Positions 1 through 64,000 of a stretch of DNA of 64,000 nucleotides are shown one piece after another. The notes under the pieces are model-generated. The model saw only the letters and a program-made list of their open reading frames with translations, was not told where the DNA came from and ran no database searches. The translations under genes were made by a program, and so were the position numbers. Numbering within the stretch: position 1 is the stretch's first letter; every line of letters begins with the position of its first letter. This DNA comes from Aggregatilineales bacterium (GTDB lineage Bacteria; Chloroflexota; Anaerolineae; Aggregatilineales; Ch27), in assembly GCA_029976005.1 (NCBI GenBank), contig JARKOQ010000208.1:1-64000 (forward strand), in the 5' to 3' direction.

Positions 1-41
1 ATGAAGGTTAACAAATTGATCCGGTAACGCTGCGGACGGTT

Positions 42-89
42 GTAGGGACGACCGGCGGTCGTCCGGGGCGGTTCGCGAACCGCCCCTAC
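42..89. repeat. Nested palindromic intergenic repeat (REP-like)
   Basis: The stretch is bounded by GTAGGG (42-47) and its inverse complement CCCTAC (84-89). Inside are two consecutive hairpins, GACGACC-GGC-GGTCGTC (47-63) and a perfect 22-base palindrome (65-86). It lies in the gene-free left edge (1-221), where I see no other feature. Short palindromes of this look are common intergenic repeats in Chloroflexota and cyanobacteria; membership of a repeat family is inference because only one copy was seen here. Confidence 0.5.
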
Positions 90-221
90 GGATGGCGTAT
101 CGATCCCGTTGCCGGATTATTTTGTGAAGGTGCATCAATCCGCGACCAGGCGATGACACATCCGTGTCACTAATCTCGATGCCCTACTTGAAACGTGTCT
201 CTTCGCGACCTATGCCGGGCG

Positions 222-1103
222 CTAGCGGCGGCTGAAGCGCGGGTCGAGGACGTCGCGCATCCCGTCGCCCAGCAGGTTGAAGCCCAGCACGCCGAGCATG
301 ATCGACAGCCCTGGAAAGACCATCAGCCACGGCGCGATCTCGGCCAGGCTGCGGCTCTCGCTGAGCATCAGGCCCCAGGATGGCTCTGGCGGCTGGGTGC
401 CCAGGCCCAGGAAGCTCAACCCGGCTTCGGTGATCAGCGACCAGGAGAGAGCCAGGGTGATCTGGACGATTAAAGGGGCAATCGTATTGGGCAGGATGTG
501 GCGGAAGAGGATGCGCCAGTTGCTCAGCCCCAGACAGCGCGCCGCCGTGACGAATTCCATTTCCTTGAGGGAGAGCACCGGCCCGCGCGAGACCCTGGCG
601 AAGATCGGCGTGTAGACGACGGCGATCGCCAGCACGGTGTTATACAGACCCGGCCCCAGCGCGACCACCACCAGCAGGGCCAGGAGCAGGGTGGGGAAGG
701 CGAAAAAGACGTCCATCGTGCGCATCAGCACGTTGTCGACCCAGCCGCCGGCATAGCCGGCCGTGATGCCCAGCAGCGTCCCGAACAGCGTGGCGAGCGA
801 GACGGACAGCACGGCCACGCGCAGCGAGTTGGAGCCGCCCTTCATGATCCGGCTGGCCAGGTCGCGGCCAAACAGGTCGGTGCCCAGCGGATAGGTCGCG
901 CTGGGGCCGGTAAGCCGGTCGATGGCGTGCTGCTCCAGCGGAGGGTAAGGCGTGAGGCCCACGGTGCCCAGCACGCTGATCAGGACGAAGAAGCCGATCA
1001 GAATCAGCCCCACAAACCCGCTACGGTTGCGCACCAGGCGGGACAGCCACCCCGGTTGGTGAAATTCATGCTCGGTCACGGTCACGGCGGGTCTAGCGGT
1101 CAT
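222..1103 (-). CDS. Peptide/dipeptide ABC transporter permease (DppC-like)
   Basis: Inner-membrane permease of a peptide-type ABC importer, expected to pair with the upstream DppB-like permease. The protein has an N-terminal cytoplasmic stretch, one membrane segment (VGLILIGFFVLISVLGTVGL), the PLGTDLFGRD motif typical of DppC/OppC, and the later EAA loop region (EFVTAARCLGLSNWRILFRH) that contacts the ATPase. The ATG at 1103 overlaps the dppB stop by 11 bases and gives 293 residues; an upstream ATG at 1130 would overlap by 38. No ATPase gene (DppD/F) follows before the window edge, so the ATPases lie beyond it or elsewhere. Confidence 0.9.
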   Translation of the reverse strand: MTARPAVTVTEHEFHQPGWLSRLVRNRSGFVGLILIGFFVLISVLGTVGLTPYPPLEQHAIDRLTGPSATYPLGTDLFGRDLASRIMKGGSNSLRVAVLSVSLATLFGTLLGITAGYAGGWVDNVLMRTMDVFFAFPTLLLALLVVVALGPGLYNTVLAIAVVYTPIFARVSRGPVLSLKEMEFVTAARCLGLSNWRILFRHILPNTIAPLIVQITLALSWSLITEAGLSFLGLGTQPPEPSWGLMLSESRSLAEIAPWLMVFPGLSIMLGVLGFNLLGDGMRDVLDPRFSRR

Positions 1104-2052
1104 AGGAGATTCGGGGGTCGATAGCGGCATAAATCAGGTCCACGGCCAGATTGATGATCACGAAATTCAGGGCGATGAACAGGGTCACGCCCTGCACCAG
1201 GGCATATTCGCGCTGGCTGATGGCGTTGACGGCCAGCCGTCCGATGCCGGGCAGCGAGAAGATCGACTCGGTGATGAAGGCCCCACCCAGCAGACCGCCG
1301 ATTTCCACGCCGATCAGGGTCACGACCGGGATCAGGGCGTTGCGCAGGGCGTGGCGCAGCACGACGGCCCGCTCGCGCAGGCCCTTGGCGCGGGCCGTGC
1401 GTACGTAATCCTCGCCCAGCACCTCCAGCATCGAGGAGCGCGTCATGCGCATGACCGACGACGCGAACGAGAAGCCCATCGCGCTCGCCGGGAAGATGAG
1501 CTGTTGCAGGTTGAGGAGCGGGTCCTGGGTGAACGCGGTGTAGTTGCCGGAATTGGGCAGGATTCCGAAGTACACAGACAGCACGTAAATGATCAGTGTG
1601 CCGAGCAGGAAGTTCGGCACGGCCAGCCCCAGCATGGAAAAAATCCGGCCGAAGAGATCGATGAAGGTGTTATGCCGGATGGCCGACATGATGCCGATTG
1701 GCAGGCCAATCATCAACGCAATAAAAACGGAGAGAATCGCCAGCTCCACGGTCACGGGAAAGCGATCCAGGATCAGTTGGGTGACCGGCTGTCCGTGACG
1801 GATGGAAAACCCCAGGTTGCCCTGGACGGCGTTGCCCAACCAAGAGAAGTACTGCTCCAACAGCGGTTTGTCCAGCCCGTAGTATTCTTCCAGGGCGGCG
1901 CGCTGGTTCGCGGTGAGCATCCCGGCTTCCGTGCCCAACTGAGCGGTGATCTGGTCGCCCGGCACCAGCCGGATCGCCAGGAATACCAGGATCGATACTC
2001 CTAATAAGGTGGGAAGAAAAGCAATCACCCGCTGAACGAAATAACGTCCCAT
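1093..2052 (-). CDS. Peptide/dipeptide ABC transporter permease (DppB-like)
   Basis: First permease of the same importer, 319 residues, the normal length for DppB/OppB. It begins with a membrane segment (FLPTLLGVSILVFLAIRLVPGD), followed by the periplasmic YYGLDKPLLEQYFSWLGNAVQGNLG motif characteristic of the family and the EAA loop (YVRTARAKGLRERAVVLRHA). It follows the binding protein by 93 bases with a stem-loop in between, and overlaps dppC. Substrate (oligopeptide, dipeptide or another small solute such as nickel or a sugar derivative) cannot be read from the permease. Confidence 0.9.
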   Translation of the reverse strand: MGRYFVQRVIAFLPTLLGVSILVFLAIRLVPGDQITAQLGTEAGMLTANQRAALEEYYGLDKPLLEQYFSWLGNAVQGNLGFSIRHGQPVTQLILDRFPVTVELAILSVFIALMIGLPIGIMSAIRHNTFIDLFGRIFSMLGLAVPNFLLGTLIIYVLSVYFGILPNSGNYTAFTQDPLLNLQQLIFPASAMGFSFASSVMRMTRSSMLEVLGEDYVRTARAKGLRERAVVLRHALRNALIPVVTLIGVEIGGLLGGAFITESIFSLPGIGRLAVNAISQREYALVQGVTLFIALNFVIINLAVDLIYAAIDPRISYDR

Positions 2053-2092
2053 AACTCAATCCGGTCTGCCACGTAGAGGCTCTACAGGGAAA

Positions 2093-2121
2093 GGCGAGGG
2101 CGGCCGCAGGCAGCCCTCGCC
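2093..2121 (-). promoter_or_regulatory. Stem-loop between binding-protein and permease genes
   Basis: GGCGAGGGC (2093-2101) pairs with GCCCTCGCC (2113-2121), an 11-base loop between. On the minus strand it is followed by a weak T-containing tail. Such intercistronic hairpins often act as partial terminators or 3' stabilisers that keep binding-protein mRNA above permease mRNA; that role is inference. Confidence 0.45.
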
Positions 2122-2145
2122 CGGTTCACACGTTCGATTCGATGT

Positions 2146-3672
2146 CTAGCGCTGGAGCGAAACTTCGTAGAGGTAATACAGCGAGTCGTTGGCACCCGGC
2201 TCCCAGCCTACCACGGCCGGCTGGGCGGCGGTATAGGTGTAACCGGCGTACAGCCACACCCATGGGGCCTTCTCGGCGAGCTGGCGCTCCAGTTCCCTGA
2301 AGATTTCGATACGGGCCGCCGGGTCGGTTTCCGACTGGCCCTGCTTCATCAGGCTGTCCAGATCGTCGTCGATGTAGCCGGCCACGTTCTGGAAGCGGGC
2401 ATCATACTGCCAGTAGCGAGAGTACATCGTGTACGGGTCGGTGCGGCCGCCGTTGAGGGCCACGCAGGAGGTGAAGTCACCGGCCAGCCAGCGGTCCACG
2501 TAGACGCTCAGTTCCAGGGCTTCGATCTCGACGGTGATGTTGATCTGGGCGAGCTGGGCCTGGATGTTCTGGGCTTCGGAAAGGGCCGTGGGCGGTTCCG
2601 CGTTGGCGACCATCACCGGCAGGGTGAAGCCCTCTTCCAGACCGGCCTGGGCCATCAGCTCGCGGGCCTTGTCCAGGTCCTGGGTATAGCAGAATAGATC
2701 GTCGACCGGGTTGGCATAGAGGGGCATGGTCAGCGGGCCGGTCACGCGACCTTCACCGAGCGCCGCCACGTCGACCACCTGCTGGCGATCGAGGGCGCAG
2801 GCAATGGCCTGGCGAACTTCGAGCTTGTCCAGCGGCTCGATGGCGGCGCGAAGCTGGAGCACATGGTAGGACAGGGCCGGGGTGCGATACAGGCCGATGG
2901 TGGAATCGCCGATGAGCAGAGTCGCCACCAGCGGGTCATTGAGCATGGCGAAGTCGATCGTGCCGGCGCGCAGGGCGGCCAGGATCGAGGTTTCGTCGGG
3001 GATGATGCGGATTTCGACGCCGTCGACGGCCGGGCCGTCACCCCACCAGTCCGGGTTGGCGGACAGGATGGTGGTTTCTTCCGGGGTCCAGCTTTCCAGC
3101 TTGAACGGGCCGGTGCCAATCACGTCGGTCGCCGGGTCGCCGTTGGCGATCACGTCCGAGGACAGGATGGCCGCGTTGCTGCTGGCCATGGCCGAGAGCA
3201 GCGGCACGTCGGGCGTGTTGAGGTGGAAGATCACGGTGTAATCGTCGGGCGCTTCCATCGTGTCGATGCTGACGTAATTCGTGCGCGCGGCCGCGCCGGT
3301 CTCCTCATTGAGGATGCGCTCGAAGGAGGCGATCACGTCCTCGGCGGTGAAGTCCGAGCCGTCATGGAACTTGACACCCTGGCGCAGGTGGAAGGTCAGG
3401 GTGAGGGCATCGTCGGCAAATTCCCAGCTTTCGGCCAGGGCCGGAGCGATATCCAGGTTATGGTCGCTGATCACCAGCGGCTCGTAAATCATGCCGATCA
3501 GGGACAGCGAAGCGAAGGCGGTCTGTGTGTGGGGATCAAGGCCGGTCGAGTCGACGGCGCGGGCCATGATCAGGGTGTTGCCGCCCTGGCCCAGCGCGGG
3601 CAGGCTGGCAACCAGCAGCGCGGCCACCAGCAGCATGGCCAGCAGCGGGCGATAGACTCTGGATGTCCTCAT
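2146..3672 (-). CDS. ABC transporter substrate-binding protein, family 5 (peptide type)
   Basis: Extracytoplasmic solute receptor for the adjacent permeases. From the ATG at 3672, preceded by GGAGGAG, it is 508 residues; the frame stays open to 3768 but that extension reads as non-coding. A signal peptide (LLAMLLVAALLVASLPALGQ) is followed by the SBP family 5 core: LTFHLRQGVKFHDGSDFTAEDV, GTGPFKLESW, NPDWWGDGP and the C-terminal lobe. There is no lipobox Cys at the predicted cleavage site, so it looks secreted rather than lipoprotein-anchored. It is the first gene of the operon. Ligand unknown. Confidence 0.92.
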   Translation of the reverse strand: MRTSRVYRPLLAMLLVAALLVASLPALGQGGNTLIMARAVDSTGLDPHTQTAFASLSLIGMIYEPLVISDHNLDIAPALAESWEFADDALTLTFHLRQGVKFHDGSDFTAEDVIASFERILNEETGAAARTNYVSIDTMEAPDDYTVIFHLNTPDVPLLSAMASSNAAILSSDVIANGDPATDVIGTGPFKLESWTPEETTILSANPDWWGDGPAVDGVEIRIIPDETSILAALRAGTIDFAMLNDPLVATLLIGDSTIGLYRTPALSYHVLQLRAAIEPLDKLEVRQAIACALDRQQVVDVAALGEGRVTGPLTMPLYANPVDDLFCYTQDLDKARELMAQAGLEEGFTLPVMVANAEPPTALSEAQNIQAQLAQINITVEIEALELSVYVDRWLAGDFTSCVALNGGRTDPYTMYSRYWQYDARFQNVAGYIDDDLDSLMKQGQSETDPAARIEIFRELERQLAEKAPWVWLYAGYTYTAAQPAVVGWEPGANDSLYYLYEVSLQR

Positions 3673-3805
3673 GGTTTGTTCTCCTCCAGGCAAAAGTGGA
3701 CAGTAACGGCAATAGCACCAAAACCAGCCGGTCTGGACGGAACCACCTCCTTCCCCGGTTTCGGGCAAATCAAGACAGGTTGGGTCAATCCCTGGTCGAG
3801 CCGGT

Positions 3806-4276
3806 TCAACGCGCTGGATAGGGTTTCCAGAAGATAAGCTCGGTCACGTCGGGCAAGACATACCCAGGGATGGCTCCGATCTGGCGATAGCCATGACGGC
3901 GGTAGAAGTCCTGCGCGCCGGTATTAAAATCCGAGACCAGCAAGAAGAAATCGCGTCCCGCATCGAAGGCAAGCTGTTCGGCTTCCTGAAGCAGCAGGCT
4001 GCCAATGCCCCGGTTGCCGTAGTCTGGATGGACGCCGATCAGGCGGAGGTAGGCACTGCGTCCAAAGGCGCCCTGGGGCATCACCCAGGCAAAACCACGA
4101 GCCAGCGAATCGCCCTCGTCGGCGGCCAGCAGGTGGTCGCCGCGCGTCATGGCCTGCTCGAACATCCGGCAGGCGCTGGCTTCGGTCATGTGGTAGCGCT
4201 GGAGCAAGGGCAGGAGGATCATCCAGCGGGCCACCGACGCGATTTCTTCAGCTTGCATGGGACGCACGTTGTACAT
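3806..4276 (-). CDS. GNAT family N-acetyltransferase
   Basis: A 156-residue single GNAT domain. The acetyl-CoA binding motif is visible (GVHPDYGNRGIGSLLLQEAEQLA, residues about 87-110) followed by the usual C-terminal FYRRHGYRQIG motif. It lies just upstream of the ABC binding-protein gene on the same strand, 133 bases away, but has its own candidate promoter. The substrate cannot be predicted. Met7 (4258) is an alternative start; neither has a good ribosome site, and the promoter position suggests a leaderless message from 4276. Confidence 0.85.
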   Translation of the reverse strand: MYNVRPMQAEEIASVARWMILLPLLQRYHMTEASACRMFEQAMTRGDHLLAADEGDSLARGFAWVMPQGAFGRSAYLRLIGVHPDYGNRGIGSLLLQEAEQLAFDAGRDFFLLVSDFNTGAQDFYRRHGYRQIGAIPGYVLPDVTELIFWKPYPAR

Positions 4277-4283
4277 ATTGCCG

Positions 4284-4312
4284 ATTGTACAGCCGTCTCA
4301 TGCCGGGTGCAA
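4284..4312 (-). promoter_or_regulatory. Candidate promoter of the GNAT gene
   Basis: On the minus strand TTGCAC (4312-4307), 17-base spacer, TACAAT (4289-4284). The -10 is 5/6, the -35 only 3/6. The -10 is 7 bases before the ATG at 4276, so transcription would begin at about the start codon, implying a leaderless mRNA or use of the internal Met. Confidence 0.35.
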
Positions 4313-4355
4313 TCGGTTCACCTATCCATAGATGGATGTTCTACACTAAACTTAG

Positions 4356-5450
4356 CTATGACGTGACATCACTATGCCCAGGTTTGCGCCGTCGCAGCAG
4401 GGCCAATAGACGCGGCATGAGCGTCTCGTAAGCCCAGTACAGGGGCGGGAAGGGGGCGTAGTCCCACGCGCCGATGTGGCGCACGACCCGGCCGCCGAAT
4501 CCGCGCTTGAACTGGAAGACTCCCCACATCCGGTCGGATTCGTCGAAGGCGTCCGGCGCGCCCCAGAAGTCGTAGACGGGATAGCCCTGGGCCTTAGCCC
4601 ACTGGATCGCCGCCCATTGCAGGGCATAGTTTGGCATGCGCTGGCGCTCCTCGTTGGAGGACGCGCCGTAGAAGTACCAGCACTTGGGGCCGAAGTGGAG
4701 CAGGATCACGTGGGCCAGGGGTGTGCCGTCCAATTCGGCCAGGAAAGCCTGGGCCAGTCCCGCCCGCATGAAGGTCCCCCACGCCTCCTGGTAGTAGGCC
4801 AGCGGGCGGGTCAGGAAGCCGTCGCGCTGGCCGGTTTGGCGGTACAGCTCGTACAGGGTGGGGATGTCCTCCGACCCGGCGGCGCGGATCGTGACATCCT
4901 TCTTCTCGGCGGTGCGCACTTTGCGGCGGGTGCTCTGGTGCATGTCCATCAGCAGGGTCTCGGCCGGATGGGTCAGGTCGAGCGTGACCGTGTTGCGGAA
5001 CTGGACCTGGCTGGCCGAGAAGCGCCAGCCGCGCGCCTTCAGCGCCGCGACCACGGCCTGCCCGGCCGGATCGTCGGCTGCGTCCGGCTCTCCGGGGACG
5101 CCCGTGCCCGCGATCACGTCCGGGTCGATCTTGAGCCAGATCGCGCCGCGCCGGCGGGCCAGGGCTTGCAAGTGGTCCAGCACGGCGGCCAGGAGATCGG
5201 GCTTCGTGTAGTCTAAGGCCGGGCCTTTGGGCACGTACATCACGCCCAGCGGGCCGACCCGCCGGGTGAGGACCTGGGCGGCGGCGACGGTCTGACCGGC
5301 CTGTTGGAAGGCCAGCCGCTCGGCGGTCCAGCCGGTGGTGCGCCGCTTGAACTCGCCCCATTCCCAGGTTTGCAGCACGTGCGCGTTGGGCAGGGGGCGC
5401 AGCAGATCGTTCCAGGCGGCGGGATCAGTGATGGACGAGATGGTGAGCAT
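4356..5450 (-). CDS. FemAB-like peptidoglycan bridge aminoacyltransferase
   Basis: A 364-residue protein of the FemABX (lipid II:glycyl/alanyl transferase) family, a double GNAT fold that adds amino acids from aminoacyl-tRNA to the stem peptide of the cell-wall precursor. Seen: N-terminal NAHVLQTWEWGEFKRR, the central STRRKVRTAEKKDV segment, and the C-terminal YFYGASSNEERQRMPNYALQW block followed by YPVYDFWGAPD, all typical of the family. It is a paralogue of the gene at 6081-7124. Family assignment is firm; the amino acid added and the acceptor position are unknown. Confidence 0.85.
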   Translation of the reverse strand: MLTISSITDPAAWNDLLRPLPNAHVLQTWEWGEFKRRTTGWTAERLAFQQAGQTVAAAQVLTRRVGPLGVMYVPKGPALDYTKPDLLAAVLDHLQALARRRGAIWLKIDPDVIAGTGVPGEPDAADDPAGQAVVAALKARGWRFSASQVQFRNTVTLDLTHPAETLLMDMHQSTRRKVRTAEKKDVTIRAAGSEDIPTLYELYRQTGQRDGFLTRPLAYYQEAWGTFMRAGLAQAFLAELDGTPLAHVILLHFGPKCWYFYGASSNEERQRMPNYALQWAAIQWAKAQGYPVYDFWGAPDAFDESDRMWGVFQFKRGFGGRVVRHIGAWDYAPFPPLYWAYETLMPRLLALLRRRKPGHSDVTS

Positions 5451-5556
5451 GGGGAATTCTCAATGTCAAATTCCTAACTCTGAATTGGACAGAATGACTG
5501 TCGGATGCTGCTGCACGGCGGAGCGAGGGCCGTCTTGCAGCCTGAACAGGAACCAA

Positions 5557-6075
5557 TCACCAGTCACCACCAACCGTTTTCACGAAATACACCCCGCTGA
5601 CGGGGTAGCCGCTGGCGGTCTCGTAGGTGCCGGGGTGGATCGCGAAGCCCAGGCTGACCTTGAGCGCGTAGTTGGCTTCCTTATCCGTGGACGACCACGA
5701 GCGCATCTGGTAGCAGCCCAGGCGGCGCGTCCAATCCAGGGCAGCCAGCTGGAGATCGCGCCCGATCCCCCGGCGGCGGTACTTCTCCTCGACGGCGAAG
5801 GTGTAGACGTAGGTCTCGGTCAGCGGCTGGCCGTCCGCGCCCCGGACAATCAACTCCTCGCCGCCGCTCCACTCGGTCGCGGGACAGACGATGTCTTGCA
5901 CCTTGAACGTGAGATGCCCAATCACTTTGCCCTCGCGGACGTAACCCAGGCAGATCAGGCCCTCGATCAATTCGCTGCCATGCTCGATCACCCAGCGGGC
6001 CATATTGACCCGCTTGAGGTGATTGATGCAGTCCGGCCACAGGGCGTTGCCCGGCTCGATGCGCTCGACGGACAT
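5557..6075 (-). CDS. GNAT family acetyltransferase between two FemAB genes
   Basis: A 172-residue GNAT protein. The ATG at 6075 begins 5 bases after the stop of the upstream FemAB-like gene, so the two are probably translationally coupled. The acetyl-CoA motif is EEKYRRRGIGRDLQLAALDW, followed by the C-terminal KVSLGFAIHPGTYE. The open frame continues upstream to 7203, but this part lies antiparallel in frame to the FemAB gene and is not coding. Its place between two FemAB paralogues suggests a role in modifying cell-wall precursors, which is inference. Confidence 0.82.
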   Translation of the reverse strand: MSVERIEPGNALWPDCINHLKRVNMARWVIEHGSELIEGLICLGYVREGKVIGHLTFKVQDIVCPATEWSGGEELIVRGADGQPLTETYVYTFAVEEKYRRRGIGRDLQLAALDWTRRLGCYQMRSWSSTDKEANYALKVSLGFAIHPGTYETASGYPVSGVYFVKTVGGDW

Positions 6076-6080
6076 GGGGT

Positions 6081-7124
6081 TCACTCGGCTCCTCGCCCGG
6101 CGCGGCGCAGGTAGAGCTGGTACAGGCGGTAGATCGGGGCACTGTAGACGTAGTCCCAGGCGGGCATGCGGCGCACAACCTGGCCGCCGTAGCCGCGCTT
6201 GGCCCGATAGACGCCCCACAGCCCGTCGCCGCGGTTCTCGAACTCCGCTTCCAATGTGTCCTCGCTGGCGTCGGGTACGCCCCACAGGTCGTAGCGCGTG
6301 CAGCCCTGCTCGCGCGCCCAGCGGATGGCCGCCCATTGCAAGGCGTAGGTTGGCATCCGGTTGCGCTCTTCGTTGGTCGAGGCCCCGTACAGGTACCACG
6401 CGGTTTGACCCAGGGCGAAGACCATGATCCCGGCCAGATCGCGCCCGGCGTAGGAGGCGATCAACAGCGCGACGCGGTTCTGCGGCGCAAACAGATCGTA
6501 GGCCGCCTGGTAGTAAACCGGGTCGTGCACGCCGAAGGCGTCGCGTTCCCCGGTGACCTGCATCATGGCGTTGAAGCTGGCGACATCGGCGCGGGTGCCT
6601 TTGCGGACGACGACGTCTTTTTTCTCGCTCAAGCGGACGTTGTAGCGGGTTTTTTGCTTCATGCGCGCCAGGATGTCCTCTTCGCTGCCGGTCAGGTCGA
6701 TCACGACCGTGCGCACCGGCTGGACGCCCTGCGGGCTGGGCCGGAATCCGGCGCGGGCCAGGGCGGCGGCGATCGGATCGCTTTCCCCGTCGGGAGCTTC
6801 GACTTTCAGCCAGCGCGCGCCGTGCCGCCGGGCGGCGGCGTGAATCTGGCTCCAGAGGCCGGGGGTGTCTGACTCCCACCAGTTTGGGGAGGCGAGGGGG
6901 CCTTTGGGGATGTAGGCCATCCAGCCCAAATGGAAGGGCAGACGGCGGTAGAGGATCTGCGCGCCGCCCGTGACTGCGCCTTGTGTGTCCGCCAGGGGCA
7001 CAATCTCGCTCATCCAGCCGAACTGGCTCTTGAGTTGTCCCCAGGTCGAAAGCTGGAGGAGGTGCGCCTGAGGATGGGCGGCGACAAAGGCATCCCAGGC
7101 CGCCGTGATCGATTGGTCGTCCAA
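6081..7124 (-). CDS. FemAB-like peptidoglycan bridge aminoacyltransferase (second copy)
   Basis: Paralogue of the gene at 4356-5450. It shares AHLLQLSTWGQLKSQ, the KTRYNVRLSEKKDVVVRKG segment, WYLYGASTNEERNRMPTYALQW and CTRYDLWGVPD. I prefer the TTG at 7124, which has GGGGG five bases upstream and places the N-terminus level with the paralogue (347 residues); the frame is open to an ATG at 7247, but the extra residues look non-coding. Two FemAB proteins normally act in sequence to build a bridge of two or more residues. Start is the main uncertainty. Confidence 0.83.
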   Translation of the reverse strand: MDDQSITAAWDAFVAAHPQAHLLQLSTWGQLKSQFGWMSEIVPLADTQGAVTGGAQILYRRLPFHLGWMAYIPKGPLASPNWWESDTPGLWSQIHAAARRHGARWLKVEAPDGESDPIAAALARAGFRPSPQGVQPVRTVVIDLTGSEEDILARMKQKTRYNVRLSEKKDVVVRKGTRADVASFNAMMQVTGERDAFGVHDPVYYQAAYDLFAPQNRVALLIASYAGRDLAGIMVFALGQTAWYLYGASTNEERNRMPTYALQWAAIRWAREQGCTRYDLWGVPDASEDTLEAEFENRGDGLWGVYRAKRGYGGQVVRRMPAWDYVYSAPIYRLYQLYLRRAGRGAE

Positions 7125-7262
7125 TATCGCCCCCGGAGGGTTGAGTCCGCGCAGGGGCGAGTATACCCGATGCGCTGTCCCCGGTGAAGGCGCGAGTCCC
7201 CACCGCGATTCAAACGGCCGGTCGACGCCGGGCTGACCGGATCGCAACGCCTGTCTCTTGTT

Positions 7263-7291
7263 TTGTATTCCTGACGGCTTAAGGCTATAAT
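7263..7291 (+). promoter_or_regulatory. Distal candidate promoter for the nuo cluster
   Basis: TTGTAT (7263-7268), 17-base spacer, perfect TATAAT (7286-7291). It would give a leader of about 200 bases before nuoA. The closer promoter at 7392-7420 fits better, so this may be an additional start. Confidence 0.4.
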
Positions 7292-7391
7292 TCGACCCGT
7301 CTCACCTGTATCGGAACGCAGTCTCATTGACGCCTCGCGGGCCGGGCGGCATGCCCACGATCAGGGGGATTTCCAAGAAACACGATAGAAG

Positions 7392-7420
7392 TTGTCAAGT
7401 CTAATTGTCGATGTTATACT
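7392..7420 (+). promoter_or_regulatory. Proximal promoter for the nuo cluster
   Basis: TTGTCA (7392-7397, 5/6), 17-base spacer, TATACT (7415-7420, 5/6). Transcription would start near 7427, leaving about 75 bases before the nuoA ATG. Confidence 0.6.
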
Positions 7421-7502
7421 AGCGACGTTTGTCACAAATCGCGCACCAAAAGTCTTAGAAAACTTGTCGCTGTCTGTCCTTCTGCCCAAGGAGCCACAAG
7501 CC

Positions 7503-7862
7503 ATGAACCTTAATGAATGGGCCTTTGTGGGCATCTTTCTGGCGATTGCCGGAATCCTGCCCGCGGTGCCCATCCTGCTCGGTTGGCTGTTAGGCCCACG
7601 CAAGCCGAATCCCATCAAGACCGACACGTACGAATGCGGCATCGAGACGGTGGGAGATACCTGGGTCCAGTTCAAAGTCCAGTACTACATCTTCGCCCTG
7701 GTCTTCGTCATATTCGACGTCGAAATGCTGTTCCTGTTCCCCTGGGCGGTGGCCTACCAGCGGCTGGACCTGTTCGCCTTTGTGGCGATGACCATTTTCA
7801 TCCTCCTGCTGACGATCGACCTGTTCATCCTGTGGCGCAAGGGTGCCCTGGAATGGACGTGA
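7503..7862 (+). CDS. nuoA: NADH-quinone oxidoreductase subunit A
   Basis: Small three-helix membrane subunit of complex I near the quinone tunnel entrance, 119 residues from the ATG at 7503, which has AAGGAG 9 bases upstream. The family landmarks are present: KPNPIKTDTYECGIETVGD (loop with the conserved Cys that marks NuoA/ND3) and VIFDVEMLFLFPWA with the conserved acidic pair. The frame is open to 7392 but the extension overlaps the promoter. It opens an eight-gene cluster of membrane-arm subunits; no nuoB, C or D follows. Confidence 0.95.
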   Translation: MNLNEWAFVGIFLAIAGILPAVPILLGWLLGPRKPNPIKTDTYECGIETVGDTWVQFKVQYYIFALVFVIFDVEMLFLFPWAVAYQRLDLFAFVAMTIFILLLTIDLFILWRKGALEWT

Positions 7863-7931
7863 TGCACCCCGTCAAATTCAATGAGGTCGGTAGGCTCACT
7901 ATCGGCCTTTTTTGCCTTTTGAGGGAGAGCC

Positions 7932-9227
7932 ATGGTTAAAGATGCCCTGATTCAGGCTGGCATGAACATCGGCTGGGCGACCTTCATCGACCTGCTGCTG
8001 GGCGTGATCGTGGCGGCCAGCTTTGGCATGGTCTGGGTGCTGCTGGGCATCTGGATCGAACGCAAGTGGGCGGGGCGCTTCCAGAACCGGATCGGCCCTA
8101 ACCGGGTCGGCCCGTATGGCAGCATCCAGTCGGTCGCCGACGCGCTTAAGCTGCTGACCAAAGAGGTGATCATTCCGCGCAATGCCGACCGCCCGGTGTA
8201 TTTCCTCGCGCCGGTGCTGGTGGTCGCCTCGGTGATCCTGATCGCGGCGGTGATCCCCTTCTCCCCGGTGGTGATTGGCACCGACCTGAGCATCGGCATC
8301 CTGTACGTGATGGCGGTCAGCTCGATCGGCGCGATCGGTATCATGATGGCGGGGTGGGGCAGCAACAACAAGTACGCCCTGCTGGGGGCGTTCCGCGTGG
8401 TGGCGCAACTGATCAGTTACGAGGTGCCGACTGTGCTCTCGGCCATGATCCCGGTCATGATCGCCGGGACGCTCAGCATGCAGGGCCTGGTCCACGGCCA
8501 GCATGTGTGGTTCATCGTCTCGGCGCCGGTGGCGGCGGTGCTGTTCTTCATCGCCAGCCAGGCGGAACTGGGCCGCGCGCCCTTCGACCTGCTGGAAGCC
8601 GAGAGCGAGCTGGTGGCCGGTTTCAACATCGAATACAGCGGGATGGCCTTCGCCATGTTCTACCTGGCGGAGTTCATGCACAGCTTCTTTGTGGCGATCC
8701 TGTTCTCGGTGCTGTTCCTGGGCGGCTGGCGCGGCCCCGGCGCGGAACAGATTCCCTTCCTGGGGATCGTGTACCTGTTCATCAAATCCATCCTCGTGTA
8801 TTTCGTTTCGGTCTGGCTGCGCCTGACCGTGCCCCGCGTGCGAATCGACCAGCTCCTCAACCTCAACTGGAAGTTCCTGGTTCCGCTGGCGATGATTTAC
8901 GTCATCTTCATGGCGTTCGTGCTCAAGATCGCGCCCGTCCCCGACCTGAGCGGGGCGCAGGCGATCGCGGCAGGGCCGTATGAAGGCGTGGCGAGCGGCA
9001 TCTACCGGCTGCTAGGCCCGGATTTCGTGGCGACACTGCCCCAGGCGGGCGTGCTGCTGCTGGCGAACGTGCTCTTCGTGGTTGTGGCGGCGGCCGTCCT
9101 GCGCGAGGTCTCGCGGCGCAGACGGATGCGCGTCGAAGACCTGGTGGACGAGACCGATTACAGTGGGGCGGGCGGTGCGGGCGGTTACACGCCGGCCGAC
9201 CATAGCGAGACGGCTGCGGCTCGATAG
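7932..9227 (+). CDS. nuoH: NADH-quinone oxidoreductase subunit H
   Basis: Quinone-site membrane subunit that joins the hydrophilic and membrane arms. 431 residues, about 100 longer than the E. coli protein. Quinone-chamber motifs are visible: GRFQNRIGPNRVGPYG followed by ADALKLLTKE, the acidic loop RAPFDLLEAESELVAGFNIEYSG, and the LRLTVPRVRIDQL segment. The extra length sits mainly at the C-terminus after about residue 330, ending in a Gly/Ala-rich tail. ATG at 7932 has a GGGAGAG ribosome site. Its partners NuoB, D and I are not in this cluster. Confidence 0.95.
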   Translation: MVKDALIQAGMNIGWATFIDLLLGVIVAASFGMVWVLLGIWIERKWAGRFQNRIGPNRVGPYGSIQSVADALKLLTKEVIIPRNADRPVYFLAPVLVVASVILIAAVIPFSPVVIGTDLSIGILYVMAVSSIGAIGIMMAGWGSNNKYALLGAFRVVAQLISYEVPTVLSAMIPVMIAGTLSMQGLVHGQHVWFIVSAPVAAVLFFIASQAELGRAPFDLLEAESELVAGFNIEYSGMAFAMFYLAEFMHSFFVAILFSVLFLGGWRGPGAEQIPFLGIVYLFIKSILVYFVSVWLRLTVPRVRIDQLLNLNWKFLVPLAMIYVIFMAFVLKIAPVPDLSGAQAIAAGPYEGVASGIYRLLGPDFVATLPQAGVLLLANVLFVVVAAAVLREVSRRRRMRVEDLVDETDYSGAGGAGGYTPADHSETAAAR

Positions 9228-9239
9228 CGGAGTTGGCCT

Positions 9240-9770
9240 ATGGAACTGACGATTGAGGTGGTTGTTTTCGCGGTGTTCGCCATCATCACCCTGGCGGGAG
9301 CGCTGGGCGTGGTGTTGGCCCGCAACCTGTTCCGCGCCGCGTTGCTCCTGCTGGTGAGCCTGTTCGGCGTGGCGGGGCTGTTCGTGCTGCTGGCGGCGCC
9401 CTTTTTGGCGGCGGTACAGGTACTCCTGTACATGGGCGGCATCGCCATCCTGATCATCTTCGGCGTGATGCTCACCCGGGGGATGGTCCAGGCCCGCCAG
9501 GTGATGAACTCCCAGTGGGACCTGGCGGCGGTGATCGCGCTGGTCACGTTCGTCATCCTGATGATCGTGATCGTCCAGGTGGCCCAGGGCGAGGGCGCGC
9601 CGCTGCCCAGCCTGCCGCGCGGGGATGTCGCCGCGGACAGCATCGCCCAGCTTGGCGCGGCGCTGGTCGACCCGGCCCAGTACGTGCTGCCGTTCGAGGT
9701 GGCGTCGGTGCTGCTGGCCGGTGCGCTGATCGGGGCGGTCTACATCGCCCGCGAAGACGAAGCGGAGTAA
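9240..9770 (+). CDS. nuoJ: NADH-quinone oxidoreductase subunit J
   Basis: Five-helix membrane subunit, 176 residues, the usual size. The N-terminal half (FAIITLAGALGVVLARNLFRAALLL) and the third helix with LLYMGGIAILIIFGVML, which carries the pi-bulge region important for coupling in complex I, are clear. It starts 12 bases after nuoH and ends 6 bases before nuoK, so the three are one transcript. Confidence 0.93.
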   Translation: MELTIEVVVFAVFAIITLAGALGVVLARNLFRAALLLLVSLFGVAGLFVLLAAPFLAAVQVLLYMGGIAILIIFGVMLTRGMVQARQVMNSQWDLAAVIALVTFVILMIVIVQVAQGEGAPLPSLPRGDVAADSIAQLGAALVDPAQYVLPFEVASVLLAGALIGAVYIAREDEAE

Positions 9771-9776
9771 CAGCCC

Positions 9777-10085
9777 ATGATTCCACTCTGGATGTTCCTG
9801 GTGGTTGGCGCGGCGCTGTTCGCCATCGGGGTGTTTGGCGTGCTGGCCCGCCGGAATGCGATCGCGATCCTGATGAGCATCGAGCTGATGCTGAACGCGG
9901 TCAACATCAACCTGGTGGCCTTCTGGCGCTATCTGACGCCGGAGACGATGAGCGGCCAGGCGTTTGCCATTTTCGTCTTCGTGGTGGCGGTGGCCGAGGC
10001 CGCCGTCGGTTTGGCGCTGATCGTGGCAATTTACCGCCGCCGCCAGAGCGTGGTCGCCGAAGACATGAACGTGCTCAAGTGGTAG
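9777..10085 (+). CDS. nuoK: NADH-quinone oxidoreductase subunit K
   Basis: Three-helix proton-channel subunit, 102 residues, related to the MrpC family. Both membrane glutamates needed for proton transfer in NuoK are in place: one in [14 protein letters not shown] (second helix) and one in [15 protein letters not shown] (third helix). Spacing to nuoJ is 6 bases; 73 bases separate it from nuoL. Confidence 0.94.
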
Positions 10086-10158
10086 GTGCGTCCGGCAGTC
10101 GTGCGTCCGGTGGGCCGGGCTAACCCGGCCGGAGCAGCTTACAAGAGGACAGTCCTGC

Positions 10159-12390
10159 ATGATCGATTGGACCAATGCCAACTATTTACCGTGGTTGATC
10201 CCGGTGCCGCCCCTGCTGGCGTTCGGGCTGATCTTCCTGATCACCAACCGGAGCTGGTGGCTGACCGTGGCGACGGCGATCACGGCGACCGTGACCTCCT
10301 GGGTGCTGGCCCTGGCGGTGGTGCTGCGCTCGGTTGGCGCGCCGGTGCTGGGCCTGGCGGCCCCGGAGCACTTCGGCGCGAACGCCTTCGGATCGTCGAC
10401 ACCCTGGCTGAACCTGGGGACAGAACAGTTCAGCCTGGGCGTAGCGGTCGACCCGCTGACCGTGGTGATGCTGTTCATGGTCCCGCTGGCGATCAGCATG
10501 ATCATGATCTATTCGATCGGGTACATGGCCCACGACCCGCGCAAGGAGCGCTTCCTGGGCTACATGACCCTCTTCGCCGGGGCGATGCTGACCCTGGTCG
10601 TGGCCGACAACCTGCTGCTGCTCTTCATCGGCTGGGAAGTGATGGGCTTCTGCTCGTACTCGCTCATCGGTTTCTGGTTCGAGAAGGAGAGCGCCTACAA
10701 AGCCGGCGTCAAAGCCTTCATGACGACCCGCGTGGCGGACGTGTTCCTGCTGCTGGGGATCGCGTACCTGTTCGCCGAGGCGGGCACGCTTAATTTCCGC
10801 GATATTTTCTTCAACGAAGCCTTTTTGGAAAAACTGGCCCAGACTCCGGCGCTGCTGTTGGGCGGCGGGCTGAGCGCGGCCGGGCTGATCGGCGTGTTCA
10901 TCGTGATTGGTACGATCGGCAAGAGCGCCCAGTTCCCGCTGCACGTCTGGCTGCCCGACGCGATGGAAGGCCCGACCCCCGTCAGCGCCATGATCCATGC
11001 CGCCGCGATGGTCTCCGCCGGTGTGTATCTGGTCGTGCGCATGTACCCGCTGCTGGAGGCCGGGGCGGACCCGCACCACGGTATCTACAGCGCGCCGCTG
11101 CTGCTGATGGCCTACGTAGGCGCGTTCACGGCGCTCTTCGCGGCGATCATCGCCGTGGCCCAGAACGATGTCAAGCGCGTGCTGGCCTATTCGACCATCA
11201 GCCAGTTGGGCTTCATGATCGCGGCCCTGGGCATCGGCGCGTACATCGCCGCCGCCTTCCACCTGATCACGCACGGCATTTTCAAAGCGCTGCTCTTCAT
11301 GTCCTCCGGCTCGGTGATCCACGCCATGGAACACGGCGAGCATCACGCCCACGAGCATGGGCACCACCCTCACAATACGTTCGAAAGCGACAAACCCTTT
11401 GACCCGCAGGATATGCGCAACATGGGCGGCCTGCGCGGACGCATCCCGGCCACGTTCTGGTCGTTCCTGGCGGGTGGGATGGCCCTGGCGGGCTTCCCGC
11501 TGATCACGGCCGGCTTCTGGTCCAAGGACGAAATCCTGGCCGAAGCCTGGACGCTCGGCCTGGGCGGCGAGGGCTTTGGCCCGGCGATCTTCGTCTTCAT
11601 CCTGCTGGTGCTGGCGGCCTTCCTGACCGCGTTTTACACCACCCGCCAGCTCGCCATGACCTTCGCCGGAGAGCCGCGCAGCGAGGCGGCGGCCCAGGCG
11701 GGCCTGGGCGGGCCGCGCAGCATGGTCTCCGTGCTGATGCAGGGGCCGCTGCTGGTGCTGGCCGTGTTCGCGGTGATCGCTGGGTTTGTGGGCGTACACC
11801 CGGACTTCCCGCTGTTCGGCGCGATCTTCAGCCCCAGCGGCAACCCGTTCCACGAGTTCGTGGGTGGCACGCTGCCGCATCATCCGCCGACCCTGGCCTT
11901 CAACCTGATCCCGGTGCTGTTCTCGTTCGTGGTGGCGCTGGGCGGTATCTACCTGGGCTACCTGGTCTACTGGCGCAAGCCGCTGGCGGCGGGGCAGGTC
12001 GACCCGACCCAGGCCGCGCTGGACCGGATCAGCCCGGCGATCTACGCTGCGATGCGCAACAAATTCTACGTGGACGAGCTGTATGACGCCGTGTTCGTGA
12101 AGCCCGCCTACTGGTTCAGCGAAACGGTGGTCAGCCGCGTGCTGGATCGGGGCCTGATCGACGGCGTGCTGCACTTCATCGCGCGGGCGGCCACCGTCAT
12201 CGGCGAGACGTTCAAGCGCTTCAACCGCGTCGTGATCGACGGGGTGGGCGACGGCATCCCGCAGGGGATTGGCGCCTTCGGCCGCTGGTTCCGGGCCATC
12301 CAGAGCGGCAATATCCAGCAGTACCTGCTGATGGTGGCGCTCTCGGTCATTGTGATCGGCATCGTGGTGTTCTGGAACCTCGTGCGCTAG
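10159..12390 (+). CDS. nuoL: NADH-quinone oxidoreductase subunit L with extended lateral helix
   Basis: Distal antiporter-like proton pump, 743 residues against 613 in E. coli. Channel motifs are present: WEVMGFCSYSLIGFW (TM5 Glu) and HVWLPDAMEGPTPVSAMIHAA (TM7 Lys region). Two additions stand out. A His-rich cytoplasmic loop (residues about 388-425, HGEHHAHEHGHHPH) interrupts the TM10-11 region. Near the C-terminus, between DRGLIDGV (663-670) and IQSGNIQQYLL (714 on), where an ordinary NuoL has about 20 residues of lateral helix, this protein has about 45, an insertion of roughly 26-28 residues (about 678-705). This fits the second NuoM next door. Confidence 0.95.
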   Translation: MIDWTNANYLPWLIPVPPLLAFGLIFLITNRSWWLTVATAITATVTSWVLALAVVLRSVGAPVLGLAAPEHFGANAFGSSTPWLNLGTEQFSLGVAVDPLTVVMLFMVPLAISMIMIYSIGYMAHDPRKERFLGYMTLFAGAMLTLVVADNLLLLFIGWEVMGFCSYSLIGFWFEKESAYKAGVKAFMTTRVADVFLLLGIAYLFAEAGTLNFRDIFFNEAFLEKLAQTPALLLGGGLSAAGLIGVFIVIGTIGKSAQFPLHVWLPDAMEGPTPVSAMIHAAAMVSAGVYLVVRMYPLLEAGADPHHGIYSAPLLLMAYVGAFTALFAAIIAVAQNDVKRVLAYSTISQLGFMIAALGIGAYIAAAFHLITHGIFKALLFMSSGSVIHAMEHGEHHAHEHGHHPHNTFESDKPFDPQDMRNMGGLRGRIPATFWSFLAGGMALAGFPLITAGFWSKDEILAEAWTLGLGGEGFGPAIFVFILLVLAAFLTAFYTTRQLAMTFAGEPRSEAAAQAGLGGPRSMVSVLMQGPLLVLAVFAVIAGFVGVHPDFPLFGAIFSPSGNPFHEFVGGTLPHHPPTLAFNLIPVLFSFVVALGGIYLGYLVYWRKPLAAGQVDPTQAALDRISPAIYAAMRNKFYVDELYDAVFVKPAYWFSETVVSRVLDRGLIDGVLHFIARAATVIGETFKRFNRVVIDGVGDGIPQGIGAFGRWFRAIQSGNIQQYLLMVALSVIVIGIVVFWNLVR
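12190..12273 (+). other. NuoL lateral-helix insertion (about 28 codons)
   Basis: Approximate coding region of the extra segment of the NuoL HL helix, including FNRVVIDGVGDGIPQG. The VIDGV sequence partly repeats the LIDGV that starts the conserved helix, so it may have arisen by local duplication. Boundaries were judged by eye against the usual NuoL C-terminal pattern (ID-G-hydrophobic, about 20 residues, Q-x-G) and are uncertain by several codons. Confidence 0.6.
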
Positions 12391-12410
12391 GGCCAGGGAG
12401 GCGAAGCTGA

Positions 12411-14030
12411 ATGATCCAGATCGGTAATCTTGTCACGATACCCCTGCTGACGGCGATTGTCTTCCTGCCGCTGCTGGGGGCGATTGTGGTGATGCTGCTC
12501 CCCCGCCAGAACAAGGCCGCCATTCGCTATACGGCGCTCGGCTTCGCGGTGGTGGAGTTCCTGCTCTCGCTCCAGCTTTTCCTGACCTATAACTACGCCG
12601 AGGGCGGTTTCCAGTTCGTCGAGCAGACGGAGTGGTTCGCCCTGCTGGGATCGTCCTGGCACCTGGGCGTGGACGGCATCAGCACGGTGATGATCCTGCT
12701 GACCGGGCTGCTGGTGCCGCTGGGGGTCCTGATCAGCTTTGAGATCGACCGCCAGCCGCGCCTGTTCATGGCCCTCTTCCTGTTTCTGGAAATGGGCATG
12801 ATGGGCGTCTTCGCCAGCCTGGACCTGATGATCTTCTTCGTCTTCTGGGAGATCGGGCTGGTGCCGATGTACTTCCTGATCAACCTGTGGGGCGGCGACA
12901 ACCGGCTGTACGCCTCGGTCAAGTTCTTCCTGTACACCATGGCCGGATCGCTGGGCCTGCTGCTCTCGATCCAGTTGATCGGTCTGACGGCCGGCACGAT
13001 GGACATGGTGCAGTTGTTCCAGTTCTGGCCCGGCTTCGAGGGCAGCGGCGGGACGTTCCTGGGGATCAGCGTGGCGACGGTCAAGGACCTGGCCTTCCTG
13101 GCCTTCTTCCTGGCGTTCGCCATCAAGGTCCCGGTCTGGCCGTTCCATACCTGGCTGCCCGACGCGCACACCGAAGCGCCGACCGCCGGCTCGATGCTGC
13201 TGGCGGGCGTGTTGCTCAAGCTGGGCGCGTACGGCTTCCTGCGGCTGGTGATCCCGCTCTTTCCGGCCCAGGCGGCGGCTTTTGCCCCGGTGATCGCCTT
13301 CCTGGCGATGATGGGCATCGTGCTAGGGGCATTCGCGGCCTACGGACAGGACGACTTCAAGCGGCTGGTGGCCTACAGCTCCGTGAACCACATGGGCTTC
13401 GTGGTGCTGGGCATTGCCGTGGCGGCCTGGGTGTACGGCATCACCTACACCGGCGGCGCGGCGCCCTGGCTGGCGCTCGATCCGGGCACGGTCGCGCTGG
13501 CGGATAAGCAGAGCGCGATCATCGCCACCAACGGCGCGGTGCTCCAGATGTTCAACCACGGCCTCAGTTCGGCGGGCATGTTCCTTCTGGTCGGGGCGCT
13601 GTACCACAAAACGCATACCCGCGACCTGCGCAAGCTGGGCGGGCTGTGGGTGCTGGCCCCGATCTACGGCGGCATCCTGATCTTCACCAGCATGTCGAGC
13701 CTGGGCCTGCCCGGCCTGAACGGCTTCGTGGGCGAGTTCCTCGTGGTGCGCGGGGCGTGGCCGGTCTTCACGGTGGCGACCCTGATCAGTATGCTGGGGT
13801 TGCTCTTCACCGGTGCGTACATCCTCAAGGGGCTGCAGAAGACGTTGCATGGCAAGCCTTCCCAGGAATGGGTGGACTACGACCGCAAGCATCATCGCCT
13901 GGAGATCAGCCTGCGCGAGGTGATCGCCATGCTGCCGCTGATGATCCTGATGCTGGTGACCGGGGTGCTGCCCAACTGGATCCTTCCCATGATCAACGAT
14001 ACCGTCACCCGGCTGTTTGGCGGGTCATGA
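12411..14030 (+). CDS. nuoM: NADH-quinone oxidoreductase subunit M (first copy)
   Basis: Antiporter-like proton pump, 539 residues. Channel residues are visible: FWEIGLVPMYFLINLWGG (TM5 Glu), KVPVWPFHTWLPDAHTEAPTAGS (TM7-8 region with Lys and His), and LLKLGAYGFLRL. The ATG at 12411 has a GGGAGG ribosome site. It is one of two consecutive nuoM genes. The stop at 14030 is 13 bases before the next start. It is the more canonical M of the two by its HTWLPDAHTEAP motif. Confidence 0.94.
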   Translation: MIQIGNLVTIPLLTAIVFLPLLGAIVVMLLPRQNKAAIRYTALGFAVVEFLLSLQLFLTYNYAEGGFQFVEQTEWFALLGSSWHLGVDGISTVMILLTGLLVPLGVLISFEIDRQPRLFMALFLFLEMGMMGVFASLDLMIFFVFWEIGLVPMYFLINLWGGDNRLYASVKFFLYTMAGSLGLLLSIQLIGLTAGTMDMVQLFQFWPGFEGSGGTFLGISVATVKDLAFLAFFLAFAIKVPVWPFHTWLPDAHTEAPTAGSMLLAGVLLKLGAYGFLRLVIPLFPAQAAAFAPVIAFLAMMGIVLGAFAAYGQDDFKRLVAYSSVNHMGFVVLGIAVAAWVYGITYTGGAAPWLALDPGTVALADKQSAIIATNGAVLQMFNHGLSSAGMFLLVGALYHKTHTRDLRKLGGLWVLAPIYGGILIFTSMSSLGLPGLNGFVGEFLVVRGAWPVFTVATLISMLGLLFTGAYILKGLQKTLHGKPSQEWVDYDRKHHRLEISLREVIAMLPLMILMLVTGVLPNWILPMINDTVTRLFGGS

Positions 14031-14043
14031 GGCAGGGGGATTT

Positions 14044-15651
14044 ATGAATTCACCATTTCCCGTACTGAGCATCATCACGCTGACCCCGGTCGTGGCGGCG
14101 CTGTTGATCCTGCTGCTGCCGCGCACTGCCAAACAGGAAGCCCGTTTGATCGCCGCGGCGGCCACCGGCTTCAGCCTGCTGCTGAGCCTGTTTGTCTTCT
14201 TCAATTACAACGTCGATTTCGCCAACGCCGCGACGACCCCGGAGCAGATGTTCCAGTTCCAGGAAAGCACGCCCTGGGTGGAGGCGCTGGGAATCAGCTA
14301 CCACCTGGGGGTGGACGGCGTCAGCGTGCCGATGGTGCTGCTGACCGGTCTGGCCTCGTTCGCCGGGGTGTTGATCTCGTGGGGCATCGACGACCGCCCG
14401 CGCGAGTTTATGGCCTTCTTCCTGCTGCTGGTGGCGGGCGTGTACGGCGTCTTCGTGGCGATGGACCTGTTCGTGCTGTTCTTCTTCTACGAACTGGCGA
14501 TCTTCCCGATGTACCTGCTGATCGCCACCTGGGGTTGGAAAGACCTGCGCGAATACGCTTCGATGAAGCTGACCCTGTATATCCTGATCGGGTCGGTGAT
14601 CGCCCTGGTTGGCGTGATCGCCATGTACTTCGTGGCGGGCGATGCGACCGGGACGTACAGCTTCGACATCACCCACATGATGACCGTGGCGGCCATGCCG
14701 AACAGCCCGTTCGACGCCCAGGTGTTGGGCATCGATGGGCTGACCTTCGCCCGGCTGTGGTTCCCGTTCATCTTCATCGGCTTCGGTGTGCTGGCCGGTT
14801 TGTTCCCCTTCCACAACTGGAGCCCGGACGGCCATGTGGCCGCGCCGACGGCCGTCTCGATGATCCACGCGGGCGTGCTGATGAAGCTCGGCGCGTACAG
14901 CGCCCTGCGGGTGGGCGTGCAGCTTTTGCCGGAGGGGGCGCAGGTGCATCTGCCCTGGATCGTCTTCCTGGCGCTGATCAACGTGGTGTATGGGGCGTTC
15001 ATCGCCATGCGCCAGCGCGACTTCAAGTATGTCATCGGCTTCTCGTCGGTCAGTCACATGGGGCTGGTCAGCCTGGGCTGGGCGACTATGAACATGTACG
15101 GCATGACCGGCGCGGGTCTGCAAATGTTCAGCCACGGCGCGATGACGGCCCTCTTCTTCTCCTGCGTCGGGATGGTCTACGACCGGGCCCATACCCGCGA
15201 CATTCCCAGCCTGGGGGGCTTCAGCAAAAAGATGCCCTGGGTGGCCTTCGCCTTCATCATCGGCGGTCTGGTCAGCATGGGCATGCCGGGTCTGAGCGGG
15301 TTCGTGGCGGAGTTCCCGATCTTCATGGGGCTGTGGGACGCCGGGCCGACGATCGCGCTTAACGTTGGCGCGTGGTCGCTGAACAATTACTACGGCGTCA
15401 TCGCGATCGTCGGCGTGCTGGGCATCGTCGTCACGGCGGCCTACGTGCTGCGTGTCGTGCAGCAAGTGTTCTTCGGGCAGTTCAACGAGGAGCGCTATGG
15501 TGACGTGGGCGACGTGACCGTGCTGGACAAGGCCGCGTTGGTGATGTTGATGGCCGCGCTGATCATCCTTGGAATCTGGCCGGGCATCATGGCGCCGATG
15601 ATCGAAAGCGGCGTCAGGCCGATTGCGCAGTTGCTGCTGGGAGGTGCTTGA
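14044..15651 (+). CDS. nuoM: NADH-quinone oxidoreductase subunit M (second copy)
   Basis: A second full-length antiporter-like subunit of the M type, 535 residues from the ATG at 14044 (GGCAGGGGGA upstream); the frame opens at 14017 inside the previous gene. The channel residues are kept: FYELAIFPMYLLIATWGW (TM5 Glu), FPFHNWSPDGHVAAPTAVSMIHAGVLMKLGAY (His and Lys). HNWSPDGH replaces the usual HTWLPDAH, so it is a diverged paralogue and not a recent duplicate. With all pumping residues present it should be an extra proton channel. It ends exactly one codon junction before nuoN. Confidence 0.93.
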   Translation: MNSPFPVLSIITLTPVVAALLILLLPRTAKQEARLIAAAATGFSLLLSLFVFFNYNVDFANAATTPEQMFQFQESTPWVEALGISYHLGVDGVSVPMVLLTGLASFAGVLISWGIDDRPREFMAFFLLLVAGVYGVFVAMDLFVLFFFYELAIFPMYLLIATWGWKDLREYASMKLTLYILIGSVIALVGVIAMYFVAGDATGTYSFDITHMMTVAAMPNSPFDAQVLGIDGLTFARLWFPFIFIGFGVLAGLFPFHNWSPDGHVAAPTAVSMIHAGVLMKLGAYSALRVGVQLLPEGAQVHLPWIVFLALINVVYGAFIAMRQRDFKYVIGFSSVSHMGLVSLGWATMNMYGMTGAGLQMFSHGAMTALFFSCVGMVYDRAHTRDIPSLGGFSKKMPWVAFAFIIGGLVSMGMPGLSGFVAEFPIFMGLWDAGPTIALNVGAWSLNNYYGVIAIVGVLGIVVTAAYVLRVVQQVFFGQFNEERYGDVGDVTVLDKAALVMLMAALIILGIWPGIMAPMIESGVRPIAQLLLGGA

Positions 15652-17130
15652 TTGGACTTCCAAACGGTGGACTGGACGGTGAGCCTGCTCGCCATTTTGC
15701 CGGAGATTCTGCTGACCGTGCTGGTCGTGGTCATCCTGATCCTGGATGCCCTGTGGCCAGAGAGCCGGCGGCGGCAGCTTGGGATCATCAGCGGCGTTGC
15801 GATGCTCGGTATCCTGGCGGCGATGCTGATTTTCGTCGCGCCGCTGCAAGGTGAACTGCGTGACCAGCTCCTGCTGGGCGGCATGATCCGGCACGACGTG
15901 CTGACCCAGATTTTCCGGGCCATGATCCTGCTGGCCGGGGCGCTGACCTGCTTCATCAGCGTCGACCTGCCCGGCGCGGGCCGCCAGGGGGGCTACTATG
16001 CCCTGGTGGCGGTGGCGACCCTGGGCGCGGGCCTGATGAGCGCGGCGGCCGACCTGATCATGGTCTTCATCGCGCTGGAGACGACCTCGATCAGCCTGTA
16101 TATGCTGGCCGGGTTCCTGCGCGGGGATGAGCGCTCGGCCGAAAGCGGGGTGAAGTACTTCCTGTTCGGCGCGTTCGCCTCGGCGGTCGCGCTGTATGGC
16201 CTGAGCCTGCTGTACGGCTTCAGCGGCCAGACCAACATCTACCTGATCGCCGACGGGCTGGCCTCCGGTTCTATTGGCGGCCTGCCGGTGCTGGTGGCGC
16301 TGATGCTGGTCGTGGTGGGCTTCGGCTTCAAGATCAGCGCGGTGCCGTTCCACTTCTGGACGCCGGACGTGTACGAAGGCGCGCCGACCCCGATCACGGC
16401 GTTCATCAGCGTGGCGAGCAAGGCGGCCAGCTTCGCCCTGCTGCTGCGCTTTTTCATGGCCGTCTTCCCCGGGTACGACGAAGTCTGGGTCAACCTGCTG
16501 GCGGTCTCGTCGGTGGTGACGATGACCCTGGGCAACGTCGTGGCCCTGTGGCAGAAGAACATCAAGCGCATGCTGGCTTATTCGTCGATCGCCCAGGCGG
16601 GCTATACCCTGATCGGCGTGGTGGCGATCAGCGCCCAGGGCGGGGCGGGCATGGCGGCGGTGATCTTCTATATGGCCATGTACACGCTGACCAACATTGG
16701 CGCGTTCACCGTGGCCTTCCTGGTCAGCCGGGCGACCGGCAGCGAGGCCATCGCCGACATGGCCGGCCTGAGCCGACGCAGTCCGGCCCTGGCCCTGGCG
16801 ATGACGGTTGCGCTGCTCTCGCTGGGCGGCATCCCGCCTGCGGCCGGGTTCTTTGGCAAGTTCTTCCTGTTCAACGCGGCGGTGGATGCCGGGTTCGTGT
16901 GGCTGGCCCTGGTGGCCGTGATCAACGCCATCATTGCCCTGTACTACTACCTGATGGTGATCAAGGTCATGTACGTCGACCGCAGCGCCGACGAGGCGCA
17001 GCCGATCCCGGTCGGCCGGACATATGGCTGGGCGCTGATCATCACCACTCTGGGTGTGATTTTCCTGGGCATTGTCGCCTCGCCGGTGTATAACTGGGCG
17101 CTGGCGGCCGGACAGGAGCTGCTGTTCTAG
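15652..17130 (+). CDS. nuoN: NADH-quinone oxidoreductase subunit N
   Basis: Antiporter-like proton pump proximal to the quinone module, 492 residues. TM5 Glu is in FIALETTSISLYMLAGF and the TM7-8 region reads KISAVPFHFWTPDVYEGAPTPITAF, the standard NuoN signature. The start is TTG at 15652, directly abutting the nuoM2 stop, with GGGAGGTG 6-13 bases upstream; the adjacency implies translational coupling. Last gene of the nuo cluster. Confidence 0.94.
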   Translation: MDFQTVDWTVSLLAILPEILLTVLVVVILILDALWPESRRRQLGIISGVAMLGILAAMLIFVAPLQGELRDQLLLGGMIRHDVLTQIFRAMILLAGALTCFISVDLPGAGRQGGYYALVAVATLGAGLMSAAADLIMVFIALETTSISLYMLAGFLRGDERSAESGVKYFLFGAFASAVALYGLSLLYGFSGQTNIYLIADGLASGSIGGLPVLVALMLVVVGFGFKISAVPFHFWTPDVYEGAPTPITAFISVASKAASFALLLRFFMAVFPGYDEVWVNLLAVSSVVTMTLGNVVALWQKNIKRMLAYSSIAQAGYTLIGVVAISAQGGAGMAAVIFYMAMYTLTNIGAFTVAFLVSRATGSEAIADMAGLSRRSPALALAMTVALLSLGGIPPAAGFFGKFFLFNAAVDAGFVWLALVAVINAIIALYYYLMVIKVMYVDRSADEAQPIPVGRTYGWALIITTLGVIFLGIVASPVYNWALAAGQELLF

Positions 17131-17201
17131 TCTGAGGCGGCGAATCGGGCCGGGGTGAGCGAGTACGTCCATGCTCGTCCCGGTCTAATTCAAGACAATA
17201 T

Positions 17202-17230
17202 TTGGCGAATTTGCGCTCTTGTGATAGAAT
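17202..17230 (+). promoter_or_regulatory. Candidate promoter of the ATP synthase Fo genes
   Basis: TTGGCG (17202-17207, 4/6), 17-base spacer, TAGAAT (17225-17230, 5/6), 42 bases before the first start codon. Suggests the Fo genes are transcribed separately from nuo as well as by read-through. Confidence 0.5.
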
Positions 17231-17272
17231 GCACACAGCGCGCAAGACACAACCACCCAGGGAGAAAAACCG

Positions 17273-17608
17273 TTGGACCCCGATCGTGACGAGCCTATCC
17301 AGAGGTCTGCTCAGGGGCCAATCCCTGTCCCACCGGAGCAGCGGGCGCGCAATCTGGCGCTGGCAGCGGTAGCGGGGCAGGTGGGGTGTTCCACGGTCGT
17401 CCTGATTTTCCTGGCGCTGTTCGCGGGGCTGTGGCTGGACGCGCAGTTTGGCGTCAAAGGGCCGTTTACCATCATTTTGCTGCTGCTCAGCATACCGGTC
17501 AGCCTGTTTCTGGTACTGCGCATGGCGCTGGGCGCGGTGCGCGCCATCCAACCGCCGGCGGCTGAGGCTGAAAACGGGTCTAAGGCTGTGCGTGTGAAGG
17601 AGGATTGA
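17273..17608 (+). CDS. atpI: ATP synthase accessory protein, AtpI/AtpZ type
   Basis: A 111-residue protein with two membrane helices (VAGQVGCSTVVLIFLALFAGLWL and FTIILLLLSIPVSLFLVLRMAL) separated by a short DAQFGVKG loop, the layout of the AtpI/AtpZ family that precedes atpB and assists c-ring assembly or Mg uptake. Start is TTG at 17273 with CAGGGAGA upstream. The N-terminal 25 residues are polar and the C-terminal 25 are charged. Whether AtpI or AtpZ cannot be separated by eye. Confidence 0.75.
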   Translation: MDPDRDEPIQRSAQGPIPVPPEQRARNLALAAVAGQVGCSTVVLIFLALFAGLWLDAQFGVKGPFTIILLLLSIPVSLFLVLRMALGAVRAIQPPAAEAENGSKAVRVKED

Positions 17609-17652
17609 CCGTTGCAATGTAGGCATGGGTGTGTAGAGAGGAGGGTCTCTTT

Positions 17653-18882
17653 GTGAATAAGACCACACGGGGACTCCTCATCCTGGTGGGTATCATCGTC
17701 GTAACCGGGCTTCTGTGTCTCTGGCTGCCCTTCGTCGGGCTGCCGGGGGCCAGCATCGGGGTGGCGCTGCCAGTCATCTACGTGCCGGGCGAGGTTCTGG
17801 TCAAGGATTTCTTTGGTGAGGGAGTTCACCTGACCAATACGCTCGTGGGCATGTTCCTGGCGGACGCCGTGGTGCTGTTGATCCTGGCGGCGCTCTACCT
17901 GCGGGGAGGAGTCAAGCTGATTCCGGGTCGCCTCCAGGCGATGCTGGAATTGCTGGTCAACTACATGTACAACCTGGCGAAGTCCGTGGCCGGGTCGCAG
18001 GCCGGGCGGGTCTTTCCCCTGGTGATGGGCATCTTCCTGTTCCTGCTGGTGGCGAACTGGCTGGAGCTGGTTCCCGGCGTGGACAGCGTGGGTCTGCTGC
18101 ACTGCGCGCCGGAAGGCTTCAACGGCTATCCCATCAACCAGGACAGCCCCGAAGGCGTGGTGACGCTGCGCGTGGACAGCCCGCTGAACAGCGGCACGCG
18201 CGCCACGCTGGCCGATTTCTGCGCGTGCGAGCTGACGCACCTGGGCCATATTCCGAAGGAATATACCGAGTCCTGCGCGGCGGCCGGATTTGTGGCTGAG
18301 CATGGCGAAGGCGAAGCCGCAGGTGGCGGCGAGACACATACGGAAGGCGAAGCAACGACCACCGAGGGCGAAGCGGCCACCACCGAAGGTGAAGGCGAGA
18401 CCGTTGCCGTGTCGGCCGGGGCCAACCCGAACCTGTTTGTGGTGACGCCCTTCGTGCGCGCCGCCGCGACCGACCTCAACCTGACGGTCGCGCTGGCCCT
18501 GATCGCCGTGATCGCCGTCCAGGTCTTCGGCGTGATGGCGCTGGGGCCGGATTACTTCCAGAAGTTCTTCAACCTGCGTGCCCTGGGCAACCTGGGCAAG
18601 AAGCCGATGGGGGTGATGGACTTCGCGGTGGGCCTGCTGGAGATCATCTCGGAGTTCTCCCGCGTGCTCAGTTTTGCCTTCCGTCTCTTCGGCAATATCT
18701 TCGGCGGCCAGGTGCTGCTGTTCGTGATGGCGTTCCTGGTCGCGGCGATTTTGCCGGCGATTTTCTATGCATTCGAACTGTTCGTCGGCCTGATCCAGGC
18801 GTTCGTGTTTGCGATGCTGACCCTGGCGTTCAGCGCGCAGGCGATGGCCGGGCATGGCGACGGCGGACACGAGCACGAATAG
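17653..18882 (+). CDS. atpB: ATP synthase subunit a with large Cys/acidic insertion
   Basis: Proton half-channel subunit of Fo. GTG at 17653, 7-12 bases after GAGGAGGG, gives 409 residues; typical bacterial a subunits are 240-310. The conserved C-terminal core is clear: TPFVRAAATDLNLTVALAL, ISEFSRVLSFAFRLFGNIFGGQ with the essential Arg, and LIQAFVFAMLTLAF. The excess is an insertion at about residues 147-258 between LELVPGVDSVG and NPNLFVVTPF. It has four Cys (HCAP, FCAC, SCAA) and a low-complexity tract with repeated EGEA/TTTEGE units. By topology this loop should lie outside the membrane; its function is unknown. Confidence 0.92.
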   Translation: MNKTTRGLLILVGIIVVTGLLCLWLPFVGLPGASIGVALPVIYVPGEVLVKDFFGEGVHLTNTLVGMFLADAVVLLILAALYLRGGVKLIPGRLQAMLELLVNYMYNLAKSVAGSQAGRVFPLVMGIFLFLLVANWLELVPGVDSVGLLHCAPEGFNGYPINQDSPEGVVTLRVDSPLNSGTRATLADFCACELTHLGHIPKEYTESCAAAGFVAEHGEGEAAGGGETHTEGEATTTEGEAATTEGEGETVAVSAGANPNLFVVTPFVRAAATDLNLTVALALIAVIAVQVFGVMALGPDYFQKFFNLRALGNLGKKPMGVMDFAVGLLEIISEFSRVLSFAFRLFGNIFGGQVLLFVMAFLVAAILPAIFYAFELFVGLIQAFVFAMLTLAFSAQAMAGHGDGGHEHE

Positions 18883-18909
18883 TCTCTATACGAGCCTAAT
18901 AACCTTTAA

Positions 18910-19173
<264 letters not shown>

Positions 19174-19190
19174 CACAGGGGAGGCACACC

Positions 19191-19892
19191 GTGGAAGCGT
19201 TAGGGATCAATGCCGGCTTTCTGATCGCACAGTTCATCAACTTCGGGGTGATCTTTGTCCTGCTGGCCGTGGCCGCGTGGAAGCCGCTGACCCGCGTCCT
19301 CGACGAGCGGGCGCGCAAGATCGCCCAGCAGCTTGAGGATTCGGAAGTGGCTGCCAAGGCGCGCGCCAACGCGGAAGCCGAAGCCAACCGGATTCTGGAA
19401 GACGCCCGCCGCAACGCGGCCGGATTCGCGGACGAAGCGCGTGGCCGTGGCGAGGATGCCGCCAAGGGTATCCTGGCCGAAGCCCATGCCGAGGCCGAGA
19501 AGATCATGAGTGAAGCCCGCGCCAAGGCCGAGGACGAGCGCAACCGCCAGCTCGCGGAACTGCGCGGGCAGGTGGGGGCGCTGGCGATCGCCGCCGCCCA
19601 GAAATTGCTGGGCGAGGCGCTCGACGAGAAGCGCCAGCGCGCCCAGATCGACCGCTTCTTTGCCGAGGCGCCGGATACGGCGCGCGGCCTGGGCGGCCGG
19701 GTCGAGGTCGTGACGGCGCTGCCCCTGACGGACAAGGAGCAGGCCGATGTTAAGGCCAAGACCGCGGCCAGCGAGGTGAGTTTCCGCGTCGATCCGACGA
19801 TCCTGGGCGGGATGATCCTGCGCTCCGGCGACCGGGTCGTCGACGCCAGCATGCGCTCCGGTCTGCGGGACATCGCCGGGCGGCTCAACTAA
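19191..19892 (+). CDS. atpF: ATP synthase subunit b fused to the C-terminal part of delta
   Basis: 233 residues starting at GTG 19191 (GGGGAGG upstream). Residues 1-30 hold the single membrane helix (FLIAQFINFGVIFVLLAVAAW), 30-150 a long Ala/Glu/Arg-rich coiled coil, as in subunit b. Residues 171-233 match the C-terminal end of delta/OSCP: VVTALPLTDKEQADV, then DPTILGGMILRSGDRVVDAS and RSGLRDIAG. The six-helix N-terminal domain of delta, which binds the top of F1 alpha, is absent. No atpH, A, G, D or C follows; a terminator closes the operon. Mycobacterial b-delta fusions keep the full delta, so this compact form differs. Confidence 0.9.
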   Translation: MEALGINAGFLIAQFINFGVIFVLLAVAAWKPLTRVLDERARKIAQQLEDSEVAAKARANAEAEANRILEDARRNAAGFADEARGRGEDAAKGILAEAHAEAEKIMSEARAKAEDERNRQLAELRGQVGALAIAAAQKLLGEALDEKRQRAQIDRFFAEAPDTARGLGGRVEVVTALPLTDKEQADVKAKTAASEVSFRVDPTILGGMILRSGDRVVDASMRSGLRDIAGRLN

Positions 19893-19917
19893 CGCCCGTT
19901 CGCGGGCAGGCTGTTCC

Positions 19918-19949
19918 AACGCCGGGGGCGACACCGCTCCCGGCGTTTT
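19918..19949 (+). terminator. Rho-independent terminator after the Fo genes
   Basis: A 13-base-pair stem with one G-T pair (19918-19930 with 19935-19947), loop ACAC, followed by TTTT. It ends the atp operon before murE. Confidence 0.85.
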
Positions 19950-20036
19950 GCTGTCGGCTGTATTTTGCCGCCCCCGGCCCCGGCGCTATACTTGACATTC
20001 GGGTTGAGTGAGGTTTGACTCAGGTCAAGGGGGCGT

Positions 20037-21560
20037 ATGCGCTTCAAGGAACTGCTGGCGGCGCTGGAGGAAGTCCAGCCGCCGGAACACGACGTGGAGA
20101 TTGGCGCGCCCGTTACCGAGCGCATGCAGGATGTCCAGCCGGGTGGGGTTTTCGTGGCGCGGGCCGGGGCGAACTTTGACGGGCACGCGCTGATCGGCGA
20201 GGCGGTGGCGCGCGGCGCGGCGGCGGTCATCGGCGAGCGGCCGGCCGGGGCAGTGGCCTGCCCGGTGCCCTACGCGGTTGTGCCGGACGGGCGGGCAATC
20301 CTGGGCCGGCTGGCGGAGGTCTATCACGGGTATCCGGCGCGCCATCTGGTGGTGATCGGCGTGACCGGCACCGACGGCAAGACCACGACCGTGAGCCTGA
20401 TCCATCACATCCTGCGCGCGGCGGGGCTGCGGGCGGGCATGATCAGTACCCTCAGCGCTGTGCTGGGCGAGCGCGAGCTGGATACGGGCCTGCACGTCAC
20501 CACCCCCACCGCGCCGGAAATCCAGGGCTACCTGGCCGAGATGGTCGACGCCGGGCTGACCCACTGCGTCCTGGAGGCGACCAGTCACGGGCTGGCCCAG
20601 GGCCGGGTGGATGGGGTCGATTTCGACGTGGCGGTGCTGACCAATGTGCGCCACGAGCACCTCGACTATCACGGCACCTGGGAAGCCTACCGCGAGGCCA
20701 AGTCGCGGTTGTTCCACCGGCTGGCTTCGTCCGTGCGCAAGCCCGGCCAGGCGAAGGTGGCCGTGATCAACGCCGACGATCCCTCGGCTGGATATTTCAG
20801 CGCGATCTCGGCCGACGACGTCCTGACCTATGGGATCGAACGCCCGGACGCGGCTTTCAACGCGACCCGCGTCGTCTTCGGGCCGGGCGGGACGCGTTTC
20901 GACCTGGGCGAGACGGCGATCGTGTCGCCGCTGATCGGGCTGTACAACGTCTCGAACGTGCTGGCCGCCGCCGCGGCGGCTTCGGCGGTGGGCGTCCCCC
21001 CGGCGGCGATCGCGGCAGGGGTCGCGGCGCTGCCCCAGATTGCGGGCCGGATGGAGCGGATCGACGAAGGCCAGGACTTCCTGGCGGTGGTCGATTTTGC
21101 TCACACTCCCAACGCGCTGGAGCAGGTCCTGACTACCGCCCGGATGCTGATCGCACCGGGGCGGCGCGTGATCTGCGTCGTGGGCAGCGCCGGGCAACGC
21201 GACCGGGCCAAGCGGCGCATGATGGCCGAGAGCGCGGCCCGGCTGGCCGACATGACCATCCTGACTGCCGAGGACCCGCGCACCGAGTCGCTGGACGCCA
21301 TTCTGGCCGAGATGGCCGAAGGCAGCCGGGCGATGGGCGGGATCGAGGGCCAGACCTTTTTCCGCGTCCCGGATCGGGGCGAAGCGCTCTACCGGGCGGT
21401 GCGGATGGCCGGGCCGGGCGATATCATCCTGGCCTGCGGCAAGGGGCACGAGCAGAGCATGTGCTTTGGCGCGATCGAATATCCGTGGGACGACCGGGAG
21501 GCGCTGCGCGCGGCCCTGCGCGGCGCGCCGCTGCGGACTTTGCCCACGGCGACGGTATAA
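20037..21560 (+). CDS. murE: UDP-N-acetylmuramyl-tripeptide synthetase (MurE)
   Basis: Mur ligase that adds the third stem-peptide residue to UDP-MurNAc-L-Ala-D-Glu, 507 residues, full length. The ATP loop is TGTDGKTTT (about residue 116), the central domain has ATSHGLAQGRVDGVDFDVAVLTNVRHEHLDYHG, and the C-terminal domain has VVDFAHTPNALEQVL. The amino-acid specificity motif, DNPR in diaminopimelate enzymes, reads EDPR here (TAEDPRTES). Arg is kept, so a basic or DAP-like residue is possible; ornithine is known in some Chloroflexota walls. ATG at 20037 with AAGGGGG upstream. Confidence 0.92.
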   Translation: MRFKELLAALEEVQPPEHDVEIGAPVTERMQDVQPGGVFVARAGANFDGHALIGEAVARGAAAVIGERPAGAVACPVPYAVVPDGRAILGRLAEVYHGYPARHLVVIGVTGTDGKTTTVSLIHHILRAAGLRAGMISTLSAVLGERELDTGLHVTTPTAPEIQGYLAEMVDAGLTHCVLEATSHGLAQGRVDGVDFDVAVLTNVRHEHLDYHGTWEAYREAKSRLFHRLASSVRKPGQAKVAVINADDPSAGYFSAISADDVLTYGIERPDAAFNATRVVFGPGGTRFDLGETAIVSPLIGLYNVSNVLAAAAAASAVGVPPAAIAAGVAALPQIAGRMERIDEGQDFLAVVDFAHTPNALEQVLTTARMLIAPGRRVICVVGSAGQRDRAKRRMMAESAARLADMTILTAEDPRTESLDAILAEMAEGSRAMGGIEGQTFFRVPDRGEALYRAVRMAGPGDIILACGKGHEQSMCFGAIEYPWDDREALRAALRGAPLRTLPTATV

Positions 21561-21651
21561 TAGAAGTAACGATGAGTGTTGAATTCTCAATTCTGAAGTG
21601 GACTGGCGTGTAGGTAGCCTGGGCTGTGGGGGCGGAAGCGAGAACTGCTGC

Positions 21652-22557
21652 ATGACCGATCTGGGCATCGTGATCGTAAGCTGGAATACCCGTGAGCTGC
21701 TGCGCAAGTGCCTCCAATCGGTGTTTGCCAGCGAGGGGGTCACCAGCCAGGTGGTGGTGGTCGACAATGCTTCCTCCGACGGCAGCGCCGAGATGGTACG
21801 GGCGGAGTTTCCCCAGGCGATGCTGATCGCCAATACCGACAACGTCGGGTATCCGGCCGGCAACAACCTGGGCCTGCGCCTGCTGGGCTACGAGCGGGGC
21901 AAGCTGGACGGGCTGCCGCGCTACGCGCTGCTGCTCAACCCGGATACCGAACTGCCGCCGGCCGCCCTGCGCGACATGGTGGCTTTCATGGACGCCGATC
22001 CCCGGATCGGGGCGGCCGGGCCAAAGCTCGTCCTGCCGGATGGCAGCCTGGACCTGGCCTGCCGGCGCGGGTTTCCGACTCCGGCGGTCTCCGCCTACCG
22101 GATGGTGGGGCTGTCGAAGCTCTTTCCGCGCAGCCCGCGCTTTGGACGCTACAACATGACCTATCTCGATCCCGACCAGGTGACCGAAGTGGACTCCGTC
22201 GTCGGGGCCTACATGCAGGTTCGCCGCGAGGCGATTGCCGAAGTCGGATTGATGGACGAGACGTTCTTTATGTACGGGGAGGATCTGGATTGGGCCTATC
22301 GCGTGAAGAAGGCCGGGTGGACGATCTGGTACAATCCGGCGGTGACCGTCCTTCACGTCAAACGGGCAGCCAGCCGTCAGAGCCGGCGGGCGCAGATGGA
22401 GTTCTACCGGGCGATGCTGATCTTCTATCGCAAGCACTACCGGGCGACGACTCCCCTGTGGCTGCACAGCCTGATTCTGACCGGCCTGATGCTGTTTGGC
22501 GGAAAGCCGATCTGGAACGAGATCAGGAATCCGACGATACCATCCGGCGCACCCTGA
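21652..22557 (+). CDS. Family 2 glycosyltransferase (rhamnosyltransferase-like)
   Basis: A 301-residue GT-A fold transferase. N-terminal IVIVSWNTRELLRKCLQSV, the nucleotide-sugar site VVVVDNASSDGSAEMV, the LLNPDTELPP metal motif and the GEDLDWAYRVKKAGWTIWYNP acceptor motif match the WbbL/RfbF-like group that builds surface polysaccharides. Start ATG at 21652; the frame opens at 21598 without a ribosome site. It overlaps the following sugar transferase at its stop codon. Donor sugar unknown. Confidence 0.88.
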   Translation: MTDLGIVIVSWNTRELLRKCLQSVFASEGVTSQVVVVDNASSDGSAEMVRAEFPQAMLIANTDNVGYPAGNNLGLRLLGYERGKLDGLPRYALLLNPDTELPPAALRDMVAFMDADPRIGAAGPKLVLPDGSLDLACRRGFPTPAVSAYRMVGLSKLFPRSPRFGRYNMTYLDPDQVTEVDSVVGAYMQVRREAIAEVGLMDETFFMYGEDLDWAYRVKKAGWTIWYNPAVTVLHVKRAASRQSRRAQMEFYRAMLIFYRKHYRATTPLWLHSLILTGLMLFGGKPIWNEIRNPTIPSGAP

Positions 22558-23993
22558 TTCGCTCCCAGCAGGCACGGCGGCGGACGCGCCGCACGCGGAT
22601 TCTGCTCAAGCTGCTGCTGGTCTGGATCGATTTCAGCGCGGCCCTGGTGGCCTTCGTGGCGGCGTATTACGTGCGGGAGATTTTCCCGCTGACGCCGCTG
22701 CCGCCCGATCCGCCCGGCCTGGACTTCTACCTGCCGACCATCGGGATTCACGTCGTCACGATTTTGCTGGCGGCCTATTTCTCGCGGCTGTATCATGTCC
22801 CGCGCGCGGCCAGCCGCTTCGACATCGGCTACCGAATCCTGGGGGCGGTCTCGCTGGCGGTCTTCCTGTCGGTCGCCTTCCAGACCCTGATCTTCAAGAA
22901 CAGCTCCCTGGAGACGGATTATCCCCGTACCCTGCTGGTCTACGTGTGGGTCTTCACCGTGTTGGTGATGATCGCCGGCCGCGAAATCCACAGCCAGATT
23001 GTCTACCGCCTGCGCCGGCGTGGGCTGGCCCGTGACGACGTGCTGATCGTCGGGGATGGCGAGGCGGCGCGCTACATCGTCCAGAAGATTCAATGGTCGC
23101 CCCAACTGGGCTATGACCTGGCGGGCGTGGTCACGGAGAACGGGCGGGGGAGCGTGCTGGGTCTGCCGGCGCTGGGCAGCTACCCGGAACTGCCGCTGCT
23201 GATCGACGAGTTCAACGTCGACAGCGTGATCATCGCCCTGCCGGAAATGGATCGCCGCCAGTTGGTCGACCTGGTCACGCTCTGCCAGCGCGGACAGGTG
23301 GACATCAAAGTCTACCCGGACGTGTTCGCGTACATGTCGGCCGGTCTGTCGGTTGACGATCTGGGCGGGATGCCGCTGCTGCGCGTGCGGGACGTGGCCC
23401 TGCGCGGCTGGAAGCTCAGCCTCAAGCGCGGGCTGGACGTGCTGGGATCGGGGGCGGCGCTGGTGCTTCTCTCGCCGCTCCTGCTGGTGCTGGCGCTCAT
23501 CGTCAAGTTCACGTCACCCGGCCCGGTTTTCTTTTACCAGCCGCGCATGGGACTGGATGGCAAGCTGTTCCCGGTGCTGAAGTTCCGGACGATGCGTCCC
23601 GACGCCGAGCGCGCCGGACCGGGCTGGACGGTGCAGGACGATCCGCGCGTGACGCCGATTGGCCGGCTGCTGCGCAAGACCAACCTGGACGAGCTGCCGC
23701 AGTTCATCAACGTGCTGCTGGGCCAGATGAGTCTGGTCGGCCCGCGCCCGGAACAGGAAGCCTACGTCAGACAGTTCCGGTCGTTCATCCCGCGCTACAT
23801 GGAACGCCACCAGATGAAGGCCGGGATGACCGGCTGGGCGCAGGTCAACGGCCTGCGCGGCGATACCTCCATCGAGGAGCGCACCAAATACGACCTGTGG
23901 TACGTCGAGAACTGGTCGCTCTGGCTGGACATCAAGATCATCGTTCGCACCGCCATTCAAACCCTGACGGGACGCAGCCCGAATGCCTACTGA
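22557..23993 (+). CDS. Polyprenyl-phosphate sugar-1-phosphate transferase (WcaJ/WbaP type)
   Basis: Membrane enzyme that starts exopolysaccharide or O-unit synthesis by transferring a sugar phosphate to undecaprenyl phosphate. Four N-terminal helices (from [17 protein letters not shown]), a CoA-binding-like Rossmann part ([17 protein letters not shown]) and the C-terminal catalytic domain with [63 protein letters not shown]. No ATG, GTG or TTG lies in frame at a sensible place: the coding region starts at the end of the previous gene. ATT at 22557, overlapping the upstream TGA, or CTG/ATC slightly upstream are candidates. Start uncertain, function firm. Confidence 0.88.
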
Positions 23994-24309
23994 CTCCAAC
24001 TCCCGCGCGCTGACCCTGGCCGAGCTGACCGAGGCCATGCACGCCTTCGTGGCCGCCAAGGGCTGGTATGCCCCGGATTCGGCCAGGGCGCAGACCCCCC
24101 GCAACATCGCCACGTCGCTGGCGATCGAGGTCGGGGAAGTCCTGGAGCACTTCCAGTGGGGCGAGGTCAGCGCCGATCCGGGGGCGCTGGCCGGCGAGCT
24201 GGCCGACGTGGCTCTGTACCTGCTGCAACTGGCGAGCCTGTCGGGGATCGACCTTCAGGAAGCCATCCTTGCCAAGCTGGCGGTGAATTACGATCGTTCC
24301 TGGGATTAG
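23983..24309 (+). CDS. MazG-like nucleotide pyrophosphohydrolase
   Basis: A 108-residue single-domain all-alpha NTP pyrophosphatase of the MazG/dCTPase (RS21-C6-like) group. The Mg-binding pattern is visible as LAIEVGEVLEHFQWGE followed by ELADVALYLLQLA, with the acidic residues in ExxE and ExxD spacing. It overlaps the sugar transferase by 11 bases and precedes the kinase-like gene by 4. Likely a housecleaning enzyme for non-canonical dNTPs. Confidence 0.85.
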   Translation: MPTDSNSRALTLAELTEAMHAFVAAKGWYAPDSARAQTPRNIATSLAIEVGEVLEHFQWGEVSADPGALAGELADVALYLLQLASLSGIDLQEAILAKLAVNYDRSWD

Positions 24310-24313
24310 GGAC

Positions 24314-25429
24314 ATGATCGACGAAGAGACCCTGGATGGTCTCAAGCGGCCTGAGGCGATCGAGTGGCCGTTCAGCCGGCCAACCTTGATGGCCGGGCTG
24401 CGGCGTTACCTGGACGCGCCCGATCTGCGCCTGCTCGACATTCAACCGATGCCCCTGCCGCAGGCTCTGCCGGGCGGCTCGCCCGATCCGCTCAGCACGC
24501 TGCGCGGCATGTCGGTTGGGGTGGAAGTGGGCGGCAAGGCCCGCCGGCTGGCGCTCGTGCTCAAGGAGGCCCCCATCAGCGAAGGTGGGCGAGTCCTCTC
24601 GGCGGTCGGGCGACGCGAGTATGGGATTTACCAGCGGCTCGCGCCTCACCTGCCGTTGCTGGTGCCGGGGTTGGTGGCGGGCGATCCGGCCCAGGGCTGG
24701 ATCATCGTCGAACTGCTCACCGGGCTGCGTCCGCCGGACGAATGGACTCGCCAGGACTACGTCGAGGCGGTGGTCAACCTTGCCACGATGCACGACCGGT
24801 TCTGGGGCGTGGCCGACGACCTGTCGATGTTCCCCTGGCTGGGGCGCTCCCTGGAAGCCGACTACGAAGCGACCGTCCTGGCCGCCGCCGAAGCGGTGCA
24901 GGCCCTGGTCGTCGAGGAGCGCATCCCGGCGCTCAGCTCCGCCCGGAACTTCTTCTTTTTCGGCCAGTTGGTCAGCCACGCGGACGAGATCGCCGCGCCG
25001 CTGCGCGAGGAAACCGGCACGCTGCTGCACGGCGACTACTGGCCGGGCAACATCGCCCGCCCGATCGATGGGCGGCAGGTAGTCTTCGACTGGCAGCGGG
25101 CGGGGATCGGCCCGGCGATGCTCGACCTGGTGATCTTCTGCGGCACGACCGACCTGATGCTCGACCCGGCGCTGCCTATCGAGGAAGCCATCGCGCTCTA
25201 CCGGACGGAGATGACGCGCCGCGTCCAGCCGGGGTGGGGGGACGAACGATTTGCCCTGCTGTGGGATCATGCCCTGCTGTGGCATTTCCTGACCCACTGG
25301 CTGGGCCGGCTGGCGGCCAGCACGGTCGAGGACTACGACCTGCTGCCTCCCGGCTTCGAGCGCGTCTGGCTGCACCCGGCGATGGACGCGCTGGGCCGGC
25401 GGCTGCACGTGACGCTGCCGGACGGTTAG
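24314..25429 (+). CDS. APH-fold phosphotransferase (small-molecule kinase family)
   Basis: 371 residues with the aminoglycoside/choline kinase fold. The catalytic loop LLHGDYWPGNIARP (Brenner-type HGDxxxxN, about residues 237-250) and the metal-binding VVFDWQRAGIGPAMLDLV follow in the expected order; the N-lobe includes LALVLKEAP with a candidate ATP-binding Lys. It is more like the general phosphotransferase family than resistance enzymes, so antibiotic modification should not be assumed. Same strand and tight spacing with the MazG-like gene. Substrate unknown. Confidence 0.8.
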   Translation: MIDEETLDGLKRPEAIEWPFSRPTLMAGLRRYLDAPDLRLLDIQPMPLPQALPGGSPDPLSTLRGMSVGVEVGGKARRLALVLKEAPISEGGRVLSAVGRREYGIYQRLAPHLPLLVPGLVAGDPAQGWIIVELLTGLRPPDEWTRQDYVEAVVNLATMHDRFWGVADDLSMFPWLGRSLEADYEATVLAAAEAVQALVVEERIPALSSARNFFFFGQLVSHADEIAAPLREETGTLLHGDYWPGNIARPIDGRQVVFDWQRAGIGPAMLDLVIFCGTTDLMLDPALPIEEAIALYRTEMTRRVQPGWGDERFALLWDHALLWHFLTHWLGRLAASTVEDYDLLPPGFERVWLHPAMDALGRRLHVTLPDG

Positions 25430-25479
25430 GGCGCGGGTGCAAATCTTACCGCTGGAATCCGATTTCAGAGAACCTAGCC

Positions 25480-25509
25480 TTGATAGGGGCACACTCTATC
25501 TGGTATAAT
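25480..25509 (+). promoter_or_regulatory. Strong promoter for rpsO-pnp
   Basis: TTGATA (25480-25485, 5/6), 18-base spacer, perfect TATAAT (25504-25509). Transcription would start near 25516, giving a leader of about 77 bases before rpsO. Confidence 0.75.
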
Positions 25510-25592
25510 GCACCCCAGTGTGTATTCTCAGTAATGTTAGACCGGTCTGCCTGCGTCCGGCGGTCCTGGTGACAGATGATAGGGACAGCGTC

Positions 25593-25862
25593 ATGACCAC
25601 TACTCCTGAACAGAAGGAAGCCATCATCCGTGAGTTCGGCCAGCACCCCGGTGACACGGGCTCGCCGCAGGTGCAGATCGCGCTCCTCACCGGGCGGATC
25701 AACCAGCTCACCGAACATCTGAAAGTGCACCGTCACGACGAACATTCGCGTCTCGGCCTGCTGAAGATGGTTGGCCTTCGCCGCCGCCATCTCAAGTACC
25801 TCAGCCGCACCGATCCGGAGACCTACCAGACCCTGATCAAGCGGCTTGGTCTGCGGCGTTAA
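25593..25862 (+). CDS. rpsO: 30S ribosomal protein S15
   Basis: 89 residues, the full bacterial length. Conserved blocks [34 protein letters not shown] and the rRNA-binding [16 protein letters not shown] are present. ATG at 25593; upstream in-frame codons to 25518 belong to the leader. S15 classically represses its own mRNA, and the 5' leader here is long enough for such a structure. Followed by pnp, the common rpsO-pnp pairing. Confidence 0.97.
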
Positions 25863-26080
25863 ATCTGACACACGGCAGCAGGGGGCAATCCAGTTGCCCC
25901 CTTGTTGTGTCCGCCGTCGTGAGTTGACCAGTTGTTTTGCGGCCAGGGTGGAGCCGTTTTGATGCCACCCCAAGCGATGCCCGGAGTGACAGGAATTGGA
26001 ACATGAAGCCAAGCAGCACGCGTTTGGCTGCATTTTCCAGTCCCTGACCTCTGGGCGAATTAGTTCTGGAGGATGTTTCA

Positions 26081-28360
26081 ATGACAGGTTCCATGGGTGA
26101 AGTACACCGTTTTTCGGCGATGGTCGGCTCCAAGGAGATCATCATCGAAACCGGCAAGCTGGCCGAGCAGGCCGGCGGGGCGGTCACCGTGCGCATGGGC
26201 GATACCATGGTGCTGGCGACCGCGACGATGAGCAAGCAGCCCCGTGAGGGGGTCGATTTCTTCCCGCTGAGTGTCGATTACGAAGAGCGCATGTACGCCG
26301 CCGGCCGCATCCCCGGCAGCTTCTTCCGCCGGGAAGGGCGTCCCAGCGAAGCCGCGATCCTGATCGCGCGCGTTACCGACCGGCCGCTGCGCCCGCTGTT
26401 CCCGAAAGACCTCTTCAACGAGGTCCAGGTGATCGTGACTGCCCTGGCGCATGACCAGGAGAACCACGCCGACATGCTGAGCATCATCGGGGCCAGCGCG
26501 GCCCTGACGATCTCGGACGTGCCTTTCTACGGGCCGGTGGCGGGCGTCCGCATCGGCCTGATCGATGGCGAGCTGGTGATCAACCCGACCATTTCCGAGA
26601 TGGAAAACAGCCTGCTTGACCTGCGCATGGCCGGTACGGCCGACGCGATCAACATGGTCGAGGCCGGGGCTACGGAAGTCGACGAGGAAACGCTGCTCAA
26701 GGCGCTGGAACTGGGCCACCAGGCGATGCAGGGCATCATCGCCGTGCAGAACGAAATGGCGGCCAGGCTGGGCAAGCCCAAGGCCCAGTACACCCCGGCC
26801 GTGGTCAACGAGACGCTGCGCGCGGAAGTCTTCCAGCGCTCGATGCCCGAAATCAAGCGTATCGTGGCCGAGGTCATTGACCGCGACAACCGCAACGTGG
26901 CGATCGACGCCCTGCGCGACCAGGTGCTGGCCGAATACGAAGAGCGGACCGAAGCCGACAGCGCGCCCGATTACGGGGCGATCCGGGGCTTTCTGGGCGA
27001 CGCCCTGAAGGAAGAAGTACGCCGCCGCATCCTGGATGACGGCGTCCGGCCCGATGGCCGCGATTACACGACCATCCGCCCCCTGGCGGCGGAAGTCACC
27101 GTGCTGCCGCGCGTGCATGGTTCCGGCCTGTTCAAGCGCGGGCAGACCCAGGTGATGAGCGTCGTCACGCTGGGGACGCCCCGCGACGCGCAGGAGCTGG
27201 ACAACCTCAATCCTGAGGATGCCAAGCGCTACCTGCATCACTACAACTTCCCGCCCTTCTCGACGGGCGAGGTGTGGTTCCTGCGCGGCCCCAAGCGCCG
27301 CGAGATCGGCCACGGCGCGCTGGCGGAGACCGCCCTGCGCGCGATGATCCCGCCGGAAGATGAGTTCCCCTACACGATCCGCGTCGTGAGCGAGGTCATG
27401 AGCTCCAATGGCAGCACCAGCATGGCCAGTGTGTGCGGCAGCACCCTGGCGCTGATGGATGCCGGCGTGCCGATCAAGGCCCCGGTGGCCGGGATCGCGA
27501 TGGGCCTGATCTCCGATGGCACCCGTCACGCCGTCCTGACTGACATCCAGGGCATGGAAGACCACCTGGGTGACATGGACTTCAAGGTCGCCGGGACGCG
27601 TACCGGGGTGACCGCCCTCCAGATGGACATCAAAATCAAGGGTATCACGACCGACATCCTGCGCAAGGCGCTGGCTCAGGCCCGCGACGCCCGGATGCAA
27701 ATCCTGGATGTCATCGCGGCGACCCTGCCTGCGCCACGCACCGAACTGAGCGACTACGCGCCGCGTATGACCGTCCTGCACATCGATCCGGAGAAGATCG
27801 GCGCGGTGATTGGCCCAGGCGGCAAGGTCGTGCGGAGCATCCAGGAGAAGACCGGCGTCAAGATCGATATCGAGAACGACGGCACCGTCTTCATCGCGGG
27901 CGTGGATGGGCCTTCCGCCGAATTGGCCGAGGAAATGATCCTGGGTCTGGTGGAAGAGCCGGAAATCGGCCGCATCTATACCGGCAAGGTGTCTCGGATT
28001 GAGCCTTACGGCGCGTTCGTGGAGTTCATGCCGGGCCGGGATGGGATGGTGCACATCAGCCAGATCGCGGACTACCGGGTGGAACGTATCGAAGACGAAG
28101 TCAAGCTCGGCGATGAGATCATGGTCATGGTCACCAACATCGACCCGCAGGGCAAGGTTCGCCTGAGCCGCCAGGCCGTTCTGGAAGGCTGGACCGCGGA
28201 AGAAGCGCGCGAGCGTGACAGCGGCGGCCAGCGCAGCGGCGGCGGTGGCAACCGGCGTAGCGGTGGCGGTGGCGGCCGTGACGGCGGGGGCCGGCGCGAT
28301 GGCGGCCGCCGGGATGGTGGGCGCGGCGGCGACCGTGGCGGCGACCGGCGGCGCGACTAG
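26081..28360 (+). CDS. pnp: Polynucleotide phosphorylase
   Basis: Phosphorolytic 3'-5' exoribonuclease, 759 residues. Two RNase PH-like domains (first from about 10, second from about 310), the [10 protein letters not shown] and [17 protein letters not shown] motifs, then KH ([26 protein letters not shown]) and S1 ([26 protein letters not shown]) domains. The C-terminal about 50 residues are a Gly/Arg-rich RGG-type tail ([16 protein letters not shown]), absent from E. coli PNPase and probably an added RNA-binding tail. ATG at 26081 with GGAGG upstream. Confidence 0.97.
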
Positions 28361-28380
28361 GCGCTGACAGCCAACAAAAA

Positions 28381-28408
28381 ACAACCTCCAATCGGGGGTT
28401 GTTTTTTT
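28381..28408 (+). terminator. Terminator after pnp
   Basis: Nine-pair stem ACAACCTCC / GGGGGTTGT with loop AATC, followed by a run of T (28402-28408). The A-rich 28373-28380 would give a U tail on the other strand too, so it may also end the convergent histidine kinase transcript. Confidence 0.88.
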
Positions 28409-28436
28409 GTCCGGTGAGTCGGGAAGCCTGTGGCCG

Positions 28437-30317
28437 TTATCCGGCCAGGTGCGGGATGCTGGCTACGTGGTCGATCCGGCTGGTGGGGGCGGCTTCCAAC
28501 GACGATGCGATGGAACCCTGGCCGGCCGGGGCGGGTTGGAGGGCGGCGGGCAGTAGCACGGTGAAGGTGCTGCCCGTGCCAAGCACGCTCTCGACCCAGA
28601 TCGTGCCCTGCATGCCTTCCACCAGACGGCGGGCGATTGCCAGCCCCAGCCCCATGCCGCCATACGGCCGGGTGGTGGAGCTATCCGCCTGGACGAATCC
28701 CTCGAAAATCCGGGGGCGGGCCTGGGGATCGATGCCGACCCCGGTATCCGTGATGGCGATGGCGACCCAGCCGCCGGCAGCCGGGGGCAGTTCGGGCGGC
28801 AGGTGCGGCGCGCCCGGCGGCATGTGAGAAACCCGCAGGGTGATCGATCCGCTGGGCGTGAATTTGATCGCGTTGTCCAGCAGGTGATCGAGCGCCTGGC
28901 GGAGCCGCCGCCCATCGGCCAGCGCCGGTGGAATCTGGGCGGGCAGCTCGACGCGCAGGGACAGGTCCTTGCCTTCCAGCGAGGATTCGAGCGCCCGGCG
29001 GCAGTCGTCGAGCAGGATCGACAGGTCGACGTGCTCAAGGGCCAACGTCGGCGGGGTGCTTTCCAGGATGGCCAGGTCCAGGAAGTTGTTGACGACGTGC
29101 AGGAGCTGCTGGCTGCTGCTGCCAATCCGGTTCAGGCGTTCGATCTGGCGCTCGTTGAGCGGGCCGTAGGTGCCCTGGCCGAGCAGGCTGGTATACCCGA
29201 CGATGGCGTTCAAGGGGGTGCGCAGTTCGTGGCTGATGGTTGCCAGGATTTCGTGCTTGAGGATCCGGTTCGTCTCGGCCAGAGGGAGCGGAGCCTGGCG
29301 GGATGGGTCGAGCGGCTGCGGGCGGGTGACATCGCGCAGGAGGATGGCCGCCGTTATGCCGGGCAGCATGTCTGTATCCATGGGCACCAGGCCCAACTGG
29401 TAGGTGCGGCGCGTGATGGGCGAAAACAGCGTGGTGCTGCGCTGTGGGTCGCCGGAGACCAGGGCCGCCAGTCCACGGATTTCGGACAGCGGCCGGCCCA
29501 GTAAGTCCTGCACCGTCTCACCCAGGGCCGCGCCGGCAGCCGCGTTGAGGGTCACGATGCGGTTGGCATTGTCCACCAGGATCAGGCCGTCGCTGAGGCG
29601 GTCGAACAGCGGCGTGATGACCGGCGCGCCGGCGGGCGTGATCCGGAACAGGCTGCGCGTCACCAGCAAACCGGCCAGACCGAAGGCCAGGGGGGGCAGC
29701 AGCGGCAGCTCCAGCAGCGGGGCCAGGATGGCGCTGAGCAGCGGCAGACCGATGGCCGCGGCCAGGGCTTCGCGGGACTGGGCTGGCTGCGCCTGGGCTG
29801 GCGAGCCGTGGTTATGTCTGGCGTCAAGCCAGTTGTGTATCAGAAGGGCGGTGGTCACGAGGATCAACCCCAGCCCATACGCCCGGTGAACCCAGATCAG
29901 CGGGCCGGCGACCGGCTCGGCAGAGGGCTGTGGCACGCTCCAATAGAGGGGGGACAGCCTGTCGCTCAGGGAGATCAGGCCCAGCAGCAGCGGCTCGATC
30001 GCCAGCAGGCCCTGCAGCCGGCGAGTTGCCCAATGAGGAAAGCCCGCGTAAAGCAGGACGAACCACAACCAGAGTGGGGGCAGGATCAATTTGGCGGCTC
30101 CGGCCGATCGGAACCAGAGCATCTGGAGCGCGGGATCGAGGGTCATGTGGCGCGCCAGATCGGCCGTGATCCAGGCGCCCGTGGTGGCCATGATGGCCGC
30201 CAGCGGCAGCAGCGCGCGGTGCTGGCGGCGATGCGTCCAGCCAATGAGGGCGGTCAGAAGGGCGGTCAGGGCCGCAGTCAGGCCGAGCGCAATGTCGGCG
30301 GCGAAAGGCCAGATCAT
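28437..30317 (-). CDS. Sensor histidine kinase with N-terminal multi-helix membrane region and PAS domain
   Basis: 626 residues from the ATG at 30317 (AAGGTG upstream); the frame is open to 30437. Order: about seven membrane helices (roughly 1-235, the 7TM histidine-kinase N-terminal type), a PAS domain (LFDRLSDGLILVDNANRIVTLN), HisKA with the phosphorylated His in EILATISHELRTPLNAIVGYTS, and an ATPase domain (LDNAIKFTPSG, ITDTGVGIDP, GGMGLGLAIARRLVEGM). No response regulator is adjacent, so it is an orphan kinase in this window. Signal unknown. Confidence 0.88.
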   Translation of the reverse strand: MIWPFAADIALGLTAALTALLTALIGWTHRRQHRALLPLAAIMATTGAWITADLARHMTLDPALQMLWFRSAGAAKLILPPLWLWFVLLYAGFPHWATRRLQGLLAIEPLLLGLISLSDRLSPLYWSVPQPSAEPVAGPLIWVHRAYGLGLILVTTALLIHNWLDARHNHGSPAQAQPAQSREALAAAIGLPLLSAILAPLLELPLLPPLAFGLAGLLVTRSLFRITPAGAPVITPLFDRLSDGLILVDNANRIVTLNAAAGAALGETVQDLLGRPLSEIRGLAALVSGDPQRSTTLFSPITRRTYQLGLVPMDTDMLPGITAAILLRDVTRPQPLDPSRQAPLPLAETNRILKHEILATISHELRTPLNAIVGYTSLLGQGTYGPLNERQIERLNRIGSSSQQLLHVVNNFLDLAILESTPPTLALEHVDLSILLDDCRRALESSLEGKDLSLRVELPAQIPPALADGRRLRQALDHLLDNAIKFTPSGSITLRVSHMPPGAPHLPPELPPAAGGWVAIAITDTGVGIDPQARPRIFEGFVQADSSTTRPYGGMGLGLAIARRLVEGMQGTIWVESVLGTGSTFTVLLPAALQPAPAGQGSIASSLEAAPTSRIDHVASIPHLAG

Positions 30318-30478
30318 GAGCGACACCTTGTCGTTCGAAGTGCAGGCAGGCAGCGAAGGGGTCAGAGACATTGGGCGCCCTGCACGGGATTCCATTACTA
30401 AGATAAGGATACAATTGATCGGGCCGGATTTCATCAACTATTTGCAAATTATTTATAAAAAAGCGGCGTGATTGGTAA

Positions 30479-30507
30479 TTGCTACGCGATCGGCCCTGGC
30501 GTACAAT
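30479..30507 (+). promoter_or_regulatory. Candidate promoter of the AI-2E family gene
   Basis: TTGCTA (30479-30484, 4/6), 17-base spacer, TACAAT (30502-30507, 5/6) in the AT-rich divergent region between the histidine kinase and the exporter gene. Confidence 0.45.
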
Positions 30508-30582
30508 GGCGATGTTGTTCCGGGCTGCGGCTGAATCTGATGATCGGGACGTGGACGGGTCAAACTTACAGGTCGGTTGTGG

Positions 30583-31785
30583 ATGCAGACGATGACAGAA
30601 GTGAGTTCTCCCCCCTGGTCGATCCGGACCCGGCGGACGGTGGTGGTGCTGGTGCTGGTCGTGGTGGGCATCTTCGCATGGCGGATGGCGGACATCTGGC
30701 CGCCGGTGGTGGTTTCGCTGGTGCTGGCCTACCTGCTCAATCCGCTGGTCGGCTTTTTCGACCGGCTGATCCGGTTGAACAGGCCGGGGCTGCGTCGTCT
30801 TCTGGCGACCGTGCTGGCCTTCGTCGTGGTTTTTACCCTGATGGTGGTGCTCGTCCTGGTGCTGGTGCCGGCCATCGTGGACCAGATGCGCCAGTTCGGC
30901 GAGGGATTGCCGGCCCTGGCGGCCCAGGCGGAGCGCTCCCTGGGCGATGTTCTGAGCCGGCCCGTCACGATTGGCAGCCAGACGTTCGTGCCGCTGGAGG
31001 TGATTCACAGCCTCGATCCGGGCAACGGCGATCTGTCCTTCGACCTGGCGCAGGTCGACCTGTTCGCCATCGCCCAGGACCTGCTCGGCCCGCTGACGGT
31101 GCCCATGCTGGGGGCGCTGGGATCGGCGGTCAGCGGCGTGCTGACCACGATCTTCGTCCTGACGATGATGTTCTACCTGATGAAGGATGGGCCGTTTTTC
31201 ATCACGCAGATTGAGGGCCGCTTCAGCACGCATTACCAACAGGACGTGCGTCTCCTGTTCCAGCGGCTTGGCGCGGTCTGGAACGCTTACCTGCGCGGCC
31301 AGATCACGCTGTGCGTGGTGATGGGCACGGTAGTCTTTCTCACGGCCACGATCCTCGGCGTGCGCAGCCCGCTGGTGCTGGGGCTGCTCAGCGGCCTGCT
31401 GGAGTTCATCCCCAACCTGGGGCCGGCGATGGCGCTCCTTCCTGCGGCGGCGTTCGCGCTGTTCTTTCCCAGCACGACCATCCCCGGCCTGGAAGGGCTG
31501 TTTTTCATGCTGGTGGTGATCGTGACCTGGACCGGGCTGCAAAACCTGGAAGCGATCTTCCTCGTGCCGCGCATCATGGGGGGCAACCTCGACCTGCATC
31601 CCTTCATCGTGATCGTGGCCGTCATTGGCGGCGCGAGCCTGGCCGGCGCACTCGGCGTGATTCTGGCGGCCCCGGTGGTGGCTTCGCTGCGTGTGCTGGG
31701 GGAATATCTGATGGTCAAGCTGTTCGACCAGCCGAGGCCCCACCTGTCCCCGCATGTGGCCGAAAGCGAGGCCAGCCATGACTGA
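30583..31785 (+). CDS. AI-2E family transporter (TqsA/PerM-like)
   Basis: About 400 residues with the family's eight-helix plan: two helices at the N-terminus (VVVLVLVVVGIFAW, VVVSLVLAYLLNPLVGFF), a long soluble loop after the third helix, and the conserved C-terminal helices with GLLSGLLEFIPNLGPAMALLPAAAFAL and the PRIMGGNLDLHPFIVIVAVIGG motif typical of the family. ATG at 30583 or 30592, or TTG at 30577, could start it. Members move AI-2, sodium or other small ions; the substrate here is unknown. Overlaps the following GNAT gene by 8 bases. Confidence 0.88.
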   Translation: MQTMTEVSSPPWSIRTRRTVVVLVLVVVGIFAWRMADIWPPVVVSLVLAYLLNPLVGFFDRLIRLNRPGLRRLLATVLAFVVVFTLMVVLVLVLVPAIVDQMRQFGEGLPALAAQAERSLGDVLSRPVTIGSQTFVPLEVIHSLDPGNGDLSFDLAQVDLFAIAQDLLGPLTVPMLGALGSAVSGVLTTIFVLTMMFYLMKDGPFFITQIEGRFSTHYQQDVRLLFQRLGAVWNAYLRGQITLCVVMGTVVFLTATILGVRSPLVLGLLSGLLEFIPNLGPAMALLPAAAFALFFPSTTIPGLEGLFFMLVVIVTWTGLQNLEAIFLVPRIMGGNLDLHPFIVIVAVIGGASLAGALGVILAAPVVASLRVLGEYLMVKLFDQPRPHLSPHVAESEASHD

Positions 31786-32740
31786 CTCCCCGCTGTTGGG
31801 CGGCGGACTGGCCGGCTTGCACCCGGTTGGCCTGCGCCCGGTGCGGCCCGGCGATCGCGCGGCGGTCGAGGCCATCGCGGCCCAGGTCTGGGATGGCGAG
31901 GACTACCTGCCGCAGGTATTCGACGACTGGCTGGCCGATCCGGAAGGGCTTTTCTGGGCCGCGACGATCCACGATCGCCTGATCGGCCTGGTCAAGCTGA
32001 CCCGGATGGAGGCCGGTGAGTGGTGGATGGAAGGGCTGCGCGTCGACCCGGCTTATCGCAGACGCGGGATCGGGCGGATTCTGTACCGGCACGTCCTGAG
32101 CCAGGCCCGGCGCTACGCCCCCGGTGTGCTGCGCTTCAGCACCGCCTCGGACAACGCGACGATCGTCCGGCTGGCCGCTGAGACCGGCTTCGCCCAGGTT
32201 GCCTCCTTCGTGGCGTATGGGGCCGCGGCGGACCCGACGGTTGCGGCGGACGGGGTGGGACGGCTGGCCGTATGCGCGCCGTCCGATCTGAGACGGGTGC
32301 TGGCCTATCTGGAGGCGTCGCCGTACTACCGGACTGCCGAGCACATGCTGGAGCAGAACTGGCGTTTTTTGCCGCTGCGGGAGCGCCTGCTGGCGGAGCG
32401 TCTGGCCGCCGGGCTGGTCTATGGCTGGTGGATGGCGGATCGGCTGGCCGGGGTGGCCGTGCTGAATCCGGAGCCGGAAGAGGAAGATGAGGCGGACGCG
32501 CCGTTCATCCGCAAACTGTACCTGGGCTACCTGGACGCGGCTCCCGATCAGCGGGCGGCGCTGGCGGCCGCGCTGCGCGGGCTGGCCGGGGCCAGGGGTG
32601 ACCGGCGCGTGTCGCTCAAGGTGGCCGAGGATGGGGCCGTCATCGAAGCCTTGCGGGCGGCCGGATACGAGCGCCGCTGGGCATTGAGCATCCTTCTTTT
32701 TGCGCGCGATCTGGCCTCGCTGGCCGGCGCGCCTGGGTGA
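31778..32740 (+). CDS. GNAT acetyltransferase with C-terminal second domain
   Basis: 320 residues from the ATG at 31778, whose start overlaps the exporter stop. The N-terminal half is a clear GNAT domain (LRPVRPGDRAAVEAIAAQVW; acetyl-CoA motif VDPAYRRRGIGRILYRHVL; then LAAETGFAQVASF). The C-terminal half (about 160-320) is a diverged domain with GYLDAAPDQRAALAAALRGLA and could be a second, degenerate GNAT fold. Substrate unknown; coupled to the exporter gene. Confidence 0.82.
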   Translation: MTDSPLLGGGLAGLHPVGLRPVRPGDRAAVEAIAAQVWDGEDYLPQVFDDWLADPEGLFWAATIHDRLIGLVKLTRMEAGEWWMEGLRVDPAYRRRGIGRILYRHVLSQARRYAPGVLRFSTASDNATIVRLAAETGFAQVASFVAYGAAADPTVAADGVGRLAVCAPSDLRRVLAYLEASPYYRTAEHMLEQNWRFLPLRERLLAERLAAGLVYGWWMADRLAGVAVLNPEPEEEDEADAPFIRKLYLGYLDAAPDQRAALAAALRGLAGARGDRRVSLKVAEDGAVIEALRAAGYERRWALSILLFARDLASLAGAPG

Positions 32741-32754
32741 AAGGAAAGCGAACC

Positions 32755-32940
32755 ATGAACGACGATTTCAACATTCCGACCGAGACGCTGGCCGAGAGCG
32801 AGCACTATCTGGTCTGGACTTCCGAGGAGCCGGACGGCGAGACGATCTACCATATCGATCTGGGCCAGGTGACGCTCCATTTCTTCCGCGAGGAGTGGGT
32901 GGAATTCCTCGGCCTGCTGCGCGGCATCAAGCCCGCGTGA
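32755..32940 (+). CDS. Small protein of unknown function (61 aa)
   Basis: Acidic 61-residue protein starting at the ATG 32755, 8 bases after AAAGGAAAG. The middle alternates hydrophobic and polar residues (YLVWTSEEPDGETIYHIDLGQVTLHFF), suggesting a small beta sheet, and ends in a short helix (EEWVEFLGLLRGI). No signal peptide or membrane segment. It sits between the GNAT gene and the zinc-ribbon gene with short gaps and so is likely cotranscribed. I do not recognise a family. Confidence 0.65.
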   Translation: MNDDFNIPTETLAESEHYLVWTSEEPDGETIYHIDLGQVTLHFFREEWVEFLGLLRGIKPA

Positions 32941-32973
32941 TGGGCCGGTTCCGCCAAGTGTCAGGAGGCGCGC

Positions 32974-33468
32974 ATGGGCCGTCTGGTCGTGCTGGAAGCC
33001 TGTCCGGTGTGTAACTACAACGTCGAGGGCGTGCTGCACGTGGGCTGGAGTACGCGCAGTCGCCTGTTCCTGCTGTACCGCTACGATCTGGCGATCTGCC
33101 ATACCTGCCACAACATCGTCTCGGTGCTCTTGCCCGTGCCGGAGCACGACCGCCCGCTGATCGACCGGGCGGCGCGGCAGGACCTGGAAACGCTCGAAAA
33201 GCGGGCCGAGGCCGGCGATTTCATGGCCCGGCGGCTGCTGCCGCTTCACCGCCTGGCCCTGGAGCCTGGCGAAACGCTGGACGAGGTCGAGGTCGGCCTG
33301 TGCACGGCCTGCGGCTCGACCGAACTGGAGAGCTATCCGACGGTGGGCGGGGACGAAGGCGAGCACTTCGAGGACGGCACGGCCTGGCTGGACTGCCCGC
33401 GCTGCGACGAGGGCCGGTTGTGGGTGCGCAGTGTCGGCACCTGGGATGAGATCGACGACGGCCTGTAG
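32974..33468 (+). CDS. Unknown protein with two Cys-pair zinc-ribbon-like modules
   Basis: 164 residues, ATG at 32974 preceded by AGGAGGCGC. Cys pairs occur as ACPVC (10-13) with CHTC (about 42-45), and as CTAC (about 110-113) with CPRC (about 139-142), so two four-Cys zinc sites are plausible. Between them is a helical stretch of about 60 residues. No enzymatic motif is seen. Converges with dprA, whose stop lies 11 bases away, and a shared inverted repeat (33467-33494) covers both stops. Function unknown. Confidence 0.7.
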   Translation: MGRLVVLEACPVCNYNVEGVLHVGWSTRSRLFLLYRYDLAICHTCHNIVSVLLPVPEHDRPLIDRAARQDLETLEKRAEAGDFMARRLLPLHRLALEPGETLDEVEVGLCTACGSTELESYPTVGGDEGEHFEDGTAWLDCPRCDEGRLWVRSVGTWDEIDDGL

Positions 33469-33478
33469 CGCTCCACTG

Positions 33479-34357
33479 TCAACCGGGGAGCGCTTCCAGT
33501 GCCTCGGCCAGGGCATGCCAGTCCGGCCGGTGGGCGTCCAGCCGGGTGGCGCCGGTTTCGAGTAAGCGGGCATTGCCCGCCAGTCCATTGTCGACCGCGA
33601 AAATGGCCCGCTTTTGCCGGAAGGCGAAGCGGGCCGTATACAGACTCCCGCTTTGCTCCCCCGCCTCGATCACGATCACGCCCCGGCACATGCCGGAGAT
33701 AATCCGGTTGCGGGCGACCAGGCTGGCCGAACTGGGGGCGGTGCTCGGATGAAGCTCCGAGAGCAGCGCGCCGCCCGCGATCAGGCGTTCCACCGTGTCC
33801 ACTTTGGCCGGAGGCTGGGGTGAGTCCAGCCCGGCTCCCAGCACCGCCACGCTGGCGCCCTCCTGCAAGGCCCCCTGATGGGCTGCCATGTCGATTCCCC
33901 AGGCCAGGCCGCTGACGACCGTCCAGCCGCGCCGGGCCAGCTCGCGGCCGGCCTGTTCGGCCAGACGCTGCCCGGCGGGAGTCGGATGGCGCGTGCCGAC
34001 GATGGCGACCATCCGCGTATTCATGCGCGGAAGCTGCCCCCGGCAGAACAGGAGGGGCGGGGCGTCGCGGAGAGCCGCCAGCAAGGCCGGATAGCGCAGG
34101 TGGGATTGGGTCAGCAGGGTGATGCCGGCGGCCTGCCAGCGCTCGATCTCGATCGCGGTGCGGTCGAGGTTGATCGCCTGGATCGCCTGGGTGATGGCGG
34201 GGCCAACGCCGGGGACGGTCTGCAAGACGTCCGGCGCGACGCGTAGGATGGTCTCGACGTCGCCAAAGCGCTCCAGCAGGGCGTGCAGGGTCACGCCGCC
34301 CACGCCAGGCGTCAGACACAGCGCCACGAGGCCGGTGAAAGCAGCGGGAGGGATCAC
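33479..34357 (-). CDS. dprA: DNA-processing protein DprA/Smf
   Basis: Single-strand DNA binding recombination mediator of natural transformation that loads RecA. 292 residues: an N-terminal helix-hairpin-helix region (LQTVPGVGPAITQAI), then the Rossmann-like core with VAIVGTRHPTPAGQRLAEQAG, VSGLAWGIDMAAHQGAL, LVARNRIISGMCRGVIVIEAGEQSGSL and FAVDNGLAGNARLLETGAT. The C-terminal winged-helix domain of longer DprA proteins is missing, which is common outside Streptococcus/Helicobacter. ATG at 34357 overlaps the upstream stop by 4 bases. Confidence 0.92.
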   Translation of the reverse strand: MIPPAAFTGLVALCLTPGVGGVTLHALLERFGDVETILRVAPDVLQTVPGVGPAITQAIQAINLDRTAIEIERWQAAGITLLTQSHLRYPALLAALRDAPPLLFCRGQLPRMNTRMVAIVGTRHPTPAGQRLAEQAGRELARRGWTVVSGLAWGIDMAAHQGALQEGASVAVLGAGLDSPQPPAKVDTVERLIAGGALLSELHPSTAPSSASLVARNRIISGMCRGVIVIEAGEQSGSLYTARFAFRQKRAIFAVDNGLAGNARLLETGATRLDAHRPDWHALAEALEALPG

Positions 34358-35049
34358 GGTGTCCCGCCGCCGTTCTCCAGGGGAGATGAGGACTCGGGCT
34401 GGCGAGCCGGGGCGCGTTCCTCCGGGATCAGGGGGATACCTTCCTGGCGCAGCCGGTTGTACAGGTCAATGCTGCGCGGATCGATGATCGCGCCGTGTTT
34501 GAGCAGGCGGCGAAGCTGGTGTGTGATGGCGAACAGCAGGGCGATATCCAGATCGCGCCGGGTCGATCCCGCGTCCAGCAGGCGGCGCACCTGGTCGATC
34601 CAGCCATAGGCGCGCGACGGTTCCACCAGATCGGCCAGGTAAAAGACCCGATCGGCGCTGGACATGTCCGGATGGCCGGTGGTGTGGTATAGCACTGCCG
34701 AAGTCACGGCCGGGTCGTCGATCCCCAGGGCGTCGCGGGCCAGCGCCAGGGCGACGCTGCCGTGCAGCAGATCGGGATGGGCGCGCTCGACCGGGCGAAT
34801 GTCGAGCCTGAAGCGCTCGGCCAGGTGGAGCAGATCCGCCGGAGGGCGTTCCTTGGCCGCGTCGTGCAGCCAGCCGGCCAGACGCAGCGGGGCGGAGTCC
34901 GCGATTCCGAAGCGGCGGGCCAGGGCGGTCGCGGTCGCGACCACGCCTTCGGTGTGGGCGAAGCGTCCGGCGGAAAGCTGGCGGGCGGCCCAGGCGCGGG
35001 CCGCGGCTTCCAGCGGCAAAGGTTCGGATGAGTCGGGCGGGATCGTCAT
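34354..35049 (-). CDS. HD-domain phosphohydrolase, YqeK-like
   Basis: 231 residues. The HD signature is complete: His in RFAHTEGVVATATAL, LAGWLHDAAKE, then HPDLLHGSVALALAR and AVLYHTTGHPDMSSADRVFYLADLVEPSR. This arrangement matches YqeK, a symmetrical Ap4A hydrolase. The C-terminal extension (about 180-231) ends before an ATGA overlap with dprA, so the two are an operon. Assignment to YqeK rather than another HD enzyme is likely but by eye. Confidence 0.82.
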   Translation of the reverse strand: MTIPPDSSEPLPLEAAARAWAARQLSAGRFAHTEGVVATATALARRFGIADSAPLRLAGWLHDAAKERPPADLLHLAERFRLDIRPVERAHPDLLHGSVALALARDALGIDDPAVTSAVLYHTTGHPDMSSADRVFYLADLVEPSRAYGWIDQVRRLLDAGSTRRDLDIALLFAITHQLRRLLKHGAIIDPRSIDLYNRLRQEGIPLIPEERAPARQPESSSPLENGGGTP

Positions 35050-35252
35050 GAAGGCATCAGGCGGGTATCAGGTAGCCAGCGGCCGTGGGTAGGATGGGCG
35101 ACGTTCACGTTTGCGCCGGCAATGCTACAATAAGTCCGAGAGGCTTCCCTCCGCCGAGGGGAGCGCACGCGGTCAGGTCAAGCCAATCGAGTATACCATA
35201 CCTCTGGCCCAGGCATGCAGGCCGGTCAAAGGCACCAGCGAGGAGCGGGGAA

Positions 35253-37448
35253 ATGGGGCGCGCGCGACGACAGGCGATCCTGATGGTGGCGGTAGTGGTG
35301 GGAGGGCTGCTGGCGACCGGGCTGGCGGCGCTGGCGCAGCAGCCGGTGGTCCTGGGGCTGGGGCTGCTGGCCCCGGCGGATAGCCCGGCCGGGCGCGGCG
35401 CGCAGCTTGCCCTGGCCCAGATCAACAGCGCGGGCGGCGTGATCGGCCCGGACGGCGCAACGTACGCCTTCGAATTGCTGTCGGTCCCGGTCACAAGCGC
35501 CGACGAGGTGCGCGCCGCCCTGCAAGCCCTGCGCGAGCGCGGGATCGTGGCCCTGCTGGGGCCCGATCAGGATGCCCTGGTGCTTTCGGCCTTCAATGAC
35601 CTGCGCGCGCTTCAGATTCCGGTGCTGACGGCGGCGACGGGCGATACGATCACGATCGCCGATACGGGCGACGTCATCTTCCGTTCGCGTTCCCCGGAGC
35701 AGGTCTACACCGAGGCGCTGGTCGCCTACCTGACCGAGACGCTGGACGCGCCGGTGCTGGTTACCGTGCAGGTGGAGGCCAGCGCCACGACCACGGAAAG
35801 CATCGCGTCCTTCACGGCCAGCCTCGGCCAGCGCGGGATCACTCCCCTGTCGGCCCTGCAAATCGAAGACCCGGAACGGCTGGAAGCCGTGCTGGCGACG
35901 CTGACCAACCTCCAGCCGGACGTGGTCTGCCTGTGGGGCGCTCCCGGCGTGGCGGTGGAGTTGCTGCAACAGCTCCGCGATGCCGGATGGGACGGGATTT
36001 ACGTCTACCGCGACGCGGCCGATGTGGCCTTTCGCGATCTGCTGCTGGCGCGCGCCGGTCTGGTCGATCGGGGGCCGGTGCTGGGGGTGACCAACTGGAC
36101 GCCCGGCGTGCATAATGCGCAGTCGGACGCCTTCCTGAGCAGCTACGCGGAGACGTTCAGCAGCGTGCCGGACGACAGGAGCGCAGCGGCCTACGATGCG
36201 GTCTATCTGTTGGCGGCGGCGGTGGCCCAGGGCGGGGGGCAGCCGGCCGCGATCCGGCAGGCCTTGCAGAACGTAAGCGATCTGGACGGCGTGCAGGGCA
36301 CGCTCAACCCGCGCCGCTTCGCCGTTGGGGAGATTATCAGCTTTGCCGTGGTTGCCCAGCTTAACAGCTACGCGGCTCCGCTGGCCCAGGCGCAGTTGGT
36401 GGACGGCGAGTTGCTCGCCATGCCCGGCCCGGCCCTCGCGGTTGTGCCCGGCACGCCCCAACCGACCGTGGCTCCGTTCACGCCCACACCGGACTATACC
36501 TCGACCCCGCAGGGCGTATGGGGTGAGGTCAACAGCGCCCGGCTCAACGTGCGCACCGGGCCGGGGACCAGCTACGCCGTGATCGGCCAGTTGAGCGCGG
36601 GCGAGACCGTGCTGCCGATCGGGGCCAACGTGGACTTTAGCTGGCTGGTGATCCCGTTCCGGGGCCAGACGGGCTGGGTAGCGACCTATCTGGTGACTCT
36701 CAAGGGCGGCCAGCTCAACTCGCTGCCGATCGTGATCCCGCCGCCTTCGCCAACTCCGGCCCTGACCGCGACGCCTACGCCTTCGCCCTTCGCCGATCTG
36801 ATTGTGACCGGGGCCTCGCTGGAGCCTTCGCGGCCAATTCCGGGCAGCCCGCTGACCGTGCGGGTGGTGATCCAGAACATCGGCAGCGCCAATTCCACCG
36901 ACACGGCCATCGCCGCCTCCTTCCAGCCGGGCGAGATTTATACCTCGGCGGCGATTCCGGCGCTGGCCCCCGGCCAGTTGGTGACGCTGGTCCTTTCGCC
37001 CGTGTTGACCGGCTCCGGCGCTTATTCCGTCCAGTTGGTGGTCGACCTGAACAATCTGGTCAACGAGGGGCCGGCGGGCGAAGCCAACAATCTGTATCCG
37101 ATCACGTACACATTCGATCACGCGCTGTGGATGGAGGCCCAGATCACGCTCAATCCTGGGCAGGAAGTGCCCCTGTTGAGTTCCGGGGCGACCCAGTTAC
37201 GTTGGGACGGGGCGACTCTGTGGGCAATCAATGGGGCGCAGATCGTCCTGCTGCCCGGTCTGACCTGGAGCACGGCCTACTACGATGTGCTGCCGGTCAT
37301 GTCCGGCACGGCGGTGGCGCGGGCCAGCCTTGCGCCGGGGACGCTGGTCGGACTGACGACCGCTCCGGAGGGGTATCGCGGCTACCTGCGCGTCGACGGC
37401 TTCATCGGGGATTCGCTGCGCTTCAGCTACCGGGTCTACCAGCCCTAG
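35253..37448 (+). CDS. Periplasmic binding protein fused to SH3 and CARDB domains
   Basis: 731 residues from the ATG at 35253 (GAGGAGCGGGG upstream); the frame upstream to 35085 is not coding. Signal peptide MGRARRQAILMVAVVVGGLLATGLAALAQ region; Leu/Ile/Val-type periplasmic binding domain to about 395 (AQLALAQINSAGGVIGPDG, GLLGPD-like VALLGPDQDALV, TAATGDT); a Thr/Pro linker; a bacterial SH3 domain (SARLNVRTGPGTSYAVIGQL, GWVATYLV); another Thr/Pro linker; a CARDB domain (DLIVTGASLEPSRPIPGSPL, VDLNNLVNEGPAGEANN); and a C-terminal beta-rich segment. No transporter genes are adjacent, so it may be a surface receptor or binding protein and not a transport component. Confidence 0.85.
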   Translation: MGRARRQAILMVAVVVGGLLATGLAALAQQPVVLGLGLLAPADSPAGRGAQLALAQINSAGGVIGPDGATYAFELLSVPVTSADEVRAALQALRERGIVALLGPDQDALVLSAFNDLRALQIPVLTAATGDTITIADTGDVIFRSRSPEQVYTEALVAYLTETLDAPVLVTVQVEASATTTESIASFTASLGQRGITPLSALQIEDPERLEAVLATLTNLQPDVVCLWGAPGVAVELLQQLRDAGWDGIYVYRDAADVAFRDLLLARAGLVDRGPVLGVTNWTPGVHNAQSDAFLSSYAETFSSVPDDRSAAAYDAVYLLAAAVAQGGGQPAAIRQALQNVSDLDGVQGTLNPRRFAVGEIISFAVVAQLNSYAAPLAQAQLVDGELLAMPGPALAVVPGTPQPTVAPFTPTPDYTSTPQGVWGEVNSARLNVRTGPGTSYAVIGQLSAGETVLPIGANVDFSWLVIPFRGQTGWVATYLVTLKGGQLNSLPIVIPPPSPTPALTATPTPSPFADLIVTGASLEPSRPIPGSPLTVRVVIQNIGSANSTDTAIAASFQPGEIYTSAAIPALAPGQLVTLVLSPVLTGSGAYSVQLVVDLNNLVNEGPAGEANNLYPITYTFDHALWMEAQITLNPGQEVPLLSSGATQLRWDGATLWAINGAQIVLLPGLTWSTAYYDVLPVMSGTAVARASLAPGTLVGLTTAPEGYRGYLRVDGFIGDSLRFSYRVYQP

Positions 37449-37479
37449 AGGCACTGGGGACTGGCGGAGAATCAAGAAA

Positions 37480-37504
37480 AGGGCCCGCGTGTTCCGCGGG
37501 CCCT
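37480..37504 (-). terminator. Terminator after infA
   Basis: Ten-pair perfect stem (37480-37489 with 37495-37504), loop of five, and on the minus strand a TTTTCTT tail. Ends the rpsU-infA transcript; convergent with the binding-protein gene. Confidence 0.85.
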
Positions 37505-37538
37505 CGGTCATCCGGGGTAGAGCCTCGATGGAGACTGA

Positions 37539-37796
37539 TCAGTCTTCCTCAGGCCGGCCGCCGGGCGTGCGCTGTTTCTTGTAGCGGTAGACAATACGGC
37601 CACGAGTCGGGTCGTAAGGGCTGAGTTCCAGGCGCACGCGGTCTCCAAGCAAGATACGAATGTAGTACTTGCGCATCTTGCCGGATAGGTAGGCCAGCAC
37701 CTGGTGACCGTTGTCCAGCTCCACCAGAAACTGGGTGCTGGGCAGGGCCTCGATGACCCGACCTTCAACCTCGAGTTTTTCTTCGTTTTTGGCCAT
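37539..37796 (-). CDS. infA: Translation initiation factor IF-1
   Basis: 85 residues, a single S1/OB fold: [65 protein letters not shown], the canonical IF-1 sequence, with a 12-residue charged C-terminal tail longer than usual. ATG at 37796. It lies 18 bases after rpsU, an unusual pairing in place of the common rpmJ-rpsM context. Confidence 0.96.
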
Positions 37797-37814
37797 TGTA
37801 TTGTCGCCGCGACC

Positions 37815-38030
37815 CTAAGAGGTCCGGGGCGCTCTGACCATGACTTTGCGCTGGCGCCGGCGAGCACGTCGAATCGACTTCTTCTTCTGAATCCGACGCA
37901 GTTCGCTCTTGGAAACGTGCCAGCGCTTCCGACGCACCGTGCTGAGAATGCCGCTCTTGGCCACGCCTTTGCGGAACCGCTTCAGCAGTTGATCCTGTGA
38001 TTCATTGGGGCGCAGGGTTACGGAAGGCAA
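37815..38030 (-). CDS. rpsU: 30S ribosomal protein S21
   Basis: 71 residues, highly basic. PNESQDQLLKRFRKGVAKSGIL followed by Arg/Lys-rich RRKRWHVSKSELRRIQKKKSIRRARRRQRK is the bS21 pattern. Start is TTG at 38030 with AGAGGTGA six bases upstream, in place of ATG. First gene of the rpsU-infA pair. Confidence 0.93.
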   Translation of the reverse strand: MPSVTLRPNESQDQLLKRFRKGVAKSGILSTVRRKRWHVSKSELRRIQKKKSIRRARRRQRKVMVRAPRTS

Positions 38031-38101
38031 GCTAAATCACCTCTCTTTAGACTCATGAACGTCAAGCCGACCTGGGCGTATCGGATAAATTGTACCCGAA
38101 C

Positions 38102-39289
38102 TTAAGCCTCAACGCTAGGGGCAGCTACTTCGGCCACGGCTTCAGGCTCCCCGTGCTTGGCTTTCCACTCGGCCACTTCGGCCTCGGTAACTTCCTTCAG
38201 GCTCAGGCCCAGGCGCTGGCGGTGGCTCTCGATACTGATCACGCGCATGAGCAGCTTCTGGCCCTCGTGCACGAGCTGGGTCGCATCTTCGGGGGCGGGG
38301 TCGGCCATCTGGCTGGTGTGCAGCAGGGCTTCGATCCCCGGCTCCAGGCTGACGAACGCGCCAAACTGGGTCACGCGGGAGACCTCGCCCTCGACGATCT
38401 GGCCGACATGGTACAACTCGTCGACCAAAGCCCAGGGATTGGGCTGGAGCCGCTTGAGGCTCAGGCCGATGCGCTTGCCGTCCTGATCCAGGCGCAGCAC
38501 GTACACTTCGACCTCGTCGCCGACGTTCAGCAGCTCGCGCGGGTGACGGACACGGTGCCAGGCCAGTTCCGAGATGTGGATCAGACCGTCGGCTCCGCCG
38601 AGATCAACGAACGCGCCAAAATCGCGCAGACCGCTGACCACACCACGACGCACTTCGCCTTCCTTGAGTTCTTCCAGGAGGGCTTCCTTACGCTGGGCGC
38701 GGCGGCCGCTCTGGGCTTCGCGCTGGCTGAGGACGAGGCGGCGGCGCTTGCGGTTGACTTCGATGACCTTGACCGTGATCTTCTTGCCGATCAGGTCGTC
38801 CATGTGAGTCTTGCGCTGGTCTTCGTCCAGGCCACGCGGCAGGTCCATCACGTGGCTGGCGGGCACGAAGCCGCGCAGGTGGCCGAACGGCACGATCAGG
38901 CCGCCGCGATTGGCTTCGGTGATGAAGCCTTCGTAGACGTCACCGCTCTCCATGTAGGCTTCGGCCTTGCTCCAGTCCTTCAACTGGTGGGCCTGGGCGA
39001 CCGAAACGAGCAGATTGCCGTCGGAGTCCTCTGTCCGGATGATCATCACCGGGATTTCGTCGCCGACCTGAACGTCCAGGTCCTCTCCCAACCGCTCCAG
39101 ATCGTTACGCGTGACCACGGCGTCGCGCTTGAGGCCGACGTCAATGATCATGCCCTGGTTGTCGATGGCGAGTACGGTGCCGGTCAGAATATCGCCCCGT
39201 TCGGGCTGCTCCATCTCGAAAGATTCTTCGAGCATGGCCGCGAAGTCGAGGCTCGTGTCCTGGCCGTCCAGCATGGTCACTGTGTTCAT
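38102..39289 (-). CDS. rpsA: S1-domain ribosomal protein (30S S1-like), copy A
   Basis: 395 residues from the ATG at 39289 (GGGGGAC upstream); the frame is open to 39343. Four S1 domains at about 30-100, 115-190, 205-275 and 290-360. The third (GVVSGLRDFGAFVDLGGADGLIHISELAWHRVRHP) and fourth (VSRVTQFGAFVSLEPGIEALLHTSQM) are the best conserved RNA-binding units. An acidic N-terminus (MLEESFEMEQPERGD) resembles that of copy B. Four-domain S1 proteins are typical of many Gram-positives and Chloroflexota; binding to the 30S subunit is inferred. Confidence 0.9.
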   Translation of the reverse strand: MNTVTMLDGQDTSLDFAAMLEESFEMEQPERGDILTGTVLAIDNQGMIIDVGLKRDAVVTRNDLERLGEDLDVQVGDEIPVMIIRTEDSDGNLLVSVAQAHQLKDWSKAEAYMESGDVYEGFITEANRGGLIVPFGHLRGFVPASHVMDLPRGLDEDQRKTHMDDLIGKKITVKVIEVNRKRRRLVLSQREAQSGRRAQRKEALLEELKEGEVRRGVVSGLRDFGAFVDLGGADGLIHISELAWHRVRHPRELLNVGDEVEVYVLRLDQDGKRIGLSLKRLQPNPWALVDELYHVGQIVEGEVSRVTQFGAFVSLEPGIEALLHTSQMADPAPEDATQLVHEGQKLLMRVISIESHRQRLGLSLKEVTEAEVAEWKAKHGEPEAVAEVAAPSVEA

Positions 39290-39492
39290 AGATGTTGTTG
39301 TCCCCCGAGGGTAAGATTTTTGATTCTGGCGCAGGGACGACAAAACACGGCGCGACGGGCAGCTTTGGGAATCAGTGTCGATTGTTGCGGCTAGATTGAC
39401 GTTACGGAACTGCGTGGAGAAATAAGAGCAGTGTAGGCCAACCTGTGCTGCATACTAAGTGCGTTTTGCGCCCATTTGCCAGATCGATGGAG

Positions 39493-39522
39493 AGTATAAC
39501 AAGGCGCGAATTTGTTTGTCAA
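39493..39522 (-). promoter_or_regulatory. Strong promoter of S1 copy A with long leader
   Basis: On the minus strand a perfect TTGACA (39522-39517), 18-base spacer and TATACT (39498-39493, 5/6). Transcription near 39486 leaves a leader of about 195 bases before the ATG at 39289, in the 390-base gap 39290-39679, in which I see no coding sequence. The leader length leaves room for S1 autoregulation, which is known in E. coli but not shown here. Confidence 0.72.
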
Positions 39523-39539
39523 CCTTCCAGGGGCGTGCG

Positions 39540-39559
39540 AACATGACGTTTGTCATGTT
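39540..39559. promoter_or_regulatory. Inverted repeat upstream of the S1 promoter
   Basis: AACATGAC-GTTT-GTCATGTT, a perfect 8-base inverted repeat 17 bases upstream of the -35 box of S1 copy A. It could be a protein-binding site. On the plus strand it is followed by T residues and looks like a small hairpin terminator, but no plus-strand gene ends here. Confidence 0.4.
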
Positions 39560-39612
39560 TTTGCCAGACAACATCTGTGCATTCTGCACACTCAGTCTGT
39601 AACCCGGCCCAA

Positions 39613-39638
39613 AGCGCCCTGCACGGGGGCAGGGCGCT
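39613..39638 (-). terminator. Hairpin after S1 copy B
   Basis: AGCGCCCTGC (39613-39622) pairs with GCAGGGCGCT (39629-39638), loop six. Minus-strand tail is TTTGGG, so it is a strong stem with a short T tract, about 40 bases after the S1 copy B stop. Confidence 0.65.
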
Positions 39639-39679
39639 CGATGGGCAGTCGGTATTGAAGCGGGGACGACCGGGGGCGG

Positions 39680-40885
39680 CTATTCGCCGGCCGGCTCGTC
39701 CGCGCCGGGTTCTTCGGTTGGCTCTGCGGGAACGCCAGCATCCTGGGCGCCGGCCTCCGCGCCTTCGCCTTCCTCGTCACCGAGACCCCAGCGCTGGGTG
39801 AAGCCCACGCGCCGGCGTTCCGGCTCGAGGTGGCTGATGCACAACTGGAGCCGGTCGCCCTTCTTGACGTAGGAGTGCGGCTCCTTGAGGGAGCCATCGC
39901 CCATTTCCGAGAGGTGGAGCAGCCCTTCCAGGCCGTCGTCCAGGGCGATGAACGCGCCGAAGTCGACCACGTTGGTGATGGTGCCTTCCACCTGCTGGCC
40001 TTCATGGTACTTGTCCATGACGGACACCCAGGGGTCGGGCAGCAGACGCTTGCGACTGAGGGCGATCCGGTTGGTATTGCGATCCAGGCTCAGCACATAG
40101 ACGTCGATCTCCTCGCCGATGTTGAGCACGTCGCGGGGGTGATCGACGCGGTGCCAGGCCAGCTCGCTGACGTGGATCAGGCCGTCCGCCCCGCCCAGGT
40201 TGACGAACGCGCCGAAGTCGCGCAGGCCGGTGACGGTCCCGCGAATGATCTGGCCTTCCTTCAGCTCGTCGAGCAGGCGGGCCTTCTGCTGGGCGCGCCA
40301 TTCCTTCTGCGCCTCGCGCTCGGAGAAGATCAGCCGGCGGCGGTTCGGCTCGACCTCGATCACCTTGACGTGCAGGCGGAGGTTGACCAGGTCCTGCATG
40401 GCATCCCGGCGATCGCCGCCCGAAAGGCCGGGGTTGAGAGTCGCCATGTGCGAGGTGGGGATGAAGCCCTCCAGCCGGTGCCAGCGCACCAACACGCCAC
40501 CCCGATTGTGGCCGGTGACCGTGACTTCGACGACATCCTGGGTCTTGAGCAGGTTCAGGGCTTCGTCCCAGTCGTGCTTCTGAAGCCCCATGTTGATCGA
40601 GACCAGAATACCATCGGGATCGGACGGGTTCAGGATGTAGACGGGGACTTCCTGCCCAACGGCCAGTTCGGCCCGGAACTCGCGATCCAACCGCTCGATG
40701 TCTTGAAAGGGGACGATGCCATCCTGTTTGGCGCCTAAATCAACGATGATCTCGTTGGGATTGATTTGTTGGATGATCCCGAGGCGGATTTCGCCGCGTT
40801 CCGGCAGTTCCAGTACGAGCGACTCTTCCAGCATTTTCTCAAAATCGGAGTCCGACTGAGAAGTGTTGCCAACGTGCTTGTCCAT
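39680..40885 (-). CDS. S1-domain ribosomal protein (30S S1-like), copy B
   Basis: 401 residues. Four S1 domains in the same order as copy A, with near-identical cores (VTGLRDFGAFVNLGGADGLIHVSELAWHRVDHP; LDDGLEGLLHLSEMGDGS). The N-terminus starts FEKMLEESLVLELPERGE, the same motif as copy A, so the pair arose by duplication. The C-terminal 35 residues are Glu/Pro/Ala-rich and unlike copy A. It follows the PadR remnant by 32 bases and ends 390 bases before copy A. Confidence 0.9.
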   Translation of the reverse strand: MDKHVGNTSQSDSDFEKMLEESLVLELPERGEIRLGIIQQINPNEIIVDLGAKQDGIVPFQDIERLDREFRAELAVGQEVPVYILNPSDPDGILVSINMGLQKHDWDEALNLLKTQDVVEVTVTGHNRGGVLVRWHRLEGFIPTSHMATLNPGLSGGDRRDAMQDLVNLRLHVKVIEVEPNRRRLIFSEREAQKEWRAQQKARLLDELKEGQIIRGTVTGLRDFGAFVNLGGADGLIHVSELAWHRVDHPRDVLNIGEEIDVYVLSLDRNTNRIALSRKRLLPDPWVSVMDKYHEGQQVEGTITNVVDFGAFIALDDGLEGLLHLSEMGDGSLKEPHSYVKKGDRLQLCISHLEPERRRVGFTQRWGLGDEEGEGAEAGAQDAGVPAEPTEEPGADEPAGE

Positions 40886-40917
40886 AGCAGAAAACTCGAC
40901 CTACCTTTGCGTGGAGA

Positions 40918-41461
40918 TTAGTTGCCCAGATGAGAATTGCGATGTGAACCGCTCTCCATCTGAGCCATGAGGCGGTTCAACCATGCCAATTCAGCGGTGT
41001 ACAGAGTCAGGGCGTAGTCCAGTACCCAGTCCTGAGCTGCCGGGGAGTTTCCACTTGCCCGATCGCGATCCGCCTGCAATGCCTGCACGTCTGCCTGGAT
41101 GGCCTGCCGCCGCCGCTGAAGCGGCGCGCACAGGTGGTTCGCAGAGCGTGCATGCCCGATAAAGAGCCGTAACAGGAAGTCCCGCCGTTCGTGGCCGTTC
41201 CCCGGCTCTCGTAGCCAGATATCGAGTTCCTGCCGGCCGAGATCGGTGATTTCATAAACCTTGCGGGCGGGTCGATGTGGCTGAACATCTTCTTCCATCC
41301 GCACCGCGCCGTCTTGCAACAGGCGGTGTAGAGTTGGATGCAGTGTGCCGTAGCTGGCTTGAGCGAAAGATCGAAGGGATGGCGTCAACCCGTTTCTTGA
41401 TTTCGCAGCCCGTCATCGGGGCTGCGGACAGCATTCCCAGGACAAGATAACGGTGAGACAT
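40918..41461 (-). pseudogene. PadR family regulator, disrupted by a frameshift
   Basis: The first part (41461 to about 41405) reads MSHRYLVLGMLSAAPMTGCEIKKRVDAIPS, the PadR N-terminal helix-turn-helix start. The rest (frame ending at 40918) continues with ASYGTLHPTLHRLLQDGAVRM, the recognition helix and wing (KVYEITDLGRQELDIWL), then the C-terminal coiled-coil (about 90 residues). The two match one PadR protein of about 180 residues only if a one-base frame change occurs near 41390-41405. Either a true pseudogene or a sequencing/assembly error. PadR proteins repress stress and efflux genes and often themselves. Confidence 0.75.
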
Positions 41462-41487
41462 AACACTTATCCAACCGGAATTGTATG

Positions 41488-41516
41488 TTTCGAAAAAGTA
41501 TATCCTTTCGAGATAT
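41488..41516. promoter_or_regulatory. Repeated TTTCGA and inverted repeat upstream of padR
   Basis: TTTCGA occurs at 41488-41493 and 41507-41512, 19 bases apart (nearly two helical turns), and ATATC-N7-GATAT spans 41500-41516. On the minus strand a TACAAT -10-like box follows toward padR. The stretch 41462-41642 is markedly AT-rich and has no credible gene. An autoregulatory PadR operator here is inference. Confidence 0.35.
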
Positions 41517-41642
41517 GTTAAGCAAGACCGAGCCTATCTACATTATGTTTGAAATTACAAACACCCTCCGAATTTATTCAGCCTTGCAGGATAGTACTGT
41601 AATTATCATAAAAATCTCCAAAATATCCAGATTATTTCCCAA

Positions 41643-41681
41643 TAAAAACCCCCACCGCGTGAAAAAGTCACGCGATGGGGG
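41643..41681 (-). terminator. Terminator after the phosphoribosyltransferase gene
   Basis: Long GC-rich stem CCCCCACCGCGTGA / TCACGCGATGGGGG with one mismatch (41649-41662 with 41668-41681), small loop, and on the minus strand a TTTTTATT tail. Ends the NYN-phosphoribosyltransferase transcript. Confidence 0.9.
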
Positions 41682-41695
41682 CAAATTGGTCCGAA

Positions 41696-42220
41696 TCAGT
41701 TTTCCTTGGGGCCGGCTACCCGGATTCCCTGCACGCCGCGATCCAGCTCCCAAGGGTAGACGATGTAGGCGTCGGTCACCGCCCCATAGAAGTCCGGCTC
41801 GGCGCGGGTGAAGAGCGACCGGTAGGGGTTGAAGTGAAAGACACAGGTGGCCGCCAGGCCGCCCGCCGCTTCGACCCGGCCGCGCACGGCCGTGCTCGTC
41901 CGGCCGCTGCCCCACACGTCGTCCACGATCAGGATGCGCCGCTCGGTCAGGAGCGATTCGCTGGGGAACTGGAGGAAATTGGGCATGGCGAGCAGGCGCG
42001 CTTCGTGCGGCTCCTGTTGGAAGTGCACGGCCGCGGTCAGCACGTCGCGGATGTCCAGCGCTTCCGCCAGCAGGCCGCCGGGGATGATCCCGCCGCGCGT
42101 GACCAGGATCATGGCTTCGAACGGGGCAACGCTCTTGATCTGCGGCACGAGGACGTCGACCAATTGATCCACGTCTTGCCAGGTCAGAAGTTCGTGGCGG
42201 ACGGGTCCAGAGCTAGTCAT
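41696..42220 (-). CDS. Phosphoribosyltransferase family protein
   Basis: 174 residues, type I PRTase fold. The PRPP-binding loop is RRILIVDDVWGSGRTSTAV (about residues 90-108), preceded by ILVTRGGIIPGGLLAEALDI, the usual loop that binds pyrophosphate. The hood region is short. It resembles hypoxanthine/xanthine-guanine PRTases of the Gpt type, but the base specificity cannot be read. It starts 39 bases after the twin-NYN gene stop and shares its terminator, so they are one operon. Confidence 0.85.
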   Translation of the reverse strand: MTSSGPVRHELLTWQDVDQLVDVLVPQIKSVAPFEAMILVTRGGIIPGGLLAEALDIRDVLTAAVHFQQEPHEARLLAMPNFLQFPSESLLTERRILIVDDVWGSGRTSTAVRGRVEAAGGLAATCVFHFNPYRSLFTRAEPDFYGAVTDAYIVYPWELDRGVQGIRVAGPKEN

Positions 42221-42259
42221 TTTCGATGCGCTTCCCTTTCCCCCCGGCAGGGCGATATG

Positions 42260-44383
42260 TTACCCGTCCTGCCGGCCCCGGTTGGCGACGGAGGCCACGG
42301 TGTGGTGGGTGCGGAACAGGCTGTACTGCCCGACTCGCCCCGGCACCGGGTTCAGCACGTTTTCGTCGTTCATGATCGACAGCCACAGCTCAAGCTGATC
42401 GGTCTGGAAGCCGGTCTCGCGGCTGACGGTGACGTGCGAGATGGCTTCGTGGCGGTCGTAGAGGCCCAGCAGCGCCAGGACGAAGAAGTCCCGCGTGCGC
42501 AGCACTTCCTGGACATAGGGCGTGTCGAGGATCAGGGAGATGCCCTTGGTGCGGAATTCGCTCTGAGGGTTCTCGTATTCCTCGACGCGGACGGCTTGCA
42601 GTTCCAGCAGCCCTTCGATGGCCTGCTGGAAGACCATGCCCGGATCGTGGGCGCGCAGGCGGCGGTGCAGGCTGCCCAGCGGGCACCACAGGAATCCCCG
42701 GAAGCTCGTGAACTGTTCCACGCTGACCACGATCCGGCGCTGCATGGCGTCGAGCAGATCGGGATCGACCCGGCTGTACAGGAAGCCCGGCCCCTGGTCG
42801 CCGACTTCCTCGACTTCTTCCAGGCGTTGGATGGTGTTATCCGAGAGTTTGATCACGGGGACGAGGTCGTCCGGATTGTGGCGGTGGGGGACCAGCTCGC
42901 GGTGGAGGATGCCTTCGCGCACCAGACAGTCGACCCATTCCGAGCGCCATTGGTCGCTGGAATTCAGGCCGGGCCGATCCAGGTCGCGGTCCATGGCGAT
43001 GCCTTTGAGCAGGAAGCCGTAGTTGACGTACTCCCAGCCGCGCACGTCCAGGGTATTGGCGACGCGGGCGACGATCCGGTCCCGAACCAGGCGGGTCTGT
43101 TCCACCAGCGGGTGGGCGAGGTTGACGCTCAGAATCTCGCCGTCCTCCGTGTGGAACAGGTCCATCGCCATGGCCTGGGTGACCAGGTTGGCGGCCCGGT
43201 CGTCGGAGACCACGGCGTTCACGGCCAGAAGCTGGCGCTCCAGCGCGGACCGGGTGACGATGTAGTTGCCGGCGGCCAGATTGTCGTACTGGAGGATGGC
43301 GCTGACCCACTGCGAGGGCCGGACGTCGATTGGAGGCGTCGCGTGCGCCTGCGGGGTCGGGGCGGTCGCGCCGTACAGGCGGCCGAGCGCCTCGTGCGGC
43401 TGCATGCTGGTGAAGTCTTCGATGTACTCCACGATGACGGCGGGGTTTGTTTCCACCTGGCGGCTGATGCTGCCGCGCACGCCCCACACGATCACTTGCT
43501 TGTTGTGCGAACGCAGGGTGTTGATGACCTCGTTGAAGTCGCGGTCCCCGCTGGCAAGGATGAAGACATCCGGGCTTTCGGGGCGCATCAGGTCGGCCAT
43601 CAGGTCGCGGGCGATGCGCATGTCGGCGCTGTTCTTGCCGGGCAGGTTGAAGACCGGATCGATGTTGCTCATCGCCAGGCGGCTGGGGGCGTCGTCCGTG
43701 ATTTCCCGGCCGACATTGTCCACCAGCGGGGGCAGGCTGCCGCGCTGGCCCCAGGGGGCATAGGCGGCCATGTGGGTGATCTGGCCGTGAGCGCGGGCCT
43801 GGGCCACGAAGCGCGCGATCAGGTGCTCCAGATTGACCGTGTAGCCCTGCTTGTCCAGGCTGATGGCGATATTCTCGAAGTCGATGTAGAGCGCGACCAG
43901 CGCACCATGAATGCCGAGCGTGGTTTCCAAGGGCTGGACGATCACGCCGGGAAGGTGTAGCCCGGCCGGATCGGCCTCGCCCCACACCCGAATTCGCCCA
44001 CCGGGAGCGAGACGAACCCGGGCCAGCATGGGCAGGATCGCGGTGTCGTTGGTAGCCAGGATCAGCTCGTTGACGGCCGGGTCATGTTGAAGATAGTCGC
44101 GCCAGAGGATGCTCTCCAGCGTATGCCGGTCCGCGACCGAGCACAAGGCGAAGCCGCTGGCGGAGAAGGCGCGCTGCGGGCTGACCGCGCCGCTGTACAG
44201 CGCGTCCTGCATCTCCCAGTTGGCGATGGCCACGGCGACCAGATCGTTGAAGCTGGTCAGACCGGCCGCCAACGCCGCGCCGCCGCGCAGTTTGTTCGCC
44301 AGTTCGAAGAGGTCGATGGAGATACCACGTTGACGTAATTTGGACAGGAGGGTGTCTACGTCAACAAATAAGTAAGAGGCCAT
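42260..44383 (-). CDS. Twin NYN/PIN-like domain protein with C-terminal helical domains
   Basis: 707 residues. A classical NYN (LabA-type PIN) ribonuclease domain lies at about 160-325, with YIDFEN (Asp168), NSADMRIARD (Asp254) and ASGDRDF (Asp280, Asp282), ending VIVWG. Residues 1-136 repeat that pattern in weaker form: LFVDVD (Asp8), SVADRHTLES (Asp85), ATNDTAI (Asp113), ending IRVWG. So the protein seems to carry two NYN domains in tandem. The C-terminal half (340-707) is likely winged-helix (QWVSAILQYDNLAAGNYIV) and other helical domains, possibly RNA-binding. Target RNA unknown. Upstream of a PRTase in one operon. Confidence 0.78.
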   Translation of the reverse strand: MASYLFVDVDTLLSKLRQRGISIDLFELANKLRGGAALAAGLTSFNDLVAVAIANWEMQDALYSGAVSPQRAFSASGFALCSVADRHTLESILWRDYLQHDPAVNELILATNDTAILPMLARVRLAPGGRIRVWGEADPAGLHLPGVIVQPLETTLGIHGALVALYIDFENIAISLDKQGYTVNLEHLIARFVAQARAHGQITHMAAYAPWGQRGSLPPLVDNVGREITDDAPSRLAMSNIDPVFNLPGKNSADMRIARDLMADLMRPESPDVFILASGDRDFNEVINTLRSHNKQVIVWGVRGSISRQVETNPAVIVEYIEDFTSMQPHEALGRLYGATAPTPQAHATPPIDVRPSQWVSAILQYDNLAAGNYIVTRSALERQLLAVNAVVSDDRAANLVTQAMAMDLFHTEDGEILSVNLAHPLVEQTRLVRDRIVARVANTLDVRGWEYVNYGFLLKGIAMDRDLDRPGLNSSDQWRSEWVDCLVREGILHRELVPHRHNPDDLVPVIKLSDNTIQRLEEVEEVGDQGPGFLYSRVDPDLLDAMQRRIVVSVEQFTSFRGFLWCPLGSLHRRLRAHDPGMVFQQAIEGLLELQAVRVEEYENPQSEFRTKGISLILDTPYVQEVLRTRDFFVLALLGLYDRHEAISHVTVSRETGFQTDQLELWLSIMNDENVLNPVPGRVGQYSLFRTHHTVASVANRGRQDG

Positions 44384-44651
44384 TTCGATACCTTAATCGA
44401 AAAATAAAACCACACGTTGCTGGATGGGGAGGGCAGGGCCGGCGCTGAAGGTTTTTTCCACTGCGATCGGAGCCAGGCGGAACACCCTCCGGCTCTCTGT
44501 TCTCTGTGCGAAACCCCTACCGACCTCGACACAACAGAGCAATAATTTGTTGAACGGACAGACAATCACTATCTAAATTTTAACAGGCGTGCGGCCTCTC
44601 AGCAAGAGTGGCGGCGGACGCAGATCGGCTTTGGCCCCCGGACGGGGCAAA
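44384..44651. other. AT-rich spacer between proS and the twin-NYN gene
   Basis: No credible gene. The part next to the NYN start (44384-44420) and 44530-44585 are AT-rich and could hold its promoter, but I see no pair of boxes at correct spacing. The only definite element in the 308-base gap is the proS terminator at its right end. Confidence 0.5.
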
Positions 44652-44684
44652 GGAGCGCCCGGACCAACAAGGGCCGGGCGCTCC
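44652..44684 (-). terminator. Terminator after proS
   Basis: Eleven-pair perfect stem GGAGCGCCCGG / CCGGGCGCTCC with an 11-base loop; minus-strand tail TTTGCCC. It is 8 bases beyond the proS stop. Confidence 0.78.
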
Positions 44685-44691
44685 TCGGTGC

Positions 44692-46146
44692 TCAATACGA
44701 ACGGGCGAAGAAGGCCATCTTCTGGGCGGTCTTGCCGCTGACGATGCTTGGCCCGGTCTGGTTGGGATAGGGCTGTTCCAGGGGGAAGCAGCGCGAGACG
44801 CACTGGAAGTCTTCCTTGATTTTCTGCTCTTCCTCGCGGTCGCCGCTGAACCAGGTCAGCGCCCAGCCGCCGCTTTCGATGATCTCGCCGAAGCGCTGGT
44901 AATCGCCGACGACTTCGGTCAGGTTGCTGTCGCGGAATTCCGTCGCCTGTTTGAGCATGTTGGCCTGGATGTCGTCCAACAGGTTGCGCACCGCCGTGAC
45001 GATGCCTTCCTGGGGCACGAACTGCTTGCCTTCGCGGCCGGGGATATCGCGCCGGGCCAGGGCGACCGAGTTCTTCTGAACGTCCTTGGGGCCGATCTCC
45101 ATCCGCAGCGGGACGCCGCGCATTTCCCAGTCGTTGTACTTGAAGCCGGGTGTCTGGCCTTCGCGGTCGTCCACGTGGACACGGATGTCCGCGTCGCGCA
45201 GGGTGGCCTTCATGCGCCACACGGTGTCCATCACGGCGGTCTTTTCGGCCTCGTCCTTGTAGATGGGCACGATCACGACCTGGATGGGGGCCATGCGCGG
45301 CGGCAGGCGCAGGCCCTTGTCGTCGCCGTGGGCCATGATCATCGCGCCGATGAAGCGGGTGCTGAGGCCCCAACTCGTCGTCCAGCAGTACTGAAGCTCG
45401 TTGTTGAGGTCGAGGTACTTGATGTCGAAGGCCTTGGCGAAATTCTGGCCGAGGTTATGGCTGGTGCCGGATTGCAGGGCGCGCCGGTCGCCCATCATGG
45501 CTTCGATGGTGTAGCTGTGCAGCGCCCCAGCGAACTTCTCGCTGTCGCTCTTGCGGCCGGGAATGACCGGGATGGCGGCATCGGTCACGGCGAAATCGCG
45601 GTAGATATCCAGCATGCGGCGGGTTTCTTCTTCCGCCTCGTCGTAGGTCGCGTGGGCGGTATGGCCTTCCTGCCACAGGAATTCCATCGTGCGCAGGAAG
45701 AGCCGGGTGCGCATCTCCCAGCGAACGACGTTGGCCCACTGGTTGATCAGCACGGGCAGGTCGCGGTAAGACTGAATCCACTTGGCATAGGCCCAGCCGA
45801 TGATGGTTTCCGAGGTCGGGCGCACCACCAGCGGCTCTTCCAGCTCCTTGCCGCCGCCGATGGTCACGACGGCAAGCTCCGGCGAGAACCCCTCGACGTG
45901 CTCGGCTTCCTTCTTCAGGAAGCTCTCCGGGATGAACAGCGGGAAGTAGGCATTGCGGTGCCCGGTTTCCTTGAAGCGCCGGTCGAGTCCGGCGCGGACT
46001 GCTTCCCAAAGCTCGTAGCCATAGGGGAGGATGATCATGCAGCCGCGAACGGGCGCGTAATCAGCCAGCTCGGCCATCTGCACTACATCCGTATACCAGC
46101 GGCTGTAATCTTCGTTGCGGGGGGTGACGCCCTGTTTCTCCGACAT
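44692..46146 (-). CDS. proS: Prolyl-tRNA synthetase, archaeal/eukaryotic type
   Basis: 484 residues of class II aaRS. Motif 2 and the active site are clear (LVVRPTSETIIGWAYAKWIQSYRDLPVLINQWANVVRWEMRTRLFLRTMEFLWQEGHTAH) and the anticodon-binding domain follows from about 290. It lacks the about 180-residue INS editing domain of E. coli-type ProRS between motifs 2 and 3, and ends in an aromatic Tyr, both marks of the archaeal-type (ProS type 3) enzyme also found in some bacteria. It may therefore need a separate trans-editing protein. ATG at 46146. Confidence 0.94.
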   Translation of the reverse strand: MSEKQGVTPRNEDYSRWYTDVVQMAELADYAPVRGCMIILPYGYELWEAVRAGLDRRFKETGHRNAYFPLFIPESFLKKEAEHVEGFSPELAVVTIGGGKELEEPLVVRPTSETIIGWAYAKWIQSYRDLPVLINQWANVVRWEMRTRLFLRTMEFLWQEGHTAHATYDEAEEETRRMLDIYRDFAVTDAAIPVIPGRKSDSEKFAGALHSYTIEAMMGDRRALQSGTSHNLGQNFAKAFDIKYLDLNNELQYCWTTSWGLSTRFIGAMIMAHGDDKGLRLPPRMAPIQVVIVPIYKDEAEKTAVMDTVWRMKATLRDADIRVHVDDREGQTPGFKYNDWEMRGVPLRMEIGPKDVQKNSVALARRDIPGREGKQFVPQEGIVTAVRNLLDDIQANMLKQATEFRDSNLTEVVGDYQRFGEIIESGGWALTWFSGDREEEQKIKEDFQCVSRCFPLEQPYPNQTGPSIVSGKTAQKMAFFARSY

Positions 46147-46249
46147 GAATGCTCCTTGCTTGCGTGACTAAGGTGGCGTGCAGCGGGCCGCGATCCGGCT
46201 ATCCCACCGGAATGGGTGGGCGAGCCGGGCGCCCGGACCATGACCACGA

Positions 46250-46663
46250 TCACTTCTTATGGCGGGTTTCCTGCTGGGCCAGGTAGCTGGCATAGGCGGC
46301 GCGGTAGGCCGCGTCAAGCTGGCGATCGTAAACCTGGATCAGCAATTTTGCCAGTTGGAGTTCCGACTGCTCGTCGATGAAATCCTGGCGGGTCTGGCTG
46401 TCCCACTGCTCCCACATCTCGCGGAAGCCTGGCCGCCGGTAGAGGGGGGTGAGCAGATCGGTTGTAACCTGCGCTTCCAGCATTTGCAGGGCGGTGTCAT
46501 CCAGACCTGCCTTGAGTGCGAGGTAGGCCGGCTCGAACACGATCTGGGTCAGCGGGCCGAGGTCGGCCAGCTCGGCATCCAGGTTGTAAAAATAGTCCCG
46601 GAAATCGTCATCTTCCCAGAGGGTATCCAGAACAAAACTGGCGGCTTTGGTGTAAGTACTCAT
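46250..46663 (-). CDS. Unknown helical protein (137 aa)
   Basis: Start taken at the ATG 46663; the GTG at 46675 is four codons upstream. Rich in Asp, Glu, Gln and Leu, with predicted helices throughout (FVLDTLWEDDDFRDYFYNLDAELADLG; SELQLAKLLIQVYDRQLDAAYRAAYASYL). No Cys pairs, signal peptide or membrane segment. It is upstream of proS on the same strand, 103 bases away, and divergent from the FtsZ-like gene. No family recognised. Confidence 0.65.
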   Translation of the reverse strand: MSTYTKAASFVLDTLWEDDDFRDYFYNLDAELADLGPLTQIVFEPAYLALKAGLDDTALQMLEAQVTTDLLTPLYRRPGFREMWEQWDSQTRQDFIDEQSELQLAKLLIQVYDRQLDAAYRAAYASYLAQQETRHKK

Positions 46664-46857
46664 TTTATCGTTCACCTGTCAGCGTTTGCCTGGCACCACC
46701 AGGCCGGGGGAACCACGATTCAGGCGAGCCGGATGGCCCCCCTCTCTATTGTGCCACAGAACGGCCGCCCTTGCCGTGCGTTCGCGCGGCGGCGCTCATC
46801 CTTAGCTTACCCGAAAACACCGGTGGGGAGAAGCGGCCTCGCGGCGGCGGGAGGTGA

Positions 46858-46886
46858 TTGCCAGTTCCCGGCTGTCTGAGTAGACT
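46858..46886 (+). promoter_or_regulatory. Promoter of the FtsZ-like gene
   Basis: TTGCCA (46858-46863, 5/6), 17-base spacer, TAGACT (46881-46886, 4/6), with a purine-rich ribosome site (AGGAGAGGGG, 46903-46912) downstream. Confidence 0.55.
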
Positions 46887-46922
46887 ACCAGAGATTTCGG
46901 GTAGGAGAGGGGAGTGGATACC

Positions 46923-47513
46923 ATGAACGCGGCGATGCCGATGAGACGCAGTGCAGGCGGGATCAAGGTCGTGGGGGTGGGGGATGTCGGCGGCAATGCG
47001 GTCGACCGGGTGGCGGGCGAGCCGCTGGACGGCCTGGAGACGATCGCGGTCAATACCTACAACCTGGCCCTGGAGAGCCTCAAGACCATCAGGCGGCGGC
47101 TATCGATTGGCAGCGGGCTGGGGGTGGGCGGCAATCTGATGCAGGGCCAGCGCGCGGCGGAGCGCTGCGCCGGGGAACTGGCGCAAGTCCTGTCCGGCAG
47201 CACCGAGGTCTACGTCGTGGCCGGGATGGGCGGCGGGACCGGGAGCGGCGCGGCCCCGGTCGTGGCTCAGATGGCATGGGAGGCCGGGGCCACGGTCACC
47301 GCCGTCGTCACGCGGCCCTTCAGCTTCGAGGGGACGCTGCGGGCCAGCACGGCCGCGCGTGGAATCGCCCTGATGGAACAGCGCGTCCACCGGCTGGTGG
47401 TCTTCAATGCCGACCGGCTGCTGCCTTTCCTGGCGGAGAATCCGGCGCTCGATCAGGCCTACACCCTGCTGGCGCAGGCGCTGGCCTGGCAGGTGCTCGT
47501 GCATCTGGTTTAG
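46923..47513 (+). CDS. Stand-alone FtsZ-like GTPase domain (truncated tubulin fold)
   Basis: 196 residues from the ATG at 46923 (GTG at 46914 also possible). It follows FtsZ through the whole nucleotide-binding domain: IKVVGVGDVGGNAVDR (T1), AVNTYNLALESL (T2/T3 region), IGSGLGVGGNLMQGQRAAE, the tubulin signature GMGGGTGSGAAP (101-112), AVVTRPFSFEG, and VVFNADRLLPF (the IPNDRLL position). It ends inside the H7 helix, just before the T7 loop whose acidic residues complete the catalytic site of the neighbouring subunit, and lacks the C-terminal domain and tail of FtsZ. No continuation is seen in other frames after 47513. It should bind GTP but not polymerise like FtsZ. Confidence 0.82.
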   Translation: MNAAMPMRRSAGGIKVVGVGDVGGNAVDRVAGEPLDGLETIAVNTYNLALESLKTIRRRLSIGSGLGVGGNLMQGQRAAERCAGELAQVLSGSTEVYVVAGMGGGTGSGAAPVVAQMAWEAGATVTAVVTRPFSFEGTLRASTAARGIALMEQRVHRLVVFNADRLLPFLAENPALDQAYTLLAQALAWQVLVHLV

Positions 47514-47597
47514 GCCGATAACGGGCCGCGCGCGCCGGCTTGCGCCCGGTGGCGGGGAGGGTGTTGAGCGCGCTTCGTTCCCGCTCGCGGCTGCCCG

Positions 47598-48512
47598 TCA
47601 GACCTGGGGCAGCACCGTCCGCGCGAAGGCTTCCAGCCGATCCAGGTCGTCCAGGGCCAGCCATTGCAGCATGACGCGCTGGGCGCGGGCCTCGGCCAGC
47701 CGCCCCAGCCTGTCGACGACCTGGCCCGGCGTCCCGCAGACGATTCCGCGCGCCGCCAGGTCGGCTTCCGAGCGATCGCCCAATACACGGCGGTATTCGG
47801 CTTCGTCCCGCCCGAAGACGATCTGGGTCATCAGGGAACGGCGCACGTCGCCGGGCTGGCGGCCCCGCGCCAGGAGCAGGTCATCCAGCACGCGGTTGCG
47901 CCGGGCGTATTCCTCGGCGGTGATGAACACGCCATTCCATTCGCGGGCGTAGCGAGCCACCAGGGGCAGGGTGCGCTTTTCGCCGTTGCCGCCGATCAGG
48001 ATCGGCGGTCCGCCCGGCCGCGCCGGACGCGGCAGCAGGATCGCGTCCTGCAGGCGGTAGTAGTTGCCGCTGAAGCTGACCGGCCGGTCGCTGTTGAGCA
48101 GGCGCGTGATCACTTCCAGCCCTTCCTCGAAGCGATCGAGGCGCTGCGGCACGTCCAGCAGGTCGTAGCCGAACATGGCGTGCTCGCGGACGTTCCAGCC
48201 CGCGCCGATGCCCAGACTCAGCCGCCCGTCGGACAGGTCGTCTACCTGGCTGCCCATGCGGGCCGTCAGGATGGGATCGCGGAAGGAGACAGGCGAGACC
48301 AGCGGGCCGAACTCGATCCGGGAGGTGTGGCTGGCCAGCCAGGTCAGCGACACCCACAGGTCGAGCGAGTCTTCCTCCGGGGCGGCGATCGTGAAGTGGT
48401 CGGAGCGATACAGCCCGGCGAAGCCGAGGTCCTCGACGGCCGTCGCCATCCGCTGCCAGCGCGGCCAGTTGAGTCCGGCCTGGCCTTCGATCATGATCGC
48501 GAGTTCGAGCAT
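47598..48512 (-). CDS. LLM class flavin-dependent oxidoreductase
   Basis: 304 residues of the luciferase-like monooxygenase fold, probably using F420 or FMN. LELAIMIEGQAGLNWPRWQRMATAVEDLGFAGLYRSDHF at the start, GPLVSPVSFRDPILTARMGSQVDDLSDGRLSLGIGAGWNVREHAMFG in the middle and GGPPILIGGNGEKRTLPLVARYA match the F420-dependent LLM families. ATG at 48512 with AAAGGA upstream; the frame extends to 48914 but that part is antisense-like to the next gene. Substrate unknown. Confidence 0.87.
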   Translation of the reverse strand: MLELAIMIEGQAGLNWPRWQRMATAVEDLGFAGLYRSDHFTIAAPEEDSLDLWVSLTWLASHTSRIEFGPLVSPVSFRDPILTARMGSQVDDLSDGRLSLGIGAGWNVREHAMFGYDLLDVPQRLDRFEEGLEVITRLLNSDRPVSFSGNYYRLQDAILLPRPARPGGPPILIGGNGEKRTLPLVARYAREWNGVFITAEEYARRNRVLDDLLLARGRQPGDVRRSLMTQIVFGRDEAEYRRVLGDRSEADLAARGIVCGTPGQVVDRLGRLAEARAQRVMLQWLALDDLDRLEAFARTVLPQV

Positions 48513-48580
48513 GGGGCGTCCTTTCGCTTCGGGCGGACGATACGATGAGTGTACCACGCCCCCGGCCGGGGCGGATTTGC

Positions 48581-49123
48581 TCAGCGGCCGTTGAGGAGCG
48601 GGATCGCCTCCTGGGGAGTCCGCACGCAGCGGAAGAGGTCCATGTCCTCGGCGCGGATGTACGCGCCGTCGGCATAGAACGTGTCCAGCGTGGTCTGCCA
48701 TTCCGTGCCCAGCAGGATCAGCGGCTTGCGGCGCATCTCGCCGACCTGGATCAGGCTCCAGGCCAGGGAGACCTCGCTGAGCGTGCCGATCCCGCCGCGC
48801 AGGGCGATCAGGCCGTCGCTGAATGTGACCAGGTGATAGAGCCGGTCGCGCAGGGTCGGAAAGCGTATCTCCTCCTTGACCCAGGGGTTGGGCTGGATGG
48901 TGCGGGCTTCCCACTGGTTGAGCGCGTCGGTGGTCACGCCGATGACGTGTCCCCCGGCCTCGGCTGCGCCCCGGCTGGCGGCTTCCATCGTGCCGGAGAA
49001 TCCGCCGGTGGCGACGGTATAGCCGGCCTCGGCCAGCAGGCGGCCGACCTGATAGGCTTCCTCATAGGCGGCCGATCCCGGACATGGGGCGGAACCGCCA
49101 AACACACTGATGATTCCGGGCAT
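48581..49123 (-). CDS. LOG family protein (lysine decarboxylase-like Rossmann fold)
   Basis: 180 residues. The family glycine-rich motif GGIGTLSEVSLAWSLIQ (PGGxGTxxE, with Arg-Gly in place of Pro-Gly) and the start ISVFGGSAPCPGSAAYEEAYQVGRLLAEAGYTVATGGFSGTMEAASRGA are typical. LOG proteins cleave nucleoside 5'-monophosphates at the N-glycosidic bond to release bases, including cytokinins; here the role is unknown. Between the aminotransferase and LLM genes on the same strand. Confidence 0.85.
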   Translation of the reverse strand: MPGIISVFGGSAPCPGSAAYEEAYQVGRLLAEAGYTVATGGFSGTMEAASRGAAEAGGHVIGVTTDALNQWEARTIQPNPWVKEEIRFPTLRDRLYHLVTFSDGLIALRGGIGTLSEVSLAWSLIQVGEMRRKPLILLGTEWQTTLDTFYADGAYIRAEDMDLFRCVRTPQEAIPLLNGR

Positions 49124-49198
49124 TGCTCTTCCTTCCTGATCGCTGACGACACGAACGCGGCAATGGTCGCACGTCCGGGCCGGTTTGTGAAGCCCGGA

Positions 49199-50563
49199 TT
49201 ACGCGCCGGACGGTTGCCCCAACAGGGGTTGCACGGCGTTACGGATGGAGTCGGCCAGCAGATCGACCACGATCCGCAGCTCGTCCTCGGTGATAATGGC
49301 CGGCGGGCCAATCATGACCACGTCGCCCCGCGTGCCGTCGAAGGAGCCCCGGCCTGGATAGACCATCAGGTTCAGGTCGCGGGCCGCGTCCAGAATCCGG
49401 TGGGCGACGTCCAGCCCCGGCTCGAAGGGGGCTCTGCGGGCCTTGTCGGCCACCAGTTCCACGCCCCACATCAGCCCGACCCCGCGCACGTTGCCGATGT
49501 AGGGCAGGTCATCCAACTTCTCGTGCAGCATCCGGCCCAGAATTTCGCCCTTGCGGGCGGCTTCCTCCACCAGGCGGTTGCGCTGGACGTAGCGCAGGGT
49601 CGCCAGCCCGGCGGCGGCTCCGACGGCATGGTGAGAGAACGTGCCGCCGTGGGCGACGTCCTGACCGGCGCGGGCCAGCTCCTCGACCAGCGATCCGCGC
49701 GCGGCCATGATCGACAGCGGGAAGACTCCGCCCGCCACGCCCTTGCCCAGCGTCAGGATGTCCGGGGTGAAGCCGAAGTGCTCGAAGGCGCACCAGCGCC
49801 CGGTGCGGCCGAACCCGCACATCACCTCGTCGGCGATCAGCAGGACGCCGTATTTGTCACAGATGGCACGGATGGTCGGGAAATAATCCGGCGGGGGGAC
49901 GGTGGCGCCCAGCGCCGCGCCGGAAACCGGCTCGACGATGAAGGCCGCGATGGTCTCCGGGCCGTATTCGGTGATCAGGCGCTCCAGCGCGCGGGCGCAG
50001 GTCAGATCGCAGGCGGGATAGGCCTGCCCGAAGGGGCAGGTGTAGCAGGTGGGCGGCTCGATGTGCGGCATTTCGCGCAGCATGGGCAGGAAGCGCTGGC
50101 GGGCCGCCTTGCGCCCGCCGATTGCCAGCGTGCCGAGGGTGATGCCGTGGTAGGAATTCCAGCGGCCGACGATCATGTGCCGCCCGGACTGGCCGCGCAG
50201 CATCTGAATCTGGCGGGCCAGCTTGATCGCGGCCTCGTTGGCCTCGCTGCCGGTGGTCAGCGGGAAGAAACGCGCGTCCGGCATGGGGATGACTTCGGCC
50301 AGGGCCGCCGCGTATTCCTCCAGCACGCCGGTCGTGAACTGCTCGGCGTGCACGTAGGCGACGCGCGAGACCTGTTCCAGCATGGTCCGGCCGATCTCTT
50401 CCACGCCATGGCCGATGTTGACCACGATCGCGCCGCCGGAGGCGTCGATGAAGCGGCGGCCGTCGGCGGCGATCAGGTAGATTCCCTCGGCATGGGTGAT
50501 CTGGGGAAAGTCGTGCTTGAACTTGCGGTAGAAAACGTGGCCCTCTGGGTATTTGGGACTCAT
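49199..50563 (-). CDS. Class III PLP-dependent aminotransferase
   Basis: 454 residues. PLP-lysine is in ILTLGKGVAGGVFP, the cofactor Asp in LIADEVMCGFGRTG, and the N-terminal GNEA-like motif is TTGSEANEAAIKLAR. Related to 4-aminobutyrate, ornithine and acetylornithine aminotransferases and to the 2,2-dialkylglycine decarboxylase group. It has a Cys-rich patch (TCYTCPFGQAYPACDLTC, residues about 168-185) seen in a subset of these enzymes. Substrate cannot be fixed from sequence alone. Confidence 0.88.
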   Translation of the reverse strand: MSPKYPEGHVFYRKFKHDFPQITHAEGIYLIAADGRRFIDASGGAIVVNIGHGVEEIGRTMLEQVSRVAYVHAEQFTTGVLEEYAAALAEVIPMPDARFFPLTTGSEANEAAIKLARQIQMLRGQSGRHMIVGRWNSYHGITLGTLAIGGRKAARQRFLPMLREMPHIEPPTCYTCPFGQAYPACDLTCARALERLITEYGPETIAAFIVEPVSGAALGATVPPPDYFPTIRAICDKYGVLLIADEVMCGFGRTGRWCAFEHFGFTPDILTLGKGVAGGVFPLSIMAARGSLVEELARAGQDVAHGGTFSHHAVGAAAGLATLRYVQRNRLVEEAARKGEILGRMLHEKLDDLPYIGNVRGVGLMWGVELVADKARRAPFEPGLDVAHRILDAARDLNLMVYPGRGSFDGTRGDVVMIGPPAIITEDELRIVVDLLADSIRNAVQPLLGQPSGA

Positions 50564-50766
50564 GAGTGGTGGCTTTCCGGCGGTTGGTGGGTGATGGCAC
50601 GGGATGAACTGGCCTGATTATCGCTCAATAAAAAGCAGAGGCAAGAGGCTGGGTGGCAGAGTCCTGAGGCCGGGAGGCCAGACGCCGGAGAAAGTGCCGA
50701 AACGCCCGGCGCTGAGGCGGCGCGCTGCTGCCAGGGTTATCCAGGCGGTGGGTTGCTGGGTGAGGA

Positions 50767-51606
50767 CTACTGCTCTGGCGGTTTAATGTAACCCGCTGTG
50801 CCGCGCGCCAGCCCGGCGGCGGCGGCGAATACGTCCAGGTACGGGAACAGGAACGTGCCGGGGCATTCGGTGTCCGGGTTGAATTCCCGGTGCCCGGCGA
50901 GGTGGGTCAACCCCAGATCGGCGGCCAGCCAGACGAGCAGGTCGAGGGTCGCTCGCAGGGCGGCTTCGGTGGGGTATTCGGTCATGAAGTTGCCCAGCAG
51001 GCAGACGCCGACCGTGCCGGTGTTATACCCGGCGGTATGCGTGCCGCGCACGTTGATCGGCCGGCCTTCGTAGATCGCGCCGCCCTTGCCGATCAGGTAG
51101 TGGTAGGCGATGTCCGCCCAGCCGCGATCCTCGCGGTGCAGCCGGTCAATCTCGCGCAGGGTGGCGAGGTCATCGCCCTCGTAGAAGGCCGCGTGATGGA
51201 TCACCACGGTGGTGTAGACGCCGTCCAGGGGGGGCAGGTAGGCCCGCCAGCCTTCCGGGTTGGTCTCCGGATCGTAGAAGCCGTTTTCGTTGGGCGCGGT
51301 GTGATCCGGGGGCAGCGCGCCCCAGGCCGCGCGGGCGACGATCGGCGGACTCGGTAGTTCCGGCTGTGGGGTAGCCTGGGCGGTGGCGGCCGCTTCCGTG
51401 GCGAGGGCGGCCAGCAGCCGGTCATTGGCGCGCCGGGCCAGGAGGTGGATCAGCACCCAGACCAACCCGCCCCCGGCGGCGATCCCGCCCGCGCCGATCC
51501 CCAGCCAGGCCAGGAATTCGCGCCGGTCCATCTGGCGGCGGGCAGGCGGCCGGATCAGGGGGCGGTGGGGTGGGCGCGGTGAACGGGCAGGCGGGTGGGT
51601 GGGCAT
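50767..51606 (-). CDS. N-acetylmuramoyl-L-alanine amidase, PGRP-type, Tat-exported
   Basis: 279 residues from the ATG 51606, or 254 from Met26 at 51531. A Tat-type signal is clear after Met26: DRREFLAWLGIGAGGIAAGGGLVWVLI. The PGRP/amidase_2 domain follows, with the zinc ligands and catalytic residues in VVIHHAAFY, HTAGYNTGTVGVCLLG and LAGHREFNPDTECPG. It would cleave the lactyl-amide bond of peptidoglycan on the outer face of the membrane. The Pro/Arg-rich first 25 residues may be untranslated. Spacer 50564-50766 shows no gene. Confidence 0.88.
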   Translation of the reverse strand: MPTHPPARSPRPPHRPLIRPPARRQMDRREFLAWLGIGAGGIAAGGGLVWVLIHLLARRANDRLLAALATEAAATAQATPQPELPSPPIVARAAWGALPPDHTAPNENGFYDPETNPEGWRAYLPPLDGVYTTVVIHHAAFYEGDDLATLREIDRLHREDRGWADIAYHYLIGKGGAIYEGRPINVRGTHTAGYNTGTVGVCLLGNFMTEYPTEAALRATLDLLVWLAADLGLTHLAGHREFNPDTECPGTFLFPYLDVFAAAAGLARGTAGYIKPPEQ

Positions 51607-51617
51607 GCGGTGTGTGC

Positions 51618-52601
51618 CTAGCGCGAGATGTCCTTGCGGTAGCTGGTATAGCCGCCGCTGACGACGAAGCCGCGCTGTTCGTAGAAGGCGATGGCGGGGG
51701 CGTTCTCCAGGCTGACGCGCAGCATGGCCGTCTTCAGCCCGCGCGCCTGGAAATGCTGCAAGGCAGCGTCCAGCAGCGCTCCGGCCAGGCCGCGCCTGCG
51801 CCAGTCCTGGCGGACGGCGATGTGGGCGATCTCGCCTTCGCCCGGCTGGCCGCCGGTGAGGGAGCGAACCAGCCCGACGCCTTCCTCCCCGGCCAGCGCG
51901 ATGAACGATGCCTGGGGCATGAAGCTGCTTCCGCCCGTGTAGTAGCGCCGCCAGCTTGCCGCGCCGACCACGCGCGCGCCGGGCCGGTCGGCGAAGGCGG
52001 CGTTGAAGGTCCGGCGCATCAGGTCGTCGCGCTGCGGCGTCCAGGGCAGGAGCGCAATCCCGGCCGGGAGGACTGGCTCCGGCCGGGGGTGAGCCAGCGC
52101 AAGGCGCATGGTTTGCTCACTGTGGCGCGGCGCGAATCCGGCGCTTTTGATCAGCGCGATCCGCTCGGTCAGGTCCCATTCGGAGGGGATGTTCATCCAG
52201 GCCGGGCCGATCGCGTCCCGATCCCGGATGATGTGGCGCGCCCGGATTTCCAGCCAGCGCAGCAGGAAGCGATCCAGCCAGCGGCGGCGGTAGGCCGGAT
52301 TCACGTCCAGCCACAGGTCGATCCGGGTCTGCCCGGAGGTGTCGGGGTCGGGCATGGCCCAACCGAGGGCCAGGATGCCGGTGCTGTTGGCCGCGGCCAG
52401 CGAATTGTGGGCTGCGTCGAGCAAGGGATCGGCCAGGTAGGCGGCAAAATCCTCGGCCGTTTCCACCCCGCTCATCCCATTCTGGCGGCCGAGGATGGTC
52501 ACCAGGCGGGCCAGGGCGGGCGCATCCGCCGCGTGCAGCGGCCGCCAGGCGAAGTCCTCGTAAATTGGGGGGCGGATGTTCGTCGAACGATTGGATGGCA
52601 T
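51618..52601 (-). CDS. Tandem GNAT acetyltransferase
   Basis: 327 residues from the ATG 52601; the frame is open to 52664. The C-terminal domain is a well-formed GNAT (HIAVRQDWRRRGLAGALLDAALQHF, then VSLENAPAIAFYEQRGFVVSGGYTSYRKD). The N-terminal half is a second, diverged GNAT-like unit (WRPLHAADAPALARLV; WLDVNPAYRRRWLDRFLL). Two GNAT domains in a row recall mycothiol synthase, but nothing here supports thiol biosynthesis. Ends 11 bases before the amidase frame. Confidence 0.8.
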   Translation of the reverse strand: MPSNRSTNIRPPIYEDFAWRPLHAADAPALARLVTILGRQNGMSGVETAEDFAAYLADPLLDAAHNSLAAANSTGILALGWAMPDPDTSGQTRIDLWLDVNPAYRRRWLDRFLLRWLEIRARHIIRDRDAIGPAWMNIPSEWDLTERIALIKSAGFAPRHSEQTMRLALAHPRPEPVLPAGIALLPWTPQRDDLMRRTFNAAFADRPGARVVGAASWRRYYTGGSSFMPQASFIALAGEEGVGLVRSLTGGQPGEGEIAHIAVRQDWRRRGLAGALLDAALQHFQARGLKTAMLRVSLENAPAIAFYEQRGFVVSGGYTSYRKDISR

Positions 52602-52791
52602 AGGTACGTGCCTGACGACGAGACCGGGCGGAAGTGCCTCCAGTTGGCTCCCCTTGCGCCCCATTGTAGCAGAGACAGGCCGCCTGGAGCGATCAGCCCT
52701 CAGCGGTCAGCCTTCGGCCAAAGCATGACAACCGGCCAGCACTTGTCGCCGCCGCTTGTGTCTCTGCCTCCTGTCTCTTGTCTCTGCTTTT

Positions 52792-53559
52792 CTATCCCCG
52801 GTACAGCCCGGACGGGTCAAGCTCCTCGCGCATGATGCGCAGCTCCTCGGCGGAAGGCGGCGCGACTTCGCCCACTTCCGGGGCGACCGCCAGCGCGAAG
52901 CCGACCTCGGCCTGGACATCCTCGACCGTGGAGCCGGGGTAGAGCGCCGCCAGACGCATCTCGCCCGTCTCCGGGTGGAAGTCCAGCAGGCAGCGGTCGG
53001 TGATGACCTTGTCCGGCCCCGCGCCGGGCATCTTGAGCGCGGCCCGCTCGGCCCGTCCGCCCAGGAATCCGGGACTGGTCACGAAGTCCACCTTTTCGAT
53101 GAAGGTGCGCTTGCTCAGGCGGGTGATGTTCAGGATGCGTCCGGCGTTGATGGCGATCTCGCACGCGCCGCCGCTGCCCGGCAGGCGCACCTTGGGATGG
53201 GTGTAGTCGCTGCCGACGACGGTGCTGTTCAGGTTGCCGAAGCGGTCGACCTGGGCCGCGCCGAGCAGGGCCACGTCCACCAGCCCGCCCTGGAGGTAGT
53301 ACATAAACAGGTCATTCATGGGCATGACGGCGGTCGAGCCGGTGACCAGGGTGGGGTCGCCGATCGAGAGGGGCAGGCGGGCCGGCTGCGCGCCGTAGAC
53401 GCCCGATTCATAAATCAGCGCCAGACCGGGGTTGCCGGTGCGGATCGCCAGGTTGCAGGCGATGTTGGGGATGCCCACGCCCACAAAGACGGTTCGGGCG
53501 TCGATCAGGTGGCGGGCGGCCACGGCGATCATCATCTCAGAAGCGGTGTAGTCAGACAT
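52792..53559 (-). CDS. CoA-transferase subunit B
   Basis: 255 residues, the beta subunit of a family I CoA-transferase (glutaconate/3-oxoadipate type). VFVGVGIPNIACNLAIRTGNPGLALIYESGVYG contains the YESG motif whose Glu is the catalytic residue in GctB-type enzymes, followed by LPGSGGACEIAINAGRI. Its partner subunit A is at 54819-55739, separated by two other genes on the same strand. Acid substrate unknown. Confidence 0.88.
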   Translation of the reverse strand: MSDYTASEMMIAVAARHLIDARTVFVGVGIPNIACNLAIRTGNPGLALIYESGVYGAQPARLPLSIGDPTLVTGSTAVMPMNDLFMYYLQGGLVDVALLGAAQVDRFGNLNSTVVGSDYTHPKVRLPGSGGACEIAINAGRILNITRLSKRTFIEKVDFVTSPGFLGGRAERAALKMPGAGPDKVITDRCLLDFHPETGEMRLAALYPGSTVEDVQAEVGFALAVAPEVGEVAPPSAEELRIMREELDPSGLYRG

Positions 53560-53621
53560 ACGGGTCGGTTCCTTTGGAAAGACGGAAAAAGCGCTTTTAG
53601 CTTTTGGCTATTGGCTCTTGG

Positions 53622-54374
53622 TCAAGACAAAACGGGCGTTGGCGGGCAGTCAAGGAACTGGAAGCGCCCGCCGAAGAAGACTCTTGCCATAAAGTCGCGC
53701 TCCGGGACCTGGTTCTGTTCGAAGGCGACGATCAGCGGGGCGTCGTCGTAAGGAATGGCGTGTTTGTCCAGGGTGTACGTCCCATCGGCGGCCACGTCCA
53801 GCACGGCGAAGCGCGCGACCGGGGCGGTGAAACAGCCCAGGCTGCCCGGATTGACATAGCGCCGCCGTCCGGTCAGGTCATGGGCGGTATGATCGTGGCC
53901 GTGGAAGACCAGATCGGCCGGCACGTCGCCGTACAGCGCGTCGAACTCCGCGGCCTGGGACGAGAGGGCGAACGGCGCAAAATCCGAGCCATCGGCCAGC
54001 CAGGCGTAATGGGTGAACAGGACGCGCAGCCCGGCATAGTTCCGGAGCAGGGTGCGCGGCCACGTTTTGATCGTGTCGCGCAGGGCCGGGTCGAGCCGGG
54101 CATGCGTCCACTGCTGGTGCCTGAACTTTTCCTCGCTCAACCCGGCGGGACACGTCGCGGGCAGGCCCTGGGCAAAACACAGGTCGTGGTTGCCCGGCAG
54201 GCAAATCACGCCCCGGTCGAGCAGCATGGTCACGGTCTGGACTGGCAAGGGGCCCATCGAGATCATGTCGCCGGTATGAATCACGGCGTCGCAGCCCAGC
54301 CCGTCAATGGCGGTCAGGGCGGCCTCCAGGGCGGGCAGGTTGGCATGGGCATCGGTCATCACAGCAAGGCGCAT
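53622..54374 (-). CDS. Metallophosphoesterase (YfcE/MJ0936-like)
   Basis: 250 residues. The calcineurin-like metal site is complete: VMTDAHANLPAL (D-x-H), VIHTGDMIS (GD), CLPGNHD (GNHD), FTHYAW, and VFHGHDHTAHD (GHxH). Single-domain phosphodiesterase with a long insert after GNHD. It lies between CoA-transferase subunits, in the same direction; any functional link is unproven. Confidence 0.87.
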   Translation of the reverse strand: MRLAVMTDAHANLPALEAALTAIDGLGCDAVIHTGDMISMGPLPVQTVTMLLDRGVICLPGNHDLCFAQGLPATCPAGLSEEKFRHQQWTHARLDPALRDTIKTWPRTLLRNYAGLRVLFTHYAWLADGSDFAPFALSSQAAEFDALYGDVPADLVFHGHDHTAHDLTGRRRYVNPGSLGCFTAPVARFAVLDVAADGTYTLDKHAIPYDDAPLIVAFEQNQVPERDFMARVFFGGRFQFLDCPPTPVLS

Positions 54375-54479
54375 GGGTACTCCTGGAAAAGCAGCGATCG
54401 GCAGTCAGCGATTAGCGATCAGCCAAAAGCTCGCATGGACCCCCGGACAGGCGGTTTCTCGTGCCTCTGGTCCCCGTGG

Positions 54480-54770
54480 TTATTCGTCCTTCTTGAACGG
54501 GTTGACCAGGAGCGTGGGTGAATCTTCCACGTCCAGGTGCAGCTCGATGATCTCACCCGGCAGCGTGGTGACGCGCGCCATCTCGGTCGGCGAGCCGCCG
54601 CCGACCTCGACCCAGACGCCCCGCCCGCAGCGCAACTCCTCCAGAAAGCGGCGGCAGTGGTCGTTGGCCTGGGGAATCCAGGGGCCGCGCAGTACGGCCG
54701 GATAGCGGCGCGGCGCTTCGACGTGGCCGATCAGCTCGCCGCGCCAGAAAATGGGTTCGTGGTCTGCCAT
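54480..54770 (-). CDS. Unknown protein (96 aa) in the CoA-transferase operon
   Basis: 96 residues, ATG at 54770. Compact and rich in beta-forming segments (ELIGHVEAPRRYPAVLRGPW; GVWVEVGGGSPTEMARV; EIIELHLDV), with no Cys, signal or membrane segment. It lies 48 bases after CoA-transferase A and 105 bases before the phosphoesterase start. No family recognised. Confidence 0.6.
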   Translation of the reverse strand: MADHEPIFWRGELIGHVEAPRRYPAVLRGPWIPQANDHCRRFLEELRCGRGVWVEVGGGSPTEMARVTTLPGEIIELHLDVEDSPTLLVNPFKKDE

Positions 54771-54818
54771 GAGAGCCTCTCTCAGTCTGCGATCAGGTCG
54801 CGCGAGCGGCGGGTTCGA

Positions 54819-55739
54819 CTAGGTGTAGATTCCGTAGTTGACCGGCTCGGAGAGCGCCGGGCCGGGCTTGAGCCGGGCCAGAGTTTCCGCGCCGAGTTTC
54901 TTCAGGTAGGCCGGGCGATCCGGCAGGCTGTATACCCACTCGTCGAGCCACTGCGCGGTCGGTTCGACCTCTTTGGAGCGCTCGCCCCAGTCCAGGTAGA
55001 AGGGATTGTCGCGGTCGTAGTAGCCCTGCACGTAGGAGGGATGCGCGCCGTATGGCTCGACCACGATCGCGTCCACGATCAGGTCGGGGATCAGAGTGCG
55101 GTTGGGATCGGCCCGGATCACGGCCTCGTCGACGACTTCCTCGACGACGATCACCACGTGCTGGCTGGCGAAGGCGACTTCCTTCTGCATGCCCATCAGG
55201 CCCCAGAACTGGGTGTTGCCTGACCGGTCGCAGCGCGGGGCGTGGATGATCGCCACGTCCGGGTTGAGGGGCGGCACGACCGAGATTTCCTCCCCGTCGG
55301 CATACGGGCTTTTGACCGTCTTGATGCCGGGGTTGTGGGCGGGCAGGTCGCTGCCGGTATTGCTGCGGAGGGGGAAGAAGGGCAGCTTCGCCGCTCCGGC
55401 CGTGTAGCGCCCGATCATGCCGAAGTGGGTGTATTCCTCGATCTCCAGCGGGCGGGGGATGCCCTTTTCCACGGCGCGGCGCACGGCATACAGCGACCCG
55501 ACGCCGGGATTGCCCAGATAGCTAAAAACGAGCTTTCTGGCCGTCCCGGCGGCGATCATCTGGTCGTAGATCACGTCCGGGGTCAGGCGGCACAGGGTGA
55601 GATCGCGCTTCTGCTGGCGGATGATCTCGTGGGCGGCGGCGAAGCAGATCAGGCTGGTGAAGCCCTCGATGGCGAGCGTCGCGCCGTCGGGGACGAACTG
55701 CTGGACCGCTTCCTTCATGCTGATGATTTTGTCGGTCAT
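54819..55739 (-). CDS. CoA-transferase subunit A
   Basis: 306 residues, alpha subunit partner of the gene at 52792-53559. IISMKEAVQQFVPDGATLAIEGFT at the start, FSYLGNPGVGSLYAVRRAVEKG, and VDAIVVEPYGAHPSYVQGYYDRDN are typical of the GctA/IpdA-like group. The unit probably moves CoA between acyl-CoA and a free acid, perhaps in degradation of aromatic or dicarboxylic acids. First gene of the presumed operon A, unknown, phosphoesterase, B. ATG at 55739. Confidence 0.88.
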   Translation of the reverse strand: MTDKIISMKEAVQQFVPDGATLAIEGFTSLICFAAAHEIIRQQKRDLTLCRLTPDVIYDQMIAAGTARKLVFSYLGNPGVGSLYAVRRAVEKGIPRPLEIEEYTHFGMIGRYTAGAAKLPFFPLRSNTGSDLPAHNPGIKTVKSPYADGEEISVVPPLNPDVAIIHAPRCDRSGNTQFWGLMGMQKEVAFASQHVVIVVEEVVDEAVIRADPNRTLIPDLIVDAIVVEPYGAHPSYVQGYYDRDNPFYLDWGERSKEVEPTAQWLDEWVYSLPDRPAYLKKLGAETLARLKPGPALSEPVNYGIYT

Positions 55740-55791
55740 AGGGTCATCATCTCGATTTGGGTGGCGAGGATTACCGCTATCGTATCACTGC

Positions 55792-55846
55792 TGTGGTGAA
55801 ACGGAAACGGGCCGGGCATCACGTGCCCGGCCCGCGTTTTGTCCTG
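55792..55846. repeat. 55-bp direct repeat, copy 1 (contains hairpin)
   Basis: Identical to 56393-56447. It includes a perfect stem CGGGCCGGGCA / TGCCCGGCCCG and a following GTTTTGTCC, so it is terminator-like. It starts 9 bases after the toxin stop codon (minus strand). Together with copy 2 it bounds the toxin-antitoxin module. Confidence 0.9.
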
Positions 55847-55854
55847 TTTCCAGG

Positions 55855-56123
55855 TTAGCGATGTGAAATCAGCTTTTCGTAGTCTGTGTGCGAGCCGATC
55901 CAGAACCAGATCAGAGTACCTCTTCTCGGATGCCCAGCGCGCGGTAGCCTCGCGTGACTCGCACGGAATAGATTGGTCGCGTTGGGTGCACGGGCTTGAA
56001 ACGCAGACTGGGATGGTAGGGGTCTTGCTGGAAAAGCGCATAGGCTTTGCGAGCCTGCTGGCGAATGTCGGGTGGTAGTTCGCGAAAAGCACGGCGGAAG
56101 CGCTCTGTCGTATGAGAAATCAT
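55855..56123 (-). pseudogene. RelE/ParE-like toxin, frameshifted
   Basis: N-terminal part from the ATG 56123: HTTERFRRAFRELPPDIRQQARKAYALF, then HPSLRFKPVH and YSVRVTRGYRALGIREE, in the RelE/HigB pattern. This frame stops at 55911. The expected C-terminus, LIWFWIGSHTDYEKLISHR, is present in another frame ending at 55855, so one base is missing near 55920. The start overlaps the antitoxin stop by 4 bases (ATGA). If the sequence is right the toxin is dead; otherwise it is a simple sequencing error. Confidence 0.78.
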
Positions 56124-56338
56124 AGCCGATCAGGATCGAGAGGCGCGGACTTCCCTGTCCGGTACTCGTCATGTGCTTCATCGGCAAGCTCGTCCAGAAG
56201 GCTGGCCGAGGTATCCAACAACTCCGCCCAATGGTGCTCGGACTCCAGTTCTTTCAGAATCCAGCGGGCGAAAGCCTCTTGTTCTTCCTGGGGAAGCTTC
56301 GTTGCTTCCTGAAAGGCTTTCTCCAACAGGGCGGTCAT
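56120..56338 (-). CDS. Antitoxin of a small type II toxin-antitoxin module
   Basis: 72 residues, ATG at 56338. Mostly helical and acidic (KLPQEEQEAFARWILKELESEHHWAELLDTSASLLDELADEAHDEYRTGKS), the typical short antitoxin found 5' of RelE/ParE toxins, overlapping the toxin start. No clear DNA-binding domain is visible at its N-terminus. Intact, unlike its toxin. Assignment rests mainly on context and size. Confidence 0.72.
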   Translation of the reverse strand: MTALLEKAFQEATKLPQEEQEAFARWILKELESEHHWAELLDTSASLLDELADEAHDEYRTGKSAPLDPDRL

Positions 56339-56392
56339 ACGATGTTCCTTTCACTGCCCAATAAGGTCATTATAGCGCGTCTGGCGGCAGTA

Positions 56393-56447
56393 TGTGGTGA
56401 AACGGAAACGGGCCGGGCATCACGTGCCCGGCCCGCGTTTTGTCCTG
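56393..56447. repeat. 55-bp direct repeat, copy 2 (contains hairpin)
   Basis: Identical to 55792-55846. It lies 13 bases after the aldehyde dehydrogenase stop on the minus strand and probably serves as that gene's terminator. Copy 1 occupies the same position relative to the toxin gene. The 546 bases between the copies are the toxin-antitoxin module. Confidence 0.9.
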
Positions 56448-56459
56448 ACCTTGATCAGG

Positions 56460-58034
56460 TCAGCCGATGATGCGCGTGCGGCTCTGCTCGCGGCCGTACT
56501 GCGGGACGGTGTAGTAGCTGCCGATGGCCTTGCCGGTCGAGCCGCTGCTCTTCCAGCCGCCAAAGGCCTGGATGCCCGGCCACGCGCCCGTGGTCGCGCC
56601 CGCGCCCCGGTTGACGTAGACCACGCCCGCCTCGATGTGGTCGTAGAAGTACTGGATTTCGTCTTCCTTCTGGCTGAAGAAGCCCGCCGTCAGGCCGTAG
56701 TCGGTGTCGTTGGCCTTCTTCAGCGCTTCTTCGATGGTCTGGAAGGTGCCTACGTACAGGATCGGCAGGAACATCTCGTGCTTGACCAGCTCGTGGTCCT
56801 CCGGCACGCCGGTGAACACGGTCGGCTGGACGTAGTAGCCCTTGTCGTACAGGCCGCCGGTCAATACGTCGCCGCCATAGAGGATCTCGCCATCGGCTTT
56901 CGCCCTGGCCGTGAAGCGCTTGAAGTCTTCATGCGCGTTGCGGTTGATCACCGGGCCCATGAAGGTGGCCCGCTCGCGCGGGTCGCCCAGGACGACGATC
57001 TGGTCGATGGTGGCCTTGAGCTTGTCGATGAAAGCCGCCTTGATGCTCTCGTGGACGTACACGCGCGAGCAGGCGGAGCACTTCTGGCCGTCCAGCCCGA
57101 AGGCGGCCCGGACCGTGCCCAGGGCGGCCACGTCCAGGTCGGCGCTGGGCATGACGATGGCCGGATTTTTGCCGCCCATCTCGACGATGACCGGCTTGGG
57201 GAAAGCCTTGGCGAACTTCTTGTAGACCATGTTGTAGCCGACGTCGTAGCTACCGGTGAAGGTGATGCCGTCCACGCCATCGTTCTCGATCAGCTCCGCG
57301 CCGACCGATCCGCCGCCGCCGCTGACGTAGTTGAGCACGCCCGCCGGGACGCCTGCTTCCAGGAACAGTTCCGTGCAGCGCACGCCGACGTAGGGTGTAT
57401 CCGAAGAGAATTTCCACACGACGGTGTTGCCCATCAGCAGGGCGGCGGCCGCCGGATTGATCGCCAGGGCCATCGGGAAGTTGAAGGGCGAGATCACGGC
57501 CCACACGCCGTAGGGGCGCAGCACGCTCTCATTGATATCTTTCTTGGGGTCGAACGAGCCAAGCGGCCGGTTGTAGCCGTTGTGTTCCTGCATCTGCTTC
57601 ACATTCCAGCGGATCAGGTCGGCCGATTCCTCGACCTCACCCATCGCTTCCATGCGACTCTTGCCTGTCTCGACCACCATCAGGGCGGACAGCTCGTAGA
57701 GGTGCTCGCTGATCGACTCGGCCACGCGGGACAGGATCGCGCAGCGTTCCTGCCAGGGGGTGCCACTCCAGCCGGGATAGGCGGCGCGGGCGGCCGCGAT
57801 CGCGTCCCGCGAGTCCTCGCGCGTGCCGCGCTGGAAGCGGCCCAGCACCAGGTCGGTATCGATCGGGCTGCGGCTCTCGAAGGTCTCGCGGCCCAGGCGT
57901 TTTTCCGCGCCGATGAACTGGGGATGGGTCTGGCCGAACCCGGCGCTGACCTTGGCCAGAGCCTTGTCGAATTCGGCGTGCAGTTCTTCGTTGTCGGCCT
58001 TCAGGGTCGCGTAGGTGATTTTCGTGCGTGCCAT
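56460..58034 (-). CDS. 1-pyrroline-5-carboxylate (glutamate-semialdehyde) dehydrogenase
   Basis: 524 residues of the ALDH superfamily, oxidising glutamate-5-semialdehyde to glutamate with NAD in proline/arginine catabolism. Catalytic Cys is in GLDGQKCSACSRVYVH, the general base Glu in PVIVEMGGKNPAIV, and the NAD motif in ISPFNFPMALAINPAAAALLMGNTVVWKFS. The N-terminal part and length match the bacterial RocA/PruA group rather than simple aldehyde dehydrogenases. No PutA/proline dehydrogenase is in the window. ATG at 58034. Confidence 0.88.
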   Translation of the reverse strand: MARTKITYATLKADNEELHAEFDKALAKVSAGFGQTHPQFIGAEKRLGRETFESRSPIDTDLVLGRFQRGTREDSRDAIAAARAAYPGWSGTPWQERCAILSRVAESISEHLYELSALMVVETGKSRMEAMGEVEESADLIRWNVKQMQEHNGYNRPLGSFDPKKDINESVLRPYGVWAVISPFNFPMALAINPAAAALLMGNTVVWKFSSDTPYVGVRCTELFLEAGVPAGVLNYVSGGGGSVGAELIENDGVDGITFTGSYDVGYNMVYKKFAKAFPKPVIVEMGGKNPAIVMPSADLDVAALGTVRAAFGLDGQKCSACSRVYVHESIKAAFIDKLKATIDQIVVLGDPRERATFMGPVINRNAHEDFKRFTARAKADGEILYGGDVLTGGLYDKGYYVQPTVFTGVPEDHELVKHEMFLPILYVGTFQTIEEALKKANDTDYGLTAGFFSQKEDEIQYFYDHIEAGVVYVNRGAGATTGAWPGIQAFGGWKSSGSTGKAIGSYYTVPQYGREQSRTRIIG

Positions 58035-58268
58035 ACGTTCATCTCCTCGGTGAACCAGACAGGTGGGTCTTCAGACGGGATGCCAGAATCCATGTTTTTT
58101 CCGGACGCCGTGTTTCTGGCCGGTATGACGAGTGTACCAGAAATCCGCGCCGTTCATTATGTAATATGTACAATGTGATTGCAACACTCTGTACGATCAG
58201 CCGCGTTCTGGCCTGCTCAAAAAGACTCTGTACCATTCGCGCGGGCTGTGTTATCATACCAGGTATGT

Positions 58269-58343
58269 GGGCGCGTAGCTCAACGGCAGAGCAGGGGCCT
58301 TTTAAGCCTTTGGTTGGGGGTTCGAATCCCTCCGCGCTCACCA
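58269..58343 (+). tRNA. tRNA-Lys (UUU)
   Basis: 75 bases with encoded CCA. Acceptor stem GGGCGCG pairs with CGCGCTC (one G-T pair), anticodon stem GGGGC/GCCTT, loop CTTTTAA giving anticodon TTT, T arm GGGGG-TTCGAAT-CCCTC, discriminator A. A TATCAT -10-like box is at 58252-58257. A strong terminator follows. Confidence 0.95.
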
Positions 58344-58347
58344 CCCG

Positions 58348-58381
58348 CCGCCCCCGGCCATCCAGACCGGGGGCGGTTTTT
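58348..58381 (+). terminator. Terminator after tRNA-Lys
   Basis: Ten-pair perfect stem CCGCCCCCGG / CCGGGGGCGG (58348-58357 with 58367-58376), loop nine, then TTTTTG. It ends 9 bases before the convergent surface-protein stop. Confidence 0.9.
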
Positions 58382-58389
58382 GTTTGCGA

Positions 58390-59976
58390 CTATGCTGGCG
58401 GATAGCCCGTCTCCGGGAGCCGCCGGATGACCGAGAAGCTTACCGGCGCGGTGCGCACCGGCGGGCGGCCGGCTCGCTGGTAGATCACGAAATTGGCGCC
58501 GACGGTGCCCGGCGCGAGGTCCGACCGGGTGCGGGCGACCAGTTGCAGCGTCAGCACCTCGCGCGGCCGCATCTGACTGATGCTGTACACCACGTTCAGG
58601 CCGGTCACGTTTACGCCGATCGCGCTGCTGGGGGCGGTCGCGCTGACGACCTCGGAGAAGAAGGCCGGATCGACCGGATCGGTGACGACCAGCCCATTCA
58701 GCGTGGCATCGCTGGGATTGGTGATCGTCACGTCCCAGGTGACCAGCGCGCCCGGCACGACGACCTGCGGATTGGGCACCTTGGCGATATGCGGATCGTC
58801 CGGCTGCGGGGTCGTCACGGAGCCTGAGTCGGGCGTGGCGCTGGGGGCCGGGGTGGATGGAACGGCGGTGGCGGGCGGCGCGACCACGGGCAGGGGAATA
58901 CTGCCGATCAAGGCCAGCCAGTTGCCACTGGAGCCGTTCAAGCCGCCGTACAGGTTGAAGGTTTGTACCTGGAAACAGGCGAAGGTATCCCCGGCGGGAA
59001 TGTTCAGGGTATCGGTGTAGGTATCCCATTGATCCCCGTTATGAACGTCCGGCCCGGCGCTCATGCCAAAGGTCGGATGGGCGTCGTCGGGATCGTTGGG
59101 ATCGGCCGGGTTGACGCCGGAGATGGGGACGGCCCCGGCAATGGGCGGCAGGCTGCCCGCGGGGGCGCTGGTGGGATTGACGACATCGATGATGTTGCGC
59201 GGTGGGATTTCGTCGTGCAGGGAGGTGCCCGCGCCGGTGTACGACCACAGGGCGTTCGTGCGCGGGTCGGGGTCGGCCACGGTTGGCTCGACCAGGCCGC
59301 CGACAAACAGGCTGTAGCTCAGATCGCGCGCGATCGTGTCGGCGGGAAAGTCCAGGCAGGCCGTGTCGGAGTGGCGGAAGGTCTGGGGCGGGTTGTAGAC
59401 CGGGAAGAAGATGCTCAGCCCGTCCTGGATGATGACCCGGTTGAGCGGCTCGGCCGGGTCTTCATAAACGACGACCAGGCCCGCGCCGTCCTGCACGCCG
59501 GTGGGGTCGACCATGTCGAAGTCGCTGATCGTGTAGGCATGGAGGCCGGACTGGATCACGCCGGTCACTTCGGCCATATAGACGCTTCGGTACAGGACGC
59601 CGTACCACAGGTCGGGGCCGAAGGTCGCGGTATCGCCGCCCAGACCGGCGACGTAGGCCATGATGTCCGTGGAGATCAGGGTCGTGTCTACCGTGAAGCC
59701 GACCTGATCGTCCCCGTTGGCGAACGTATCAAAGCCCGACCAGTAGAGGTAGGCGGCGACCGGCGTGCCGGGCACGGCAAGCGTGATCGTGCCGCTGGTC
59801 AGGCCGTCCATGCCGACGCCGGCGGAAACGACGCCATAGTGACCGTCCGCCGCATAGCGGGCCGTGATCGGCCCTTGCGCCTGAGCAGGGATGGGCACAA
59901 GCAGCGAGGCCAGGATGAAACCTGGAATCACAAAATGCCAACAGCGGATGAAAAGCCGATGGAGAGAGAGGCCCAT
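58390..59976 (-). CDS. Secreted surface protein ending in LPETG without a membrane anchor
   Basis: 528 residues. Signal peptide near residues 10-34 (FILASLLVPIPAQAQG), then a large beta-rich region with VPGTPVAAYLYWSGFDT, shared with the paralogue at 60874-62454, a Pro/Thr/Ser-rich linker, and a DUF11-type conserved-repeat domain (VVVPGALVTWDVTITNPSDATLNGLVVTD). The C-terminus is RRLPETGYPPA and stop. A sortase substrate needs a hydrophobic segment and basic tail after LPxTG; both are missing, while the paralogue has them. The stop is 9 bases from the tRNA-Lys terminator. Confidence 0.86.
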   Translation of the reverse strand: MGLSLHRLFIRCWHFVIPGFILASLLVPIPAQAQGPITARYAADGHYGVVSAGVGMDGLTSGTITLAVPGTPVAAYLYWSGFDTFANGDDQVGFTVDTTLISTDIMAYVAGLGGDTATFGPDLWYGVLYRSVYMAEVTGVIQSGLHAYTISDFDMVDPTGVQDGAGLVVVYEDPAEPLNRVIIQDGLSIFFPVYNPPQTFRHSDTACLDFPADTIARDLSYSLFVGGLVEPTVADPDPRTNALWSYTGAGTSLHDEIPPRNIIDVVNPTSAPAGSLPPIAGAVPISGVNPADPNDPDDAHPTFGMSAGPDVHNGDQWDTYTDTLNIPAGDTFACFQVQTFNLYGGLNGSSGNWLALIGSIPLPVVAPPATAVPSTPAPSATPDSGSVTTPQPDDPHIAKVPNPQVVVPGALVTWDVTITNPSDATLNGLVVTDPVDPAFFSEVVSATAPSSAIGVNVTGLNVVYSISQMRPREVLTLQLVARTRSDLAPGTVGANFVIYQRAGRPPVRTAPVSFSVIRRLPETGYPPA

Positions 59977-60066
59977 ACACGTCCTGTCCGTATTGGGTTG
60001 TGGAACCTGGAGCCGCGCAGAGAGGTCAGACTGAACCCTCGGCTTCAGTATAGCGTGAAGTCACGG

Positions 60067-60136
60067 GCGCGACACGGCCTTGAGGCGCGACACGGCCTTG
60101 AGGCGCGACACGGCCTTGAGGCCGACACGGCCTTAG
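60067..60136. repeat. 18-bp tandem repeat, nearly four copies
   Basis: Three perfect copies of GCGCGACACGGCCTTGAG (60067-60084, 60085-60102, 60103-60120) and a degenerate fourth (60121-60136) that runs into the sortase stop codon. Spacers are absent, so it is not a CRISPR array. It occupies the short gap between the sortase and the surface protein. Confidence 0.9.
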
Positions 60137-60801
60137 GGGGATGCAGCCGGTTCCGCGATCAGCACGAGCCGGGAAGCGTAGGTTTGGGTCTGGTAATCCC
60201 AATCGTCGCACGTGATCAGGGTCAGACGGGGCGTGCCGTCCTGCGCGACATAGCCGATATCCTCCGGGGCGGCGTGTTCGACGCGGGTCACCCGGTAGCG
60301 GACCTGGAGGTCGCCTTCGGTGAGGATGATCTCGTCGCCGGGCAGGGCCTCGAAGACGTAGGCGAAAGGGCCGGGCCGGCCCAGGTAATCGGTCACGTGG
60401 CCGGCCAGCACGACGTTGCCCTGGGGATCGTCAATCCAGGCGGTGCCTTCCAGGTGCCCGACTGAGTCGCCCAGATAGCGCGTCTCCCAACTGTCGGCGG
60501 TGCGGGCGGCGTTGATGATCCGGGCCGTGGTGCGCGCTCCGGCAAAGGTGATGGTGCGCGGCACGGCCAGCGGATCGAGGGTCGGCGTGGGCAGCACGTC
60601 CGCGGCGGTGAGGTGGTCGGGCAGGGTAGGGGTCATGGCCGGGCCGGGCGGCAAAGGCGAAGGCACGGCCTGGGCGACTGGCCCGGTCGGTGCGGTCAGC
60701 CGCTGCCAGCCGAAGACGATCAGGACGATCGCAGCCACGATCAGGACGAAGGGGCCGCAGCCAAGCCGGAGTCCGCTCCGGCGCTCATAGGGCGAACGCA
60801 T
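60133..60801 (-). CDS. Sortase (class D/E-like)
   Basis: 222 residues. One N-terminal membrane helix (FVLIVAAIVLIVFGWQRL), a Pro/Thr linker, then the sortase barrel. Catalytic His in VVLAGHVTDY, Cys in LTLITCDDWDYQ, and Arg in YASRLVL form the expected triad. It would cleave LPxTG between Thr and Gly and join the protein to the cell wall. It lies between two LPxTG-bearing genes in one direction. Sortase class was judged by eye. Confidence 0.86.
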   Translation of the reverse strand: MRSPYERRSGLRLGCGPFVLIVAAIVLIVFGWQRLTAPTGPVAQAVPSPLPPGPAMTPTLPDHLTAADVLPTPTLDPLAVPRTITFAGARTTARIINAARTADSWETRYLGDSVGHLEGTAWIDDPQGNVVLAGHVTDYLGRPGPFAYVFEALPGDEIILTEGDLQVRYRVTRVEHAAPEDIGYVAQDGTPRLTLITCDDWDYQTQTYASRLVLIAEPAASP

Positions 60802-60873
60802 GGGGATCCTCGTCAGGCAACGCAGGCGCGCCGATCGATCCCGATCGGCGCGCCCAGGAAAGTCGTCACAATT

Positions 60874-62454
60874 CTACCGGGTCTTGCGCCGGGTCAGGCC
60901 TACCGCGCCCAGGACTAGCAGCCCGCCGCCCAGCGACAGCCAGCCGGTTGCATCCGGTTGAACCGGCGGATAGCCGGTTTGCGGCAGGCGGGACGGGAAG
61001 GGCACGCAGCGGATGCTGGCGTTGCCCTGCTGCACGCCGCCAATCAGGCCAAAGCCGCTCATCAATGCCGCGAAGGGGCAAACCTCGGAAGCCGGGATCA
61101 CGTTGCGCAGGCGGGTGATGACCGTCATTGTGACCGTGTCGTTCTGGTTGAGCGTACCCAGGTTGAAACGGATATTGGCGCCGTTGACGACCGCAGTGCC
61201 CCGGCTCGTGGTTGCTCCGACGATGGGACCGTACAGCGTGCTGTCGACCTGAGTTTCCACCACGACGTCGGTCAGCGGGGTGGGACACGGATTGTTGGTC
61301 ACGATCGTCCAGGTGACCTGGCTCCCCGGCCCCGCGAGCGGATCGGTCGACGAGCCGTTCATGGTCATCACCCCACCGCACGAGCCGGTCGTGGTCGTCG
61401 TCGTGGTGCCTCCCGATGTGTTGCTCCCGCCTGATGAGGGCGGCTCGGTCGGAGGAACGCTCGTGGGAGGAACGCTCGTGGGAGGAATCGCGGTCGGGGG
61501 AACCGGGGTGGGCGGGAACTCATCGACCTGGAAGCTGCCGCCAACTGCCAGCCAGACGCCGGACGCGCCAAGCAGCGTGCCTTCATCGGCAACGGATTCG
61601 ATCTGAAGGCAGACGTAGGTATCGTTGGCCGGGACGGTCAGGGTGTTGCGGTAGGTATCCCATTCGCGGCCATCGGAATTGAAGAAGGGATAAGGCTCAG
61701 GGGGGCCATCAACTTCGATCGCACCGGGCTGGTTGATGATGGTGGTGGGCGGCGCGCCCGTGCCCGTCCGCGCCCAGAGCGCGACCGGGCGTGATTCGCC
61801 TTCGGCGGCCACGCCGCCGACGATCACGTAATAATTGGTTGGCCGGTTGAAAGGCTGGGGCGTGAACTCAAAGCAGGCGATCTCGCTGTTGGGGCCGCGC
61901 GGCGGTGCCCAGCCCTCGAAGAAGTTGTCCTGTCCGTCGCGCAGCTCGATACGCTGAACGGGCAGGGTCGGATCTTCGTAGACGACGACCAGGCCGGCGC
62001 CGTCCATCTGTTCCAGCGGGCCAAACTCGGAGATGCGGTAGGTGTGATTGCCGATCAAGACCTGGTCGGTGACATCCTCGACGTACAGGTAACGGTACCA
62101 GTCGTCGTACCAGAAGTCAGGTCCCCAGGGGATGTCCGCGATACGCTCCACGCCCGCCGCGCCGTCAACGGCGAAGCGGATGGTATCGTCTCCGCCGCTC
62201 GTCGCGGTATCGAACCCGGCCCAGTACAGGTAGGCCGCGACGACCCGCGTGCCGGGTACGTTCAGGACGATGTCTCCCGCGCCGACAGTCTCCAGACCAA
62301 CACCACCTGAGACGATGGCATAGCGACCTTCGGCCGCGAAGCGCACAACCAGCGGCGCATCGGCGCGCGCCAAACCGGCGGCGGTGGCGACCAGCACCAC
62401 AACCAGTGCTATGGATGCAAACTGTAGCCAACGAAGGGAATACCGCGTAGGCAT
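60874..62454 (-). CDS. LPxTG cell-wall-anchored surface protein
   Basis: 526 residues from the ATG 62454 (GTGGGGGACC upstream); the frame is open to 62550. Signal peptide (FASIALVVVLVATAAGLARA), N-terminal domain with VVAAYLYWAGFDTA shared with the gene at 58390-59976, a Pro/Thr linker (PPTAIPPTSVPPTS repeats), and a DUF11-like domain (QVTWTIVTNNPCPTPLTDVVVETQ). The C-terminus is a complete sorting signal: LPQTGYPP, hydrophobic WLSLGGGLLVLGAVGL, then RRKTR. Expected substrate of the adjacent sortase. Confidence 0.87.
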   Translation of the reverse strand: MPTRYSLRWLQFASIALVVVLVATAAGLARADAPLVVRFAAEGRYAIVSGGVGLETVGAGDIVLNVPGTRVVAAYLYWAGFDTATSGGDDTIRFAVDGAAGVERIADIPWGPDFWYDDWYRYLYVEDVTDQVLIGNHTYRISEFGPLEQMDGAGLVVVYEDPTLPVQRIELRDGQDNFFEGWAPPRGPNSEIACFEFTPQPFNRPTNYYVIVGGVAAEGESRPVALWARTGTGAPPTTIINQPGAIEVDGPPEPYPFFNSDGREWDTYRNTLTVPANDTYVCLQIESVADEGTLLGASGVWLAVGGSFQVDEFPPTPVPPTAIPPTSVPPTSVPPTEPPSSGGSNTSGGTTTTTTTGSCGGVMTMNGSSTDPLAGPGSQVTWTIVTNNPCPTPLTDVVVETQVDSTLYGPIVGATTSRGTAVVNGANIRFNLGTLNQNDTVTMTVITRLRNVIPASEVCPFAALMSGFGLIGGVQQGNASIRCVPFPSRLPQTGYPPVQPDATGWLSLGGGLLVLGAVGLTRRKTR

Positions 62455-62788
62455 AGGTCCCCCACTCTCTATTAAAAACGGGGAGGTGCAGCGGCGCACG
62501 GGTAGGAGTATCTCAAAAACCCGTCTGCACCAGAAGTATTCGAGAATCATTTAAGTCTATAGCTGGATACTCCTCGTACCAGTGTACCATACATGCTCTT
62601 ACCAATTGTGAGAAAATCATAAAAAAACTGTGATTCGGGTTCTGATATCTGGCGCGGGGGCGAGCCTGAGTCGGGGAATGGTTTGAAAAGTCCGTCAGAC
62701 AGGGTGGGGTGACTGTCTCTGGGCGAGCAGCGGGCCTATACTGTTTCTTGGCCGGGCGATCGAGGTTTTAGGGGAAAGGGGCAACATC
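62455..62788. other. Divergent intergenic region
   Basis: 334 bases between the LPxTG gene (minus) and the ATPase gene (plus). The part 62560-62645 is AT-rich. A TATACT box (62737-62742) stands before the ATPase start with no good -35. No gene, and no repeat seen. Confidence 0.5.
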
Positions 62789-64000
62789 GTGGTCTTGCGT
62801 GAGGTGACGATCAAGGATGTGCTGGCCGCGGCCCAGACGGTGGAAGAACTGGGAATCCCGGTTTCGCTGGTCAATGACCTGCTGCTGCGGGTGATCTACA
62901 ACGAGGGGCACGTCAGCCTGGGGCGCGCGGCCGAAGTCATTCGCATTCACGGGCGCGCGCTGGATGGCTTGCTGGAGCAGATGCAGTACGAGCACATCGT
63001 TGAGGTGGCCTCCGCAGGGGCGATGGGCCGCATGAGCTACGTCTATACGCTGACGGATACCGGCCGGGCGCGGGCGCGGGACGCTTTCGAGCGCAGCCAG
63101 TACGTTGGCCCGGCTCCGGTTTCGCTGGAGCGCTACCAGATCGCCGTAACCCTCCAGACGGAGAGCCGGGAGGTGGTCAGCCCGGACGTGGTCAAGCAGG
63201 CGCTCAGTGAGATGGTGCTGCCGGAAGATTTTCACCGGCGGATTGGCCCGGCGCTCAACATGGGCAAATCCCTGTTCCTGTATGGACCGCCGGGCAACGG
63301 CAAGACCAGCGTGGCCCAGATCATGGCCCGGCTGATCGGCGGCGAGAGTCCGATCTACCTGCCGTTCGCGGTAACGGTCGGCGGGCAGATCATCACCATC
63401 TACGATCCACTGGTGCACCGGCCGCTGTCCACCGCCGCCGGGAAATCGGGCGAGCTGGGTATTGACCGGCGCTGGTCCCTGTTCCAGCGACCGGCGGTGA
63501 TGGTCGGCGGCGAGCTGACCCTGGAGGCGCTCGACCTGCGTTTCGACCCGGTGGCAAAGTACTACGAGGCCCCGGTGCAGATGAAGGCCAACGGCGGCAT
63601 GCTGCTCATCGACGATTTCGGCCGCCAGCAGATCAGTCCCTCCCAACTCCTCAACCGCTGGATCGTGCCGCTGGAGACCGGGATCGACTTCCTCCGGCTG
63701 CGCACCGGGCAGGCGATGGAAGTGCCCTTCCGCCAGATGCTCGTCTTCAGCACCAACCTGGACCCGGAGAAGCTGGTCGACGATGCCTTCGCCCGCCGCA
63801 TTCAGATGAAGGTCTGCGTGGAAAGCCCGGATGCCAATCGCTACTACCAGATTTTCAGTCTGAGCTGCCAGGAGATGGGCTTCCCCTTTGACAAGGAGGC
63901 GTTCGTTCACCTGGTGCAACAGTGGTATCGCGCCCAGAACCGCGAGATGCAGGCCGTCCACCCGCGCGACATCCTGCGGATCGCGGCTGCCGTGTGCGAC
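62789..64000 (+). CDS. AAA ATPase with N-terminal winged-helix domain (partial, runs off the window)
   Basis: Open for 404 codons to the window edge. GTG at 62789 follows GGGGAAAGGGGC. The first about 90 residues read as winged helix (VNDLLLRVIYNEGHVSLGRAAEVIRIHGRALDGLLEQM; YVYTLTDTGRARA). The ATPase follows, with Walker A LYGPPGNGKTS and Walker B MLLIDDF, then a VFSTNLDPEKLVDDAFARRIQMKV sensor/arginine-finger region. Related to MoxR/RavA-like or transposon-associated AAA regulators; the family is not certain. No frame problem within the visible part. Confidence 0.8.
   Translation, partial: MVLREVTIKDVLAAAQTVEELGIPVSLVNDLLLRVIYNEGHVSLGRAAEVIRIHGRALDGLLEQMQYEHIVEVASAGAMGRMSYVYTLTDTGRARARDAFERSQYVGPAPVSLERYQIAVTLQTESREVVSPDVVKQALSEMVLPEDFHRRIGPALNMGKSLFLYGPPGNGKTSVAQIMARLIGGESPIYLPFAVTVGGQIITIYDPLVHRPLSTAAGKSGELGIDRRWSLFQRPAVMVGGELTLEALDLRFDPVAKYYEAPVQMKANGGMLLIDDFGRQQISPSQLLNRWIVPLETGIDFLRLRTGQAMEVPFRQMLVFSTNLDPEKLVDDAFARRIQMKVCVESPDANRYYQIFSLSCQEMGFPFDKEAFVHLVQQWYRAQNREMQAVHPRDILRIAAAVCD

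Follow-up and report, generated by a model that had tools for sequence, protein, structure and literature searches.

A 2M complex I membrane arm of the Chloroflexota type with leucine at the TM7 lysine position of its second NuoM

The operon and its described relatives

The 2M complex I of Chloroflexi, which contains two NuoM subunits, was described by Chadwick et al. 2018 according to PMC7117926 and PMC8004040. A duplicated nuoM had already been listed for Chloroflexus aurantiacus in 2011 (PMC3150298), C. aggregans has an additional nuoM (PMC8004040), and Lost City Chloroflexi carry nuoLM1M2N together with a separate nuoBCDI in which nuoC and nuoD are fused (PMC7117926). 2M complexes are cited as possible movers of a fifth proton in each cycle, a proton on which arguments about the energetics of nitrifiers, phototrophs and anaerobes rely. 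Whether every antiporter-like subunit pumps is a long-standing dispute in the study of complex I, and Chloroflexus is a culturable carrier of the 2M type.

The window (i.e. the whole stretch of 64,000 nucleotides analysed here) is contig C189 of a 4.76-Mb draft genome in 268 contigs. The genome was judged from its relatives to belong to Chloroflexota, and the nearest named relative was an Ardenticatenia MAG (87% identity in M2). Open reading frames and NCBIfam profiles delimited an operon nuoA-H-J-K-L-M1-M2-N on the plus strand (positions 7503-17130; Table 1), in which two complete nuoM frames lie between nuoL and nuoN, as had been predicted. Both scored far above the cut-off of the NuoM model TIGR01972 (NDH_I_M; 524 bits for M1 and 451 bits for M2, cut-off 264) and far under the cut-offs of the MrpD and hydrogenase models in NCBIfam. 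These scores, together with NuoN-rooted trees built without Mrp and hydrogenase sequences, group M2 with NuoM and not with Mrp or hydrogenase subunits, in line with the original prediction. All the chains among the PDB matches of M2 were named complex I, NDH, Mrp or related, and no solved 2M complex was evident among them.

Table 1 Features of the membrane-arm operon in the window.
Feature	Position	Strand	Basis or remark
nuoA	7503..7862	+	NCBIfam subunit A models; first gene of the operon
nuoH	7932..9227	+	NCBIfam NuoH, 338 bits
nuoJ	9240..9770	+	NCBIfam NuoJ
nuoK	9777..10085	+	NCBIfam NuoK
nuoL, 743 aa	10159..12390	+	TIGR01974, 560 bits; canonical E160, D194, K255, H372 and K456 kept
HL-bearing stretch, NuoL residues 639-716	12073..12306	+	77 residues between anchors
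HL insertion of ~27 residues, approximately NuoL 667-693	12157..12237	+	alignment of 40 NuoL sequences and anchor distance; edges alignment-dependent
nuoM1, 539 aa	12411..14030	+	TM5 E147, TM7 K239, TM8 K270, TM12 E442
nuoM2, 535 aa	14044..15651	+	E150, K281 and E423 kept; TM7 Lys to Leu250; TM8 His275 gained
Codon of M2 Leu250 (E. coli NuoM K234 position)	14791..14793	+	alignment
Codon of M2 His275 (E. coli NuoM L259 position)	14866..14868	+	alignment
nuoN, 492 aa	15652..17130	+	TIGR01770, 419 bits; E143, K227 and K403 kept

On contig C163 (locus L031), the same genome has a separate cluster of nuoB, fused nuoCD and nuoI. Of the fetched loci, Chloroflexia-type 2M operons had the peripheral subunits most similar to this cluster (53-57% identity in the NuoD part), and its NuoD part showed only 40% identity to the other nuoD of the same genome (contig C221). 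Because its best matches are subunits of 2M operons, the cluster would most likely complete the membrane arm encoded in the window. No NuoE, NuoF or NuoG was seen in the membrane-arm cluster or in the B-CD-I cluster.

2M complex I is class-wide. In a sample of 151 genomes of the phylum, most genomes of the window's class gave an M2 match of more than 500 bits, and M1 adjoins M2 in all the inspected loci of this class that cover both genes. The order L-M1-M2-N was identical in the other fetched 2M loci covering NuoL and both NuoMs. The label of 2M complex I given to the locus from its sequence was borne out, with gene order, the insertion in the lateral helix of NuoL and the NuoM phylogeny all fitting the Chloroflexi type. 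The locus encodes a 2M complex I membrane arm of the Chloroflexota type, a kind already known.

Length of the NuoL lateral helix

The lateral helix (HL) of NuoL had been predicted to be about 26-28 residues longer than usual. Its length was measured independently of alignment, as the distance from a DELY anchor to a (T/S)GxxQxY anchor (SGNIQQY in the window). This distance was 77 in the window, 75-79 in 2M complexes, 49-51 in most of the single-NuoM complexes of Chloroflexota and 46 in E. coli. Anchor distance and alignment agreed on an excess of 27 residues over single-NuoM relatives, as expected from the prediction, and in the alignment of 40 NuoL sequences the insertion was common to the 2M sequences. 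The length in the window is not a matter of chance, because every measured 2M NuoL falls within 75-79.

Single-NuoM complexes can also be long in this stretch, by about 26-30 residues (L084, L085, L141, L142, L089, L139, L140 and L144). The distance was 80 in L089 and in the 14-gene complexes L084 and L085, and the HLs of L141, L142, L139, L140 and L144 were judged by eye to be of similar length. L014, with a distance of 79, probably belongs to the same genome's split 14-gene complex I and would be a further single-NuoM complex with a long HL. A spare NuoM explaining a long HL beside one NuoM was not evident in the complete genomes G003, G104 and G025, where the search gave unannotated pairs resembling Mrp or hydrogenase subunits in position and size, as well as weak distant matches. 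Since similar extensions accompany a single NuoM, the joint presence of a long HL and two NuoMs is weaker evidence for a working enlarged enzyme than was claimed. The co-occurrence itself stands, although it carries less weight: a long HL is expected for a 2M complex, yet it is no proof of a second NuoM. A similar remark has been made for Manganitrophaceae (PMC9040806).

The insertion is clearly recognizable as an internal duplication in the single-NuoM sequences L144 and L139 (26- and 29-residue shift) and suggestively so in L089 and in the 2M sequence L074. For the window the corresponding uncorrected p was ~0.04, and a duplication is not claimed there. An AlphaFold2 model of NuoL alone, made from a shallow four-row alignment, had a pLDDT of 48.6, which is too poor for judging the helix.

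Channel residues and ancestry of the two NuoMs

Each NuoM had been described as carrying the proton-channel Glu and Lys residues. The reference sites in E. coli NuoM are E144 in TM5, K234 in TM7, K265 in TM8 and E407 in TM12, and K234, K265 and E144 are reported to be essential (PMC5061711). K234 and E144 form an ion pair; in current models of the mechanism (PMC9271201, PMC13324432), its opening carries the signal down the arm. In an alignment with E. coli NuoL, NuoM and NuoN, all four residues were present in M1. M2 has the TM5, TM8 and TM12 residues as well as both bridging histidines (H338 and H364), but a leucine (Leu250) at the K234 position, so the description holds for M1 and fails at the TM7 lysine of M2. 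The TM7 motif is GFGVLAGLFPFHNWSPDGH in M2 and AFAIKVPVWPFHTWLPDAH in M1; with this motif around the site, misalignment is not possible as a cause of Leu250. The TM7 helix of M2 contains no other lysine. Among 2M complexes, the replacement of Lys by Leu was found in all the 17 M2s and in none of the 17 M1s.

According to the published reading, each of the four antiporter-like subunits is a pump and about five protons are moved per two electrons; in the reverse mode, five protons would be used and low-potential reductant would be made. The HL insertion and the gene content match the described 2M complexes, and M2 is well conserved and retains the TM5 Glu, the TM8 Lys, the bridging His and the TM12 Glu. 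We find this reading doubtful, however, since M2 lacks the TM7 lysine reported to be essential in E. coli NuoM (PMC5061711). The M2s of L075 and L076 have additionally lost H248, H348 and the 265-position lysine, a lysine standing one residue earlier, and an M2-type NuoM also works alone in complexes with three antiporter-like subunits (see below). Given the missing lysine, more protons per donor, which the original prediction expected from two complete pumps, cannot be inferred from the presence of two NuoMs, and the odds would be against the enzyme moving one net proton more in each cycle.

Most of the M2s have gained a histidine in TM8 (His275 in the window). It is also found in most of the single-NuoM complexes with a Leu-type NuoM, and the site is Leu (Val once) in NuoMs retaining the TM7 lysine. 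This distribution is consistent with a rewired path in which His275 replaces the TM7 lysine, and M2 would then be a genuine fourth pump whose chemistry is altered. NuoL, too, has a nearby TM8 histidine, and H254 of NuoL is located in a proposed input channel (PMC13324432). Such a path is possible rather than probable, as L074 has Leu at this site and L126, L127, L129, L131 and L132 have Ala, and all of them lack the lysine; the histidine is therefore not strictly required.

M2 might also be purely structural, a spacer without proton conduction. Its ion pair is broken, L075 and L076 show the further losses described above, and in HycC, a subunit of E. coli formate hydrogenlyase with the same TM7 motif, all the tested residue exchanges left formate hydrogenlyase activity unaffected (PMC5061711). 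We nevertheless regard this as quite unlikely. Every M2 retains the TM5 and TM12 Glu, and only L075 and L076 are without the TM8 Lys. Furthermore, across the deepest split among 2M complexes (L079, L080 and L081), M2 outdoes M1 in conservation, with identities of 46-48% against 37-39%. By this measure M2 is not decaying, which favours an M2 that is functional in a non-canonical way.

The relationships of the two NuoMs were examined in a NuoN-rooted tree of 60 rows, sampled within one phylum. The M1 clade (98/99) went with NuoMs of 14-gene complexes (86/81), and the M2 clade (98/91) went weakly with NuoMs of 11-subunit complexes (83/56). In this tree, the single-NuoM complexes L082 and L090 have a Leu-type NuoM that is sister to M2. 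When 400 genomes were searched with the NuoM of L082, many more came to light, among them about 26 distinct loci in which a Leu-type NuoM stands alone with NuoL directly upstream, except that L119 gave no NuoL match in the stretch examined. The HL distance of these single-NuoM loci was 50 wherever NuoL was measurable. An enlarged NuoM tree recovered M1 (100/99), M2 (100/99) and the single-NuoM Leu clade (100/93), the latter two being sisters (100/100).

Adjoining nuoM genes, as found here, could be recent tandem copies or a product of misassembly. This explanation can practically be dismissed: M1- and M2-type sequences are only ~36% identical and belong to different well-supported clades, and the same arrangement occurs in many independent genomes. 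A recent tandem duplication was rejected on the separate clades of M1 and M2 in both NuoM trees.

In the simplest history suggested by these trees, the lysine would have been lost first, in the single-NuoM line of M2, and M1 and the long HL would have been gained later. We prefer this order because it takes fewer steps than a gain followed by a loss. A reversion, in which a 2M ancestor lost M1 and the HL insertion to give the single-NuoM Leu clade, would take one step more. The single-NuoM Leu complexes do not stand beside the 2M complexes in the NuoL tree, and the NuoN tree does not settle their placement. As neither tree reproduces the sisterhood seen for M2, the operon may not be inherited as a single unit.

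The proposed four-module arm compared with known systems

Our main reading, to which we give a probability of about 0.6 from sequence evidence, is a 2M arm in which M2 would be of a relay type, M1 would be the NuoM pump and the lysine would have been lost before M1 was gained. Gene order and HL length suggest the line-up N-M2-M1-L, with the NuoL helix running across all four modules. N, M1 and L bear the canonical pumping residues, whereas the TM5 Glu/TM7 Lys ion pair of M2 is broken by the change from Lys to Leu. Most likely, M2 would act as a conserved functional relay through which, in a modified manner, charge or the proton signal passes between N and M1, and M1 would provide the canonical NuoM pumping step. 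A single-NuoM ancestor would have lost the lysine, and M1, kin of the NuoM of 14-gene complexes, would have been added later with the HL extension. More tentatively, the dismantling of the NuoM ion pair in Chloroflexota may have come first, in complexes with one NuoM that survive to this day, and the 2M type would have arisen by insertion of another NuoM that bears the lysine; the fourth module would then restore or replace a pumping step and would not make a five-proton pump.

The idea that 2M means one more pump is weakened for Chloroflexota by the sequence, and M1 may replace the step lost in M2. If all the M2s of Chloroflexota 2M complexes miss half of the ion pair, the number of antiporter-like subunits does not equal the stoichiometry. 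The natural variants, M2 together with M1 and an M2-type NuoM alone, probe whether each antiporter-like subunit must pump. The missing TM7 lysine and the single-NuoM sister clade are the points that deserve specialist attention.

The E. coli respiratory complex I has the core membrane-arm subunits A, H, J, K, L, M and N in common with the window. It differs in having one NuoM, the NADH module within the operon and an HL stretch that is 31 residues shorter. E. coli HycC has a TM7 leucine (L208) in a motif like that of M2 (GFGLLAGIIPLHGW against GFGVLAGLFPFHNW; PMC5061711). However, HycC is the antiporter-like subunit of a hydrogenase complex and belongs to another family according to the NCBIfam scores, and the likeness of the TM7 motifs is probably convergent. 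The single-NuoM, 11-subunit complexes I of Chloroflexota (L082, L090 and L109-L136) share with M2 a TM7 of the GFGxLAG type and usually the TM8 His, but lack M1 and have an HL of normal length.

The 2M complexes of Nitrospira and Complex_I_3 of Candidatus Manganitrophaceae resemble the window in an extra NuoM and an HL insertion of ~26 residues; their 2M type is reported to be of separate (convergent) origin (PMC12342949, PMC9040806). The closest systems are the described 2M complexes of Chloroflexi (Anaerolinea thermophila, Chloroflexus aggregans and C. aurantiacus), which have nuoL-M-M-N and a long HL as in the window. In their Anaerolineae arrangement, nuoB, fused nuoCD and nuoI stand apart from the membrane-arm operon, again as in the window. 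Their clusters, like those described here, are without NuoE, NuoF and NuoG, and there is no essential difference between these complexes and that of the window.

Single-NuoM complexes and M2 variants

Complexes I whose sole NuoM carries leucine in place of the TM7 lysine are widespread in Chloroflexota (loci L082, L090 and L109-L136). Most of these NuoM proteins possess the TM8 histidine, and the complexes have three antiporter-like subunits in total. At eight other loci (L084, L085, L089, L139, L140, L141, L142 and L144), and probably also in the complex of L014, the lateral helix (HL) of NuoL is about 26-30 residues longer despite the presence of only one NuoM. In L144 and L139 the added HL residues resemble a duplicate of adjoining NuoL sequence (FDRYVIDGLVNG / FDHYVVDGLVNG), as if they had arisen by internal duplication.

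Additional proton-path residues are lost from M2, the second NuoM, in the family of the 2M loci L075 and L076. H248 and H348 (E. coli NuoM numbering) are replaced by Tyr and Gly, respectively, and Ala occupies the K265 position, where the preceding residue is a lysine.

Neighboring genes and a hydrogenase-like cluster

Downstream of nuoN, F0 ATP synthase genes encode an AtpI-like protein, subunit a and a b/delta-like protein. Subunit a contains an acidic loop of low complexity, enriched in Glu, Gly and Thr. Two FemAB-family aminoacyltransferase genes that flank a GNAT acetyltransferase-like gene diverge from the nuo operon.

Elsewhere in the source genome, locus L012 encodes NuoL-like (746 aa) and NuoN-like (496 aa) proteins, followed by NuoB-, C-, D-, H- and I-like proteins. 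This cluster looks like an energy-converting hydrogenase or a hydrogenase-related complex.

Coordinates of the loci and window genes
Feature	Location	Positions	Strand
Long-HL, probably single-NuoM complex I, source genome	L014 (G000:C23)	1482-3860	
2M locus whose M2 has further losses	L075	4920-10239	
2M locus whose M2 has further losses	L076	4115-9499	
NuoL-like and NuoN-like cluster	L012 (G000:C257)	8827-17055	
F0 ATP synthase genes	window	17273-19892	that of nuoN
ATP synthase subunit a, 417 aa	window	17629-18882	
FemAB/GNAT-like gene group	window	4356-7247	-
FemAB-family aminoacyltransferase genes	window	4356-5450 and 6081-7247	-

Follow-up and report, generated by a model that had tools for sequence, protein, structure and literature searches.

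A conserved protein with two tandem NYN domains and four predicted winged helices, encoded beside proS in an order of Anaerolineae (Chloroflexota)

The window analysed here is a stretch of 64,000 nucleotides from a contig of an Aggregatilineales bacterium. The gene of interest encodes a 707-residue protein with two NYN domains (D1 and D2) followed by four predicted winged helices, and lies between proS and a phosphoribosyltransferase-like gene. The features of the locus, in order of transcription and with window coordinates, are:

44692..46146, minus strand: proS, the prolyl-tRNA synthetase gene, upstream (Pfam)
44384..44691, minus strand: leader, the 308-nt intergenic region from proS to the twin-NYN gene
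42260..44383, minus strand: gene for the twin-NYN, four-winged-helix protein, 707 aa (open reading frame; 78 full-length, stop-free homologues at 80 kept loci; dN/dS)
43916..44383, minus strand: D1, residues 1–156, diverged NYN domain (hhalign, Pfam in homologues, fold)
43403..43906, minus strand: D2, residues 160–327, canonical NYN nuclease domain (Pfam, residue counts, fold)
43124..43312, minus strand: predicted winged helix 1, residues 358–420 (AlphaFold2 secondary structure HHH-EE; mean pLDDT of the whole model 88)
42845..43111, minus strand: predicted winged helix 2, residues 425–513 (AlphaFold2; VIA-align to winged-helix proteins, Z up to about 10)
42533..42763, minus strand: predicted winged helix 3, residues 541–617 (AlphaFold2; ESCRT-II winged helix 1u5t, Z 9.4)
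42317..42520, minus strand: predicted winged helix 4, residues 622–689 (AlphaFold2 secondary structure)
41696..42220, minus strand: phosphoribosyltransferase-like gene, directly downstream (Pfam E 1.9e-5, just under the curated cut-off)

Two further genes on the same strand, at 38102..39343 and 39680..40885, adjoin each other and encode S1-domain proteins resembling ribosomal protein S1; the first has four S1 stretches by Pfam and the second was compared by eye. Upstream of proS, at 46250..46675 (minus strand), is a gene for a protein of just 141 aa, for which Pfam gives no convincing match, and its open reading frame family is present at seven loci, always upstream and on the same strand.

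A scan of 84,980 species genomes gave 113 stretches encoding relatives, 80 of which were kept. The homologue is full-length and free of stops at 78 of these 80 loci, and the truncated matches at the other two (L044 and L060) were dropped, leaving a 79-row alignment of the window protein and 78 homologues. The closest relatives are encoded on MAG contigs titled Anaerolineae, Aggregatilineales, Ardenticatenia and other Chloroflexi; the same Chloroflexota gene is present on contigs titled Bacteroidetes (L017) and cyanobacterium (L059), and these phylum titles are probably binning errors. The whole gene is under purifying selection, D2 most strongly and D1 too: in the 14 closest pairs, with values that saturated synonymous sites made uncomputable left out, dN/dS is at most 0.20 for D1, 0.024 for D2 and 0.13 for the C-terminus. 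The window protein has no match in NCBIfam, nor in a sequence search of the PDB. The architecture is new, although its parts are known, and it is real and well conserved; the first-pass annotation knew of no described protein of this layout, and a literature search, largely confined to titles and the openings of abstracts and with most subscription journals and preprints outside its reach, likewise found no two-NYN, tandem-NYN or degenerate-NYN protein so arranged.

D2 is a canonical member of the family. Residues 163–308 match Pfam NYN (PF01936) with an E-value of 2.3e-19 and 70.8 bits against a gathering cut-off of 24.2, and D168, E170, N171, D254, D280 and D282 are invariant in all 79 rows, D168 and D280 being the two that the first-pass annotation had named in this domain. 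The nearest solved folds are VPA0982 (2qip; Z 18.6, rmsd 2.4 over 154 residues) and the MARF1 NYN domain (5yaa; Z 17.9, rmsd 2.4 over 147 residues). The latter is described, in PMC6294520, as a demonstrated endoribonuclease stimulated by Mn or Mg, with an acidic patch of Asp358, Asp426, Asp427 and Asp452, and the invariance of D168, D254, D280 and D282 fits the pattern expected from that patch. From the conserved acids, the fold and the activity of MARF1, we infer that D2 would be an active RNase.

D1 has diverged further. Residues 1–156 of the window protein match no Pfam family themselves, and PF01936 matches 34 of 63 homologous D1 domains, with a best E-value of 4.9e-5. Compared by hhalign with the NYN domains of 15 proteins from other Chloroflexota that have a single such domain, the D1 profile scores 48.0 (probability 93.3, E 2.8e-7), and 60 column shuffles reach at most 20.2. 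Structure prediction, which the first-pass annotation had recommended, gives a D1 model with a pLDDT of 88.3 and a pTM of 0.87 when the domain is modelled alone, and its three best structural matches are all NYN domains: 5yaa (Z 12.2), 6fdl (11.7) and 2qip (11.0), with rmsd values of 3.1–3.6 over 138–142 residues. The match to MARF1 (5yaa) aligns 140 residues of a 149-residue chain at an rmsd of 3.1; the next structures are 3wrv (Z 8.8) and ExoIX (8.4), and Foldseek with the D1 model returned nothing at an E-value of 0.001 or better. Because the profile comparison, Pfam in the homologues and the modelled fold all place it there, D1 is assigned to the NYN family, and the outcome that would have counted against a first NYN domain, namely no similarity to the family, is contradicted by the hhalign E-value, the Pfam matches and the MARF1 Z-score.

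The catalytic acids of D1 are incomplete in a particular way. D8, D24, W56, E106, R130, R132 and W134 are kept in all 79 rows and R86 in 78, and position 10 holds Asp in 74 rows and Glu in the remaining five. The first-pass annotation had read the same series of acids in this domain as in the second, and only part of that reading stands: Asp8 is invariant, whereas the middle Asp has no clear counterpart in the window protein, which has Ser91 at a position that is Asp or Glu in 68 of the 79 rows, and the late Asp113, proposed there as catalytic, is present in only seven rows (the window, L002, L003, L036 and L029–L031). This last is the first Asp of the G-D-x-D-F motif, missing in the other 72. 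Position 115 is Asp or Glu in 70 rows, Asp never occurs at both 113 and 115, and an acid is found at one or other of them in 77, so that, as read from the alignment, the canonical set is altered and shifted and not erased. D1 is nevertheless constrained despite losing the late Asp in 72 of 79 rows, as its dN/dS of at most 0.2 and its invariant residues show; it is probably not a full nuclease itself. Both domains have the [IV]-x-V-W-G ends noted earlier, and W134 and W300 are also invariant among the 65 rows compared. The earlier description of two NYN domains in tandem, the first half-conserved, thus holds, with D1 an NYN domain with altered acids and D2 complete.

Compared directly, the D1 and D2 profiles give a score of 26.4 and a probability of 15, with 60 shuffles reaching at most 22.5. 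Since this match is weak, D1 is not necessarily a copy of D2 as it stands today. An origin of D1 as a recent copy of D2 was considered and is not supported, D1 scoring 48.0 against single-NYN proteins and 26.4 against D2 in alignments that differ in depth and diversity. The full-length AlphaFold2 model, built with 65 sequences, has a mean pLDDT of 88.0 and a pTM of 0.60, a value at which the positions of D1, D2 and the winged helices with respect to one another are not reliable and a contact between D1 and D2 is not readable from the model.

The C-terminus had been described simply as helical; helices are indeed present, but AlphaFold2 arranges the region as four predicted winged helices. The second and third resemble winged helices of MukF, Nse1-Nse3-Nse4, MarR, Orc, YceH and ESCRT-II (Z about 8–10). 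The four-winged-helix fragment of SelB (1lva) is in both structure match lists, from Foldseek with the full model and from structural alignment, with a high rmsd (14.8 in the structural alignment); the full-model Foldseek list holds NYN and winged-helix proteins amid many unrelated large proteins. The tandem winged helices of SelB bind an RNA hairpin, and winged helices can bind DNA or proteins as well. The OST-HTH/LOTUS family (PF12872) has no Pfam match in the window protein up to an E-value of 10, and in hhalign comparisons with a set of five LOTUS sequences winged helices 2–4 score at the level of shuffles, while the first reaches 18.1, where the best of 40 shuffles has 16.8, in an alignment of 22 columns. 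Pairwise hhalign comparison of the four winged helices for internal repeats gave nothing convincing (best score 17.1).

The protein is matched, in full or in part, in 47 of 61 genomes (its own and 60 relatives from one order of Anaerolineae), and in 34 of the 38 with a completeness of 90% or more and a contamination of 5% or less. It was not found in the other 14, among them all nine genomes of one family (f3), a point against the preferred reading given below. Most genomes have one full-length copy; what departs from this are fragmentary or split matches and, in two genomes, one more match confined to the NYN domain. Of 298 genomes drawn from across the class, 136 have a match to the whole protein and 19 to the D1 profile, every one of the 19 belonging to the same family or order as the window; the matches listed outside the order cover the NYN part, and at 18 loci of such proteins that were read the NYN domain starts within the first 90 residues of the open reading frame. 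A sister family from other Chloroflexota (L084/L109 and L110–L113) combines the NYN domain with winged helices homologous to those of the twin-NYN protein (C-terminal region: hhalign probability 98.1, E 8.6e-14) and has no D1, and its N-termini differ, with an Xre-type HTH before the NYN domain in L110 and nothing comparable in L109. Its members have GDGGY where the twin-NYN family has GDRDF, and going by this motif their active site is possibly altered. Because relatives elsewhere in the Chloroflexota have one NYN domain and no D1, D1 would most simply have been added, in this lineage, to the N-terminus of an older protein made of NYN and winged helices.

A gene-neighbour search, also suggested in the first-pass annotation, finds a recurrent gene order. 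Within 1.5 kb and on the same strand, proS is upstream at 44 of 81 loci (40 of 68 where the upstream sequence reaches 2 kb or more) and pnp, coding for PNPase, is downstream at 39 of 81 (and 38 of 70), counts in which many loci are close kin and not independent. The gene between the twin-NYN gene and pnp, read in L007, L055 and L064, is rpsO, as Pfam confirms in the latter two. In the window pnp does not follow, and the phosphoribosyltransferase-like gene sits where many relatives have rpsO-pnp; it is also found within 150 bases downstream in L002, L003 and L036. A possible GGTGGC hairpin lies right before rpsO in L067, L068 and L078 (8211..8256) and also in L064 and L073, and is perhaps an S15 autoregulatory site.

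The RNase complement was compared in 31 genomes. RNase Y is matched in all 31 (29 over the cut-off) and a J-type RNase in 30 (28 over the cut-off), and RNase E/G in none of the 31. A role for the twin-NYN protein as replacement for a missing RNase Y is thereby rejected, and with RNase Y and RNase J-type enzymes present it would be an additional enzyme.

Where proS is the upstream neighbour, about 300–650 nt separate it from the start codon, and in many relatives this leader carries a hairpin, often ACCACC...GGTGGT, followed after a few bases by a U-run leading into the AGG of the likely ribosome-binding site; examples with hairpin, U-run and ribosome-binding site in the last ~50 nt before the start include L005, L010, L018, L022 and L055. 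Among 77 leaders (the window and 76 loci with enough sequence), a 44-nt segment from -52 to -8 folds with z < -2 in 29, whereas three control windows placed further upstream give 10, 3 and 5 such leaders, and a strict pattern of hairpin, T-run and GG occurs in 23 of 77 (loci only), with 0.0011 expected per 30-nt window from 69 other sites. In 43 leaders picked by eye covariation is positive, pair counts exceeding all 500 shuffles on four of five measures, and RNAalifold predicts no pair in the same 43. Covariation in 24 leaders chosen by eye is at shuffle level, 188 of 500 shuffles reaching the score. A model (R1) built from these 24 matched six of 61 genomes at an E-value of 0.1 or better, in seven places, two of which (G028 and G060) precede the twin-NYN gene and five lie elsewhere; it also weakly matches the site before rpsO in L067, L068 and L078 (E 0.2–0.57).

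The window's own leader lacks the hairpin and folds worse than its shuffles (z +1.54), and at 44384..44691 it contains no promoter- or terminator-like consensus site. R1 found nothing in the window's genome or in the others of its family, five genomes in all, nor in the window, L002, L003 and L036. Known RNA families gave one match around the gene, to a nematode snoRNA family below its gathering score (E 0.26), which was taken as chance. Enriched by folding and by the strict pattern, the hairpin looks like a lineage-restricted regulatory element. As a guess by analogy, the protein may regulate its own gene through this hairpin in those relatives; the mRNAs of RNase E and PNPase are subject to analogous autoregulation.

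The two NYN domains with their acids, the prediction of four winged helices, the conservation of the gene and its neighbours are observed; four properties are what we infer: nuclease activity, pairing of D1 with D2, RNA as the ligand, and cooperation with PNPase. Our preferred reading, to which we assign a probability of about 45%, is a housekeeping endoribonuclease of one Anaerolineae order in which the diverged D1 helps the catalytic D2. Substrate choice would fall to the four winged helices, which would bind the RNA or a ribonucleoprotein, and D2 (160–327) would act as the metal-dependent NYN catalyst that cuts the RNA. D1 (1–156) would pack against D2 and either position the RNA or complete or bias the active site, D8 and R130/R132 being its obvious candidate residues; D1-D2 would thus form a covalent, single-chain counterpart of composite PIN pairs, and the RNA fragments may pass to PNPase, whose gene often adjoins. 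A bolder form of this reading, quite unlikely as a whole, has a bacterial NYN endoribonuclease of composite type, a covalent equivalent of SMG5-SMG6 in one chain, that feeds PNPase and in many relatives regulates itself through the leader hairpin, bound by its four winged helices.

The main rival, which we consider rather unlikely, is that D1 is a degenerate NYN domain serving solely as a docking or regulatory module (for example for ribosomes, PNPase or another protein), outside the D2 active site. N-terminal modules do vary among relatives, from an Xre-type HTH in L110 and nothing comparable in L109 to D1 here, and the invariant E106, R130 and R132 face, on our reading of the alignment, uncharged counterparts in D2; yet D8 and the Asp or Glu at position 10, which correspond to D168 and E170 of the active domain, are present in every one of the 79 rows and would be needless for pure docking. 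It is distinctly improbable that both domains cut RNA, in two coupled cuts, with D1 using shifted acids (D8, D/E91, and D113 or D/E115). D1 might keep activity because position 91 is acidic in 68 of 79 rows and 113 or 115 in 77, never with Asp at both, but the first Asp of G-D-x-D-F is gone in 72, the window has Ser91, and in the predicted models residue 91 sits further along its helix than D254 along the one it belongs to.

An action on DNA or a role in transcription, with winged helices that bind DNA, would agree with their resemblance to MukF, MarR, Orc and YceH and with the Xre-type HTH in the sister family. We regard it as very unlikely: tandem winged helices bind RNA too, as in SelB; the gene order with rpsO-pnp indicates RNA; and the nearest structures to D2 are VPA0982 and the NYN domain of MARF1, the latter an RNase according to PMC6294520. 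In favour of a defence or toxin nuclease is a weak partial match of the protein to a PADLOC NYN profile (E 0.0043, residues 254–311), but we regard this reading as extremely unlikely, since the gene is conserved, mostly single-copy and set in a core gene neighbourhood, with no phage match and four plasmid matches that cover the NYN part only (21–24% of the query).

What makes the gene interesting is that one chain unites a normal NYN domain with an altered one, and its link to rpsO-pnp. Composite PIN/NYN nucleases, in which an altered domain completes an active one, are known as separate chains, from mRNA decay in eukaryotes; were the preferred reading true, the composite-nuclease idea could be tested in one small, purifiable bacterial protein, and bacteria with RNase Y and RNase J and no detected RNase E/G would gain an additional RNA-decay enzyme, often encoded beside PNPase.

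Among known systems, the closest in layout are the LK-nuclease (DUF88/NYN, PF01936) proteins with OST-HTH/LOTUS domains, bacterial and Limkain b1/MARF1, in which NYN is likewise followed by winged helices. The twin-NYN protein differs in having two NYN domains and not one, in winged helices that are not detectably LOTUS, and in a gene often linked to rpsO-pnp, whereas the bacterial NYN-LOTUS proteins were described in 2010, in PMC2848206, as having no conserved neighbourhood with known RNA-processing systems. The single-NYN sister family shares the NYN domain and homologous winged helices but lacks D1 and has GDGGY in place of GDRDF.

The proposal that one chain may form its own nuclease pair is plausible by analogy with SMG5-SMG6 and Regnase-1. 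According to PMC12923823, the inactive PIN domain of SMG5 gives an Asp to the SMG6 active site, and the likeness is that one active and one altered PIN-like domain would cooperate, with the acids of D2 complete and those of D1 shifted instead of absent. SMG5 and SMG6 are, however, two separate eukaryotic proteins, and their pairing is supported by models, mutants and assays (PMC12923823), whereas that of D1 and D2 is a proposal. In Regnase-1, as PMC4772114 describes, the primary PIN domain receives basic residues from a secondary one in a head-to-tail dimer, so that a second PIN-like domain again aids the active one, but Regnase-1 is a homodimer with a zinc finger and without winged helices.
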